From: Rhexocercosporidium sp. MPI-PUGE-AT-0058
Lineage: Eukaryota > Ascomycota > Leotiomycetes > Helotiales
Direction: 5' to 3'
Assembly: GCA_020746875.1 (NCBI GenBank)
Contig: JAGTJL010000002.1
Coordinates: 3,720,001 to 3,784,000, forward strand
Length of the DNA: 64,000 nucleotides
The notes under the pieces were generated by a model. The model was not told where the DNA came from. It did not search any database and was given only the letters and a program-made list of their open reading frames with translations. Of this stretch, positions 1 to 64,000 are shown piece after piece (position 1 is the stretch's first letter; the number at the start of each line of letters is the position of its first letter). Both the position numbers and the translations under genes were made by a program.

Positions 1-1008
1 CGCAGAATCTGTCCACAGACCCAGCTACTACCGGGCATCTTCAGCGGACTGTCAGCAAAGCGAGTGAGCTCACAGACCCGGCTATGGACGAGACTCTTCG
101 AGTAACCTCACCCAGTTGGGAGTACGTATCCAACGGAGCGTTGGTAATACACAGCTAATGAATTCCTTAGCGATCTCCCTGTAACGCTCTTTGAACCAGA
201 GCCGTTTGATCCGGAGCGGAAGGAGTAGGATACTATCTCGGATCACAGGGCTGGGTTGTTGGATTCAGGGTCTTAGTTTTTGGGTCTTTCCAGGTTTACT
301 TTGAATGTATCAAATCGTTCATATTGTAAAATGCGAGCGCGAAATCCATGGTGCAATGCAACCTCGAGAGAATCAAAATAATGGCGTACCCCGGCAGACG
401 CTTGTGTAAAACATTACTTTTCCAATCTAGCCTCAATCGAGTACTGTATGCATCATCAATTGATCTGCAAGTGACTTGCCAGGGGTGAATCGGCGAAGCC
501 AGCTTTGTCTTCAAGCAGCGAACGCATCATGCTGCAGGCATAGGCCGCCGGTCCATCCAGGGGACAACAGACGGAGACGTACCATTTTTGGAAAACTGCA
601 CGATCGATACGCCATAAACTCTTCCAACAATATCCATGCACCATCCCTCAAGAATGTGCCCCAGCTGCCTCGGGGAAGAGGATCCCGCATACAACCCCCG
701 ACTCTCTTTGCAGCATTGCCTTAACCCAATGGAGATCTCAAGGATCGATGGTTACCACACGGAGATATCCCATTTAGGAGAACTGCATGATCGATATCCC
801 ATAAACTCTTCCTCCAACTACCACGGCCCGATCGCTGTCAATACTCCACTTCAATGTCTTGCTTCATCCCACGTTGTCTGCATGATGCATCCGCGAGGCC
901 ACCTTGATTATCCAGGCGCCAACACATTCTGCTGCAATTGCGGGCTACAAGTACATCCAAGGGTGATCGGCTTCCTTCATCGGGAGTCTGGATGTTGGCT
1001 CAGACGGC
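1..1008. other. Intergenic stretch with no supported gene
   Basis: I see no gene here. Open frames exist on both strands (for example about 636-1262 on the plus strand), but they have no recognisable domain, have biased composition, and run through the promoter and start codon of the gene that begins at 1187. The stretch may contain part of a gene cut by the left window edge, but nothing supports that. A GGGTTGTTGGATTCAGGGTC-like word near 250-290 resembles the GATC/GGTTC-rich words found in other intergenic regions of this window. Confidence 0.5.
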
Positions 1009-1017
1009 TATATAAGG
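1009..1017 (+). promoter_or_regulatory. TATA box for the tandem AAA gene
   Basis: The word TATATAAGG lies about 170 bp upstream of the ATG at 1187, with a pyrimidine-rich stretch (TTTTCATCACTATTGCCC and similar) just after it where transcription could start. Position and sequence fit a fungal core promoter. Confidence 0.45.
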
Positions 1018-1186
1018 ATCCAACGCCTCTGACGTTTTCATCACTATTGCCCTGTGTATTCTCAGCATCAAGCTCTTCAACCGTCTTTCCAAACCTTCTT
1101 ACCAAGTTATATACCTTGTCTGTCGCGAACATAAAGCAACCTGTCATCCTCCTGAACATCCCACCACCATCTCACAGAACAAGACA

Positions 1187-4100
1187 ATGGCGGGATACAT
1201 TCAGAATGGTTCCCTGCCAACCCCACCTATCTCGGACGCTCAAGCCTCGATCCTGGACATGATATTGTTCCCAGGCTTCACCCGCATGTCTTCTGCTATC
1301 CAAGGGTATCTCACCATTGACTTGAGCGTCTATGCTCCTCTGCTCTGTTTCTGTGGGTTGTGTGTGTTCCTTTGCAGACGTATTTGCAAGTCCTTGTGGG
1401 AATGGTTGCAGACTTATTGCAGTAAGAACCTTGGTTCTGTCCGAATAAGAGAACCTAGTTTCTGACAACAAATAGCTTCAACTATTCATCTTCACTATCG
1501 CGAGGATCCATATGATATGCTCATCCTGTGGATATCCTCTCAGAGCTTCGCCCAGAACACTCGCTCCTCCCTCGTCACCACCAACCTAGACCCTTCATTG
1601 AGCCACTCAAGAAATAGCCATTCAAATGGCGGAGATGCAAACAAAAAGACTTTCTACTACACGCCCTGGAACGGACGCTTTCTCTTCCGGTATAAGGACC
1701 GCCTGGTTGTGTTCCGGCGTCAATACCAAGCTGGAGATTTCAGAATCCGAGAAGACGTGTCCATTTCCTGCTTTGGCAGATCTTCGCAGATTCTTAGGGA
1801 ACTGCTCTCTGAGTGCAGAACCGAATATGCAAAGCTTGTTCAAGGTAAAACCTGCCTCTATCAGCACCAAGATGGGATCTGGACAAGGTCTGCAGTATCG
1901 GATATACGGCGCATCTCAACAGTTGTTCTTGATAAGAGTAAGAAAAGGGGGCTACTGGATGATATGAGCGACTTCCTCAACCCAACAGCTCAGCGATATT
2001 ATTCCAATCGTGGTATTCCTTACCGACGGGGTTACTTACTATACGGACCCCCTGGGACTGGAAAATCGTCTCTTTCTTCCGCAGTTACGGGGGTCTTCCG
2101 TTTGAATATCTACACCCTTAACCTTGGTGAGCTCAACGACGCCAGCTTGAAGAGCCTTTTCGCCAAGCTTCCAAGTAAATGCGTTGTCCTTTTGGAAGAC
2201 ATAGATGCCGTCAGTTCGAATCGAGACACTGAGATAGACTCTCGTCAAATCGCGACTGGCTCTCCCCAGGAGAGGAAATCTGCCTCTGGAAAGGTGTCCT
2301 TCTCTACCCTCTTGAACGTCATCGATGGTGTAGGGTCGCAAGAGGGCCGGATCTTAATCATGACTACCAATTACATCTCGCGCCTTGATGAAGCACTCAT
2401 AAGACCTGGCCGTGTGGACTACAAGGTCGAACTCGGGCTCGCGGACAAGAAAATGACGGCTGAACTCTTCTCTCTCGTCTTCAAGCCTATGGAGGGCGAT
2501 GTCACTCTGCCAGAGGACGCTCAGTCAGATCTGCTGTTTGAAGTAGGAGAGGTTAGAGAGATTCATAAATCTTCAGAGACTCAAAAGGAAGTGGCCGAGA
2601 GAGTTGAGCGGTTGGCGGAAGAGTTTGCTGCCAAGGTGCCGACGTTGAAATTCAGCGCAGCTGACATTTACTCGTTTCTTCTGAAGTATAGGAAATCAGC
2701 AGAGGAAGCCATTGAAAATGTGGAGCAACTTCTCTCGACGGTCGTTGGACCAAAGTCAGAGCCACCGAGGATACCCGAAGATGCCAAGCCCGAAGATATT
2801 CGGTTAGTACGCATCCAACGAAAGTAAACAAAACTTCGCTAACGATCTATTCAGGTGGGATGAGCATTCCGTGACAGAAGCCCCGACGGAGATGGTTCAA
2901 ACCCCCTTGGCCTCAGAACAGCCAACAGGCCCAACCAGCACCCCGGTCCTATTGCCATCCAAGGGCATTGTCACATTGAGCGACGCCCAAGAGTTGTTCA
3001 AAGCTGTCATGGACATGCGGATGGCCTCTAGACACGCCTCAAACCTCACCTGCTCTCATACGCCTCCTGAGGATCTTTCAGAGATGACTTCAACCGATCA
3101 CTGTTCGCCAACTCCCTGGGATACGCCGACAAACCAACCATTAAGACAAATTGTGACAACTGAGTATGTCCAGCAGTTTCTTGACATCCTCAAGCCTCTC
3201 AGTACCAAGCAGGAGCCGCCTCCTCCGCCTGTCGCTGTGAACAATGTTGAGTTTGAGGGACCGAAAGCACGAGCTTCTACGCTGGAATTTAAAAAGGTCA
3301 ACGAAGTGTTCGTACATACCAGGCTGCATTTCAAAGTTGCCAACGCTAATAAGATAATACAGCTGGGACAAAAAGGAATACAAGTATAAAGTCGTGGAAT
3401 CATTGGCACCAGCTGATGAAGTGAATGAGCTGGATCACTACGTCTTTGTCGCTCGCACACGTCTTGGTAGGTCCTAGCTTCGAATGCAACCTCCGTTTCT
3501 GACAGCAGTTTAGACAAAGAGACCAAGAATCAGATCCAATATGTTGATATCAAGTCTACGGGCTTGCGGGACATCCTCCGGAAGGTTCTGCAAGATGTCC
3601 AGGGGGTTTGCCTCCAGGAGAAGAAGCCTTCGGTAAGTCTAGACCCTGCCCTCCCAAGTTCTCAAATGCCAGAGCAACTACTAACTCAGTACAGGTAGAG
3701 CAGAACCTCCTCTACCATTACCTCGCCGATCTAGAGGAGTGCCGCCAAAATCCAAGCACGGCCCTCGATAGTTCTACGCTGGATCATCTAGATTTACTAC
3801 TTGATTTTATCCGGGCAGCTTACGCTTCGACAACCGAGCGCCTTGGCCCGCTTCTCGAGAAGCATCAGATCACGTACGACCTCCTGTGGACGCTCTTCAA
3901 GCCGAATACTCTGGCACACACAAAATGCTTCGGCACTGGCCAGCCAAGATGTGTGAAGTACGAATTTGGGGAAGAGAAAACAGCAAATGGTGGGATAAAA
4001 TACTTCCACGTCAAAGCTTGCTATTTGGATTTTGACGGGAAGGTGTTTGGGGAAACCTCGAGTGAGCATGCTATCGAGATATTCCGTGGTGCGAAACAGA

Positions 4101-5503
4101 TCACTGCTCTGGAGATATTCCCCCTCAAATATCACCGGAATGAAAGGCAAGTCAGGGCCCAGCTCACCGAATGCGGACAGAAATTTCTGTCTTTGATGGA
4201 CGTCCACCTCTGCGAGTACAAAGGCAAGGGATTTTACATCGAGAAAGATCGAGTTGTTGAAATTCCTATCGAAAGCCGAGTCGTGGTCGACGCAGCTTAT
4301 TTTCGAGAGGAGAACCCGAATTACGCCAGACCGAGCATCAAGAATTCCGATAAGGGCTCACCAACTGGCTGGCATGTGATCGATTTTGACGATGCTGAAG
4401 AGATGTCGGCCTCGGCCAAGAACAATGGAATGGATCCGTCAGAAGTGAAGGGAGACGACCTGCTCATCTGCAGCCCAACCGTACCTGCGTTCAGCTTAGG
4501 CGACAGAGGATGGGGTGAGCATCTCTTTTCTGCTATAAGTATCACCTTACCGCTAATATATTAAACGTAGCGGAGGTGGCTGTCGCCAATATCAAAGAGA
4601 TTGACTGGAAACAGGCGGCGCTGGATGACCTTCACATTCCTCCGAGTAAGAAGAAGGTCGTGCAAGCTCTTTCCGAAGCCCATGTCAATCGGGCCATGAC
4701 TCATTCCTTTGACGATGTCGTAGTAGGAAAGGGGCAAGGATTTAGCGTTCTATTGCAGTTAGTATCTAGTCCTGTGAAAGGCATGATTCTGCTAACACGG
4801 TATATAAGTGGACCACCTGGTGTGGGGAAGACCTTGACGGCGGAGTTGATCGCTGAACATCTTCGAAGGCCACTCATGCCAGTCTCTGCTGGTGAGCTCG
4901 GTACAACAGCAGGGAGCGTCGAAAAGTGTCTGCCTCGTATCTTCAAACGCGCTTCTCGATGGAAGGCGGTCCTCCTCCTGGATGAGGCGGATGTACTTCT
5001 CGAACAGCGCTCATCTCACGATATCCATCGAAATGCTCTCGTCTGCGTGTTCCTGCGAACCCTGGAATACTATCAAGGAATGATGTTCCTCACCACTAAT
5101 CGGGTAGAACAGATTGATGATGCAATCGCCAGTCGGATCCACTTCAAACTGAAGTATGACAAGTTGAACCTCGAGCAGCGGAGCAATGTCTGGCGATATT
5201 TTCTGGGCATGGTAACCACGCCTCAGGGGGCAGCAATTTACAACACGGACGACTTCGATGACTGGGTACGGAAGGAGCGTAATGGTCGCGAGGTAGGTAC
5301 CTCCTTCACGACTTTGAGGAGCAAATCAATTAACGGTATCGTTTCAGATCAAAAACGTAGTGTCAACGGCTCAAGCTCTGGCGATTCAAGACGGATGCCA
5401 GGTGACTATGTCCCATATCGAAGTGGCTATTGCCACGTCTGAGGATTTCGAATGCGATTTCAAGGGCGTGGGATCGACGGAAGCTATGAACGGTTATGCT
5501 TAG
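1187..5503 (+). CDS. Tandem AAA ATPase: BCS1-like half fused to a second AAA protein
   Basis: Predicted exons are 1187-1421, 1476-2802, 2855-3307, 3363-3470, 3509-3632, 3695-4514, 4571-4757, 4809-5292 and 5348-5503, giving about 1297 residues in one frame. The first half is BCS1-like: a hydrophobic segment near residues 45-68, a BCS1_N-type region, Walker A GPPGTGKSS near 269, Walker B VVLLEDIDAV near 315 and the MTTNYISRLDEALIRPGR sensor region. BCS1 is a mitochondrial inner-membrane AAA protein; fungal paralogues of this kind have varied and mostly unknown roles. The second half has the N-terminal region of another fungal AAA family, then GPPGVGKTLTAE near 1085 and VLLLDEADVLL near 1138. 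The halves join across a 52-nt intron (2803-2854) with a GCTAAC branch site. If that intron is retained, the first protein stops at 2827. Two adjacent genes are possible, but only about 60 bp would separate them. Confidence 0.75.
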
Positions 5504-6084
5504 CTGAGGCTGTGGGATATTGTGCGTGAAATGGGAGGGTTGGAACGATTTGTGCATATCAGTGCTTTGATTTCTTATTATTTCGCCTTTGAATGTTTAT
5601 ACGCTCTGGGATAATGGAAGTATATAACTTGCGTCTTTTGAATGGCAATTGTTTGTGGCCGTGTGGGGGCAGATATTTTATGGACTGTACCAAGCGTTCG
5701 GGAAGGTTCAACGACGAGACATGCCCCTCCCCACCGAAAATACGGGTCGCGCCGCTATTTCTTCCGACCCTCTCGAACACCAAAGCCGTGCAAGAATCCC
5801 CCGCGAATCTACGATCGAAAGGGGTACAGCTCTTGGACTTGTGTCATCTCCCATGTGTCAGGCGTCACCTCCGTCCTCCATGTCAGCACTGCTAGTTGAT
5901 GCTGCCTAAGGCATTCCTTCCGCCGGAAGCATGTCTACAACACCGTGTCCAGGAGCCCAAGACTGCGAGCTTGGGTCCTGGAACCTTGGTTCGTTTGGAC
6001 GTCGAGTTCAAAGATGGGTATATCTTAACGCACCATGGCCACCCTGAGCTCTACACTTTCCATTGTGCATTCTAGCTTGACAAG
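5504..6084. other. Intergenic, no gene seen
   Basis: Short frames on both strands between 5559 and 5909 overlap each other and show no domain or splice logic. The segment 5940-6000 holds palindromic words (CCCAAGACTGCGAGCTTGGG, GGAACCTTGGTTCG) of the kind found upstream of other genes here. A weak GTATATCTTAA near 6016 may serve the gene at 6085. Confidence 0.5.
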
Positions 6085-6705
6085 ATGCCACCAACACCTT
6101 TCTACGTGAATACAGCCTTGATCTGTTACAATTGTCCCAAAACAGCCGTCCTGAGACTAGACGAGAGTTGGAGAGAGGTTACTCGTCTGGGAAAGGATAC
6201 AGATGTTTTGGACGTCATCTTTACTGTGTGCGTGACGTGCTTGAGATATCCTCATGTGCACGATCCCGGGACCGCAGTCATTCCCAGGTATCTGGATCAT
6301 CGCATTTACCTACATGGCTCGGTTCAACCACTCGTTGAGCTCTTCAATTGCCAACCCAGTATCTACAGTCAACGGAAATTTTCCGTCACGGCGCTGAGAT
6401 GTAAGGTCTTGACCCGAATCCGCGATCCCGATGACCTCTTTGACACAAGAGCCATCCCGGACGCAAACATCATGATCCTCTACGATGGGTATGAAATCAC
6501 GAGAAACTGCCAGTTCTTTAGACACGAAACCTCGAGCGTCACTCGGAAGCCTAAGCACAGCCTATTTCCGCTGCTAGTCGGTCCAAACGAGGACACGTTC
6601 CCCTCAAAAGTTCACGAACTGTTACCGCCAGATCTGATTGAGGATGCCCCACCAAGATATAGTCAGGATACTGGATGGCTTGAGATGGTGCAACAACAAT
6701 TGTGA
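6085..6705 (+). CDS. Hypothetical protein, 206 residues
   Basis: Single-exon gene in a good ATG context (GACAAGATGCC). I do not recognise the family. Two Cys pairs near the N terminus, CYNCP (about residues 13-17) and CVTCL (about 50-54), could bind zinc, and the region between looks folded. The C-terminal part (LLPPDLIEDAPPRYSQD) is acidic and proline-rich with a PPRY motif, a candidate WW-domain ligand. There is no signal peptide or membrane segment. It follows the tandem AAA gene on the same strand, 581 bp away, and is followed by repeat-rich DNA. Coding status rests on ORF length, start context and non-random composition. Confidence 0.5.
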   Translation: MPPTPFYVNTALICYNCPKTAVLRLDESWREVTRLGKDTDVLDVIFTVCVTCLRYPHVHDPGTAVIPRYLDHRIYLHGSVQPLVELFNCQPSIYSQRKFSVTALRCKVLTRIRDPDDLFDTRAIPDANIMILYDGYEITRNCQFFRHETSSVTRKPKHSLFPLLVGPNEDTFPSKVHELLPPDLIEDAPPRYSQDTGWLEMVQQQL

Positions 6706-7179
6706 AGTGACAGGTCGAGGGATGCTCCGTGTTTGCGTGCGTATGTGTATGGCTCGAAATTTGATATACAGGAGGATATTAAGACCAGGTACCTGAAGAT
6801 GTTTGTGGAGCTCTGTGACTTTGGTTTTAGAATAATTATCATTTTCTGAATCATACTATTGATTTTTGCTGGCTTGTCCACCCTGACTCTCTTGACCGAA
6901 GAATATTTATCCTACAGTTACATTTCACAGCTTGGAAATTCACATCTATCATCTCTCCTTCCACCATTACCAAGGCAAAATGATCTAGAGTTGGCCTCTA
7001 GCCGATCGCTCTAACCCCTTTTCCAAGCGAGAACTATCCAGCCCTGGGTAATGTGCCGGGCGCAAAAAGAATTACTACTTTGGTACTCGGGTCAAGACGG
7101 CTGTGCCAAGCCCAGATATTTCTTTCGGACAAGGGCACCTGGACCAATAGAAGATCTAGATTGGAGCAGTGCTACCCTT
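6706..7179. other. Intergenic, no gene seen
   Basis: AT-rich 3' flank of the preceding gene followed by sequence resembling the dispersed repeats. The words AGTTGGCCTC and CGATCGCTC near 6990-7010 recur in altered form near 8024-8050, so this is probably another decayed repeat copy. Confidence 0.4.
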
Positions 7180-7925
7180 TCGAGGAGCACGGTGGGAAGA
7201 CTGTAGTACTGATACCCTGATGGGGAGTATCTGGCGAGGACCCTTCCGCAGGCTCCGGCATGCTTCTTGGATCTGAGGTCTGAGATCTGGGTTCTGGATT
7301 CTTAGATTCCGGATACCCTGCTCGAGATCCAAGTCGTGCTCTGCATCATGCAGTCCGCGATCCCATATACTGCCTTCACAGTTCTTGGAGTGGGGATCCT
7401 GGTGCAGGTTCGAAGCGCCCACAAGTGAAGCTCATGCACACATGTACGGCTAGCCTACCGGCGACTTGGTAGCGAGCCGGAAAAAAGCCATGTCAGGTTA
7501 GACGCCCGTTTGTGGCTGCATCTGCGACTTGGCGAGAGACTGCTCCGGAGGCTTCGGAACGCTCTCTATTCTGAAATCTGGGGTCTAAGATCTGAGATCT
7601 GGGTTCTCAGATTCCGGATACCCTGCCATTGACCCACAAGTTCGTGCTCTGCATCATGCAGTCAGCCATCCCATGCATGAGGCATGCATTGACGCCCTTG
7701 GCGGTCCGATTTTAGTTCTCATTGCTGGGGGTGTCCTGGTCACCCCAGACCAAAAGCTGGGGTATACCTGGGATAGCTGCAGGACCTGCTTTCGGGCCCC
7801 CGTCGGAACGCCTCTCTATTCTGAAATCTGGGGTCTGAGATATGGGATCTGGGTTCTCGGACTCCGGATACCCTGCTCTTGACCCACTAGTCGTGCTCTG
7901 CATCGTGCAGTCTCCCGACTGAAGC
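7180..7925. repeat. Dispersed repeat family, three tandem-like copies
   Basis: Three related blocks (about 7250-7430, 7555-7690 and 7810-7915) share the order CTGAAATCTGGGGTCTGAG, GATCTGGGTTCT, AGATTCCGGATACCCTGCTC, then GTGCTCTGCATCATGCAGTC. The same order recurs near 14940-15090 and 15460-15570, including the adjoining GGTTCGAAGCGCCCAC block. The short palindromes (GCATCATGC, CATGCAT) and lack of coding capacity suggest a non-autonomous repeat. I see no clean terminal repeats or target duplications. Confidence 0.6.
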
Positions 7926-8435
7926 ATGTTTATCACACAGTCAAACTTCACAGTCCGGACACTTAAAATTATCATCTCTCCCCCCATTTCCCAATGACCT
8001 GCCACCAAGGGGATTTGATCTGGAGTTGGCCTCCACGATAGCCGCTCGCCTACCCTTTTCTGTAAGGCCTCGCCCTTCCTCTCCGTTGGACCAAGTAAAG
8101 AGCGCCTTCCAAAGCGTGTTTCCCCAGGGGTAACTCAATGGCGTAATGCGTACTTGACTTGATCGATCGTGAGGTTTAACTAAAGAGCGATTTGTGTTTC
8201 ACTTTGGTGGACTCTTTCTGATGTGGCTGCATTCTTAGCGAAAACTCGTTTTTGACTTCAATCTCTAAGAAGTTTGGAACAGCCATCACAGCGGCGGGCA
8301 CTAAAGGCGATGGATATTTCGTGAATCACGAACCGTCAAGGATTCTAAGAGGCATGCAAAAGAAATCGAGTGAGTGGCAGGAATTACTCTTGTATAAGAA
8401 AAGAAACCTCGCAGTTTTTGCTATTCTAAAGTCCC

Positions 8436-8640
8436 TCCCCGCGTGCCGAGAAACAGTTGGAGATCGGAGAAGACGTGATGATAGCAAGCTTGATTGTAGA
8501 AGCTGGCTGTCTGGGTGTTCTTATATAGACAATAGACTGTAGCTGCCTAGTAGGCAGCCACATGTGATCTGGGATCCAACAGAAACCCTACGTGCCGACA
8601 AAAAAAAGAGATACTTTGACTTTACACATTTCAAAGTCCA
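8436..8640. repeat. MITE-like element, reverse-oriented copy of the 35229 family
   Basis: Read on the minus strand, this segment matches 35229 onward: GGCACGTAGGG, CTGTTGGATCCCAGAT, CTGCCTACTAGGCAGCTAC, then CTATATAAGAACACC and CAGCCAGCTTCTAC. Its other end carries CGCGTGCCGAGAAACAGTTGG, which matches the terminal motif of the family. The ends are more decayed than in the 35229 copy. Confidence 0.6.
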
Positions 8641-8952
8641 CACCAGGTTATAAGTCTAGAAAGAGAAGTGATCAGTAGCATTATATAACTATTTATTAGC
8701 AATTTGACTCCTCCTAATTTATTTATTTATTTGTATTGCTGCCCTTTCGCCCGGTTTATGAGAAGCCTCTACTTATGCTTTAGTACGAGTCTTCTGCCAT
8801 AGCTATACTAGGGAACCCTTGTTATCTCTTGTACTTCTCTAAAATTCTTATCTGAGCTTTAGATCCTTATTTTTTTTTTATCCGAGACCCTCGTGAGCTT
8901 TATGGCTACTGTAGCGCGCAAATAGGTGCAGGGCCGCCACGCGGTTCAGTAC

Positions 8953-9106
8953 GAAAGGGGGTTGACAGTGGGTCTCGACCCCCCTTGTTCGGCAGTAAGG
9001 TAATTCTTCCAATCAACAGTTTGAAATTCTAGAATTTTCTCCACAAGTTTCCTTATATGTTAAGGCAGAAACAGGGGGGGTCGAGACCCACTGAAAACCC
9101 CCTTCC
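8953..9106. mobile_element. Small inverted-repeat element (MITE), about 154 bp
   Basis: The left end GAAAGGGGGTTGACAGTGGG continues into GTCTCGACCCCCC. The right end is its reverse complement over about 32 bp with about three mismatches. The element is flanked on both sides by GTAC (8949-8952 and 9107-9110), a possible 4-bp target duplication. It interrupts a sequence shared with 35400-35480: the flank ending CCACGCGG before it and TACTTCTAA after it are nearly adjacent there, which supports an insertion. It has no coding capacity. Confidence 0.7.
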
Positions 9107-9218
9107 GTACCTTCCGTACTTCTAACCGACGGAACTAACGATTCTCGGCAAAAGGGACTGACCCCGCACCTCCCGCGAAACTTTGGTAACTTCGCCGTAG
9201 TTTCGCCGTAATTCCGCT

Positions 9219-9227
9219 TATATAATC
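9219..9227 (+). promoter_or_regulatory. TATA box for the ankyrin gene
   Basis: TATATAATC lies about 140 bp upstream of the ATG at 9363 and is followed by CA-rich sequence typical of fungal leader regions. Confidence 0.4.
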
Positions 9228-9362
9228 AACAGGCAACAACACTCAGCTCACCTGACAATCGTCTACGAAAGTCCAACAAAAGTCGTGTACTCGCCGGCAT
9301 ATCTGCGACCCTAAGTCAGATTGCATCCTAATCACATACAAAGCCCGAGGCCATTTCAAGCA

Positions 9363-12300
9363 ATGCCTCCCATTAGCGAACGTCTCAACGAACAGCGGCG
9401 GTTACATTTTGCTGCAAGGGACGGAGATGTCTCACGCATAGATTACTTGCTCAAGGCCGGTGAAAACGTCAACGAAAGAAATGAGGATGGAGATACGCCT
9501 TTGCATTTGGCTGTTTGGAAACAGTCGAAACCGGCAATAAGGCTCCTGATCCTTTTCGGTGCAAGTACAACCAAACCAGACGCCAGAGGCAAGTCTGCGT
9601 TAGAAAAGGCGGAGCAATGGGGTGGTGAAGAGCTTAGGGCATTCTTGAAGAAGATTCTAGAAGATTATCATATACTCCAATCGAATCTGAGAAAGCATAT
9701 GCTAAGTGGAGACTGGAACGAATTCAACAAAACCTTGGGTTTGGAGTACAGATGTCTGATCAATATTTATCTCCCAGAAGAACAAACTTTATTACAGGTT
9801 GCAGCACAATCAGGCTCGATCCAAGCCATTCGAGAGCTCGTTCGCTGCGGTGCAGATGTCAAGGCAGAAGATAAGGATGGTCGGACGGCTCTGCATCTCG
9901 CAGCACAATCAGGCTCGATCCAAGCCATTCGAGAGCTCGTTCGTTGCGGTGCAGATGTCGAGGCAAAAGACAAGGATAATCGGACGGCTTTGCATCTAGC
10001 AGCACAATCAGGCTCGATCCAAGTCATTCAAGAGCTCGTTCGCTGCGGTATAGATGTTAAGGTAGAAGACAAGGATGGTCGGACGGCTCTCCATTTCGCA
10101 GCACAATCAGGCTCGATCCAAGCTATTCAAGAGCTCGTTCGCCGCGGTGCAGATGTCAAGGCAGAAGATAAGGATGGTCAGACGGCTTTGCATCTCGCAG
10201 CACAATCAGGCTCGATCGAAGCTATTCAAGAGCTCATTGACCGCGGTGCAAATGTAAAGGCAAAAAACAAGGATGGTCGGACGGCTCTACATCTCGCAGC
10301 ACAATCAGGCTCGATCCAAGCCATTCAAGAGCTCGTTCGCTGCGATGCAGATGTCAAGGCAGAAGACAAGAATAGTCGGACGGCTCTCCATCTCGCAGCA
10401 CAATCAGGCTTGTTTAAAGCTATTCAAGAGCTTATTAACCGCGGTGCAGATGTCAAGGCAGAAGACAAGGATGGTCGGACGGCTCTTCATCTCGCAGCAC
10501 AATTAGGCTTATTTGAAGCTATTAAAGCTATTCAGGAGCTTGTTCACCGCGGTGCAGATGTGAAGGCAGAAGACAAGGATAATCGGACGGCTTTACATCT
10601 CGCAGCACAATCAGGCTCGATCCAAGCTATTCAAGAGCTCGTTCGCTGCGATGCAGATGTCGAGGCAGAAGACAAGGATGGTCGGACGGCTTTGTATCTC
10701 GCAGTACAATCAGGCTCGATCCAAGCTATTCAAGAGCTCGTTCGCCACGGTGCAGATGTTAAGGCAGAAGACAAGGATGGTCGGACGGCTTTGTATCTCG
10801 CAGCACAATCAGGCTTGATCCAAGTCATTCAAGAGCTCGTTCGCCACGGTGTAGATGTTAAGGAAGAAGACAAGGATGGTCGGACGGCTCTCCATTTCGC
10901 AGCACAATCAGGCTTATTTAAAGCTATTAAAGCTATTCAGGAGCTCGTTCGCTGCGGTGCAGATGTCAAGGGAGAAGACAAGGATGGTCGGACGGCTCTC
11001 CATCTTGCAGCACAATCAGGCTCGCTCCGAGTCATTCAAGAGCTCGTTCGCTGCGGTGCAGATGTCAAGGCAGAAGACAAGGATGGTCGGACGGCTCTGC
11101 ATCTCGCAGCACAATCAGGCTCGATCCAAGCTATTGAGGAGCTCGTTGGTTGCGGTGCAGATGTTAAGGCAGAAGACAAGGATGGTCGGACGGCTCTCCA
11201 TCTTGCAGCACAATCAGGCTCGCTCCAAGCCATTGAAGCCATTGAGGAGCTCGTTCGCCGCAGTGCAAATGTCAAGGCAGAAGACAAGAATAGTCAGACG
11301 GCTTTGCATCTCGCAGCACAATCAGGCTCGCTCCGAGCCATTGAGGAGCTCGTTCGCTGCGGTGCAAATGTCAAGGCAGAAGACAAGGATGGTCGGACGG
11401 CTCTCCATTTCGCAGCACAATTAGGCTTATCTGAAGCTATTGAAGCTATTCAGGAGCTCGTTCGCTGCGGTGCAGATTTTAAGGCAGAAGACAAGGATGG
11501 TCGGACGGCTCTTCATCTTGCAGCACAATCAGGCTCGATCCAAGCTATTGAGGAGCTCGTTGGTTGCGGTGCAGATGTTAAGGCAGAAGACAAGGATGGT
11601 CGGACGGCTCTCCATCTTGCAGCACAATCAGGCTCGCTCCGAGCCATTGAGGAGCTCGTTCGCTGCGGTGCAGATGTCAAGGCAGAAGACAAGGATGGTC
11701 GGACGGCTCTCCATTTCGCAGCACAATCAGGCTCGATCCAAGCTATTCAAGAGCTCGTTCGCCGCGGTGCAGATGTCAAGGCAGAAGATAAGGATGGTCG
11801 GACGGCTCTCCATCTCGCAGCACAATCAGGCTTATCTGAAGCTATTGAAGCTATTCAGGAGCTCGTTCGCTGCGGTGCAGATTTTAAGGCAGAAGACAAG
11901 GATGGTCGGACGGCTCTTCATCTTGCAGCACAATCAGGCTCGATCCAAGCTATTCAAGAGCTCGTTCGCCGCGGTGCAGATGTCAAGGCAGAAGATAAGG
12001 ATGGTCGGACGGCTCTCCATCTCGCAGCACAATCAGGCTTATCTGAAGCTATTGAAGCTATTCAGGAGCTCGTTCGCTGCGGTGCAGATTTTAAGGCAGA
12101 AGACAAGGATGGTCGGACGGCTCTTCATCTTGCAGCACAATCAGGCTCGATCCAAGCTATTCAAGAGCTCGTTCGCCGCAGTGCAAATGTCAAGGCAGAA
12201 GACAAGGATGGATGGATGGCTCCTGATAAGGCGGTACCCGGGAATGACGACAGTGGAAAAGTAAATTCAGCTGATCATGATGGCAAGACCCCGCTGCACC

Positions 12301-13690
12301 TGGCCACTGAAGCAGGACACGAATCAGTTGTTCAGTTGCTCGAGATCCTAGGCGGCAGAGAGTCACGCAGCTTAGACGACATTTTCGTCAAGAAGTCGCC
12401 AGGTCCTACGTCTGACATAACTCTGTCAACTGACGTCTCTATTTCAGGCGCAAGATCTAGCCTGAGGGATTCTCCCATGATCTCCAACCTCAGAAATTCT
12501 TCAGTGTATGCATTTCGAAGTATATGGTCACTATTCCTGCCTTCAGAGCTGCCGCCACACGTTTCCAGGATCCGATGGACTTGTAATTGTGGTCACCGGT
12601 CCTATGATGATTTTATTTCGGAACGTAAAGTTGTCGCGACTATTGCGGATAAAATGATTGCAAGTGGTGTCAAGGCAGAAATTGTCACGTGGCGTGAAAG
12701 CGGGATAAGCACGTTACTTTCATTATCGAAGAATTTCGCTTTGACTGGGTATAGAAGATATGCCGGAACTCATCGAGCATCCAACCAAAGTGCACCAAGC
12801 AATTTACGAGCAGTTACGAACTCCAGTGCCACTCCACAAATTTTGAGCCAAGGTGTACATGATGACACCCAAGATATTTCCGAAATGAAACTTGAATCCA
12901 CTGGTGGAGAACCGATTAAAGAGATCAAGGGAAAGGTCAAGGACGAAGTTAGATTTCTCCATCTTTGCATCCACACGCAATCCTCCCTTCCTTGTATGGC
13001 CCATATGAAAATAGATCCCAAAAGCGCACCAGCCAAAATTATCAAATACGATCAGCAGCTATTCAGGGAGATGAAGGAAAGGTATCGCAAAGAGTGTGAG
13101 AGGAGAGTGTCAGTTTTCATCAAATTGGAAGGCATTTACTTCGTTCAGGTAAGTCGTCACCGCATGGCTTGATCTCTGTACACTGACAGGCCCAGTTTCG
13201 CCTATTCCGAAGAAGATTGGTGGATGAGTTGAAGAAGAACAAGATTCCAACTGATACATCGGAATACGACTTCGTGCAAGTACCGGGGTTGACAGAAGGT
13301 GATTCACCCATTCCACCAAAGTTGATGCTACATTTTTACGAGGATCCCGAATGCATAGATGACGGCGTAATGTGTCTTGACGCACTCCCTAAGAGGAAAA
13401 TAGAACCGTTATACTGTGAGAGGGGCCAGTCAACCGTAGGATACGGAATATATCTGAAGGAAGAGCTGGATGAGACGTTTTTTGCTCTTATTAGGTGTTC
13501 TATAGCGCTTGCTGTTGGCGTTATTGGGTGGATTGCTTTTCTTGCGCGTAGTGATCTTGAAAAGAATTTTCCTTGGGCTGCTGTTTTATGGATCTCAGGT
13601 ATTGGGGTCTTCGCTCTGGAGCTGCTAAAAGAGTGGCTAAAAGCAAGATTTGAAGCCGGTACAATGACCACAAAAGCAAAGACTGAGTAA
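9363..13690 (+). CDS. Large ankyrin-repeat protein with C-terminal membrane segments
   Basis: Exons 9363-13148 and 13196-13690 give about 1426 residues; an alternative acceptor at 13190 adds two residues in frame. The first in-frame ATG is 9363. After a few diverged ankyrins come 24 almost identical units of 33 residues (consensus DGRTALHLAAQSGSIQAIQE, then LVRCGADVKAEDK) and one final unit (DGKTPLHLATEAGHESVVQL). Six units carry a 3-residue insertion in the first helix. The C-terminal third contains RIRWTCNCGHRSYDDF, a motif I associate with a fungal module often found beside NLR-type and ankyrin proteins. Two hydrophobic segments near the end (ALIRCSIALAVGVIGWIAF and AAVLWISGIGVFALELL) suggest membrane anchoring. 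The likely role is protein recognition by the ankyrin array. The near-identity of the repeats at DNA level points to recent unequal exchange. Confidence 0.85.
9799..12210 (+). repeat. Tandem 99-bp (and 108-bp) coding repeat array
   Basis: Twenty-four tandem units within the ankyrin gene. Eighteen are 99 bp and six are 108 bp (units 8, 12, 15, 17, 21 and 23). Units are nearly identical: CTCGCAGCACAATCAGGCTC, GAGCTCGTTCGC and AAGGCAGAAGACAAGGATGG recur throughout. Units 20-23 form an exact higher-order pair (99 + 108), so the latest duplication copied two units together. Confidence 0.9.
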
Positions 13691-13776
13691 ATCAGTACTG
13701 TACTTAAAATCTATCATTTTCACTTTATCTCTTATGTCGAATTCACGGAGGTTTTCGTCTACTATCTCATCGATAT

Positions 13777-14339
13777 TTGTCCCGTGAGCCAGTAAGGTGC
13801 AACAAGCATATCCGCAGGCAAAGCACAGACTCACTCAATAATTACAGTACACAACGGCTACAAAAGCATGCACAGAAGCTTGCAAATGCCGCTCAAGTAT
13901 CGTTTGCCGAATGTGCCCTCCTCAATAATCGAAACCAATTCTTGACCGAGGCAAACAATGACGCCAAAGTTCGCAGATCGACCAGGTCAATGGTTCTAGG
14001 AAAAGCGAAAGTTATGAGTTATCAGGACATTGAGGAAGCACGAGCAAAGCGTGCTGCGAAAGACGCTACCAAAAGCAAGGGAAAACGTGGTCGGAAGCGT
14101 AAGAACATAGAGACAGAGGCAAGTGAGGCAGAGCTAGAGCCAGAAGTGGAAGTGGTGAGTGGTACGGTAGGGGTGAAAAATGGCAAGGGCAGTCGTGTCC
14201 GCAGGCGTAGAAGTGCTGTGCTAGACGCAGAAAAGCCTGGAGCAGAGCCAGAACCACAGCCAGAACCACAACTGGAGTCACACTGGAGTCACAACTGGAG
14301 CCCGCGCCTTGGAGGGCACCAGTGGCGCGGATGTATTGA
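13777..14339 (+). pseudogene. C-terminal fragment of a Fot/pogo-type transposase
   Basis: The translated segment has KLANAAQVSFAECALL, KVRRSTRSMVLGKAKVMSY and a KGKRGRKRK basic stretch followed by a Glu/Pro-rich tail, all typical of the C terminus of fungal Tc1/mariner (Fot/pogo-like) transposases. The expected end of such proteins, PWRAPVARMY and stop, is present at 14310-14339 but in a different frame from the upstream part. There is therefore a frameshift near 14270-14305. The helix-turn-helix and DDE catalytic domains are missing upstream, where the ankyrin gene ends at 13690. This is a dead remnant. I see no matching terminal repeats around it. Confidence 0.7.
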
Positions 14340-14379
14340 GCGAGCGCATGTTACTGTGTCTCATTTCTGTTATCACCTA

Positions 14380-14618
14380 ACGTCCGTCCCTGCGTGGCGA
14401 AAAACCGGTGTGCCGAAAAATTAGACAAATTTCAAAATTCACAAATCGTTGTAACTTATTAATAAGAATAGTTTGGTGAACTTCTTACTAACTTTAAATA
14501 TAATTTTTTTTGGTTGTGGTTAGTTTAAAGAGGACGTCGTAGAGAAAAATCCGTGATCCTTGTAATCTCATTGGTCGTTTTCGGCATACCAGGTTTTTCG
14601 CCACGCAAGGACAGACGT
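14380..14618. mobile_element. MITE with 44-bp inverted ends and TA target duplication
   Basis: The left end begins ACGTCCGTCCCTGCGTGGCG and continues through GGTGTGCCGAAAA. The right end is its inverse (ACGTCTGTCCTTGCGTGGCG on the minus strand, then GGTATGCCGAAAA). TA flanks both ends (14378-14379 and 14619-14620), as expected for Tc1/mariner-type insertion. Length is 239 bp, the interior is AT-rich and non-coding. The terminal sequence resembles that of the elements at 35229 and 41234, so they form one family or superfamily. It sits 41 bp after the transposase fragment, but I cannot say that the two belong together. Confidence 0.8.
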
Positions 14619-14879
14619 TAATATAATGATCTTGCGAACGAGTAACTAAGATAGCATATCTTGAGATTATTCACGCCATCAAAGATTCCTTGTTCCAACT
14701 GTACACCATTCTGTTTTGAACTTAGACTTTGCCAGTTCGATTCTTTATCTTCCCATTCGTCTACTCTCACCAGATCATGACTTCTGTGTGTGTCCCCATT
14801 GATGCACGCTGTGACCCGCCGTTTCGAAGAGATGCAGCCAGGAATTTGGACTCGTAAAGCCAGTTGCTTCTGGCATTTA

Positions 14880-15110
14880 GGGCACTCGTCTTCTCAAAAC
14901 CTTTCCCAAGCTAGAACAGGACCCTTCTCCGGACAATATTCTGATAACCCAGAACCAAGATCTCAGATCTGGATTCTTAGATTCCGGTTATTTTGCTCAA
15001 GGTCCAAATCGTGCTCTGCATCATGCAGTCCGCGATCCCACATACGAAGTACTACCTTCGCAGCTCTTGGAGTGGGGATCCTGGTTGATTTCAACGACGT
15101 CCTGGCTCTT
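14880..15110. repeat. Dispersed repeat copy
   Basis: It contains GATTCTTAGATTCCGG, TCGTGCTCTGCATCATGCAG, TCCGCGATCCCA and CTTGGAGTGGGGATCCTGGT in the same order as 7290-7410, about 80-90 percent similar by eye. It has no coding capacity. The flanking stretch 14640-14880 shows nothing recognisable. Confidence 0.55.
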
Positions 15111-15349
15111 TTCACACCTACTTCGTACATGCCCAAAAGATCAAAGACTTGGCGTCTGTGCGTACTGCTCGAAGATTCCACTTCACATGGGGTATTAACC
15201 AATGAACCAATCCGGTTTACTCTTTCTCATCTGTAACAAGTAAAATATGGGTCATTTAGCATAGACATCAGATCTTTGATCTTTGCCTCCTGTACGAAGT
15301 ATGTCCGGAAGTGAGCCTATCATGAATGCCAAGATAGTGCACCGGCCGC

Positions 15350-15760
15350 TGACTGCAGGTTCGAAGCGCCCACAGTGAAGCTCATACACGCGCATTTGGC
15401 TAGCATACCGGTGCCTTGGTAGCGAGCCTTGAAATGCTCAGCTGCTCCAGAGGCTCAGAACGGTCTTTGTTCTGAAATCTGGGGTCTGAGATCTGGGATC
15501 TGGGTTCTTAGATTCGGATACCCTGCTCTTTGACCCACGAGTTGCGCTCTGCATCATGCAGTCAGCTATCTCATGCATGAAGCATGCATTGACGCCCTTG
15601 GCAGTCTGAAGATCCCTCTCGGAGCTGGGGGTACCCTGAGCGCCGCTTGAGAGGATCCCAACCTAAATTGCTGGGATATACCTGGAGAAGCTGCGGGACC
15701 CGTCTCCAGACTCCTCGTAATGTCGAGATAGGAAGGTGCAGAGGCAACATGTTCAGGTAA
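15350..15760. repeat. Dispersed repeat copy
   Basis: It matches parts of 7400-7800: GCAGGTTCGAAGCGCCCACA, the GAAATCTGGGGTCTGAGATC block, CTGCATCATGCAGTCAGC, then CATGCATTGACGCCCTTGGC and a degenerate GCTGGGATATACCTGG. It ends just downstream of the stop codon of the patatin-like gene. Confidence 0.55.
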
Positions 15761-15877
15761 GCGCCGAGCGCAAATGCATGACAGTGCATCGCATCGCTAG
15801 CGTTCCACTGCCTTGGTAACAAGGTGAATCATGTGAGGCTGCACGTCCCGTTCTGGTTGGATCGACAAGACCGCATC

Positions 15878-18719
15878 TTAGATGAATCGGGCCGACGAGT
15901 TCATTGAACCAAAGTATCTCAATTTGTGGTCTTTGTTTCCGAAAACGCAATTTAATCCTTCATCCTCGATAAGGTGCTGCAGTCTGTATGGACAATTGCT
16001 AATCCTCCGGCTTGTGCTTGTGATCCCGTCGATTTTTACGTCCAGACTATGCGCAAGGGTGGGCACCGACATCTCGATGCACCTCGAGAACGCAATTCCC
16101 CGCCCAGCCTCATCGTGAAGCTGTTGGCTGACGCATGGAACGCTCTGGTAATCGAAGTAGAACCTCGAGCGACGTTCTCGTAGTTTGGCTATCAGAATTC
16201 GATATGCCCTTGATGTAGGCGCTATCCTGCAACGAACCTGTAATCGGCAAAACATGTGTCCAAGTTCATCAAGCTGAGGAACTCCAATCAGCTCAAGGTA
16301 AAAGAGCGACGCCAGAAGAGCATCGTCACTTCTTCTCCGCATCTCGGCGTCATTCTTCAAACGGAAGTCGGCCATCCATGTGGGAACGCTCTCGGGTATC
16401 CTTGGTTGATCGTAGGGGGGACTGCGAGCTCCTAAAGCCAGGAGTATATCTGGTGATCTGCCGTCTCTTTTCCAGATGAGATCTTGCTCTCGAAGAGTAA
16501 TAGCCGTAGTCTCCTCTGGAAGATTGCGCTCATTCGCATGATACCCATGTACGGATTTAGGTGAGAGGGCCATTCGCGCACTTCTCCTTGTTAGTATATA
16601 TCATGCTCCTTCCGGATTATTGGACTTACCATTGAGAAAGTTGCACTTCGTTCTTAATCTTTGCTTCTCGAACATGCTTGTACGTCAGTGATCCTTTTCC
16701 ATCCACGTTATAGTTCGAGAGGAGGCAGGTTGCCGAATCCTTGGATCGGCTCACAATCAGACCAATCTTGGTGCCCTCCGGTTGGCATTCCAGCAGGGTC
16801 GTGTCTCCAAATATCGCGTTCAGACTAGAGATGATCCTCATCGACGATTGCAGAGACCCACTCCAGCGAGGCAGGGCCTTGAAGGCACCCTCTATCCTTT
16901 TCAAAGCGTAGTTCGTCTCATAGCCAGAGAATGTGCTGGCATCGGAGAACCTCGAAACCGGCTCCTCGTTTGGCCCCTGAAGGCTACGTCTTATGTTTTG
17001 ATAATTTATGTCCACATCTGAGTCCCGATTGTCTTTGCAGAATCTTTCCAAGACGACCCAGGCACCAATGCCACTCCCAACTACCATGTCAAAATGCTCT
17101 CGTATGCCCATAGGCAATCTCATTTCCTTCTCAAGCACATCTAGCACTTCGAAATCGCTGTAGGACCCTCCATCCAACAACACGCATCGCACTCCTGCCG
17201 TGGGCGGTTTCAATAGTATTGAAATCTTCATGGAAGCGTCGCACAGCGGGCATGCGTCAAAATGGAACCTCCATGGCTCGTCTAGCTCCGGTCGACCATG
17301 GAGAACAACGCATGTGTCACATAGCGAATGCTTGCAGGGCAGAACGGGGCTCGGTACTCGGGCAAGGCACGATAAACATGTGGAGTTGCTGAACGTAATC
17401 GCCCATACATCAGAAAAGCATTGGAGGTGCTGCTTATGAATCCACGCCGTGTTGTTAAAGTCTTGACTTTCACAGAAGTTGCTTTCGATCTCTTGTATGA
17501 CTTGTTCTGAATTCGGTACATCAGTCAAAGCAGTCTCCAGAGTCGATAGGTATAAGGATTGGAAGACGAGGCGAGGGTCGAAGACTTCTGACGTTAGTAT
17601 CTACATTCCAGGGGGCGCTGCAGACTCACTGTGAGCACCCGGTGGAAAGCTGTCCAAACGCAGGGCGGAAGCAATTACTGTAGCAACCACGTGCTGCTGC
17701 TCGTTTGAGACACAGGCTGCGACGCGTGCCAAGTGTGACGCGAGATCCGTAGGCACTGGGTTAGGGATCCTCGATATTTCAATGAAATCGAGTGGTGCGG
17801 TGATACTGTTGGCGAACTGGCGGCACGCAAACTGAAAGAAGTATTGAAGATGTCTCGCTGTAAATGCAATTTTGGCCACCTTGCGGAAGTTATGGATCTC
17901 TTCGGATTCGCACAGAAGTCGTGTTCGGAATCTCTCGAGATGCATCTTATTACTGGTAGCCGGAAGAGACAATAGCCGCACCTCAAAAGCATTCTCCTTC
18001 AACAGCTTTTCAAAATGAACATCTGGCAGACTTTCGTCCGCAAACCGTCCTGGAAAGCTCTTTTCTTCACGAATTATATGTCGAAGCTGCTTCAGGAATT
18101 TGGTGGTAGCCAGTTTCTCATCAAACATTCCGTGCTCATCTCTTACAAAGATCATTACTCGAGCAAATGTGGATGACGGAAATACCGGTTGACTATTTCG
18201 AATTCTTAACCAAGAAGCGAGGACCTTGGCAACACTGTCTGTTCCCTCGAAGTCATCTGCAAAAATGCATACGATGGTGCTAAATGGAAGCAGTAGCTGG
18301 CTGTATACCAGATGTGCTATTGTATTTGGTCCCATTGCCCGTGGGATATTTTGGAGCCATTTAAGAGGGTGTGTTTCGACCCCGCTACTGACTTTCTCGC
18401 TAGTAAGGAGCGCAGATGGAGACAGAGCGTTATGTAGCTCACAGTCGGCAATGAAAAGAGGGGCATCAGACGTGAAGTGGGCAGGAACAGTCCGTAGAAC
18501 TATCTTTTTGTGTCTTTCTCTTGGTTGTAATAACAGACTCTTTTCCATGTACAGCTTTTTCGTCTTGTCTCCAATGAAAGCGAAAATTTGGGGGGTCTGC
18601 TCCTCTGGATGCAGGAGTATCTGCAGAGGCGTGTATGCACGTAGATTCTCTCGAAGATAAACGTCCCGAAATCTACAGCATAAGTCAATCCAGACCGTGT
18701 CACCATAATAGTTAGCCAT
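15878..18719 (-). CDS. Degenerate patatin-like protein with an internal RING-like region
   Basis: Exons (minus strand) 18719-17630, 17587-16630 and 16580-15878 give about 916 residues. Introns are 42 and 49 nt with ACTAAC branch sites. The N-terminal third resembles the leader region of fungal patatin-like proteins (HPLKWLQNIPRAMGPNTIAH, FSTIVCIFADDFEGTDSVA). A Cys/His cluster around residues 434-480 (CLSC, CKHSLCDTC, CPLC) looks like a zinc RING-type module. The patatin core follows (GVRCVLLDGGSYSDF, FDMVVGSGIGAW). In active members the nucleophile serine lies in GTSxGG; here the aligned residues are GSGIGA, so the serine position is changed, and no DGG with the catalytic Asp is visible later. 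It is probably not an active lipase. Patatin-like genes are a recurrent Starship cargo family. The N terminus could lie further upstream. Confidence 0.7.
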
Positions 18720-18955
18720 CCTGGCGTTATTCTGACGAGTGGGAAAGTTTGAATAAGTCGGAGCGATAGAAATATATGTTTCTCTCGCAACCCTGTCCCA
18801 GTGCCGTATCGGGTTCTGGGGTAGCTCATGAGATTGGTTTGTGGATAGATCTGAATTGATGTTTGCGGTTCTCGGAGCTCGGCTCTGAGATCCCAGTTAG
18901 GTGTTCGGTAAACAAACCTTACTGGTCGTAGCCTAGTCGAACTACCCATTCCCAC

Positions 18956-20420
18956 TTCCGTAATAGTTCGAGGTAGTACTACCGGGTAATACTACCTAGC
19001 ACCGCTTGAAACCAAGAACTGAAGGTGGCCTGGGTAGTACTACCAGGTAATGCTACCTCGCATTTCTTCAAACTAGGAACTGAACATGCCTTGGGTACTT
19101 GGTACCAGGGAATGCTACCCCGCATTTTTGGCAACCAAGAACTGGTCACCTAGTCGTGCTACCCAATCCCATTTCCCTAATAGTTCGAGGTAGCACTACC
19201 AGGTAATGCTACCCAGCGTCTTCTGATGCCAGGAGCTGAACATGGCCAGAGTATGGCCTAGGTAGTACTACCAGGTAATACTACCCAGCATCTCCTGATA
19301 CCGGGAACTGAATATGGCCTGAGTATGGCCTAGGTAGTACTACCAGGTAATACTACCAGGTAATACTACCCAGCGTCTCCTGATACCGGGAACTGGTCAT
19401 AGTCTGGTCGTGCTACCCAGTCCCACTTCCCCCACAGTTTAAGGTAGTACTACCAGGTAATACTACCCAGCATCTCCTAAAACCGGGAACTGAAGAGGGC
19501 TAGAGTATGCCTAGGTAGTACTACCAGGTAGTGCTACCCAGCGTCACCTGAAACCGAGAACTGAGCATGGCTAGAGTATGGCCTAGGTAGTACTACCAGG
19601 TAATACTACCCAGCATCTCCTGATACCAGGAACTGAATATGGCCTGAGTATGGCCTAGGTAGTACTACCAGGTAATACTACCAGGTAATACTACCCAGCG
19701 TCTCCTGATACCGGGAACTGGTCATAGTCTGGTCGTGCTACCCAGTCCCACTTCCCCCACAGTTCAAGGTAGTACTACCAGGTAATACTACCCAGCGTCC
19801 CCTGAAACCGAGAACTGAGCATGGCTAGAGTATGGCCTAGGTAGTACTACCAGGTAATACTACCCAGCATCTCCTGAAACCGAGAACTGAGCATGGCTAG
19901 AGTATGGCCTAGGTAGTACTACCAGGTAATACTACCCAGCATCTCCTGAAACCGAGAACTGAGCATGGCTAGAGTATGGCCTAGGTAGTACTACCAGGTA
20001 ATACTACCCAGCGTCTCCTGATACCGGGAACTGGTTATAGTCTGGTCGTGCTACCCAGTCCCACTTCCCCCACAGTTCAAGGTAGTACTACCAGGTAATA
20101 CTACCCAGCGTCCCCTGAAACCGAGAACTGAGCATGGCTAGAGTATGGCCTAGGTAGTACTACCAGGTAATACTACCCAGCGTCCCCTGACACCGGGAAC
20201 TGGTCATAGCCTGGTCGTGCTACCCAGTGCCACTTCCATATCGTTGAGATAATACCACCAGGTAGTGCTACCTCGTATTTCTTGAAACCAGGAACTGAAC
20301 ATGGGTTGGGTAGCACTACCAGGGAATGCTACCTTGCCTCCCTTGAAACCAAGAACTGAAGGTGGCCTGGGTAGTACTACCAGATATTATTACCCAGCAT
20401 CCCTTAGAATCGGGAACTGG
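18956..20420. repeat. 1.5-kb minisatellite built on GGTAGTACTACC
   Basis: About 19 units, each containing the 12-bp palindrome GGTAGTACTACC or a variant, followed by AGGTAATACTACCCAGC and then ACCGGGAACTGA-like sequence. Spacing alternates between about 72 bp and about 98-111 bp. The longer units carry an extra GGTCGTGCTACCCAGTCCCA block. Outer units at both ends are diverged; central units are nearly identical, the usual picture for array growth by unequal exchange. It lies between the divergent starts of the patatin-like (minus) and DUF3723 (plus) genes and ends about 100 bp from the latter. Confidence 0.9.
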
Positions 20421-20519
20421 TCATAGCCTGGTGATACTACTTGGTCGTCAATCTACACGGAAATATCTGGATGGCGAGACATACTGTAGAGTCGTCCCCA
20501 CCAGCTTGAACGGAGAAGA

Positions 20520-23168
20520 ATGGATGGCGTGTATGAGCCTCAGTCTACTGATACACCCGGGGTCTATTCCCCTCAAACTCTACTGTCTCAGTGGCAAACA
20601 TATCTTGATACTACTCTATGGCAAACATCTCCAGATCCTACCCAAAAGTATTCAGATGGCGAGGTGTACTGTAGGGTCCGCTTCTGCCAGCTGGCTGAAC
20701 TAGAATATCTGCAAGATGAGTGGATGTCGTGTTTGAGCGCCTCCAAGCAACGCAATCTCTCATGGCTACTTGAACGGACGAGTTACACTGAACGACTAGA
20801 TATGCTGGTAATCTTCCAGGGTCTATGGGTAGGGTTTGAGTTAGGAAATATCCGGCAACTTTTCGCACTCCGCTGTGATGAGGAACTTCAAAGGTATTCG
20901 TCGAGGATATCGGAAACGTGGAGTAAAATAACTCTATATGACGATGAGATCGGAGCTTCAGTTGATGTGATAACTGCTCAAAGTTTACAAGGAAGGGCAC
21001 CTTTTGCCAGTATCTCAGATCGTGAAGCCATAATAAAAGACATGGATTCAGGACTTCTTTTCTCGAAAGTGACAAACATACGAACTCGGCAGCGTATCCA
21101 AGAGGAGATTTTGGGTCTTGACCTCATTATCCCAACCATCAAGACGCTCCATGAGAATTCAAAACTTTTGGGGATTGGCGTACAGGTCATAAGAAGAGAG
21201 TTGACACAAGACAGAAGTGGATCTCTTTTCGAGTCACTCTGTAGCATGTGGTCACCCCAAGCCTCGTGCTTTCTGGAAACACAGGAAGGTATTTTTGCCT
21301 CTGCTATAGCCCCCAATGATGTTGATCCCGCATATTTGGCCTATTTCCTAGTTTTCATTGCAGCTTTAAGGAAATTTGCGAAGCTCGGCGACGATCCTCC
21401 ACAAAGAGATGTAAGAAGCGTACCAGCACAAGCTCGAATTGAGCCTGTTGACCAGACCTTATTTGCCCGGAGAGCAAAATTTCTAGGCTATAACAGCCGT
21501 CAGATACAGGAGAATTGCAACCTTATCAATGGCCACCTTCCAGTAGCACACTCTCCACTGACCCCCTATCGAAAACGGAAGCAGGACCTAAGGGCAAGAT
21601 GTGGTCGGCCCCATAGCTATGCCTATGCAGAAATAGAAAGAAATCTTTTTATTACCAACCTTGCTCGAGCCCGCCGGGATCCGAGCCGAACCCCATCTGC
21701 CATGTTTATTCTGCAAGACTTTTTGAGGGCTTTCTTCCGTCCCAATGTCATTTATGCAGAATGGGCGCTTGTACCGAGGGCAGTCGTCGACTTGACAGCC
21801 CCATTGCCTGTTGGTATTCGAGACACTGTTAGGCATCATGGATCACCACGGCAGATGATGTCAGAAGCGCATCAAACATCTTCAGTGCCTCCGTCGTCAA
21901 TGAATCCTTTCCTTGCTTACAGAGAGACCAACACACCCCTAACCGACACATCTATCAATTCTCAAACATCTCAACAAGTTTCTACGTCTTCATTACCTGT
22001 GAGAGACATGCACTCATCTCAAGTATTTGATCTTGCCTCCCAACTTGTGGATACGACTATGGAAGTAGACTCAGGAGATCAAACCCACCAATCTCAGAGT
22101 TCGCAGAGAATGAGTATCAACTCGAGCCCCAGAGGTGAATTTGGTCAGCAGACTACTACAATCTACACGCAGGAAGACTTTGAATTGGAAGAAGAATCGA
22201 GCACCACCTCCACAGCTAATGGTGGTGACGATGCTTGGGTCTCTGACGGTTCTACAGTAGTGGCAAGGGGAGAAAGTGATGCGGATCGAAGTTCACTTGA
22301 CAAATCTCAAATTAGGTCTAACTTGGACCTGAGCCAACAAACAGCTGACACTTCCTCCGCCCGGTCAAGATTCGCCCGCAGACCAGGATCGGTGATCAAT
22401 CAAGCTCGAGGAGGGATGCATGGCCAAAGGTCTTTCATGATGGCAAATTTGCGAGTAAACAAACGTCCCAATTCAAGACGAATGGGAAGGTTTCTTGGGG
22501 GCCGACGGCAGGCGATCAGACCCTCTCAAATCACTGAACGCAACGAATCGGAGTCGGCCTGTGGGGTGAGGTCTCCTAAGGGGAAAGCTATTCTCCAAAA
22601 CATAGACTTCATTGACGACACTCGACCTGGAGAAAGTAGTCAGCCACCTGATCTACTTCAAAGGGAAAGAACCATTGAGGTTGGAAACGGGCGTCGAGTA
22701 AGATCGTATCTGGGACTTACTCAAGACGGAATTGAAAGCCACGAACGAAGACCAGGCTTTATGCCTTGGAGGGATGAAGAAATCGGCTCAGCTAGCAATT
22801 CAACGAGATGGGGCAGGCCCGCACGATCCTATATTAGATTACAAACCGGATCTGAAAGCGAAAGTTCTTCGTCATCGACCAAGGGAAGGGAAGTTGTGCG
22901 CCTCGTAACGCCAGCAGAGTCTTCTGTCGAATTCCTCGAATACAACGGCATGAAACTTCTCACAAAGAGCACCACAAATCTCACGGAATATTTGAAACGA
23001 AGGAAAGGATGGGTGGGCATGATAGCTGTGGACAGGGAACTGAGAACTCTCAGACTCGATCATATTGCTAAATACATGGAGATCAACAGGTTAGAAGATA
23101 GCCATCCAAAACTCATCTTAGTTAAACAGCCACACGCCGAGCGTTTCAGAATGAACTACTTTAGATAG
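20520..23168 (+). CDS. DUF3723-family protein, 882 residues
   Basis: Single long exon with the ATG at 20520. The N-terminal half matches my memory of the fungal DUF3723 pattern: a segment with LQDEWMSCLSASKQRNLSWL, FQGLWVGFELGNIRQLFALR, SVDVITAQSLQGRAPF and IPTIKTLHENSKLL, then RARCGRPHSYAYAEIERNLF. The middle (about residues 450-770) is Ser/Arg-rich and probably disordered. A folded C-terminal block contains NGMKLLTKSTTNLTEYL and KGWVGMIAVDRELRTLRLDH. The function of DUF3723 is unknown. The family is known mainly because its members are frequent Starship cargo. The gene starts next to the minisatellite and converges on the MADS-like gene, with 74 bp between stop codons. Confidence 0.7.
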   Translation: MDGVYEPQSTDTPGVYSPQTLLSQWQTYLDTTLWQTSPDPTQKYSDGEVYCRVRFCQLAELEYLQDEWMSCLSASKQRNLSWLLERTSYTERLDMLVIFQGLWVGFELGNIRQLFALRCDEELQRYSSRISETWSKITLYDDEIGASVDVITAQSLQGRAPFASISDREAIIKDMDSGLLFSKVTNIRTRQRIQEEILGLDLIIPTIKTLHENSKLLGIGVQVIRRELTQDRSGSLFESLCSMWSPQASCFLETQEGIFASAIAPNDVDPAYLAYFLVFIAALRKFAKLGDDPPQRDVRSVPAQARIEPVDQTLFARRAKFLGYNSRQIQENCNLINGHLPVAHSPLTPYRKRKQDLRARCGRPHSYAYAEIERNLFITNLARARRDPSRTPSAMFILQDFLRAFFRPNVIYAEWALVPRAVVDLTAPLPVGIRDTVRHHGSPRQMMSEAHQTSSVPPSSMNPFLAYRETNTPLTDTSINSQTSQQVSTSSLPVRDMHSSQVFDLASQLVDTTMEVDSGDQTHQSQSSQRMSINSSPRGEFGQQTTTIYTQEDFELEEESSTTSTANGGDDAWVSDGSTVVARGESDADRSSLDKSQIRSNLDLSQQTADTSSARSRFARRPGSVINQARGGMHGQRSFMMANLRVNKRPNSRRMGRFLGGRRQAIRPSQITERNESESACGVRSPKGKAILQNIDFIDDTRPGESSQPPDLLQRERTIEVGNGRRVRSYLGLTQDGIESHERRPGFMPWRDEEIGSASNSTRWGRPARSYIRLQTGSESESSSSSTKGREVVRLVTPAESSVEFLEYNGMKLLTKSTTNLTEYLKRRKGWVGMIAVDRELRTLRLDHIAKYMEINRLEDSHPKLILVKQPHAERFRMNYFR

Positions 23169-23242
23169 CTGTGCAAGAAAGAAACATGTGCAAGCGGGGA
23201 AAGAGCCAAGGGTTTGTAACATAACATGAATACATGATTGAG

Positions 23243-24011
23243 TTAGAATTTGTGCCTGCGAGACCTCGTGATACCCGCATTTGCCCTTCGACGAGACAAT
23301 CCAGGGCGTCTTCGAACAGGTGTTGTAGGAGATACAAACAAAGGCGGAGACGTATTTGCGACCGTCTGAAGTGTGTTCGACAGCCGAAGAGAGCTTGGTC
23401 GGCTTGGTTTCTTAGGAGGGCCAAGAGGCTCGGCTGCATATTGAAGAGCAGCCGGCTGTGATCCCTCAGAAGGAAGTGTGGTCCCTTCTCCATTGGATGT
23501 GCCGTGGCCGAAGGTCAACGCTTCGTGTTGCTGCTCAGCAAGATGACGTTGCTGGGCGTGGGCAGTGTCCATAGGTACCTGCACCGCCGGTGGTCGTTCT
23601 GTATGTCCATTATTGATCTCTGAGTGATCGACCACGTCATCCAAACCGTCCAGGTCCATTGCTGAAGGCAGAATCCCTGCAATGGCCTGTTGATTGCTAG
23701 TATCGAAGGTACGCGTCTGGCGCTGAAGTCTACCCAACCAGTCTTCTGGGGTGTGCAGGTCTATGGTGGTCGCCTATAATGGTCACTATGAGATAAGCAA
23801 GAGCTGGAAGTGTACGTACCCTGTTCACACTTGGGAAATTGAGACGGGATTTGAAGACCCACATCTCATCGTCGTCGTGTGGTAGTATGAAGAGGGCAAC
23901 CTCGGCCTTGCATACATCTACCAACTCGTTCATTTTCTTCTCTACCGTCGGCATTCGTTGGTTGAACAACTTCCTTCGTTGGCCTTCTGGGGTGAGGTTC
24001 TTGCTAGGCAT
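23243..24011 (-). CDS. MADS-box (SRF)-like protein
   Basis: Exons (minus) 24011-23820 and 23773-23243 give about 240 residues. The intron is 46 nt. The N terminus reads PEGQRRKLFNQRMPTVEKKM, then NELVDVCKAEVALFIL, which follows the SRF-type MADS pattern (RRxxFxxRxxTxxKKxxEL, xxLCxxxVALxI). The usual basic residues are only partly kept, so DNA binding may be altered. After it come TIDLHTPEDWLGRLQRQTRT and a Gln/Pro/Ser-rich tail ending in a basic stretch (RRRPGLSRRRANAGITRSRR), a likely nuclear localisation signal. It would act as a transcription factor or a derivative of one. It shares an intergenic region of about 370 bp with the ferric reductase gene and is transcribed divergently from it. 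Confidence 0.6.
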
Positions 24012-24383
24012 GCTTGCTTAATTTGATAGTATGGGTCCGTTGTTTTGCTCGTACAGATGTGTGAGGATACAGATGTGTGAGGATACGGAAAGTGGGATTT
24101 AGGTTGAGAGCGGCATTCTTATGTTCTGTGATCAGGGTGCCCGCCTGCTAAGCGCCGAGTTCGAGGATGGTGTTGGAGCATCCGGATCTCGGATCCCAGA
24201 TCCCAGAACGGGGGAAGACCAGGATCTGGAGGTTGCAGACGTACCTCGCACGACTCACTAGCTCCATGCACACCTCTGCGCATATTTATTAGTTGCATCC
24301 GCCCTGTCAGCCCGCTTTTACTCCACCTTCCCGATCTGTTCGCTCTGCAGTAGTGCTGTTGGTTTCTTGCTGCCACACCCAAC

Positions 24384-26247
24384 ATGATGTTGACCATCAT
24401 TGAATGGCTCGAGACCATTTTCCCATCCACTTCCATCAGGTACTACGTGATCTCGCTTGCTGCACTCGGAGTCGCATTCGCGCTTGTCCGAGCTCGTCGC
24501 CTGCTGGCTGCCTGTGTCCTCGGGTTCAAATGGTTCTTCTTGCGGTATTTTGTATACTTAGTCATAATTCCTCGCAGGTACTGGTCGAGTGTTTCTATGC
24601 TGCAAGCCCTTGTATTTGTTGTGTTTCTAGCGGTCAATGGTTTTTGCATCGGATATGACCACCGGAATGATCTGTCGGTAGTTGCTAGTCGATGTGCGAT
24701 CTTGTCAGTGATCAATATGGTACCGCTCTTCATGGCAGGCCGCTCGAATACCATTGTCTCCGTTTTAAGTCTACCGTTACACGTCCATCACCTAGTTCAT
24801 CATTGGCTGGGACGTATCAGTATTGTTGAAGCGTTTCTTCATATCATTTTTGTATACACCTCCGGTACTGAAAGGAAGCAGATTCCTTCAGGGGCAACCG
24901 TGAGTCTTGCCTGCACAGATAGCACCGATACTGACTTGTATTTAGATAGCAGCTACGCTTGGAGGTCTCCTCGTATTCTCATTTGTTCCTTTTAGAAAAT
25001 ACAAGTTTGAAGTGTTCCTCAAAGTCCACTACTTACTGGCTGCAGTCAGCCTCGGGGGACTTTTATGGCATGTTATCGGAGTGGATCCTACCAAAGTTAT
25101 CTTCCCGATTCTATTGGCATCACTATGGCTGTTCGGTTTCGTTCCATATCTGTACAGCTGGAGGATAAGGAGTCGAGACGTCCAGATAACGAAGTTTTAT
25201 CGTGAGCGCACTATTGGCCAACATACTTATCGTGAGATCGATGTTGTACGGGTTGACATCGAATTGATGCATCTTGTCACCATAAAGCCAGGGCAATTTG
25301 TGTATCTTCGGGTTCGAGGCCGAGACTTCCATCTCAGTGACAAATTCCAAACACACCCTTTCATGATTACCTGGTGGGATCCAAAAGAAAGCACCCCTCG
25401 CCTACAAGGTGTGTCAGGATCGAAAGGTCCGAGTATCACTATTCTCATTCAACCTGCGAACGGACTGACCAGGCGCATCAGTAACACTGAATTCCTGCAG
25501 AGCGTGTCATTTGAGGGACCCAGAGGCCAAAGCTTGCCTCTAGAAGAATATGAAAACGTTGCCCTTGTTGCTAAAGGCATTGGTCTTGCCGGAATCCTAT
25601 CATATGCAAAGCATATTATTGATCTTAAATATGACCCTAAGCGCAAAAGTAAAGTACTCACCAGAAAGTTGGACTTGTACTGGGAGTTAGACGATAATTC
25701 TCAGGAGGATTGGGGAGGACCTCTCCTGAAAGACCTACAGTCACGGAACAAGTCTGTAAGATCACGGAAAATTTCAATAACGGGAGCAATCGACTGACTT
25801 AGGCAGTTGTCTGCTTCTATTCTACAGATTTGGTGCTATCTTCCGCACGAGCAGACATCGCCACCAGTTTTGAATCTCGACAGTTATGAGACCGCGTTCC
25901 TATATTTCTATCCCAATAGTAGCTATTACATCAGCGTAGAGGATGGTATAAGTAACGTCGCAGCCAACTCTGCAGGACGGAAGATTGTTGTTGGTAAGCT
26001 ACATCATCTAAATTGTCACAACCCTGCTAAGCATACAGCATGTGGCACTTCCTCCTTCGTTGATGATGTCAGGACCATCACTCGTAAAGCAATGTTTCCC
26101 AGTGGATCGATAGAATTCGTCGAGTCTGACTATCGCCTGAGTGGAGAAACAACTCCAAGAGAGAATGCAAAAGAGACACTTGCAGTAGCTGAAAAGTCCC
26201 GAGCTAAATCGATGAAGATTAGCAAACCGAGGGTTGCCTTTGCGTAA
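24384..26247 (+). CDS. Ferric reductase-like transmembrane protein
   Basis: Exons 24384-24899, 24946-25755 and 25828-26247 give about 581 residues. Several hydrophobic segments come first, then the haem-binding core with LHVHHLVHHWLGRISIVEAF and a second helix with FKVHY-like FLKVHYLLAAVSLGGLLWH. The FAD-binding part has HPFMITWW and the NAD(P) part VALVAKGIGLAGILSYAKH. These proteins carry electrons from NADPH across a membrane to reduce Fe(III) or Cu(II) before uptake. The second intron is needed to remove a TGA at 25795; GTAAGA...CTACAG restores the frame into IWCYLPHEQ. Ferric reductases are a recurrent Starship cargo family. The length is close to that of fungal FRE proteins. The shared promoter region with the MADS-like gene holds GATCTCGGATCCCAGATCCC. 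Confidence 0.85.
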
Positions 26248-26592
26248 ACTTTCGTCTTTTACGGTCTGCTTCAGGGGGAAAGTCATATTTTAGAAACTGG
26301 CACATAGACAATTTGAATATCTTATTTTAAAGCCTAAGTCCTAATACAATGCATAACTAGGTTAATACCAAAAGTCTAATATTACACCTTGTTACTCAGG
26401 TTTTGGTGATCGATTATACTTCGTAATACCAAGATAGCGGTCATTTTTTAACTTATTCTAGAAGATTCTAGAAGCTGAGTGGCAATTATTGACTATTATA
26501 TAGTGACCTACTCCCCTCGGACCCTCTATGAAATAGAGATGTAAAGAAAAGAGACGTGATATGAAGATTAATACGAAGTTAACAAATATATA
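26248..26592. repeat. Duplicated 3' flank of the first NLR gene
   Basis: The sequence 26340-26592 (ACTAGGTTAATACCAAAAGT to TCGGACCCTCTATGAAATAG) is nearly identical to 35625-35876 downstream of the second NLR gene. A shorter piece (ACAATTTGAATATCT to GTCCT and TGCATA) also recurs at 33878-33930. So the duplication that produced the two WD40 cassettes extends beyond the stop codon. Confidence 0.75.
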
Positions 26593-29500
26593 CTAATTCA
26601 TTATTATAAGCTTTGGCCCGTGTTTAAGCTGGAGAAATGAAATATTCCCTGATAAATGTCCTAGAACGAGAGTTTTATCCCAAGCAGCTTCACATGTAGG
26701 TCGGTATTCAGAAGGTAGCCAGAGAATGTTCGCAGCGCCATCGGCTATCCACTGACTTGACGAGCGTAAAGTTGGAAGTAGCTTGCCGTCAGGTGAGAAG
26801 GCTACTGAATAGACTGAGCTCGAGTGGCCCTCGAGTGTCTGCAGCAGCGCGCCTGTCGCGGCGTCCCAGAGCCGCACCGTCGTGTCGTCAGACCCCGACA
26901 CGACCTGCTTGCCGTCAGGAGAGAAGGCGACTGAATAGACTGAGTTCGAGTGGCCCTCGAGTGTCTGCAGCAGCGCGCCTGTCGCGGCGTCCCAGAGCCG
27001 CACCGTCTTATCGTCAGACCCCGACACGACCTGCTTGCCGTCAGGAGAGAAGGCGACTGAATAGACTGAGCTCGAGTGGCCCTCGAGTGTCTGCAGCAGC
27101 GCGCCTGTCGCGGCGTCCCAGAGCCGCACCGTCGTGTCGTCAGACCCCGACACGACCTGCTTGCCGTCAGGAGAGAAGGCGACTGAATAGACTGAGCTCG
27201 AGTGGCCCTCGAGTGTCTGCAGCAGCGCGCCTGTCGCGGCGTCCCAGAGCCGCACCGTCTTATCGTAAGACCCCGACACGACCTGCTTGCCGTCAGGAGA
27301 GAAGGCGACTGAATAGACTGAGTTCGAGTGGCCCTCGAGTGTCTGCAGCAGCGCGCCTGTCGCGGCGTCCCAGAGCCGCACCGTCGTATCGTCAGACCCC
27401 GACACGACCTGCTTGCCGTCAGGAGAGAAGGCGACTGAATAGACTGAGTTCGAGTGGCCCTCGAGTGTCTGCAGCAGCGCGCCTGTCGCGGCGTCCCAGA
27501 GCCGCACCGTCGTGTCGAAAGACCCCGACACGACCTGCTTGCCGTCAGGTGAGAAGGCCACTGAATAGACTGAGTTCGAGTGGCCCTCGAGTGTCTGCAG
27601 CGGCACTCCTGTCGCTGCGTCCCAGAGCCGCACCGTCGTATCGTGAGACCCCGACACGACCTGCTTGCCGTCAGGAGAGAAGGCCACTGAATAGACTGAG
27701 CTCGAGTGGCCCTCGAGCGTCTGCAGCAGCGCGCCTGTCGCGGCGTCCCAGAGCCGCACCGTCTTATCGTAAGACCCCGACACGACCTGCTTGCCGTCAG
27801 GAGAGAAGGCCACTGACATGACGTAGCTGGAATGGCCCTCGAGTGTCTGCAGCGGCACTCCTGTCGCGGCGTCCCAGAGCCGCACCGTCTTATCGTGAGA
27901 CCCCGATACGACCTGCTTGCCGTCAGGAGAGAAGGCCACAGACATGACGTAGCTCGAGTGGCCCTCGAGTGTCTGCAGCAGCGCGCCTGTCGCGGCGTCC
28001 CAGAGCCGCACCGTCTTGTCGAAAGACCCCGACACGACCTGCTTGCCGTCAGGTGAGAAGGCCACAGACATGACGTAGTCAGAATGGCCCTCGAGTGTCT
28101 GCAGCAGCGCGCCTGTCGCGGCGTCCCAGAGCCGCACCGTCTTATCGTCAGACCCCGACACGACCTGCTTGCCGTCAGGTGAGAAGGCCACTGAATTAAC
28201 GTGGCTCGAGTGGCCCTCGAGTGTCTGCAGCGGCGCGCCTGTCGCGGCGTCCCAGAGCCGCACCGTCTTATCGTCAGACCCCGACACGACCTGCTTGCCG
28301 TCAGGAGAGAAGGCCACAGACATGACGTGGCTCGAGTGGCCCTCGAGTGTCTGCAGCAGCGCGCCTGTCGCGGCGTCCCAGAGCCGCACCGTCGTATCTT
28401 CAGACCCCGACACGACCTGCTTGCCGTCAGGTGAGAAGGCCACAGACATGACGTAGCTCGAGTGGCCCTCGAGCGTCTGCAGCAGCGCATTCCAGTATGC
28501 TTGCACTTTTGGTTTCTGCAGAATCCAATGTGGGATACACTTCTCAAATGCCACCCGAACAAGACTCTTCTCTGGGCTAAAGACTAGCGCTGAACAATAC
28601 GATTGAAGGGGCGCTTGTTCAATGACTGATCGGTTGTATACGACGAACCGTCTCGCATCATGTATAAACGCATGTAAATTAGGACTTTCATTAACCTAAT
28701 GATAAGTTAAGTACACTTCTGTAAATAATAGACAGATATCTTACCAGAACATGACCCTCTAGGGAAATTATTGCTTGAATTCCTTCTGTCATCTTGCCCA
28801 TCCACCCAAGCGCCTCAAGCCAGTGTAGTAAATGAGCCTGCAGAAACCGGTGGGCTACCTCGCCGTCGTAAGCCGGAGAACAACTCTTTTGTAAATGCTG
28901 AACCCAGTAGAGGCATGCGTATTGAAGTTCTGGGGAGATATATTGGTCTACTCGGCTGCTTGCGACATCTGTTACAAGCACACCAGGAGCTTCCAGGCTA
29001 CAGATGTCTTGCTTCAAAGAGCTGAACATGAGCCGGAGACAGCACTCAGATATCCTTTGGTGAGCCAGCGTCTCCTCTACCCAAAGGGGGTTTGTCTCGC
29101 GTTTCTCATTATCAACGAGAAAATCCCGGAATGACAGATGAAAAAGCCGTATTGGGTGATCAGGGTGAGAGGGGATGCTTAGAACCGAGTGGAGAAGATC
29201 TGTCCTACTCTCGACTGTACCTTCATCGACTCCAAGTAGTCGATCCAAAGAAGTAGCGGAAAGAGGGCTGGCAAGGATCACTATCGAGCCGACGACTTGC
29301 TGGAATTCTTCCACTATCTCTCGTTTCTCTGACTCAGTAACTCCGACTAGCAACTGATTTAGGACCGGGAGATAGGTCGCATCAAGCTTAGATGCTTGGC
29401 TTTTGGTCTGATACTTCAAGACCTTAGCAAGTTGCTCGTTAGGTTGGCCGCATCTTCGGTCCTGAATGAACCGGCAAACAGTTGTAGCAAATATGAACAA

Positions 29501-31135
29501 TGGCATAGCCATGTCGACAAGAACTTGGACGTTCGTTCGGCCGGGCCAATCAGCGGGTAGTTGGCGATTCGACCTGACTGACTTGTTATATCTATGTCGG
29601 ATCGTCGCTAATTTGTGTTCCAAGAATGTAGAGATGTCTTCCTTGATAACAGGTTCAGGAATTTGATGGAGAGCTAGTCCTTCATATTTACCACTTATCT
29701 CCTCAAAACCGAGGCGAATGGGAAGCTCTGGCCTGCTGGTCAAAAAGAATTTGAGTTCCACTGAGGTGATACGACATGCTTCTGGAAGCAAGCGAATCAT
29801 GATCTCAATGTCTTCTTCTTGGTCACACTCGTCAAGGGCATCAATGACAATCACTATCCTTAAAGGCTTCTGCGGATCTGTTTGCATTTTGCGTAATGGT
29901 TGCAAGATAAGCGTTTTAAACTGGATTTCCAAAGCTTTCGTAGAGATGGCAGGGTCGGCCTCAATCGCTTTTTGAACGTGCGGTGCCAAGGAAGGTACTT
30001 TCTGGACGAGCTGGGTTACAATCGTTTCTATGAGCAGTCCTGCATGGCCACGGTCACCTTCGCCTCTCTTAAAGAAGAAACTGGCGCCGAGGTCTCCCTT
30101 ATCGGCAAATATTTGGGCTACCGTGCGGGAGATTGTAGACTTGCCAGTGCCTGCCATACCGTTTAACCAGAACACGCATTCACTGCGAAGATCGCCAGCC
30201 CAAGTTTCTATGTGTCGAAGGAGTTCCACTCGAGTACCTTGGTAGCATCTGGCATTATGTTCTTCGTCGTGAGAGTCGAACGCGGCATTATTGGCGGACC
30301 GTAATCTGTTAAGAACGAGTTTTTGTTCTGTACTGCTAATCAGCGGTTGCTTCAACGGTTTAAATAGCTCCTGAACTGAAGTTTTACGCTTACCCCTCAA
30401 AGGTTTATCGATTGCCTCCCGGAGCCGCTGAAACGCCTTGTCTTCTCCTTCACCGTATAGAAGTGGCATCTGGACATCGAAAATGCCAAATAGCGAATAT
30501 GCTTTGTCTTCTCCGCGTGTGGTCTGTCGGCTTTTTGCCCATAAGAGTCGTTCATCGACGTCGAATTGGGATAGAACATATTCTCGAAGCGCTGTGGTAG
30601 GGATTCTCGTAATCTCGTGGATTTGTTGCTCTAGAGTCCTCCTATCACCTAGCTGCTCACGTTCTCGGGAGAAGAATGTAACTGATCTTGGAGCGAGAAG
30701 TTCTTGAAGGGTCCAGCCTCGCGTAAACCATTCGCTTGCTCGGAAAGCAGATTCCCAAGTATACTCGGCAGATATATTACTTGCTTTCCGCTTCCGTATC
30801 GAAACATCCGATAAATAGACGTAGCATCTAGCTGCTTTCTGGTACCAGCGAAACATAGAGTTGATGGCCTCTGCCAGCTCGGTGCTATTCGATTTGTCGA
30901 TACAGCAGGTATCCACCCAAAAGTATTCCAATCCATCACGCCTCGCCTGTTCTCCGCAGAACTGTATCTTGCCATAGCCAGCATTGTTCTTGCTCATACC
31001 CTCTAGCAGATCCTTGAAAGTGACCTCCTCTGTTCCCCACCTGTGTGAAAGTATAGCGTACTTGGGTATGTCGCTCTCAAAGAACTCGGTTAGGCTGAAT
31101 CCGCCATCGTTGTTGTATTGCAGCAGACGCATCAT
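26593..31135 (-). CDS. HET-NACHT-WD40 receptor (HNWD-type NLR), copy 1
   Basis: Exons (minus) 31135-28745 and 28695-26593 give about 1497 residues. Intron 49 nt. The N-terminal HET domain begins MMRLLQYNNDGGFSL and has YAILSHRWG, YFWVDTCCIDK and WFTRGWTLQELLAP. The NACHT domain has the P-loop WLNGMAGTGKST near 345 and IVIVIDALDECD near 440. A linker (IHDARRFVVYNRSVIEQAPL) leads to 13 nearly identical 42-residue WD40 units plus a degenerate terminal one. This is the architecture of Podospora het-e/het-d/het-r, which trigger cell death on non-self recognition; the WD40 surface decides specificity. Variation is confined to a few positions after GHS and around SGSxDxT, as in those genes. The start is the first in-frame ATG at 31135 before the HET domain. 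NLRs are recurrent Starship cargo. Confidence 0.9.
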
Positions 31136-32023
31136 TCGACTAGGTTCGAGGATCGCAAGAGGGAGGGTTTTCGGTAATTGCTGAGCCGTCGAAATAGCAC
31201 AGATGCGAAGTGAGGTGAAGATAGGGAAGAGGACGTCGGGTTGAAGCTGGCGCAATCAGCTGAGGCGGCAGCCTTGCGGCAATGCCATCGTCGTGCATCA
31301 CTGGAAGCGCGCAAGAACGGCCAGTCTCTCAGGCTCACCGCAGGAATTGTGGAGGTCATAGGTTGCATAGGATATTCGAAGTCACTCTCGATTGAGCATG
31401 ATACGTTTGGAGCTTCTAATCCTGCGATATTCAAATTATCTAGCCTTAAATCTTAGGCGATAATTTGTTTCAAATTTACGTCCGTCATAGACAGCTTGTC
31501 AAAGGATTATTCAAACTATTTAAATAATATCCTATTCTAGTCAATTAAAATTGAATAAGATAGATTAGTTACCTTTCGACTCGAGTAGAATAGTATTTAA
31601 ATTATTAGTTGAATAATATTCAATTATTCAGCACGTGATACATGTTTTAACTTTTATTATGACTTTATCTCCATTTAATAGATCAAATTCTATTCTATTC
31701 TATTCATTTGACACGCTGGGACTCATAGAATGCGGGGAGATCGCGGGGTCGTACCCTAGCCAAATCTCGTTAGTCGCTTCGATTCGAGGTACTGTCCCGC
31801 GTGACGACCTTGTATAAATTTACGATCTAAAGCTGTCACAAAGCTGATGACGGTTACTTACTTAGCAAGTAAGGTTCAAAGTTCCCAGAATACCACATTC
31901 GGGAAAAACCGAGAACAACGCAGCAGGAGTTATGGGCATGGAAAGGAATGCACCTTCAAATCTCTCGTGCTTGGAGCCAAGCAAGCGGCAAAGCAAGCAG
32001 GTTTCAATGATTCGGCAAAGCAG
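31136..32023. other. Intergenic, partly very AT-rich
   Basis: 31136-31430 is the upstream region of NLR copy 1 and is partly similar to 40246-40500 upstream of copy 2 (GGTTCGA, GCACGAGGGAGGGTT-like words, TCGTCGT and AAGCGCGCAAGA). 31440-31700 is strongly AT-rich with TTTAAATAATAT and ATTCTATTCTATTC runs and no coding signal. 31800-32020 shows nothing recognisable. Confidence 0.5.
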
Positions 32024-32767
32024 CTAGTTGGTTTCCGCAGTAAGTGGGATGCCTTGACTTGTTGCGAAGAATGTCCGTGACTTATACTTGCGAGATGACA
32101 GTAAAAACTTCCCTTCCTCCCCGTGTCTGCGAAGAACCTCTACAATACCCCTTAAGTTGTGATGAGAGTCCGGACTTCTCTCAAGCAAGGGAGTGGGCTC
32201 CTGTAAGTTTGTGTACCAAGTATAATTGTGCTTGTCACTGATTTCATCCCTTTGTTCCATAGCTAGGATTTTTTCGGACCAAGCAGGGTCAAGCTCAATT
32301 GACGTATTTCGAGATGTAAACATAACACAAGCTTGTGCGTTGGGATTGTGCCTCGTGGCGTTGTCTGCTGGCGGTACATTCGACTCGACTGTCCAGATAT
32401 ATGGCATGCTTAATGATTCACCCAGGCTGTGAAGCTCTCTAAGCAACCTTGTAGTAGCCCAGGAAGGACAATTGACTACGATAAGTACCCGTAGTGTAGA
32501 CGGGACGTGAGACCATAATCTAACAGCTCGATTGAAATCGTGTAAGTCCTTTCCTATTACTGTGATAGTGCAGCCTTCAACCTTGAGCTTATTCACCCAC
32601 TTCATGGTGTGAAACACTTCTCGAGTCCACTGTAAGTACTGGCGCCTCTCATAATCAGTAGTTACTAGCCTGGTTGCCTGCATAAGCGACATGATATCGC
32701 TGGGCTTTAGCATAGCCAGAAGTGCACGCCGTACAGGCTCAAAATCCGAGACGAGAGATCTTAGCAT
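32024..32767 (-). CDS. Hypothetical F-box-like protein, 247 residues
   Basis: Single exon on the minus strand with a good ATG at 32767. The N terminus (PVRRALLAMLKPSDIMSLMQ, then ATRLVTTDYERRQYLQ) resembles the F-box-like leader of a family of fungal hypothetical proteins; the match is weak. The rest looks folded, with a short beta-alpha stretch (TLRVLIVVNCPSW) and no signal peptide or membrane segment. It lies between the two NLR genes on the same strand and is divergent from the secreted-protein gene at 33229, sharing about 460 bp of upstream DNA that contains GAAACCGAGATGCTGGAACT. Confidence 0.5.
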   Translation of the reverse strand: MLRSLVSDFEPVRRALLAMLKPSDIMSLMQATRLVTTDYERRQYLQWTREVFHTMKWVNKLKVEGCTITVIGKDLHDFNRAVRLWSHVPSTLRVLIVVNCPSWATTRLLRELHSLGESLSMPYIWTVESNVPPADNATRHNPNAQACVMFTSRNTSIELDPAWSEKILAMEQRDEISDKHNYTWYTNLQEPTPLLERSPDSHHNLRGIVEVLRRHGEEGKFLLSSRKYKSRTFFATSQGIPLTAETN

Positions 32768-33228
32768 TTTTGAATGGATGAGAATAGATCCTTTGGATTG
32801 TGGTGGGGTATTTATTTTCTGAACTATTCACTTGGAGCTGAGTTAGTGTGACATGAAACTTTTCTCGAAACCGAGATGCTGGAACTCGGAGCTACGAAAC
32901 AGGATTTAACTCACAGTCTCTCTGCCCTCGCTGGGAAACGAAAAGGTAGAGACCTGGTGACTGTCTTCGACTCCGAGCCAGAGAGTGATTATGTGCTTGA
33001 GCAACTGCAGAAGTTTCGCCTATAACTTGATAGTTGCGCCCCTGAAGAAAAATAACAACGACGACCACGAAAACCCCAATCAGCAGCACCATCAATAGCA
33101 CCACCAATAGCACCAGCACATCGACAGCAACATCGCCTCCTTTCAGTTCTCAATTCTGTCCTGAGATCTACACCACTCGAAGGTCTCCACCCTCTTTCTC
33201 CTTTTGGACTATCACTTTTAAAGTCAAG
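32768..33228. other. Divergent promoter region
   Basis: No gene seen. It contains a GAAACCGAGATG/GGAACTCGGAGC word pair near 32868-32895, similar to words upstream of other genes here, and a CA/AGCACCA-rich stretch at 33060-33130 that is repetitive but short. The 3' part is CT-rich, as expected before a fungal transcription start. Confidence 0.4.
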
Positions 33229-33769
33229 ATGAAAATCTGCAGCTCTTATTCTTACCTTGTCAGCATGATCGCTCTGGTCACTGCGAAATCCTGCGAGGTA
33301 CCCCACGTCGCTATGACGGTTCAATTTGCCGGAAAAACTTCTCTTGGAACTCAGCAAGCTTCAGAGTTCGTGTTACCGCTCTTTTCTGACTGCACATATC
33401 AATTCCCGGGCGATGCAGTGCTTGCCAGCGGTAAGTGGATCTTACGTCTCATTAGATTAAATCTGTCTAACATAATCGACAGTCACAGGGCCAGCACCGG
33501 CGACGATGGTTGCCATGAGCTTTGCAGACAATGGATTTTTCACGGACAGGGAGGGCCAGCTGCTTGACTCAGAAAACCTTGATCGTTTCTTAAGTCACTT
33601 TGGCGAAGGTGTCGACGCGAACACTCTTCTCAATCTTGTGATATGCAGTGTCTTCACCGATGCTGGTGGGGAAATCACAATTGGGCCAAGATCGCGATTT
33701 GTTTTCAATGGTGAGGCTTCGCAAGGTATCAGTCATTACCAGTGTATTCCTGGTTTCGTTTTTGGATGA
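33229..33769 (+). CDS. Small secreted protein, candidate effector
   Basis: Exons 33229-33430 and 33483-33769 give about 162 residues. The intron is 52 nt with a CTAACA branch site. The N terminus MKICSSYSYLVSMIALVTAKS is a convincing signal peptide, cleaved before CEV. The mature part of about 140 residues has four or five cysteines, a VAMTVQFAG opening and a compact C-terminal portion (FVFNGEASQGISHYQCIPGF). I do not recognise the family. Its size and secretion fit a candidate effector or a secreted interaction protein. Confidence 0.65.
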
Positions 33770-33932
33770 CACGCTCTCATCAGGGATTTTCCGATATGGA
33801 AAGGGGTAGTGGGACCTCGCAAGACTGGACAGATCTGGATTTGGTGTATAATAAATAAGGCATTAAACGTCTAAATTGGACAATTTGAATATCTCATTTG
33901 AAAGGCCAAGTCCTTATGCACTGCATACATAC

Positions 33933-34510
33933 TTAAATGAAAAAGAACCACTTCCTCCAAGAGCGTCTCGTTTCACCTCCTAGAAGAGGGGCATGCTCAT
34001 CGTCTTCCGTCTCAGCTACCCAAGACTCATTTTTCATCCAAAGATCAGGAGCCCCAAATTGTGTTGCGTCAAGATTCTGACTGACGAGTCGAATGGCTAT
34101 ATTCTCAGTTGAGGCGGCGAAAACGTGACGTGACGCATACCTTGTTCTTCATCAAACCCAGCTCGAATGAGAATCAGTCTCAAATCCAAGAGTAATGTTC
34201 TAAATGGCCTCAGATTCCAGCTTGGGTTCCCAAGAGCGAGTGAAAGACCTTGCATGATGTCCTGGTGATGCCTCTCTCGAGTAAGGGAAGGGAAGCTGTC
34301 CCAAGTCTCCTTCAGAGTGCACAAATCTTGCCAGTCAAGATGAAGGATATCGTTCACATCGAGACGGTGTAGGCAATCGTCGATACGTTTCCATGAATAT
34401 GTGTGTCCATTCATTAGTCGGCATAGTTCGTGAATAAGCTCAGCGTCTTGGAGTGCATCGATCCGCAATAGTTCACGGTATGCCCAGGTACTCTCAACAG
34501 GTTGCGACAT
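33933..34510 (-). CDS. Hypothetical protein, 177 residues
   Basis: Exons (minus) 34510-34141 and 34096-33933. The ATG at 34510 is in good context. Splicing of a 44-nt intron (GTATGC...AATATAG) carries the frame from DLRLILIRAGFDEEQ into AIRLVSQNLDATQFGAPDLW; without it the frame ends within about 15 codons. The protein is helical in appearance, with acidic and Trp residues and no signal peptide. A C-terminal RRSWRKWFFF is basic and aromatic. I do not recognise it. Confidence 0.5.
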
Positions 34511-34850
34511 TTTTCCTTTCAGCGAGATTGGCTATCGGATATTCCAGGGTGAACGGATTCCTAGCTTAATAAACCTCGAGAAGAGCCTTCCGAGCACTGA
34601 ACCTAAGAACTGAAGATGCTGAACTTCTGCACGTGACGCCCCTTTCCAGTAAGCGAAGATCTGGGGTTCAGGAACCGAGCACCGAGAGCCGCGATCTCAA
34701 TCCACGCCAACTTCTCCTGGGGGAACCCTCCTATAAAGCGCCTCTTCAATTGTTCCTATCGACATCAGTAGTAAAGATTTGCTTACCAATCTATCCCAAT
34801 ATCAAATTTCAAAACCACAACATTATCTTGATCTCAACCGTATCGCTACC

Positions 34851-35094
34851 ATGGGTTTCATCCGTACATCGGTTATGGCTGTTGGAGCTTTCCTTGTTGC
34901 AAAATTCATGTAAGCAGTATGCAGAATTTGCTGGTTCGTTACTGAACACCTCCAGTCTTCATGAAAAAGATGCCGTCCAGGACAGCTACCCACACGAGCC
35001 TCGGTACGAGCGGCGGGAGGTCCGCAGATCTCGGAGGGCTTCAAGAGGCCATGGATCACGGGGTAGCCGTTCTACATATTCTAGCCGGGACTAG
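34851..35094 (+). CDS. Very small basic protein, 65 residues
   Basis: Exons 34851-34909 and 34956-35094, joined by a 46-nt intron (GTAAGC...CTCCAG). The product starts MGFIRTSVMAVGAFLVAKF, a hydrophobic N terminus like those of small fungal proteins of the MGF-type, and ends in an Arg/Ser-rich tail (RRASRGHGSRGSRSTYSSRD). The hydrophobic part is long enough for one membrane span or a signal anchor. Upstream 34650-34700 carries GGTTCAGGAACCGAGCACCG, one of the shared intergenic words, and a TATAAAGCG at about 34731 may be its TATA box. Confidence 0.55.
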
Positions 35095-35226
35095 TGTATT
35101 CGAGGACATGTAGCTGGAGAAATCTTGGGTTTTGAGCTCTGTATTACTGTGTATGAAGCAATGCAAAGGGCATTCCTCGCAGTTGTAAAATATAGAATGA
35201 CACAATCTCGACATGATTATCACAAC
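35095..35226. other. 3' flank, no gene seen
   Basis: Short stretch between the small gene and the inverted-repeat element beginning at 35229. Nothing recognised. Confidence 0.3.
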
Positions 35227-35228
35227 TA

Positions 35229-35480
35229 ACGTCCATCCCTGCGTGCCGGAAAACTGTTGGATCCCAGATTACCCGCAAGAGACCGTAGCTGCCTACTAGG
35301 CAGCTACGGTCTCTTGTCTATATAAGAACACCTAGACAGCCAGCTTCTACAAAGGGTTTATCGGAGCTTCAGAGCCTTACTATTATGTCGAAGACCGCCA
35401 TGTGCTTTGTGGCTGCTGTAGCACGCAAATTAATACAGGATTGCCACGCGGGCCGGTACTTCTAATCATCGAAACTAATG
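35229..35480. mobile_element. MITE-like element with a perfect central palindrome
   Basis: The element starts at ACGTCCATCCCTGCGTGCCG after a TA, the same end as in the MITE at 14380. At 35278-35314 is a perfect inverted repeat with 18-bp arms (AGAGACCGTAGCTGCCTA) around a single C. The segment to about 35360 (CTATATAAGAACACC, CAGCCAGCTTCTAC) recurs in reverse orientation at 8436-8640, and 35400-35480 recurs at 8895-8950 and 9107-9150. A matching right end was not found, so this copy may be truncated. Confidence 0.6.
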
Positions 35481-35599
35481 ACTTTCGTTAGAGCAAGCTG
35501 ACTCCACACTGCACGTTATAACCTGGCAATGACGCCACTAACGCCGTAAGCACGATCAATGGCCGAGCTTGCAGCTCTCTCCACACGAAGGTCTCGCGC

Positions 35600-35876
35600 T
35601 CTTTACTACAGTACAAGTAATAACACTAGGTTAATACCAAAAGTCTAATATTACATCTTATTACTCAGGTTTTGTTGATATTACGAGATTGACAGGACGA
35701 TTGATTATAATACCAAGATAGCAGTCATTTTTTGACTTATTCTAGAAGATTCTTGAAGTTGAGTGGCAATTACTGACTATTATATAGTGACCTACTCCCC
35801 TCGGACCCTCTATGAAATAGAGATGAAAAGTAAAAGAGACATGATTGAAGATTAATATAAAGTTAATAAATATAGA
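35600..35876. repeat. Duplicated 3' flank of the second NLR gene
   Basis: Nearly identical to 26340-26592: GGTTAATACCAAAAGTCTAA, AGATAGC.GTCATTTTT and CCCCTCGGACCCTCTATGAA recur in the same order. It marks one boundary of the block shared by the two NLR genes. Confidence 0.75.
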
Positions 35877-38800
35877 CTAATTCATTATTATAAGCTTTGG
35901 CCCTTGTTTAAGCTGGAGAAATGAAATATTCCCTAATGAATGTCCTAGAACGAGAGTTTTGTCCCAAGCAGCTTCACATGTAGGTCGGTATTCAGAAGGT
36001 AGCCAGAGAATGTTCGCAGTGCCATCAGCTATCCACTGACTTGACACGCGTAAAGTTGGAAGTAGCTTGCCGTCAGGTGAGAAGGCCACCGAACTGACCC
36101 AGCTCGAGTGGCCCTCGAGCGTCTGCAGCGACGCCCCTGTCGCGGCGTCCCAGAGCCGCACCGTCTTGTCGTTAGACCCAGACACGACTTGCTTGCCGTC
36201 GGGGGAGAAGGCGACCGAATTGACCGAGCTCGAGTGGCCCTCGAGCGTCTGTAGTGCCGCTCCCGTGGCCGCGTCCCAGAGCCGCACCGTCTCATCGTAC
36301 GACCCTGACACGACCTGCTTGCCGTCGGGGGAGAAGGCGACCGAATTGACCGAGCTCGAGTGGCCCTCGAGCGTCTGTAGTGCCGCTCCCGTGGCCGCGT
36401 CCCAGAGCCGCACCGTCTCATCGTACGACCCTGACACGACCTGCTTGCCGTCCGGTGAGAAGGCGACCGAATTGACCGAGCTCGAGTGGCCCTCGAGCGT
36501 CTGCAGCGGCGCGCCTGTCGCGGCGTCCCAGAGTCGCACCGTGTCGTCGTCAGACCCAGACACGACCTGCTTGCCGTCGGGGGAGAAGGCGACCGAATTG
36601 ACCGAGCTCGAGTGGCCCTCGAGCGTCTGTAGTGCCGCTCCCGTGGCCGCGTCCCAGAGCCGCACCGTCTCATCGTACGACCCTGACACGACTTGCTTGC
36701 CGTCAGGTGAGAAGGCGACCGAATTGACCGAGCTCGAGTGGCCCTCGAGCGTCTGCAGCGGCGCGCCTGTCGCGGCGTCCCAGAGCCGCACCGTCTTCCA
36801 AGACCCAGACACGACCTGCTTGCCGCCAGGTGAGAAGGCGACCGAATTGACGGAGTCTGAGTGGCCCTCGAGCGTCTGCAGCGGCGCGCCTGTCGCGGCG
36901 TCCCAGAGCCGCACCGTGTTGTCGTCAGACCCAGACACGACTTGCTTGCCGTCGGGGGAGAAGGCGACCGAATTGACCGAGTACGAGTGGCCCTCGAGCG
37001 TCTGCAGTGCCGCTCCCGTGGCCGCGTCCCAGAGCCGCACCGTCTTGTCGCTAGACCCAGACACGACCTGCTTGCCGTCAGGTGAGAAGGCGACCGAATT
37101 GACCCAGCTCGAGTGGCCCTCGAGCGTCTGCAGCGGCGCGCCTGTCGCGGCGTCCCAGAGCCGCACTGTCTCGTCGTGAGACCCTGACACGACCTGCTTG
37201 CCGTCAGGTGAGAAGGCGACTGAATAGACGGAGCTCGAGTGGCCCTCGAGCGTCTGCAGCAGCGCGCCTGTCGCGGCGTCCCAGAGCCGCACTGTCTTCC
37301 AAGACCCAGACACGACCTGCTTGCCGTCCGGTGAGAAGGCGACCGAATTGACGTAGCTCGAGTGGCCCTCGAGCGTCTGCAGCGGCGCGCCTGTCGCGGC
37401 GTCCCAGAGCCGCACATCGTACGACCCTGACACGACCTGCTTGCCGTCAGGTGAGAAGGCGACCGAATTGACCGAGTACGAGTGGCCCTCGAGCGTCTGT
37501 AGTGCCGCTCCCGTGGCCGCGTCCCAGAGTCGCACCGTCTTGTCGCTAGACCCAGACACGACCTGCTTGCCGTCAGGTGAGAAGGCGACCGAATTGACCG
37601 AGCTCGAGTGGCCCTCGAGCGTCTGCAGCAGCGCATTCCAGTATGCTTGCACTTTTGGTTTCTGCAGAATCCAATGTGGGATACACTTCTCAAATGCCAC
37701 CCGAACAAGACTCTTCTCTGGGCTAAAGACTAGTGCTGAACAATACGATTGAAGGGGCGCTTGTTCAATAACTGATCGGTTGTATACGACAAACCGTCTC
37801 GCATCATGTGTAAACGCGTGTAAGTCATGACATTCGTCAGCCTATCATGTTAGGGCATTCACTAGTGATGTTCTGAAAGTCGTATTATGACTTACTTTGA
37901 GCCAATTCTCGAGCTTTGCAATCATTACGATGCCATCTGGCAGGCTTCTCAGTAAGCTGAGCGCCTCTAGCCAGTGAATATAACTCGCTCTTAAAAACTG
38001 ATGGACTGAGCCATCATCTTTGAGCTCATCGGTAATGTGTCCTCTGTCGCAGTCAAGTAGATGGTCAATCCAGTAGAGACAGGAGTACTGTACTGCGGCG
38101 AGTGGATCTGGGACAGGCGGCTCGACCTCCCCAATTGGGAATCCAGGGGCGAACAATCCGTACATGTCGCGTCGAAGCGTTCTAGACATAACCTCGCGCG
38201 ATCTCAAGAACATCGTGTAGTTCACCTTGGCCTTACCAGAGGGAAACACTCTGTCCAATGCCTTTTCGAGCAAAAAGTCCTTTGCTGATTGATGAATGAA
38301 GTAAGCGCGGTTCGCTCGTACAGTAAGGAAAGAGCCACATTTGTTGATAACCTTCATAACACTGTCGAGATTGGTAGAGATTTTCTCAGGCAGATCAGAG
38401 AGGGCCCCTACCTCGAGCAGGTGGAGTGGGCGGTACGCAAGAGTTATAGTGGAAAGGACGAGACGGCAGAACTCAGGATCTTTACGCTGTAGCTGTTCAA
38501 CTTGACGTAACATCCGATCGTAGAGCGGTTCTAAATCTGGCGGCATGTCTTGAAGCACATCGAGCACGTCCCAGCTCTCTACAGACTCAAGCTCCTTCAG
38601 CACAAGAGCTGCCCAGAGAAATGTTCCACTAGCCTTAGCGTATATCTGACCTCGAACTGTCTCTTGTAGCGCGCTGTCGTCCGCAATAAGTGGAAGCTGG
38701 GAAACTTTCAAATTGACAAACAGCTCGACGGCATGAGAAACACGCTCTTCGTTAAGCTCAAGGCTGAGCCTCATTTGTGTATCGTCAAGTCTCAGCCGCG

Positions 38801-40245
38801 ACTCAATGTCAGGTTGGTTGCGGCTCGACACAATCCATTTCACGCGAGGGGAGATCGAGGCAGTTCGATTGATGAGATCTAAAAGCTGGTAAAGGTTCAT
38901 TTCGCATTCGTCGAGCGCATCGATGATCAAGTAGATGCTCTTCAAGCTTGGGTCCTGTAAAATGCTTACGAAAATTTCACACAACGCAACCCATGCGTTT
39001 ACATCTTCAAAGAGGACCTTGCCAGCGTCATCGTACTTTTCCCGCACGTGCGAGACAAGTAATGGTTGCTGGTCGATGAGCAAGTAGATCAGGCCGCGGA
39101 GCACGGCTGTCGCATTATTGATGCGCGAATCGGTAGCCTGGCAGAAAAAGTACGACAATAACGTGGTTGTCTTCTCGTCTCTCAGCTTCGTCAAAGGACT
39201 CAATTCATCGATGATGCCGCAAATGAGCATGGTCTTGCCTTTGCCGGGGTCGCCTTTGATCCAGAGCAGCCGGCTCCGTTTGTCGTCGCCCCATTGTTGA
39301 AAATCGGGATGTTCGAGGATCCATCGGTAAGAGTCTCGCAACAGCCCGCCCTTCGTGTCCTCGATCCGCTTCTTGTCCTCGCGGGGATCTGTTATCCGTA
39401 GGTCTTGTATGCAGCTTCGACTCTGAGGGTCGGGTGGGTTCTGCTCGGTTTCTTGCAAAGAGTCATCAGCAGATGGCTAAAGATAAGCAGTTTATCGTGT
39501 GTTCACCTGTCAGCGAGTTCTGGATCTCCTTTTTAAGCCGTCTAAACGCGTGCTCTTTCCCTTCGCCGTAAATAGGTAGCAAATGAATGCCAAACATGCC
39601 TAACAGTGAGTACGCCTTGTCTTCGGGGCGTGTTGTCTGGCGATTTTCTGCCCACGACAATCGTTCCTCGATACTGAACTGAGACAGAGGGGCTCCCTCG
39701 AGCGCTGAGATTGGAATGCCTGTTACTTCCTGGATCTGACGCCCTAGTATTTCCTTGTCTCCTAGTCGCTTGCCTTGTTGAGAGAAGAATTCAACTGCGC
39801 ATGGTGCAAGGAGCTCTTGAAGGGTCCAGCCTCGTGTAAACCATTCGCTATCTCGGAAAGCAGATTCCCAAGTACACTCGGTGGATGTATCACCTGCTTT
39901 CTGCTTTACTGCCGAAACATCCAATAAATAGACGTAGCATCTGGCGGCATCCCGGTACCAGCGAAACATCGAGTTGAGGGCCTCTGCGAGCTCGGTGCTA
40001 CTCGATTTGTCGATACAACATGTGTCCACCCAAAAGTATTTCAAGCCATCACCCCTAGCCTGTTCTCCGCAGAACCGGATCTTCTCATAGCCAGCCTTCT
40101 TCGTGCCGATTCCCTTCTGCAGATCTTCAAACGTCGCCTCCTCTGTTCCCCACCTGTGTGAGAGAATTGCGTACTCGGGTATAGCGTTGTCGAAGAACTC
40201 GGTCAGGCTGAAATTGCCATCGCTGTTGAATTGTAGCAAACGCAT
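35877..40245 (-). CDS. HET-NACHT-WD40 receptor (HNWD-type NLR), copy 2
   Basis: Exons (minus) 40245-39507, 39451-37896 and 37841-35877 give about 1419 residues. HET domain: MRLLQFNSDGNFSLTEFF, YAILSHRWG, YFWVDTCCIDK, FTRGWTLQELLAP. The NACHT P-loop is WIKGDPGKGKTML near 315, with IYLIIDALDECE as Walker B; this NACHT is a different subfamily from copy 1. The linker and WD40 part are almost identical in DNA to copy 1. There are 12 WD40 units plus a degenerate last one. Three units are irregular: two have SGSWKT in place of SGSxDxT, and one reads SGSYDVRLW with two residues missing. One unit has SPGG for SPDG. The predicted role is non-self recognition leading to cell death. The start is the ATG at 40245, directly before the HET domain. 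Confidence 0.9.
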
Positions 40246-41058
40246 TCTTCGGCTAGGTTCGATCGCACGAGGGAGGGTTCTTGATAGCTGTTAAGCCGTT
40301 GAAACAGGATCGATTTGAGTGAGGTGAAGCTTGGAGAAGACGTCGTGTTGAGGCTGGCGCACTCAGCTGGGTGGCAGCCTCGCGGCAACAGCATCGTCGT
40401 ACATCACTAGAAGCGCGCAAGACCTGCTAGTCGCGCAGCCTCGAATTCTGGAAGCTACAGGGATAGGATATTCGAAACCGCTTTCGATTGATTTTGATCT
40501 TGTCGCTGAAAGGGAGCCGAAGTAATTGGAGAGTGGATAATAGAAACAGAACCTAAGATCCTGCACTTATCTTCAATCTTTGGAGTTCGAGCCTCTCGCC
40601 TTGAATCTTGGGCAGTAACTTCTTCAGGCACCAGCTCTCCATTGCTCGGTCCAGTGATTACATAAGTGAGCTTAGGCGTAGATGGGCACGTGCGGTATTG
40701 TGCCCTAGATCTCCACTCGCTTTACGGTGGTAAGTAAATCTGCACGCCACAGCCGCCATAAGGCTGTTGACGATCTCCCATATAGAAGAAAGGCTAAAAA
40801 GCTCGGCCAAGACCCTTCTATAAGTTTAAGAGACGATATAAGCTCGTTGGTGCAGCTGTAGTAAAGAAAGTCTGGAACTCTATAAAAGGAGACTCTCTGC
40901 AAATCAGTCCTAGGCGATGACGCAACGGAATTTTTCCAGTTAGAGGCATTTAGGATGTTCGGGAGTGACCACGGAATATAGCTTACAAAAATAATAAAAC
41001 ATATTGCGTTGTGCACCAATTTTACAATGCTTGAAATCAAAGTATCTATCATTTTTTC
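40246..41058. other. Intergenic, NLR upstream region
   Basis: 40246-40500 resembles the upstream region of NLR copy 1. A minus-strand open frame at 40705-41064 has no domain and runs into the inverted-repeat element; I do not support it. Nothing else was recognised. Confidence 0.4.
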
Positions 41059-41234
41059 CGGCACGTAAGGTTTTTGGTGGTCATGTGACGTTGCACCTCT
41101 ATGCTTAACAGGCTTAGACCCTGTAATGAGTTACCCCTCTGTATATATAGTTTCAGTCTCCTAGTTTTGGACAGACCATCACTTCTTCTTCCAATCCTCA
41201 ACTGTTTTCCTGCACGCAGGGATGGACGTTAGAG
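41059..41234. mobile_element. MITE-like element, same family as 35229 and 8436
   Basis: The left side TTCCGGCACGTAAGG matches the inner end of the 8436-8640 copy. The right side (AACTGTTTTCCTGCACGCAG, then GGATGGACGTTA) is the inverse of the 35229 end, with TA at the boundary. Interior about 120 bp, non-coding. The central palindrome seen at 35278 is absent, so this is a diverged or deleted copy. Confidence 0.55.
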
Positions 41235-41284
41235 TTTTTTTTCATTTTATTAAAGGATATCATTTTGATTTGTGATAGTCCTGT

Positions 41285-41737
41285 TCAGTCTGTCAATTCA
41301 TGACCCTTGATGCCAATCACAATTTCTTCACAAAGACTCTCTGTAATCATCTCCTCGTACTGCTTATCAAGAATCTTGTCCGACAATGTATTCAGATACT
41401 CCCATAACTGACCGCCAGCCTCCGCCGTCTTCTCTCGACAAAATTCCTTCCAGGCCTCTCGCCTCTCTTCGTCTGACTTTTTGATGGACTGCCGATGGCG
41501 TGATTGATTTGAACTGAGCTCCTTGACGCACTGGGTCAATCGTTCCAATCTGGTGCGCTGCTCCCGATCGTGAATCTTGCGTGAGTTGAGGCAGCTGGAT
41601 AGTTGTTGATTTTGGATGTATAATACTTCCACCACGTCTTTCAGGAGCCTGTTTTGTTTTTCCAATTCAGACTTCTCGGCCAGGAGTTTCTCAAACAAAG
41701 GAGGTGTGTGCGGTAGCTTGATACGTTGAAGTGACAT
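41285..41737 (-). CDS. Coiled-coil protein, 150 residues
   Basis: Single exon, ATG at 41737. Residues 15-110 are rich in Leu at heptad spacing and in Glu, Lys and Gln (FEKLLAEKSELEKQNRLLKD, VVEVLYIQNQQLSSCL), giving a clear coiled-coil. The C-terminal part (EYLNTLSDKILDKQYEEMI) is helical and acidic. No enzyme motif is visible, so a structural or adaptor role is most likely. It shares a 220-bp divergent promoter with the kinase-like gene at 41961, which contains GGTTCCGAGAACTCG and a TATATATAATAG. Confidence 0.5.
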   Translation of the reverse strand: MSLQRIKLPHTPPLFEKLLAEKSELEKQNRLLKDVVEVLYIQNQQLSSCLNSRKIHDREQRTRLERLTQCVKELSSNQSRHRQSIKKSDEERREAWKEFCREKTAEAGGQLWEYLNTLSDKILDKQYEEMITESLCEEIVIGIKGHELTD

Positions 41738-41960
41738 TTTCCCTAATGATAGTACGTGATGATTGCTACTTTACACATATATATAATAGAAACGAGCCGT
41801 ATCGAGGCTCAGGAAACTGGTTCCGAGAACTCGTATCCCGTCCCGCTGGTACGTAAGGTACAAGCCCTAAGCGAGGGGGCGGCCGGCTGTCACAAGCGAG
41901 GACATAAATAAATCCAGTCAGCCACGCCCTCTTCTAATTAAGAGAGATGCTCCTACAAAG

Positions 41961-42977
41961 ATGGCCAATCGAAAAGGAATCATAGGCCTGCGTTCCATTC
42001 CCGAACATGAAGATGAACAGTTCTTGAGCAAAAGATGGGAGGACTTTGATCATTCCCAGAAATTCGGTCTCGGAGTGTGGGGATCCGCATGGACGATACG
42101 CGACAGAAAGACATCGATTCGATACGTTCTCCAATCGTGCCATCAATCATCATGGACCTTACCCCGATTCAAACTACTCGAATTCGCAAGACAAAGAGAA
42201 GACTTGTTTGTCTCCCCACGGTTTTTGTTTTTTCGTGGTGAAACAGTATATGTCTGCTCTGATATCGGGGGTATCTGTCTGGCAGAATTAATAGACAGCA
42301 CCGTGGCTATACAAGAAAACCAAGCAGCAGCAATTCTTAGACAGGTGAGAGAATCTTCGTCACTAAGTCAGAGCGCTAACAGTCAAAGATAATTGGCACG
42401 CTACAACTATTATTCACGAAGAGTATCTTTTACGATGTGACCGCCTCGAATGTGTTCATCGTCGAAGATGGATGTGAGGATGTGACTGTTAAGCTTAGTC
42501 AGTGGCAACACTGTAGAGAAATAGAACCTGGGCTAACTTCTTCCAGGTGGCTTCGGGCGAAAACTGTACCCAGAGTTCAGAGCGGATCAAGCAGCTCTCT
42601 GCGAGGTCATTGGCCATCTTGCGTATCACATGATGACAAGAATGCCGAAAATCATTCAAGAAGATGAAGTACAGTCATATGAGCAAATGACAATCGTCCG
42701 CACAGAGTCTGTAAATATTCCTATTGGGACGGAGCATCAGATGAGCTCAAGTTTCTACGATTTCCTTGAGGCTTGCATGGGTGGTGCATCAACCCTGGAA
42801 GCCCTTGCCAGAGTAAGTTCTGGAGAAACTTAGAATGACTAGTGGACTAAAATATCATGCTAGCATATGTTCGTGAGAAACGGACATGGTCGTGTACGGC
42901 CTCTCCTTGACCATGTACGACGTACTTCCGTGGTGGGGCAGTTGTGGAGTTCAATGGAAGGTCTTGGAGTGCGATAG
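41961..42977 (+). CDS. Protein kinase-like protein, probably a pseudokinase
   Basis: Exons 41961-42344, 42389-42497, 42547-42812 and 42864-42977 give about 290 residues. All three introns have CTAAC- or CTAAA-like branch sites. Features of a kinase fold in order: a glycine-loop-like GLGVWGSAW, a hinge-like FFRGETVYVCSDIGGICLAE, a catalytic-loop-like FYDVTASNVFIVED and an activation-start-like VKLSGFGRK (for DFG). The VAIK lysine, the HRD aspartate and the DFG aspartate are not visible, so catalysis is unlikely. It ends in STLEALARHMFVRNG, which resembles the last kinase helix. It could be a regulatory pseudokinase. Without the last exon the protein would stop at 42831. Confidence 0.55.
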
Positions 42978-43019
42978 GTCGCTCCAGCGGCACTACGTGA
43001 GGGGAAGTGTCGATGTTGT

Positions 43020-43104
43020 GTTGGTGTTTCATTGGTGGCGTTAGTGTTTTGTTGGTGGCGTGATATTGTTTTGGTGGCGTATTAGTGTTTTGTTGGTCGC
43101 GTAT
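43020..43104 (+). repeat. Short tandem repeat, about four units of 19-22 bp
   Basis: Units follow TTAGTGTTTTGTTGGTGGCG with variation. The array is non-coding and lies about 40 bp after the kinase-like gene's stop. Confidence 0.6.
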
Positions 43105-43283
43105 TAGTGGGGCGTCGATAGCTTGGTGAACAACCCTTTGTTGAACAGAGGGGAAGATGGGAAGTGGGATGAGGGATGGAATGCGGACGCCCATAGTATC
43201 AATAGCACTCAAACATGTCAATGTATGTGAATTCATTTTACTTTAGCTACATCTTTGATTGTACTATGAAAGTTCCATTCTCG

Positions 43284-44351
43284 TCATTCATCAAACCGTC
43301 GCCTCTTTGATGGCTCAAATAGATGATTGATATCATCATTCGGCGGAGTCCTTCTCGGATCATTTCTTGACATCGCATCTCTTATATGTTTAGACACCTG
43401 AATCCCTTGTTCCACACGTTCATAAAGCTCATCAATGGCTCCCTCTGCGCGCAACTCCGAGCGCTCAAACTTCTTGTCCACATGATCTCTGAAATCATTC
43501 AAGCGTATGCTAGTAGCAGTAGCCATATCTTTGTTCGCAATCGCCATCTGTTGGTTCGCCTCGGCCATCTTCTCGATCATCTGCATAATGGTGGTCTGGT
43601 CTTCTTGAATCTTGACCAAGATAGAAGCAAATCTACCGAGAGTCTGAGAAAGATCAGAGTCACTGAGACGTCAGTTGTCTATCTCACAAAGTCATTGGGA
43701 GAGTAATCACCTTGCAGAGTCTATGGCCGTTGTGGCAGTAGACAAGTTGTCGTCGGAATTGTTGCTAGTCTCGCTTGTCCTGGTAGATGATCTCGCACCG
43801 CTTCCTACGCTTGACTTGGGGGACTTCGGAGGTCCTGATGCAGGTCCTGATGATCCTGACTGAGGGCCTGATGATGTTGATGAAGGCGCGGGGGTTGAAT
43901 CAAGTCCAACTGCGCAATGTTGGGTATCGAGTATGGCATCCAGCTCAGTCGCGAGTTGCGAGTCAAATGGCAACTGACCCCAAGAGCCTCCACTGGTCTG
44001 CCCTACGGATTCGAATTCAGGATTTTCGTAATACCTGGAGTTGTTGTCTATCGGTGCGGGTCGCACCTGTCGAGCCTGGTCGACTCTCTGACTATCAAAA
44101 AGACCTCGGCCTTGCCCTGGTGAGGAGCCCGTGTAGAAGAATTCCGGTCGTCCATGGTCAACTCTCGAGGCAATCATTCGACGATCATGAACTTCATATG
44201 ACCGTGGTGCGCCTCTCGGGCCAGGTTCAGGTCCATATTGGCCTCGGACAGGTCCATGGGCGTCCATAGGAATGGGACGAAAGTTTGCGGTTTCGTAAGG
44301 CATTTGTGAGCCTCTAGGAGCCGAGTTCGAATAGACAACGTGTTGAGACAT
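43284..44351 (-). CDS. Low-complexity protein with a C-terminal coiled coil
   Basis: Exons (minus) 44351-43711 and 43662-43284 give about 339 residues. The intron is 48 nt. The first in-frame ATG is 44351 (MSQHVVYSNSAPRG). The N-terminal part is rich in Gly, Pro, Arg and Ser, probably disordered. After residue 215 come a Ser/Thr-rich stretch and a helical region (EDQTTIMQMIEKMAEANQQM, then KDMATATSIRLNDFRDHVDK). The end PSKRRRFDE could be a nuclear signal. It is unrecognised. Confidence 0.5.
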
Positions 44352-44647
44352 GATTGATGATTGCTTCTCGAAACTGTTTCCGGGGGCGTACTGGTGCAAT
44401 ATCTATCTGCGCCTACTGCGCCTGCGGCAACAGATCCAGGTTCTCAGAGCTCAGTGATCGGTGATCGACTACGGGATCCAGCCCCCGCTTGGGGCGCCAG
44501 CGCTTATGGAGGAGTGCCGTATGGCCGCATGTTGGGCCAACATGGCATATTTATAAATACCCTAGCTTGTGTCGAAGAACATCCTGGCTTGTATCTCAAG
44601 GAGCACTAAAGGAAATCGAGTATCAAAAAATCTATCTCAACGCCAGA
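44352..44647. promoter_or_regulatory. Divergent promoter between 43284 and 44648 genes
   Basis: The segment 44440-44485 holds GGTTCTCAGAGCTCAGTGAT and GATCGACTACGGGATCC, the shared intergenic words. TATTTATAAATAC at about 44549 is a good TATA candidate for the plus-strand gene, about 100 bp before its ATG. Confidence 0.4.
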
Positions 44648-45748
44648 ATGAAGCTCACTATCCTACCAATCATACTGTTAGCTGTACAAAAAGCGAGCGC
44701 GGATAATCATCTGCCAGTGACTTGTATGTCCGCGCCAGTAACGCCGCTATTTCCCGGTCTGGCAGTAAATGCAAGGTGAATCACATTCCTTGCTTCACTA
44801 ATGCGAAGTTGACTGTGTGAAGACTTGATTCCCAAGGGAAACGATGCGAGGCAACGCTCGCATTCAGCAACCCGGACTTCTTTCCTGTCCGATTCGATTT
44901 CAAAGCCACAGAATGCCCAGGATATGAGGAAGCCGAATTTCGTGTTCCACAAGAGGTTCCCAATGGAAATGCTTTCATTTTATGGTACGACACGTCTACC
45001 CTTCCCTCTGAAGCAGCTGAACTGAAATCATCTCAGGCGTTGTGCCAACCAGCAATCTACGACCTGTACTCAGGCCACAATCACAGGAGGATCCGAAGAC
45101 GCAAATTCAATAGAGTTTAGCCAGTCCGGAATTATCAGGTGCATTCTTCCTGTTGCAACCCAAACTACCCTGATCACCGTAGTGGAGCCATCCACGACAT
45201 TCACAAAAACTGCAACCTCGACAATCCTTTCCACATCAGTTCTCGGTCCTGTGAGTCGTACGGACTCGGCCGTGTCAATGCCAAGCGCTAGCGTTCCACC
45301 GAGCGTCCAGCCCGTGCCAACATCAACTGCAAGCATTTCACCCGAGGTCCAGATTGTGGTATCGACATTGACTGACGGCACCCGCACTGTCGTGACAACT
45401 TTCACCTCGACCGCATCACCAACAGGTAACGTGCCAGCATCTTCTGCAAGTACAGGGATGTCACCCGAGGTCCAGATTGTGGTATCGACATTGACTGACG
45501 GCACCCGCACTGCCGTGACAACTTTCACCCTGACCGCATCACCAACAGGTAACGTGAGAGCATCTTCTGCAAGTACAGGGATGTCACCCGGGGTCAGAAC
45601 TGGAGTGATAACGTCTGTTGACGGGACGCGCACCATTCTTACAACTTTCACCTCTACAGCTTCGACTACTAATACATCTCCTACTCCTGTAACACCCACT
45701 TCGGTGGCCTCGCCTGCTCTGGCAATGACTGCGCCTTGTAAAGATTGA
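44648..45748 (+). CDS. Secreted Thr/Ser-rich protein with internal repeats
   Basis: Exons 44648-44775, 44823-44984 and 45037-45748 give about 333 residues. MKLTILPIILLAVQKASA is a signal peptide. The first about 130 residues look globular with six cysteines (TCMSAPV, RCEATLAFSNPDFFPVRFDF, ATECPGYEEAEF, RCANQQSTTC, RCILP). The rest is Thr/Ser/Pro-rich with a 42-residue repeat (about three copies; core VSTLTDGTRTVVTTFTSTAS), a likely target for O-glycosylation. It resembles a cell-wall or adhesin-type protein. No clear GPI-anchor signal is visible at the end (ALAMTAPCKD), so it is more likely released. Confidence 0.65.
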
Positions 45749-46123
45749 CTGGTGGTATTTTTACCGTATGTTGTGATGTTCTGTGGTCTCAGTTTCTAAG
45801 TGTATTTGATGTAAATGGCGTGCTTGGATTTAGTTAGCAAATAGAAATTGAAACACCCTCTTATCTGTTACAATCAATTACGAAGTACCTTTCCTTCCCA
45901 TCCACGATCGTCCCCCTGGACGCATGGCATGCTTTCCAGGATCACCTTATCAGCTGGCATTGCTGACGGAGGTAGTTCGGATGGCAACTTGCATGACATT
46001 CACTAAACTTGGGCTTCTTCCACCCCCCCCCCCCCTTCCCCAGAGAAAGGTTTAACCTTGTGCAATCGTCTAAATTTTCTCCTTTGGGCATTTGCGTCGT
46101 TTCGTGGTGTTCTCTCCGTTCAG
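45749..46123. other. Intergenic, no gene seen
   Basis: It includes a run of 14 C at 46022-46037, a likely slippage site. Nothing else was recognised. Confidence 0.4.
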
Positions 46124-46450
46124 CTGCGTGGGGAAACCTCACTAGTCCCGACTAGTTTCTGTGCTGCCGAAGTTGGGGAAGGTGGTCCTTGTCAGCCATC
46201 TTCTGGGAGCCCGGATCATGGTTGGGTGGCTGCTGCCAAATGTTGGTGATGGGTTTGGCTTACTTGCTGCGTGGGGAAACCTCACTAGTCCCGACTAGTT
46301 TCTGTGCTGCCATCTTCTGAGAGCCCGGATCATGGTTTGGTTGGCTGCTGCCAAAGTGGGGAAGACGGTCCTTGTCAGCCATCTTCTGAGAGCCCGGATC
46401 ATGGTTGGGTGGCTGCTGCCAAATGTTGGTGATGGGTTTGGCTTACTTGC
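46124..46450 (+). repeat. Tandem duplication, about 142-bp unit
   Basis: CTGCGTGGGGAAACCTCACT begins at 46124 and again at 46267. Within the second copy, GAGAGCCCGGATCATGGTT and TGGCTGCTGCCAAA are themselves repeated, so about 2.5 units are present. CTAGTCCCGACTAG is a palindrome within the unit. Non-coding. Confidence 0.7.
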
Positions 46451-46739
46451 ATGATCTGCAGCAGCTGCATGCAAGGCGTTTTGACTTGGAGGTTCGTGCA
46501 GCAGTCCCTGTAGTAATCCCTGCAGCCACATGGGTGGGAGACGCCATCAGAACCTCAGATCTTGAATCCAAGCTCCGAGATCTCAGTTCTGCGAACCTGA
46601 AAGCCCTCATGCCAGCAAAGAAGGGATTGCAACATGTGTTCAAGTTCTATGATAAATGACGCTTCCATCACCGTCTCAATGCTCCAAATCAACAGCTCGA
46701 TTTTCGAAACAGATCAGTCAACACACAATCTCCATCACA

Positions 46740-47416
46740 ATGCCAGCTCCATCTCATATTAGTCCCAACTTCGACGCCCACATTGGGCAGGTCCGTCTCG
46801 AACCTCTAGGAGATTCGCAGCTTCACCCCGATTTCTATTATCGATCTCCAGAGTGCTTGGCCCCTGTCGAAGACTCCCACTTCGAGCCTGCGGTCACGGT
46901 CTTGTCAATGTCGCTCCAATGGGAGCGTCTTTTGGCCCAGGAGAAGCGTCGAAACCGATCTCTCATGTCCTGGGTATTCTCTTTGCAGGACCAACTGCGG
47001 CAGGCAGATGCGAGCTACAAGACATTGAGGCAGCAATATGACCGCCTTCACCCGTTCCTTGATGCTCAGCCTGGATGGGGACTTCAAGATGTAAGTTACA
47101 TTTTTTGAGCTCCAAGTCACTTTTTTAACATCTTAAGGCCCGGAAGACTCCAACAGGCCCGAATACACCTACTTTTCCGACCCCATCGGATGCCGCCCAT
47201 GCTTCTGCATCCATGCCGCCTCCACCCCCGCCCTCAGCTCCAGCTCCAACTCCGAAAGAAGACGCCTCTCATGGAACGAAGCGTAGGGGAGAGAATGTTG
47301 GCGGTACGACGCCCAAACGCCTTCTGACTCGCAATATTACATTGACCCCATTCGATCGGCCATTGAGCCCCAAGTCACTTTTCAGTCCGGAGACTCCAAC
47401 AGCGATGAGCTTTTAG
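46740..47416 (+). CDS. Hypothetical protein, about 209 residues
   Basis: Exons 46740-47090 and 47138-47416, intron 47 nt. An upstream in-frame ATG at 46656 would add 28 residues. The first exon has a coiled-coil segment (MSLQWERLLAQEKRRNRSLM, then SLQDQLRQADASYKTLRQQY). The second is Pro/Ser/Thr-rich (PPPPPPSAPAPTPKEDAS) with TP and SP sites and KRRGEN and TPKRLL basic patches, suggesting a phosphorylated nuclear protein. No family is recognised. The segment 46555-46590 upstream holds GATCTTGAATCCAAGCTCCG. Confidence 0.55.
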
Positions 47417-47552
47417 GTCGGGCGGATAAAGACTATTGCAAGTATCGGGGAATGTGATCTTGAAGCTATGTATCTATCTATCTGCGAGTGCTACGTCTAA
47501 CGCTCTTTTAAATGAATTCTTTGTCCCTTTTTGTAACTCAATCTCCTTGATT

Positions 47553-48704
47553 TCAAACTGAGCTCCGAAACGGCCAGGCGGAATTAAGGTCGTGCAGAAA
47601 CTCTGACATTTGATGTTGAACCTGATCAGACCCCATATCCAAAGTCTCCAACTCTGAAGTGCCGTACAGCTCCCCACTAAGGGTGATCTCAAGTTGCCTC
47701 TCTAGATCCCTGATCTTGGTGAAGAGACCTTTCCAGGAGCCGTCAGTCAGGGAAGAATCATGCAGACCAAAGTGAGCCAATGAGTCTGCATGCGTCTCCA
47801 AAATATTAGCAAACTCGAGCTCTGAGGTCCACATTCCTCGCAGATCTAGTCGTGTAAGACTCGGCCAGTGGGCAGACTCGAAAATACCGATGGCTGGTAG
47901 GCAACCTCGAAACTTTGCAGACAGCGTACGCAGATTTGGGAACCTCAACAGGAAAGATCTTGTTGATTTCTCATTTTCACATCCCAGAAATTCTTCGATC
48001 TCCAAAGTTTGAATGTGAGGGAAAGTGTCAGATGGGTCTAGGTGCAGATCATCTGGATTGAAACAGCCAAGAACGGAAAATGATGTCAGCTGGTCCATAT
48101 TTGTCCCCGTCTTAGATGCCAGAGACACCGCTTCTATGGTGCGGGTCACATCGCTGGAGTAGAAGGGAGAGAGCCAGATAGATTGTTGAAGTTTGTGATA
48201 CCGGCGGTTAGACTTGGGATTCCACAGGTACTCATGCATATTGGAGACTTGGATAGATGTCAAATTAGGAAGTAGAGAAAATATATCATACAATGCGGAA
48301 ATCTCATCGAAGTATCTACGGCTTTCCTGCTCTGATATGTGCTCTTGGTAAGCCGAAAAGGCTTTGTCTGCTAGCTGTCGCACTGAAGTTGAAGGAAATT
48401 GATGTTGAAGCCTTCCATTCCCACCAAGCAAGAGATGGTGCGTCTCCCACTCCTGACGGGAGCATACTGGCCACCGTACATGGAAAACTCGTAGATTCTT
48501 AACGTTATTAGCGATTCCAGGGTGTTGGAGAACATCTTGGAGCTCTTTGATATCGCTGGATGTATTGAGGACAGAAATTCCATGTCTAGGGATCAATGAC
48601 ACGGCAGCATTTGCGCAAGCTCGATTGGCGAGTCGAAAGTTCGCGAGATCATTTGATCCAAGTTCTGAGGCGATGCAAGAGAGTAATTCAAATGGAACGT
48701 TCAT
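47553..48704 (-). CDS. F-box-like protein with leucine-rich repeats, 383 residues
   Basis: Single exon, ATG at 48704. The N terminus MNVPFELLSCIASELGSNDL followed by ANFRLANRACANAA fits an F-box (LP..L...I...L...DL...R..C). The rest contains LRR-like strands (LPNLTSIQVSNMHEYL, FPHIQTLEIEEFLG, FPNLRTLSAKFRG, WPSLTRLDLRGMW). F-box proteins of this layout select substrates for SCF ubiquitin ligases. It overlaps no other gene and shares about 300 bp of upstream DNA with the RING-H2 gene at 49008, a divergent pair of ubiquitin-type genes. Confidence 0.65.
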   Translation of the reverse strand: MNVPFELLSCIASELGSNDLANFRLANRACANAAVSLIPRHGISVLNTSSDIKELQDVLQHPGIANNVKNLRVFHVRWPVCSRQEWETHHLLLGGNGRLQHQFPSTSVRQLADKAFSAYQEHISEQESRRYFDEISALYDIFSLLPNLTSIQVSNMHEYLWNPKSNRRYHKLQQSIWLSPFYSSDVTRTIEAVSLASKTGTNMDQLTSFSVLGCFNPDDLHLDPSDTFPHIQTLEIEEFLGCENEKSTRSFLLRFPNLRTLSAKFRGCLPAIGIFESAHWPSLTRLDLRGMWTSELEFANILETHADSLAHFGLHDSSLTDGSWKGLFTKIRDLERQLEITLSGELYGTSELETLDMGSDQVQHQMSEFLHDLNSAWPFRSSV

Positions 48705-49007
48705 TTTATATGCAGATCTCTGAAAGGATAGGCTCGTTAAATCAACATTTTAACGACAAGAAACATTTCGCTATTTAACACTGTGCATGTAACTTAGTTT
48801 GAGAACCAGGAAACAAGAACCAAGGAATGGAAGAAGGACCAGCATGAGAAGCAACAAAGTAAATGTTCCAGGACCACGAACCAAGATCCAAGATCTGTAT
48901 CATAATTCAACTGGGTGAATATATAAACAGGATCTCCCACCTAAAAGAAGATTCTCACTCACAAGGAGATCATCTTTCGATAGGACCCCCTATCCTAAAC
49001 CCACAGA
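48705..49007. promoter_or_regulatory. Divergent promoter between F-box-like and RING-H2 genes
   Basis: It contains GAACCAGGAAACAAGAACCA and GAACCAAGATCCAAGATCTG, words of the shared intergenic type, and TATATAAACAGG at about 48920, a good TATA box for the plus-strand gene 88 bp before its ATG. Confidence 0.4.
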
Positions 49008-52000
49008 ATGCCTCGTACTGTTGGAAGGCGAGAGTTAGCAGGTTTAGACGCCGATAACGTTGTTGATTCCCCACGAACGCCACGAACGCCCCAAAGAGCG
49101 GCTCCACGCACACCAAGAACTCCAAGACCACCCCCTGCTAGAGCGAATAGTTACCACAGTGATCAAGATGAAGAAGGCGAAGAAGTACCACAGCCACAAA
49201 GAGACCCATCTCCAGAGAGACACAGAAGTCCAACCCCCGGGCCACACAGAGACCCCTCTCCAGAGAGACACAGAAGTCCAACTCCACGGCCACACAGAGA
49301 CCCCTCCCCAGATAGACAGAGAACCCCCCGGCCACACAGAGACCCCTCTCCAGAGAGACACAGAAGTCCAACTCCACGTCCACACAGAGGACCCTCCCCA
49401 GATAGACAGAGAACCCCCCGGCCACACAGAGACCCCTCTCCAGAGAGACACAGAAGTCCAACTCCACGGCCACACAGAGGACCCTCTCCAGAGAGACACA
49501 GAAGTCCAACTCCACGGCCACACAGAGACCCCTCCCCAGATAGACAGAGACCCCCCCGGCCACACAGAGACCCCTCCCCAGATAGACAGAGAACACCAGC
49601 GCCCCAGACACCAAGAGACGCTGAAAGAGACGTACGGGCTGCAGCAGCAGAACAACGCCGCGAGGATCCTAGGTCAATTGTAAATACTCGAAATTTTCGA
49701 GAAGATAGGCGTGAAGAGAGACGAAGTGGAAGTCCCAGAAGCCCGCCTCGACAACCAGTGGCCGAAGGTCTCCTCAACCTGCGACAACGCAGAGAATCTC
49801 GACATACGGCGGAAAGTCTTGGTGGAAGGGCTCCATCATTGAGCCCGATGTCCCAAGACGTCCCCTTAGTTATTGATGTATCAGAAAACAGACACAGGAG
49901 ACCATCTTTGGAAATAGAGTTCTGGAGAATGCAACGGCCACATGAGTCGGAATATGTTAACCAGCTTCGACATGAGGGATTTCTCGAACCCATTAGCATC
50001 GACCGGACAAGATCCGGAATGTGCGGTATATGCATCGAGGATTACATTGATGATCCCCATGAGAGGCTTATCGTTAGATTAGGTTGTGCGCACGACTTCC
50101 ATCAAAACTGTATCGAGCTGTGGCTTGCAGAGAACCGGGATTGCCCTTTTCGTTGTGTTCCGGAACGACGACGATCAGTGGAGCTCCGTCTCAACCAGGC
50201 GTTCCGCTCAGACGCCCCGTTGCACGCCAGGGCAACTTTGGACACGATAGGATTCCAAGCAAGGGCACAGGACCGGTGGCAGGAAGAGGAGGCACAAGGA
50301 CAAGGTCAAGAACGACTATATGAGAGCCCGGAGATGAGACAAGCACGAGAACGAGGGAGAGCTCGGCGAGACCAAGAGCGTACTGCTGCTTCACCACAAC
50401 GAATGGGTAGATCATCAGATATTACAATGGAAGATGTTGGCGATCGACATGTTATCAACTTGATATCTCCAACACTAACCCCTCGAAGGTATGCATCTCC
50501 ACAACGTATTGCATCTCCACGACGTGCTGCATCTCCACGACATGAATCACCCCGACGCGCTGCATCCCCACGGTATACTGCATCCCCTCGACGTACTGAA
50601 TTCTCTCGCGGAGGAGACACGCCTTTCATACGTGAGGATACAGTCGAGTTGCCATCAATCAATGATGATTTTGTAGGCGAACCGGGTTGGGAAGAGGACT
50701 ACCTAAACCGACGTCCTATACGTGCGGGAGTGCTCCCTCCAACAGGATTCGTGATTTCAGAAGACCGCTTGAACCCAAGAAACTTTATATATAAAAGAAT
50801 CGTAGATGTTCTTCCGGCAATGTCTACAGGTTACAACGTCTTGCTTTCTTCGCCAAGCGCTAATCTTACCACGCCAGAGTTGTCTAGGTTGAAGCAGTAT
50901 GACCTTGACCCTCTCTCTGAACATCCAGGCACGTTAGACTTTCTTGATGGCCGAGTAGGTGTCCCTGGGAAACTTTCCGACCTTGAAGGTATATCTCTGA
51001 GTGAGTTGCGCTGGGTGGGCATTGCAGTTGTCAAGCAGAACAACCGTCAATTCGTAGTTGATCGGGGAAGGGCTGGCTCAGCTCCCTTAGTACTTGCTCC
51101 TGTGCCAGCTAGAAACCCATTCACTAGAATAGGCCTCACACTCTTGCCTGGAGATAATCGATGGCGCCATAGGGACGTGTGGTTTAACCAAAAAATAGTC
51201 GAAAGAAAGTATGGGCAAGCGACAATAAGAACAAAGGCAAGACAGCTTCGAGAGATGACTGGGCAAGCCGAGCCACGGTTTGCTGCAGCACAGAGGCCAG
51301 AACCTCGACCTAGAAGGTTAGAACCTGTCTATGACGCTGATAGAAATAGAGAAAGAGAAAGACTTGTTGGTGTTGGACAAACAGGGAGAAACCTCCCAAG
51401 ACCAATAGAAGACAGGCGCGAGAGAGATGTTGAGAGGCCTATCGAACGGGAGAGAGACAGGCGCGACAGATACGAGAGACCTGAAAGGGAGAGGGAGAGA
51501 GACAGACGCGATAGAGACGAGAGAACTGAACGAGAGAGGGAGAGAGATAGGCGCGAAAGAGACGAGAGACCTGTCGAACGAGACAGAGACAGGCGTGACA
51601 GAGACGCTGACAGACCGGAGGGAAGAGACAGAGATAGGCGCGACAGAGATGAGAGACCTGTGGAAAGAGACAGAGATAGGCGCGATAGAGATGGGAGACC
51701 CGTCGAACGAGACAGAGACGCTGACAGACCGGAGGGAAGAGACAGAGATAGGCGCGACAGAGATGAGAGACCTGTGGAAAGAGACAGAGATAGGCGCGAT
51801 AGAGATGGGAGACCCGTCGAACGAGACAGAGACGCTGACAGACCGGAGGGAAGAGACAGAGATAGGCGCGACAGAGATGAGAGACCTGTGGAAAGAGACA
51901 GAGATAGGCGCGATAGAGATGGGAGACCCGTCGAACGAGACAGAGACGCTGACAGACCGGAGGGAAGAGACAGAGATAGGCGCGACAGAGATGAGAGACC

Positions 52001-52409
52001 TGTGGAAAGAGACAGAGATAGGCGCGATAGAGATGGGAGACCCGTCGAACGAGACAGAGACGCTGACAGACCGGAGGGAAGAGACAGAGATAGGCGCGAC
52101 AGAGATGAGAGACCTGTCGAACGAGACAGAGATAGGCGCGATAGAGATGAGAGACCTGTGGAAAGAGACCGAGACAGGCGCGACAGAGATCATGAGAGAC
52201 CTGTCGAACGAGACAGAGACAGACACGACAGGGAAAGGGAAGGGGAGATGGGAGACAGAGAGGGTGATAGACCGACTCAAAGGAGGCCTGAAAGGAGCTA
52301 CATCCAAAGGCCTACGAGGCCACCAGCCTACGAGCCTGATGATGTAATGGAGAGGGTGCGACAAGCCAGACGAGAAAGAGGCCAACCTTCACGTGATTCG
52401 ACATTATAA
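49008..52409 (+). CDS. RING-H2 protein with long charged repeat regions, 1133 residues
   Basis: Single uninterrupted exon, ATG at 49008. Residues about 20-60 have PRTPRTPQ repeats. Residues 60-200 hold about ten 13- to 15-residue units of the type PHRDPSPERHRSPTPR. A RING-H2 finger follows near 345-385 (CGICIEDY, CAHDFHQNC, CPFRC), with the C3-H2-C3 spacing of E3 ubiquitin ligases. After about 500 come ASPRRAASPRH repeats, then a folded region to about 760. From about 790 to 1090 is a long Arg/Asp/Glu repeat; the core 39-residue unit (DADRPEGRDRDRRDRDERPV, then ERDRD) is present about five times almost unchanged. The charged repeats probably form disordered or alpha-helical segments that bind RNA, DNA or partners. 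Divergent partner of the F-box-like gene. Confidence 0.8.
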   Translation: MPRTVGRRELAGLDADNVVDSPRTPRTPQRAAPRTPRTPRPPPARANSYHSDQDEEGEEVPQPQRDPSPERHRSPTPGPHRDPSPERHRSPTPRPHRDPSPDRQRTPRPHRDPSPERHRSPTPRPHRGPSPDRQRTPRPHRDPSPERHRSPTPRPHRGPSPERHRSPTPRPHRDPSPDRQRPPRPHRDPSPDRQRTPAPQTPRDAERDVRAAAAEQRREDPRSIVNTRNFREDRREERRSGSPRSPPRQPVAEGLLNLRQRRESRHTAESLGGRAPSLSPMSQDVPLVIDVSENRHRRPSLEIEFWRMQRPHESEYVNQLRHEGFLEPISIDRTRSGMCGICIEDYIDDPHERLIVRLGCAHDFHQNCIELWLAENRDCPFRCVPERRRSVELRLNQAFRSDAPLHARATLDTIGFQARAQDRWQEEEAQGQGQERLYESPEMRQARERGRARRDQERTAASPQRMGRSSDITMEDVGDRHVINLISPTLTPRRYASPQRIASPRRAASPRHESPRRAASPRYTASPRRTEFSRGGDTPFIREDTVELPSINDDFVGEPGWEEDYLNRRPIRAGVLPPTGFVISEDRLNPRNFIYKRIVDVLPAMSTGYNVLLSSPSANLTTPELSRLKQYDLDPLSEHPGTLDFLDGRVGVPGKLSDLEGISLSELRWVGIAVVKQNNRQFVVDRGRAGSAPLVLAPVPARNPFTRIGLTLLPGDNRWRHRDVWFNQKIVERKYGQATIRTKARQLREMTGQAEPRFAAAQRPEPRPRRLEPVYDADRNRERERLVGVGQTGRNLPRPIEDRRERDVERPIERERDRRDRYERPERERERDRRDRDERTERERERDRRERDERPVERDRDRRDRDADRPEGRDRDRRDRDERPVERDRDRRDRDGRPVERDRDADRPEGRDRDRRDRDERPVERDRDRRDRDGRPVERDRDADRPEGRDRDRRDRDERPVERDRDRRDRDGRPVERDRDADRPEGRDRDRRDRDERPVERDRDRRDRDGRPVERDRDADRPEGRDRDRRDRDERPVERDRDRRDRDERPVERDRDRRDRDHERPVERDRDRHDREREGEMGDREGDRPTQRRPERSYIQRPTRPPAYEPDDVMERVRQARRERGQPSRDSTL
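51600..52080 (+). repeat. 117-bp coding tandem repeat
   Basis: About four to five copies of a 117-bp unit inside the RING-H2 gene, beginning GACGCTGACAGACCGGAGGG and continuing GGCGCGACAGAGATGAGAGA. Copies are almost identical over the whole unit, which indicates recent expansion. Confidence 0.85.
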
Positions 52410-52824
52410 TTGGAATTGAAATTGTATCTCTCTGGGTTTTAGATAAATAGATTCGCAAATAGACTAGTTACTTGGTTTCATACACTGACTTTCATCTTTC
52501 CGTGCCTGAAACGGCGTACTCCTTTCCCAGAGAGGGATCGTAATGGAGCCTGCGGCTTCGGCAGGTCATTTGGCGCTCTGCCGGATAAAAATTAGTTGGC
52601 CACCGATGCGTCATGTGTTAGCCGATACGGCTGCCTACCCAACTCGCAAGGCACAATGAGCATTAGCCACGTTTGAGCTGGTGTGGCGCAAAAGCGGTCT
52701 GGAACGAGCAGCCATAATTTGGGGGCATTTTACTTACAGGGCCTCCTTCCCAATATTGGTATCCATGTGACGGCCATTCCCAGGCGCATCACCATTGGGC
52801 TTTACCACCAGCCAGCATATATCA
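52410..52824. other. Intergenic, no gene seen
   Basis: It contains GCGGCTTCGGCAGG and ATGCGTCATGTGTTAGCCGA stretches but no coding signal or recognised element. Confidence 0.35.
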
Positions 52825-53238
52825 ATGAGACAGATTAAGCATTCCGACTCCAAGCAAGAAACCCTTAAGCAAATTCATTCAAACGCTTGGCTTATTGGTA
52901 ATCTCGTGCTCCATCGATCACCCTTTCCTTCCGAGACATCCACCTGGAATGACGATGGTGACAATTCAAGCTACACACTGACGGAGGCACCTACCCCACT
53001 GCCTTCTGCCACCACACCGCCCGACCCCCATATCAAGCTGGTTCATGAAGCTGGCGATGCCTCTGCTGTCTGGTTCATAAGAAATAATGCCTTGTGCAAA
53101 GTCAGGTACATCGAGGAGGGAGTCACACCTGAATCAGTCACCCTGGACTCATTCAATTATGTTTTCCCATACCAGCTTCCTTTATTTACCTTTATTATTC
53201 GGGTGCATGGCATGCGGCTTAATTCCAGAATGGGATAA
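52825..53238 (+). pseudogene. Possible N-terminal remnant of a phosphotransferase-like gene
   Basis: The frame from ATG 52825 contains AVWFIRNNALCKVRYIEEG and VTPESVTLDSFNYV. This resembles the N-terminal lobe of fungal aminoglycoside phosphotransferase (APH)-like proteins (W..G....KV.....TPE..TL.FV). The catalytic HxD and DFD segments do not follow: the frame ends at 53238 and the next gene starts on the other strand at 53382. It may be a truncated gene or a small real protein. The family assignment is weak. Confidence 0.35.
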
Positions 53239-53381
53239 TTTCTTTAGCAGAACAATACAGTAACGAAACTATCAGCAAGAGAAGAAAATCATGTGTTCGC
53301 AACTGAGAATTCCAACCAGTTATGACTGGAGTTGGTCTGTACCATCACCAAGACCTATCCTCCATTTCCTCAACCAGATCC

Positions 53382-56274
53382 TCATCTTCCTGTTCCTCTT
53401 TCTCGCATGTGTCCATCTTCCAGTGAAATCATCTCCTCTTCCAACCCCATTCTCAAGTCGGTGTAGAAAGCGGCTGCCTTGGGCCAGGCTTCAGAGACCA
53501 TGCACTCTGCCCTATAGCGAAACCTCATAGTGCTCAGGACCCTCGCCTTTTGATAACCGAATTTCTCCACTTCTTTTGCGTTGGGTGCAATGGGATTAGA
53601 GCCCAGTTCGATGATACATGTAGGGTCCATTTCATGGAGCTTGTTCCTCAATATTGGCAAATACGACTTCCGCACAGGAAGCTCCCATGACTCATCCTCT
53701 AACTCCACGATACTGAGAATGTCGTCCAAGTTCCCCAGCTTGTCAAGATTTTGTGCGTACTGTCCAAGATAAGACACGGTCACGAGAGTATATAAATTGA
53801 AGTCGTATCCATCCATTTGAATACGGCCCAATTCCTGATCTGTTTCGATTCTAGTCTGTTCGGAAAAAGCAGGAGGATCCGTCTTCGATTGTGCGACCAC
53901 TCCTCCCAACCATGTTGTAAACAGATGCAAGACTCGGTCGGTACAGATCCAAAGCCCCTTGTCAAGCCTGGTATCTCTTAACATAGGATCAACCAACATT
54001 CTTGCAAGCGCATCAACCTTCCGATGTTGTGCCTCAACGGAACCCAGCAACTCCACATCTTCCCTGCTGGGTTCAACATTATATGGAAAGCATCTCGTAT
54101 CGAGATCCTGTTCCAATGTTGAAACGTATGACTTTCGCACAACCACGACTGAGGAGTCGTTTGGTAAAATGGCCGTACTGAGAATGTCTTGGTGGGGCGG
54201 AACTTTTGGCAGGCACACGTAGACGAGCTTGTATGCTTCCAAGTGAAGTTCAGCGGAGGGGAAAGCAGACATGCGATGTTTGTCGTCGGACACGCAAAGA
54301 GAGGCAACGGATTCCTCCAGTTGTGGTACCAACACCCAATCCCCATCCATGGTTGGCTCCTTTTCATGGTCGAGTGTGGCCATCTCCTCGAGCATCGCCT
54401 CCTCACCACGCCTCCCCCCCATCAAATTGTCGAGCCCGTCTATTTTGAGAACATCGCTATGACCTAGTCCATCCCTTACTCTGCGTGTCCAATATAAATC
54501 GGAAATTTCGTGGGCAGGGTCCAAGGCGAGTGGCTCTATATGGAATACACTGGCGAGAAACTGGCGCATTTTCTCAGTGTCGTTTACAGTCCAAAAGATC
54601 CTTAGAACTGAAAGCACCATGTGTTCGAAGACTGTCTGGGTATTACTGAGGTATTTGAAGTTCAAGATTGCATCGAAATCCGCAAGGTATGAACGGTTGA
54701 TCGGCTGATTGGCATTTGGATTAGGGGGCGAAAGTCGTCGATAACAGAGCAAAGCCCCGAGGGTCAATATGAGCTGCTCCTTTGACTGAGAGTCTTGGAT
54801 GTCTTTGATAAGTCGTTGATAGAGCGTCCATGAATCAATCGAGGCTGCCCATTTGATCAAGACTTGACTAGCCGACGGCGTGATTGAGTTCCAACAAAGA
54901 AGCACAAGAATGTTATTCCTCGGCATCTGAAGGGAAGGATGTTTGCGGTAGAAATACGCTCTGTCTCCTATCAGTATCATTCTCGATATCACATGAGGTG
55001 CTTACATTTGTGCGTGAATCATACCCACTTGTTCGAAGTTAAGTCTCCTTTGAATCTCGAGTGGGATGTTCTAGAGAATTAGAATTGCTCAAGTCTGGAA
55101 CCCACAAGATCATACCAAGTATTCGTTTGGAAGACCAAATGGAAGGCGAGCCATCACTTGTGTGCTCATTTTCACAACGTCCAGCGTATGGATCGTGTTG
55201 TTAAGGAAGAGCGGGGACTTTGATAGTGCATCGAGCATCCTCTGCGGGTCAAAAATCTCAAAAGGCTTCAATACTTCAATACCGACGAGAGAGCTGATTA
55301 TGTTGGCATTAGCAATAGCAGTGTATTGCTGATCAATCTTGTGTTGCCGACAATCTCGCTTCCCGCCCAGAAATTCGAGCCAGCATCGGAAAAGTGATAA
55401 TCTGTGAAACTCTGCCGCAATTTGAGCAGAGTCCAATCCAGCCTCGCAATTGGCAATTGAATTTCTGGGGTAGGCAGATAACTGTCGGTAGAGGTACCGA
55501 AATCCTTGGAGTAACTCGGCTTCATTCTTCCCCAGGAGCGCAAGAACATCTGGTGAGTCGTAGTCGTCGCAGCAGCCCAGAACAAGGAACACAAGACTTT
55601 GGGCTAATTTGGTGCGGATGTGAATGTCGGACTGCTGAGAACAAGTCAATGTTGTTCCTTGTAAGGGGACAAGGACGTGGTTACCAGGTCGCGCCACAAG
55701 ATTGTCCACTCAATCGGCAATTTTTGTCGCACAAGGGCGTGATTCCGATAAGCTAACACAAGTCCTTGGGGGCATCCAGAAGTAATTGCGCGGACAGCAT
55801 CTTGGATATAGCGGGCATCAGCATTCCGCGGCGCCGTGAATTCTTCCTCATTCACTGGCTTCGCAGGGTCTACGTGTAGAAACTTGAACCCATTTAAGGC
55901 GAGCCACGGAACATATGACTCGTTGACTGCGACTCGGTACATGCCATAGCCGCTACCAGCAACGTGTATGCCCGGTGCTGATCGGATTTGATCCCAATCA
56001 GACTGTATTGGCTCAATTTGATCCGCTGGCACATGGTAAAATCTCCACGGTCTGTCACTCAGAAGCGTACCGATAAGCTCGCCCGCATCGAATGGGGTTC
56101 GCTGAGCGTTCTAGCGTTGTTAATAATGGGTTCTTGAGAAAGTTAACAAAGCTTTACCTGCTCGACCACAGTTCTGACCAATATTTCCCCGTCAATAGGG
56201 TTGGTGACTCCAGGGATAGGAGTGGATGGGGTGGAATCGAATGCTGGCATCTCGAATACCTCGTTACACGACAT
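53382..56274 (-). CDS. Unrecognised 898-residue protein
   Basis: Exons (minus) 56274-56158, 56101-55685, 55634-55116, 55070-55006 and 54960-53382. All introns are 45-56 nt with GT...AG ends, and the frame is continuous. An alternative donor/acceptor pair for the last intron would change a few residues near HAQIAYFYRKHPSL. I do not know the family. Features: a Pro/Ser-rich start (MPAFDSTPSTPIPGVTNPID), a globular part (GIHVAGSGYGMYRVAVNESY, FKFLHVDP), a long, largely helical middle, and an acidic C-terminal end (LRMGLEEEMISLEDGH). No signal peptide, membrane helix or catalytic motif is visible. It is convergent with the remnant at 52825. Confidence 0.6.
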
Positions 56275-56821
56275 GTACAGTTAGGCAAACAATGCAGCCT
56301 CTGAAGCAAAGTGGGCAAAGAATGAGTCTCTTTAACAAAACGAGGCAAACAGTCTTTCCTAGAGAATGCCAGTCATTTATATGATAAACCAGTGAATGCG
56401 AATCCGAACGACAGAGTTTGCTCCACACCATATGTTTGCGTGCATGCCGGAACCCTGGGCAGCCCGGGGATCACGGAAGAGACGCAAGTCAAGCCGCGAA
56501 TACGCATTGAAAAAAGAAAGACAGGCCGCACTTGGGCAGCCACGGGGTGCTCACACAAACATGGAGCCGCTGGTTGGCTGCGTCGATGTAAAATGCGTGC
56601 CGGAATTGTGCAAGGCCTAGCAACTGGGTGCATGGCCGTTTCCTGCCCTTGTCACCTACCAATATTTGCGTAAGGCGCTTTGACGATACCCCTGTTCGAG
56701 CTGAAGGTGTGTTGTGCCAGTGACTGGCTTGGCTAGACGAAGGCGCATGAAAAGGCAACAAAGTTTCCTTTTCGTAACTGCTCTGCATCGAAACTGCCCA
56801 AAAACAAATGGAACCGATATC
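56275..56821. other. Intergenic between divergent genes
   Basis: Short frames on both strands (about 56373-56788) overlap each other without domains, and none is supported. No clear TATA box. Confidence 0.35.
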
Positions 56822-58680
56822 ATGACCATATCATTGAATCAAGAAACGATTGTTGCAATCTCCCCTTCTCGTGTTTTCGAATCAAAGGTAAGACAAAACC
56901 TGTTTTCAATTTGCGATGAGAGATTGCTCATTCGTTCAAGACGTCACCATCGTCCAGGCGAAGAACACTTGACCACTGCGGCGAGAATGCCCCGGGAGGT
57001 AGTCATTCCATCTCCTCAGACCCATCGTGGCCACTGGCATTCCAATCCGAAAGTGCCAGCCTTCAATCATCTGGTCTCCAGGCGTTGAGCACACCGTCGT
57101 CTCCTCTCTCCCTTTCGATAACTCCGGTCGAAATAACACAAAATCTGTCGACAACCTCGACACTCTCACCACTATCAAATGGTGCCTCGACGAGGGCTAC
57201 TCCACATCTGTCGACAACAACCTCGACCCTCTCATCACCATCAAATGGTGCCTTGACGACAGCCAATCTCCCCCAGTTGGAATTGTCGCCCCTCTCATCT
57301 TCCCTCACAGAAAGTGCACCGGCAGCTCGCTCAGTTGAAAAATACTTTCGTGATAAGCTTAAGCCCAAGGACACCAATCGAGTCAAACATTTGGTTCGAG
57401 CAGTCGATGGCTTTATTCAGTCGCAAAATCTCGACTTGGCGGCGCTTGCCTTCGTAGTGGAAATCTGGTCAAGGATTTGTCGAGGATGTGGTGAGTCTAC
57501 TACAAGGCTTCAGCGTCTATATCTGGCTTCTCAAAAGTTTGATCACCACTTCACTAATCTGCTCGGTAACATATTTTTCGGCCATGAGCTAGAACATATT
57601 GTGCAGTCAAAGAACCTGGACCTGTTGAGCCACAAGGATCTGTTAGTGGGCCAGAAAAGGGCGAATGCGGCTTGCGCAAAAGCATCTACAGAACTTGGCA
57701 TTCCACTGAAAGATGTACAGGCGAGATACAAAAGGAGCAGGCTACTCACGCGGCTTCTTACAGAAGATGGGCCTGGTATACTTTTGCAACTGGGCATTGG
57801 CGTAGATTCTATGTAAGTGAAAAGCAACCCTAGCTCTGTCAGACGATTGTACTGACGGCATACTAGCTGGGAGGTCAAACTCACCAAAGAGGATGTAAAT
57901 CTCCTACTTGAATATCGCGCAAAACATTTGGTACATCTCAATGACCAAGCTCGCGCACTTGACTCATGGGCTAGCCAAAGGCTCCTCGACGCCATGATAT
58001 CTTATGGTTGGAGTGGGGACGAGCTGGCAAGTAGCCGCAGTGGACTGGCGATGTGCCTGCAACGACACCAAAACCTTGTTCAATTACCAGACATGGAAAG
58101 CAACGTTGCAATCACACAATCTCTCGGATGCTCAGTAGCGGCAGAGGACTCGGGCGCTTCAGACGACCGAACTCAGAACAAGAGACGGTACGGTGGTCCA
58201 GACAATACAGGACGTCCAGTCAAGCGAGTTCGGCAGGCAGAGGGAATTGAAGAACTGGATATATCGATGATGCAGGCGCTTGCCGCTGATAACCCGTATA
58301 TCACGACGGAGGTCCCGGCGCCTCAACTGGACATATCGACGATGATGCACCATACCCTAGCTCTCGGGGTGGACATATCGACGATGATGCACCGTGCCCC
58401 AGCTCTCGGGGTGGATATATCGACGATGATGCAACAGGCTCTGGTGTCCGGGCAACTGGACATATCGATGGAAATGCAACTAGAACAGAATTTTGGGGTG
58501 AATGGAGGTCATGTAGCCTCCGCAGACGTTCGGGAACCTGAAACTTTCAGTGGTATTGCGACCGACGCTGCCACTCCATGGGGACAGACCACAACAAACA
58601 CTCAACCATACATGTTCCCAGCCCGCAACACAACCCAAAGCATGCAATTACTTCATTTTGAACAGCAAGAATATGAATGA
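56822..58680 (+). CDS. Hypothetical protein with DIS-MM repeats, 583 residues
   Basis: Exons 56822-56887, 56941-57812 and 57867-58680. The first small exon (MTISLNQETIVAISPSRVFE) is needed because the main frame has no ATG before residue 300; the splice GTAAGA...TTCAAG joins in frame to TSPSSRRRTL. The N-terminal half is Ser/Thr/Pro-rich, including a repeat with STTSTLSPLSNGAST and STTTSTLSSPSNGAL. A helical central part (YFRDKLKPKDTNRVKHLVRA, then LTKEDVNLLLEYRAKHLVHL) follows, then a basic patch (NKRRYGGPDNTGRPVKRVRQ) as a likely nuclear signal. The C-terminal part repeats LDISTMMHH/VDISTMMHR about four or five times. No family is recognised; a nuclear role is possible. Confidence 0.55.
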
Positions 58681-59357
58681 TGTATTCCCGCAGCCATCCG
58701 ACTTCAAGCTTGAATCGCCAGCCAGATAAATGACAGACCCTACATTCCAATCTATGGACGAGGTCACCCCACGAGAGTCATAGTATTCAATTCTGGGATT
58801 TCCATCTTTCACCAAAGGAATCGCCACAGCTGAGGTAAGGGGAGGTATTCGGAAGGGTCCTTCGGTAAGGACAAACACCTCGGGAATCCACCATGATTCG
58901 ATTTTATTTGGATCAAAGACCATTGCGGTGGAGGAACTAGAATTGATCTGTTTGAAAGACCTTAGCTATGAGGGATACCAATGGAATTGCAGGGTATTGA
59001 GCCAACCTTATCCTGGTAGCTTCTGACGAATTCCTTCTGCACATCTGCGCAACTTCTCGTAAAGTCGATTTTGGTGACGGGTTTCTTTTTGGCGGAAATT
59101 GTGCTTTCACGGCAGTCGCGCGCGGCTTGCTCGACCAAGCGGAGAAAGGTTGTGGTTGGCTGCGAAATTGTAAGAGACCCTTCTCTGTAAGCAGACATCT
59201 TCAAAATACATGTCCCTTTAGAAAGCTCAAAATTCGATGCGGCAGCGTTCCGAGATATGGCGTGCCTGTTAGGCAATGCTCCGGATGAAATGAGGTCTTT
59301 GGACGTGGCAAGCGCACAAACCTTCCTTGCGGGGTCCGTGTTCACGTGACTTCGCAT
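58648..59357 (-). CDS. Hypothetical protein, about 216 residues
   Basis: Exons (minus) 59357-59007 and 58947-58648. ATG at 59357. The intron is inferred from GTTGGC...AAACAG, which joins EFVRSYQDK to INSSSSTAMVFDPNKIESWW in frame. The donor is not ideal. The C-terminal exon looks folded (VFVLTEGPFRIPPLTSAVAI, SIDWNVGSVIYLAG). The stop lies 33 bp inside the end of the convergent gene on the plus strand, so the 3' structure may be wrong. No family is recognised. Confidence 0.4.
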
Positions 59358-61994
59358 CTGACTGATTTACCAACCGCTTGTTTAAAACCGGTCTTTCAAT
59401 CACTTTCGTATCCCATTGTCAGCAGGTCTAAAGTGAACTGTTTTTTTTTTTTGGCTTGCCTATCAGCATTCAGTGTCCAACTTTGGCTCCTGACTAGATC
59501 ACGATCTCCCACGTGCTGAATGGGTAACGATTGGGCCTCCCGATGTACGGCTCATTACTCTTGGTTTGGATGCCGCCTCGATGTCCCCCCAGCATGGCTT
59601 CTTTACTATTCTCACAATCACGGCTTTGCTAATTTATGCCTCTATACTCATCAAACACCCAGCTACCTCAACAACCTAAGGAATGCGAGTCCAGCATGCC
59701 TTCCCCTTCGCATCTCCTGCGCCGCCATCAAACGATGCGAAGCCTCTATAGTCTCAATCACCTATCAGCAAACCCCTTCACGGAACATCTCACGAACACC
59801 ACGGTACACGCAACCCGAAACTATTCTCTCTATGTTCGGCTAGGTAGCCGGGAGAAGCCAGTGGAGGTATGACAAGGTGATGGGGGAAGGTGATCAGCTA
59901 GACAACTTCGGATTATATACCAAGTGGATACAACTCAGGTCGAAGTTATGGATAACAGACTCTAAAGTGCTGGAGCGCGGGTCAAGTGAAAGTGATATCT
60001 TTGGGAGTCACCCTCTTTCCGCTGCTCGATCATGATGAGTTTCTGTCTATTCTTGGACCGTCAGCAGCTCCAGGACTTTGCGGATTGAGTCTTGTCATAG
60101 CAAAGGAGAGAATTGGGAAAGATGACAATTGGTTGAATTCTGTTACTGTATGTAAATGTTTTGTGTTCAAGGTATGAAGATTAATTAAAAACTACTCCCA
60201 GAAGAGAAAAGTCCCCATACAATGTGTCCAGCAGGTGGCTAGAGATGCTCTCTGATTTCTTTCGAGATGGTATCCCAATCATCATGACTACTGAGTTGAT
60301 GGTTTCTGACCAGGCTCGTAGCACCTGGCTCCAATATCCGGCACATGCCCACAATGTTCGGACGCTTTTCGTGAATGTGCTCGAGGAGTGGCAATAGCAA
60401 GAAGAATGGCGAGAGCGAAGAAGGGGAAGAAAATGAAGAGGCGGAGGTGCTGTCAGGAGGAAGCCAAAGAAGCGGGTAAGTCAATATGTCATCCCCACGT
60501 TTGTTTCGAATTTCCGGCTGCTCTTTTTGATATTATTGAGGTGTATCTCCTACTGCTAGCAGGCTGGATTGGACGCTCGAACTCGGCTATCACTCCACCT
60601 TGCTAAGCAGTAATGGCGGAGCCACTGCACAGCCTTGACTTCGCGGCTGGGGCCTTGACGCCTCAGGCAGTACGGAGGAACACAACTCCAAGCTGAGATT
60701 AGGCAGCAGCGTTCCAGTCCCAACTCGGCGCCCAAGAGCCAAGTTTCAAGTGCTCTGATTAGAAAGTCGAGATCCAGGGGACGGGGAAAGCAGCGGCCGC
60801 GATCTGAGTTCCGAGACCCGCGATCTGATCCTGCTGCACCGCAGAATGAAGAGAAAAGACGAGGTACAAATCCGACCAAAAACATCGTGGACGCCCATCA
60901 GCCAATCGGCATTTGGCGCCGCATCGGCGGGCTGCCGCGCGCAGGGGTTTTGAATGGTTTGAATTTAAATAGCGCCATTGGCGAACAGTACCCGTTAAGC
61001 GGGCTCAGACCTCAGACCTCAGATCTCAAATCTCGATCTTATCTTATCAGATATTTTTCCCGCCGTATGATTCGTGGGTCGAGTGGCTGGTTGTCGGGAT
61101 CTTAGATCTCGACCGCGCTTACACGCCCCTTGATCTCGACTTTCTAATTAAAAGAACTAAGTGTGACTAGAATAGGTACCTGCCGAATCCCAGCTTAGAA
61201 GCTTAACCGAAAGTTCGGGGGTGATGTCTGAGGCATTAAGAGTCCCAACTGTGAAGTCATCCAAGGTCTTTGTCTCTGCCGGTTGCTACTTGGCAAAGAA
61301 GCGATAGTTGAGAGAATCAGCGTCCTCGATTGGAATAAGTAGCGCTTGCACTTCAACCAAGTTAGAGAGTATTCAAAACACATTGACTCGGTGGCAGACA
61401 ATTCAATGTATATCAAAACAGCAGCCGGGAATTCTATAGGGAAAAAATAAAAGAAAACCTGGGACGGGACTTACCGCTGGCTTGCCCGCTCAGCCATCTT
61501 TGTGTAATCCTCGGAATTGACTGTTTATCCCCCTTCCTTCAAGATTATTTCCTTTCCCAGTGTTCGTCGCGATGTATATAGCGCTGAAAGATGATACATT
61601 GCCTGCTCGTTCGGAATTGATGGGCTGACCCTGGGAGACGCCGGAGCCTTGATTTGATTCATGTTTATGTCGTGGAGAGCATGCCATGGTTACAGCCTCT
61701 TCGCATTCTCTTGTCCATTATAACTCAAAGGCATCCTAACTTAGAGATACTTTCCTTTTTAAAAGCCGCGTTCCATATATCTACACATCCATACAGCAGG
61801 AATTAAATTCAAGTGCCACTCCCTCGTGATAAGCGAAAAATTAGAATTAGATGGTACTGAAGCCGCGAGACTATAGTAAATCACAAGGAGTTCACTTAAA
61901 GCAATCATCTCTATGATAGATATTATACATGTTCGTTGACCAACTCAATAATAAGAAAACCTCAAACTCAAAGTGATTAAAAACAAACGGAAAT
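59358..61994. other. Gene-poor stretch before the captain
   Basis: About 2.6 kb without a supported gene. The short frame at 60239-60484 (minus) has a plausible end (RNHQLSSHDDWDTISKEIRE) but no start codon or upstream exon, so it may be the last exon of a lost gene. 60790-60835 and 61005-61045 hold dense GATC words (GCGATCTGAGTTCCGAGACC, CTCAGACCTCAGATCTCAAA). A run of T lies at 59442-59452. Confidence 0.4.
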
Positions 61995-64000
61995 CTACGT
62001 GATCAGCTTCTCACCCGGACCTCGTGAAACTGTCCCATGAAACCTCTCTGCGTGAACTAGCAATTCTATTCGGGTCTTGAGACGAACATCACAGTCCATG
62101 CAGTCAACGAACTGGCCATCTTGCAGTTTGCTTACGTGCTTTCTCAAGAAGTGTCGACTCAGGGAACCGGGGGTCGCATACTCGGCGACCCTCTCGCGCT
62201 TTGTCAGGTGCGGATTTCCAATACAGCAAAAACATATTTTGGGCCTCTTATCGGTCTTGATAGAAGATATCGCCTGGCGGAGTGCGACATCTGGCTCGGC
62301 GGCTTGCATGGGGGGACCGACAACCGTGCTAGGAGGACCACGCTGAACATGGCGAGACGGTGCCCCCTCTTCTACGCCGCAGTACAACGTGACCGCGTTG
62401 ATAGCCGTGATTCTCCGTTGCAGTTCCTGTTCCGGTGACTTCCCAGGTAAGGTGAGGATCGCGTCTATCAAGCCTAGCTGCTCTGGCGACATGTCTGCCC
62501 GGACCAAGGCGTCTCGCGTCTCCTCATCAACCACCATGCCTGACAGCTGCCGTTCGCTATCCCTCACCGGCTGCTCTGACTTGTACCGTTCCTTGATATC
62601 CTTGAGGAGTTCTCTCCGCTTCCGCTGCTTCTCATTATACAATCGCTTGATGGCCTTCTGGAGCCTGTCATCTTTCCGGCTCCCGACAGGAGCGTTGGAC
62701 AGGTCGCTGACTCGTTTGTGCAACTTCAAGATATATGGAAGGTCGTTCACAGACGCAGTTTGTTCCGGTGTCAGCTTCCGCGGGCGGCGGGGGTCGATCG
62801 AGCGGCTCATGGAGCATGCGAACCGCATCAGGTCCTTTTGAGTGTCCAGCCTTCGATACACGCCCTGAAGGTCAACGTTGATATCATTGAGGTAGTGTTT
62901 CAAGAAAGTGCCGATACTTGCATGTTGTAGGATTTTATTCTGAAGCGAATCGCTAACGTCCGCTGTTTGGAAGACCTTAAGTCAGTATGATGCCTGAGTA
63001 ATAGAGGATCGGGCACTTACGACTTTCATTCAGCCCTTTAGCTGAACCATCTCGGAGGTTGTAAGGTTTCAATACCTGTTCAAAGCCGGTGATCTCGCCC
63101 CCTACCTTCATCCGGTACCGTACCGATCCAGATGAGAGCTGCAGCTCGCGAGCAATACGAACGCCTTGTGCTTCACGAACCGCCTTACAGAAGATAAACT
63201 CGTTGTTCATCTCGTCTCGTAGCGGTAGTGGCTGCTCATTAAGTCCCTTGAGGACTTTGAGGCTGTATAACCTTTCCGGACAATTAATACTCGGAGACTT
63301 GAATGCACGAGCCTTAAATAGCATGCCGAGCAGGAAGACGTGCGGGCTAAGCACAAGGGTTGGATCGTAGATAATCTCGGGAATTTTGAATTCGTTCCTG
63401 GCAAGAGTCAGCAAAATAAATTAGGGTAGCTAGAGGCGAAGGAAGGGAACGTACATATCTTTTGAGCCAAGATATCGTTTCGTGAACTCGGGCGTTAGTT
63501 CAATAAAAAGACGAGGACGACTACCTCCATCGGGATCTCGAATCAGGGTCAACTTCAGGTGTCGATACCGGAGCTCAACCAGAGCCTCCGGTCGATTACC
63601 TGTGATGCCTGCAAGCTGACAGAATAGGACGAGTTGGACTCGGAGCCATCCGATGTCAAAAGTCATCTCGGTCGTAGCTAGAAGGACTCGCGCGAATTCA
63701 GCCAGATCCTCTGCATACATGGTCGCACTCGGCCGCTTTGTGAAATCGAGGTCCTTTTCTACTGCTACGATCTTGACGACCTAAGGATCTCGTTAGCATT
63801 AACTATAACGCTAGAAAGGTGTGCGAAGGCTCACATCTTGACCATTCACTTGGATCATAGGATCAATCGTCCTCCCAGTTTCAACCCTGTATACTATTAA
63901 GTAGCACTTCCAGAATGTCTCCAGCGAGCTCGCATATTTGATTCCTGGCCGCCTGCGGCCTCCTTCCCCTCGTCGTTGATCGCACACCCAGCTCAAGAAG
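61995..64000 (-). CDS. DUF3435 tyrosine recombinase (Starship captain), C-terminal part
   Basis: Exons visible (minus) 64000-63835 (continues off the window), 63780-63455, 63397-63021 and 62962-61995, about 612 codons in one frame. Introns are 54, 57 and 58 nt. Recognisable in order: FLSWVCDQRRGEGGRRRPGI, SSLETFWKCYLIVYRVETGR, TFDIGWLRVQLVLFCQLAGI then TGNRPEALVELRYRH (first catalytic Arg), KIPEIIYDPTLVLSPHVFLL, KPYNLRDGSAKGLNES (second Arg; family members usually read LRYGAGKALN), QHASIGTFLKHYLNDINVDL (His...Tyr), SRSIDPRRPRKLTPEQTASV, and a C-terminal C2H2-type zinc region (CFCCIGNPH, CMDCDVRLKTRIELLVHAER). Captains cut and join DNA to move Starships. No stop or frameshift is seen, so it looks intact. 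The gene starts beyond the window. Its orientation puts the element's 5' end to the right. Confidence 0.9.

Follow-up and report, generated by a model that had tools for sequence, protein, structure and literature searches.

The window analysed here is a stretch of 64,000 bp of Rhexocercosporidium sp. MPI-PUGE-AT-0058 (Leotiomycetes, Helotiales; contig JAGTJL010000002.1, designated C12; positions C12:3720001-3784000), taken from a 62.7-Mb assembly of 60 contigs. At its right edge, three minus-strand frames between positions 61995 and 63780 matched PF11917 (DUF3435) with E-values of 2.5e-55, 1.3e-50, and 2.4e-32, and pieces of this gene, the captain, ranked first and fourth among 99 DUF3435 matches genome-wide. 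The gene model was completed with the next 10 kb of the contig to the right, which placed the ATG at window coordinate 64431, 431 bases beyond the edge, and the stop at 61995, giving five exons, four introns of 54-63 bp, and a protein of 734 aa. The best relative listed (P0001, Leptodophora sp. 'Broadleaf-Isolate-01') was 93% identical over 734/734 residues without a gap, and this full-span alignment speaks for the exon model and for an unbroken gene. The original prediction had described a minus-strand gene with the layout of a DUF3435 tyrosine recombinase and no visible break, the first exons and the insertion site lying beyond the window; the profile search and the alignment bore this out, and the edge was found to cut exon 2, leaving exon 1 and the promoter outside. 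Among the 120 relatives listed, the best of 182 found, no database protein exceeded 93% identity to the captain and none carried a label identifying it as the protein of this gene; another protein of the same contig is listed, and the intact captain gene may be missing from the public annotation. BKA65DRAFT_522596 of the same fungus contains several stretches 100% identical to C12:932-934 kb.

The active site of the captain was assigned from an alignment with 90 relatives, which were chosen from the 120 listed mainly on length and coverage, and likely comprises R241, K279 or K285, Y399-x-x-R402, H426, and Y436. These residues were conserved in 87 (R), 85 and 87 (the two K), 86 (Y of Y-x-x-R), 86 (its R), 88 (H), and 89 (nucleophile Y) of the 90 sequences. 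Of the Arg, His, and Tyr elements that had been predicted, R241, H426, and Y436 are present, but the place of the Cre His is occupied by a Tyr (Y399). In the Sanctuary and Hephaestus captains, Tyr likewise replaces the Cre-type His (Tyr-x-x-Arg) while the nucleophile Tyr is the same, and both tyrosines of HhpA are reported as necessary (PMC12506042). The residues R, Y-x-x-R, and Y of Starship captains are accordingly represented by R241, Y399, R402, and Y436. Searches of five relatives, picked for PF00589 (phage integrase) in their annotation, with that family gave one match above the cut-off and four just below it, and P0001 gave no PF00589 match. A profile of the 90 relatives matched no solved tyrosine recombinase and gave weak zinc-finger matches only.

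Both ends of the element were found outside the window, which is wholly enclosed by an interval of 94,652 bp (C12:3690276-3784927) that extends 29.7 kb further to the left and 927 bp further to the right. At the 5' (captain) end, homology with sister loci breaks off sharply upstream of the captain: the alignment with the C10 captain DNA stops at window coordinate 64932, or near 64960 when extended, and the short copies from C22 and C3 extend to the same point. The 3' (left) end was sought in 50 kb of contig left of the window. Nothing convincing was detected inside the window or in the first 20 kb leftward, and the following 30 kb contained a copy of the captain end in inverted orientation, starting at C12:3690276. 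The resulting imperfect inverted terminal repeat, TACGATGAGACGGTTAGCGGG at the left end and TACGGTGAAACGGTTAGCAGG at the captain end, is identical at 18 of 21 positions, a score that was matched by 0 of 1000 shuffles. A genome-wide search with the 3' end sequence recovered the end itself, a single further place differing at 3 positions, and one match of the control, without a second copy, so that this border rests on one element. The two ends are flanked by a direct repeat, AAGTA, at C12:3690271-3690275 and C12:3784928-3784932. The captain comes first among the genes at the right (5') end, its ATG about 0.5 kb from the tip, and is transcribed inward. Extension of the contig to the right, the check proposed originally, recovered the 5' end of the captain gene and the border of the element on that side; the predicted position of the captain at the 5' end, its transcription into the element, and the assignment of the rest of the window to cargo all agree with these borders. 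The size of the element, with its cargo genes, falls within the Starship range of 15-700 kb (PMC12289983), and it has short direct repeats as well as terminal inverted repeats, the latter being a frequent but non-universal feature of Starships.

Both flanks are halves of one RIP-mutated, AT-rich dispersed repeat, which has the same orientation on the left and on the right. This repeat carries small GC-rich islands, and about 350 bp of its right part is approximately 99% conserved in certain copies, the remainder being diverged. A query consisting of 400 bp of each flank joined by one AAGTA matched uninterrupted copies at three places (C3:1816 kb, C19:543 kb, and C3:1604 kb) in alignments that cross the junction, with 86-88% identity over 765-829 bp. 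Such junction-spanning alignments were obtained at 3 of the 11 repeat places compared (7 of the 19 overlapping loci), and the other eight places gave no single alignment through the junction. In addition, the uninterrupted copies shown carry 21 bp at the junction that are absent from the joined flanks and by eye form a short tandem duplication. Because of these extra 21 bp and the eight places without a spanning alignment, the empty site is paralogous and not base-exact; as judged from these alignments, the paralogous repeat copies provide the empty site expected of a Starship. The TA/AT ratio was 0.70 in the element, 1.39 in the right flank, and 1.44 in the left flank, and the GC content was 0.495, 0.23, and 0.25, respectively. 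Since the flanks are RIP-mutated and the element is not, the element probably inserted after its landing site had undergone RIP.

Next, the gene content of the element was surveyed. A codon-bias gene finder yielded 4 frames, and open frames were listed instead; 37 hand-picked frames of the window, of about 120 aa or more, and 3 further frames to the right of the element were included in a Pfam scan. Twenty of the 37 window frames had no family at E 0.01, and several others matched only under the cut-off. The Starship accessory genes named in PMC12506042 are DUF3723 genes, ferric reductases, NLRs, and patatin-like proteins, and the first three of these families are present in the window (Table 1). 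In the ferric-reductase-like gene, the NAD-binding part scored above the cut-off and the membrane part just below it; PF01794 reached 27.2 of 28 bits and PF08022 19.3 of 22 bits. The stretch covering the DUF3723 and ferric-reductase genes had one other match in the genome, of 113 bp. The two HET-NACHT-WD40 genes share the same layout and have similar WD40 parts, and a GC peak of 62% at 36-38 kb coincides with the WD40 part of the second. A possible degenerate patatin-like gene was noted by eye; it gave no Pfam patatin match, and zf-C3HC4 matched under the cut-off. The ankyrin frame is made up of similar repeats, and a second reading frame there also contains long repetitive open frames. It was the only frame named by NCBIfam, through repeat matches that were under the cut-off in all but one case, and the effector names attached to them carry no meaning here. 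A family was assigned to 4 of the 10 frames scanned in the 29.7 kb of the element to the left of the window (Myb-like, transthyretin-like, and two kinase-like), two of these under the cut-off. Two captains of the same lineage elsewhere also have a DUF3723 gene on their contig, about 53 kb and about 10 kb downstream, and these pairs are probable decayed sister Starships.

Table 1. Features of the window and of related loci. Coordinates without a contig prefix are window positions; those with a prefix are contig positions.
Feature	Coordinates	Strand	Evidence
Starship interior, most probable reading	1..64000	.	ends, direct repeat, joined flanks
BCS1-like AAA frame, cargo	1466..2824	+	PF08740, PF00004
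DUF7025 and AAA frames, cargo	3548..5439	+	PF22942, PF00004
Ankyrin-repeat frame, 1285 aa, cargo	9315..13169	+	PF12796
Possible degenerate patatin-like gene, RING-like cysteine motif	15881..18896	-	by eye only
DUF3723 frame, 892 aa, Starship accessory family	20490..23165	+	PF12520, E 1.3e-61
Ferric-reductase-like gene, two frames (24354-24992, 24946-25794)	24354..25794	+	PF08030 above cut-off
HET-NACHT-WD40 gene (NLR type), two frames	26596..31255	-	PF06985, PF24883, PF05729, PF00400
Second HET-NACHT-WD40 gene (NLR type), three frames	35880..40290	-	Pfam scan
RING-finger frame, 1136 aa, cargo	48999..52406	+	PF13639
Captain gene, DUF3435 tyrosine recombinase (whole gene 61995-64431)	61995..64000	-	PF11917, exon model, 93% relative
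Captain exon 5, with H426, Y436, and two C-terminal C2H2-like motifs	61995..62962	-	zinc-finger matches weak
Captain exon 4, with Y399 and R402	63021..63397	-	exon model, alignment of relatives
Captain exon 3, with R241	63455..63780	-	exon model, alignment of relatives
Captain exon 2 (64069-63835)	63835..64000	-	exon model
Captain exon 1, outside window	64431-64133	-	exon model
Dispersed repeat, right half	~64925-66056 (L031:925-2056)		many genome copies
Dispersed repeat, left half	C12:3689336-3690275		
Same-lineage captain with DUF3723 gene	C12:878045-879562 with C12:932695-934010		
Same-lineage captain with DUF3723 gene	C10:15068-15545 with C10:3374-4696		
End-module copies without captain	C4:502914, C3:2293480, C16:268824, C22:55035, C35:8046, C3:16553, C9:29836, C22:19821, C42:64114		

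The terminal bases at the captain end resemble stretches located 1.2-1.3 kb upstream of four DUF3435 matches of other lineages (C4, C5, C12:2.86 Mb, and C12:3.88 Mb), the pieces of which are 27-44% identical to the captain described here. The shared part, an end module of the form GGCTGCTGTTTTCGG-N2-GGTTT-N-GTCGCTG, starts 24 bp inside the captain end of the element. With up to 3 mismatches, this pattern occurred 22 times in the genome and its reversed control 0 times. Thirteen of the 22 copies point towards a DUF3435 match that follows 959-2524 bp downstream on the same strand, and these genes belong to several lineages; the chance of at least 13 such copies by random placement was 2e-30, distances being calculated with 60 of the 99 DUF3435 pieces, typed by hand. 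The pattern was built from 8 copies, 5 of them within the 13, and the figure therefore overstates the independent evidence; eight of the 13 are independent of the pattern (C17 three times, C27 twice, C24, C1, and C12:995 kb). The conservation of the core likewise follows in part from the choice of pattern, and the copies on C10 and at C3:2239 kb are too altered to match it. The remaining nine of the 22 copies had no DUF3435 match downstream within 10 kb (Table 1), one of those on C22 having a DUF3435 piece 2.3 kb off on the opposite side. These captain-less copies could be solo ends, decayed elements, or non-autonomous Starships. No exact match to the pattern was found in viral_contigs.

The sequence around the core was sorted by eye into four classes. 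A palindromic site was considered for the module and rejected, as the inverted arms of the copy belonging to this element are not general and the control failed: over 23 copies, own arms had a mean score of 5.8, against 5.6 when arms were exchanged within a class, 5.1 when they were exchanged between classes, and 4.8 after shuffling, and own pairs reached 7 or more in only 3 of 23. A second DUF3435 gene, damaged by RIP, lies about 95 kb to the right of the window (C12:3878798-3880173, plus strand) and has its own module at C12:3877555, about 92.6 kb from the captain end of this element. The literature searched, largely open-access papers, yielded no account of such a core, which may nevertheless be in print.

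In summary, the window appears, with a probability of roughly 0.94, to be the interior of a single Starship of 94,652 bp that was inserted into an already RIP-mutated repeat and has an intact captain as the first gene at its 5' end. Both ends lie outside the window, so that the whole of it would be Starship interior. The captain would bind the module at the 5' end and, at the 3' end, the inverted repeat; strand exchange would proceed through Y436, aided by R241, a Lys, R402, and H426. It would excise the element between the two copies of AAGTA, and the element would have been inserted at a TACTT-type target, with the cargo carried along. The captain may be active at present.

The two similar NLR genes in the interval, the captain-less end modules elsewhere in the genome (9 of 22), and the nested Starships known in Verticillium (PMC12289983) would suit an arrangement of nested mobile elements, in which the captain belongs to the outer one and some of the cargo, such as the block of DUF3723, ferric-reductase, and NLR genes, derives from an older captain-less element. 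Such nesting is unlikely, however, since no other DUF3435 match lies in C12:3690276-3782387 (among the 99 listed genome-wide), no second end module falls in the interval among the 22 genome places, and a single outer insertion would account for the halves of one repeat on either side and for the one direct repeat. The repeat to which both flanks belong has multiple copies, a usual substrate of ectopic recombination, and the block could in principle have moved between repeat copies by such recombination or by translocation without participation of the captain. Such a process would not be expected to leave a 5-bp direct repeat, an inverted terminal repeat precisely at both borders, and a captain as the first gene inside one of them, and transfer by repeat recombination alone, which we regard as very improbable, was rejected on these three points. 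Hardly any weight can be given to the view that the captain-like gene is domesticated and stationary and that the region is an ordinary accessory one free of mobile elements; many DUF3435 genes are indeed orphans without a known element (PMC12289983), but both ends and paralogous empty sites were found here, and the alignment of the joined flanks contradicts it.

For the end module, a role as promoter element of the captain gene in place of a recombination site was also weighed. The module lies about 0.5 kb upstream of the captain ATG in this element and 1.0-2.5 kb upstream of DUF3435 matches in the 13 copies mentioned above, as a promoter might, whereas its location at the very tip of the element, the recurrence of the adjacent 21-bp stretch in inverted form at the other end, and the nine copies without a downstream DUF3435 match within 10 kb argue against this reading, which is thus doubtful. 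Because the module is at the tip and the neighboring stretch is inverted at the other end, a putative recombination site is likelier than a promoter element. It can be proposed tentatively, at somewhat less than an even chance, that Starships of different captain lineages share this terminal module, the captains reading its constant core while the surrounding lineage-specific sequence gives specificity. If so, the module would suffice to locate the 5' border of a Starship and its direction from one genome, with no need of an empty site, and the copies that lack a captain would represent either solo ends or non-autonomous Starships mobilized in trans.

The host genes around the element were compared with those of related species. 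To the right of the dispersed repeat lie a DUF1996 gene and a gene named DUF8004 in relatives (BKA65DRAFT_388987 is a 98% match to the host gene right of the element), and to the left are host genes including a Fibroin-3 related one, an Arl8-like and an RNA polymerase I subunit-like frame being recognized by eye only. The DUF8004 gene had 22 homologues and the Fibroin-3 related gene 178, of which 120 were listed; they were compared by name, and both genes were represented in at least 6 species among the matches listed. On the assumption that tags are ordered along the contig and that equal contig size denotes one contig, the right and left genes lie three tags apart in Diplocarpon rosae (QTJ16_006616 and QTJ16_006619; contig of 1,612,414 each), 11 tags apart in Oculimacula yallundae (VTL71DRAFT_9766 and _9777; 673,617 for both), and 31 tags apart in Phialocephala subalpina (PAC_18810 and PAC_18779; 249,308 for both). 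Without the 94.65 kb, the present genome would likewise have two genes between them, a 177-aa frame and DUF1996, which were compared with the D. rosae pair by number only. As far as tags tell, the D. rosae arrangement favours an insertion between the two host genes. In Diplocarpon mali, Cudoniella acicularis, and Phlyctema vagabunda, the homologues lie on contigs of unequal size, which may reflect fragmentation or rearrangement. In Leptodophora, the 93% captain and the DUF8004 homologue are on contigs of 2,249,519 and 4,763,125 bases, respectively; as far as contig sizes tell, this related captain would sit at another place. Identities of captain versus host gene were 93% versus 86% in Leptodophora and 82% versus 64% in Rhynchosporium agropyri (P0001, P0004, P0005), and the captain of Calycina marina was 82% identical versus 40% for the other host gene. 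That the captain is more alike across Helotiales than the flanking host proteins provides a lead towards possible horizontal transfer.

In the Starships of Aspergillus fumigatus, such as Logos (Prometheus family) and Neb (Hephaestus family), the captain is at the 5' end; of 20, 19 have direct repeats of 2-12 bp and 18 have inverted terminal repeats, and mean sizes are 19-291 kb (PMC12153272). The present element is similar in its 5'-end captain, short direct repeats, inverted terminal repeats, and size, but its host belongs to another class, and its cargo and captain are different. Its 5' junction, TACTTTATTATA, is similar to the Logos target A(N10)TACTTATTA(N)A(N6)A (PMC12153272). For Sanctuary of Bipolaris sorokiniana, the proposed captain active site is R, A, K, Y, R, Y (PMC12506042); it shares with the present element the Tyr-x-x-Arg in place of His-x-x-Arg and the DUF3723, ferric-reductase, and NLR accessory genes, whereas it measures 170-196 kb, carries ToxA, and has different direct repeats (ATWHCT/ATACCT; PMC12257634). 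Direct repeats of the Phoenix family are TTTAC, TTTACT, and ATTAC (PMC12257634). On the captain strand, the sequence of the 5' junction is ATTACTT, hinting at a likeness to that family, but the repeat common to both ends is TACTT, and this target-site likeness would be only a hint as a family indicator. Cryptons are tyrosine-recombinase DNA transposons of fungi with short direct repeats, which are small and are not known to carry comparable cargo. They are also named in PMC12506042 and resemble the present element in the tyrosine recombinase and the short direct repeats; an identity as a Crypton was nevertheless rejected, given 94.65 kb with cargo and a DUF3435 protein.

The element belongs to a known kind, the Starships, and both of its ends were found. 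Starship borders are normally obtained by presence and absence between assemblies, a route that has given 143 elements against 10,628 orphan captain-like genes (PMC12289983). Here, both borders were derived from one genome by two routes, namely the landing in a dispersed repeat whose other copies act as empty sites, and a captain-end module that also occurs upstream of several captains of other lineages. Terminal inverted repeats vary within and between Starship families, according to a review (PMC12257634), and a constant core beside such variable repeats would offer a new approach to orphan captains as well as a candidate target of captain binding. The circle route of Starship movement is described as open (PMC12506042), and this locus supplies an intact captain and both natural ends as substrates for asking whether Starships move via a circle.
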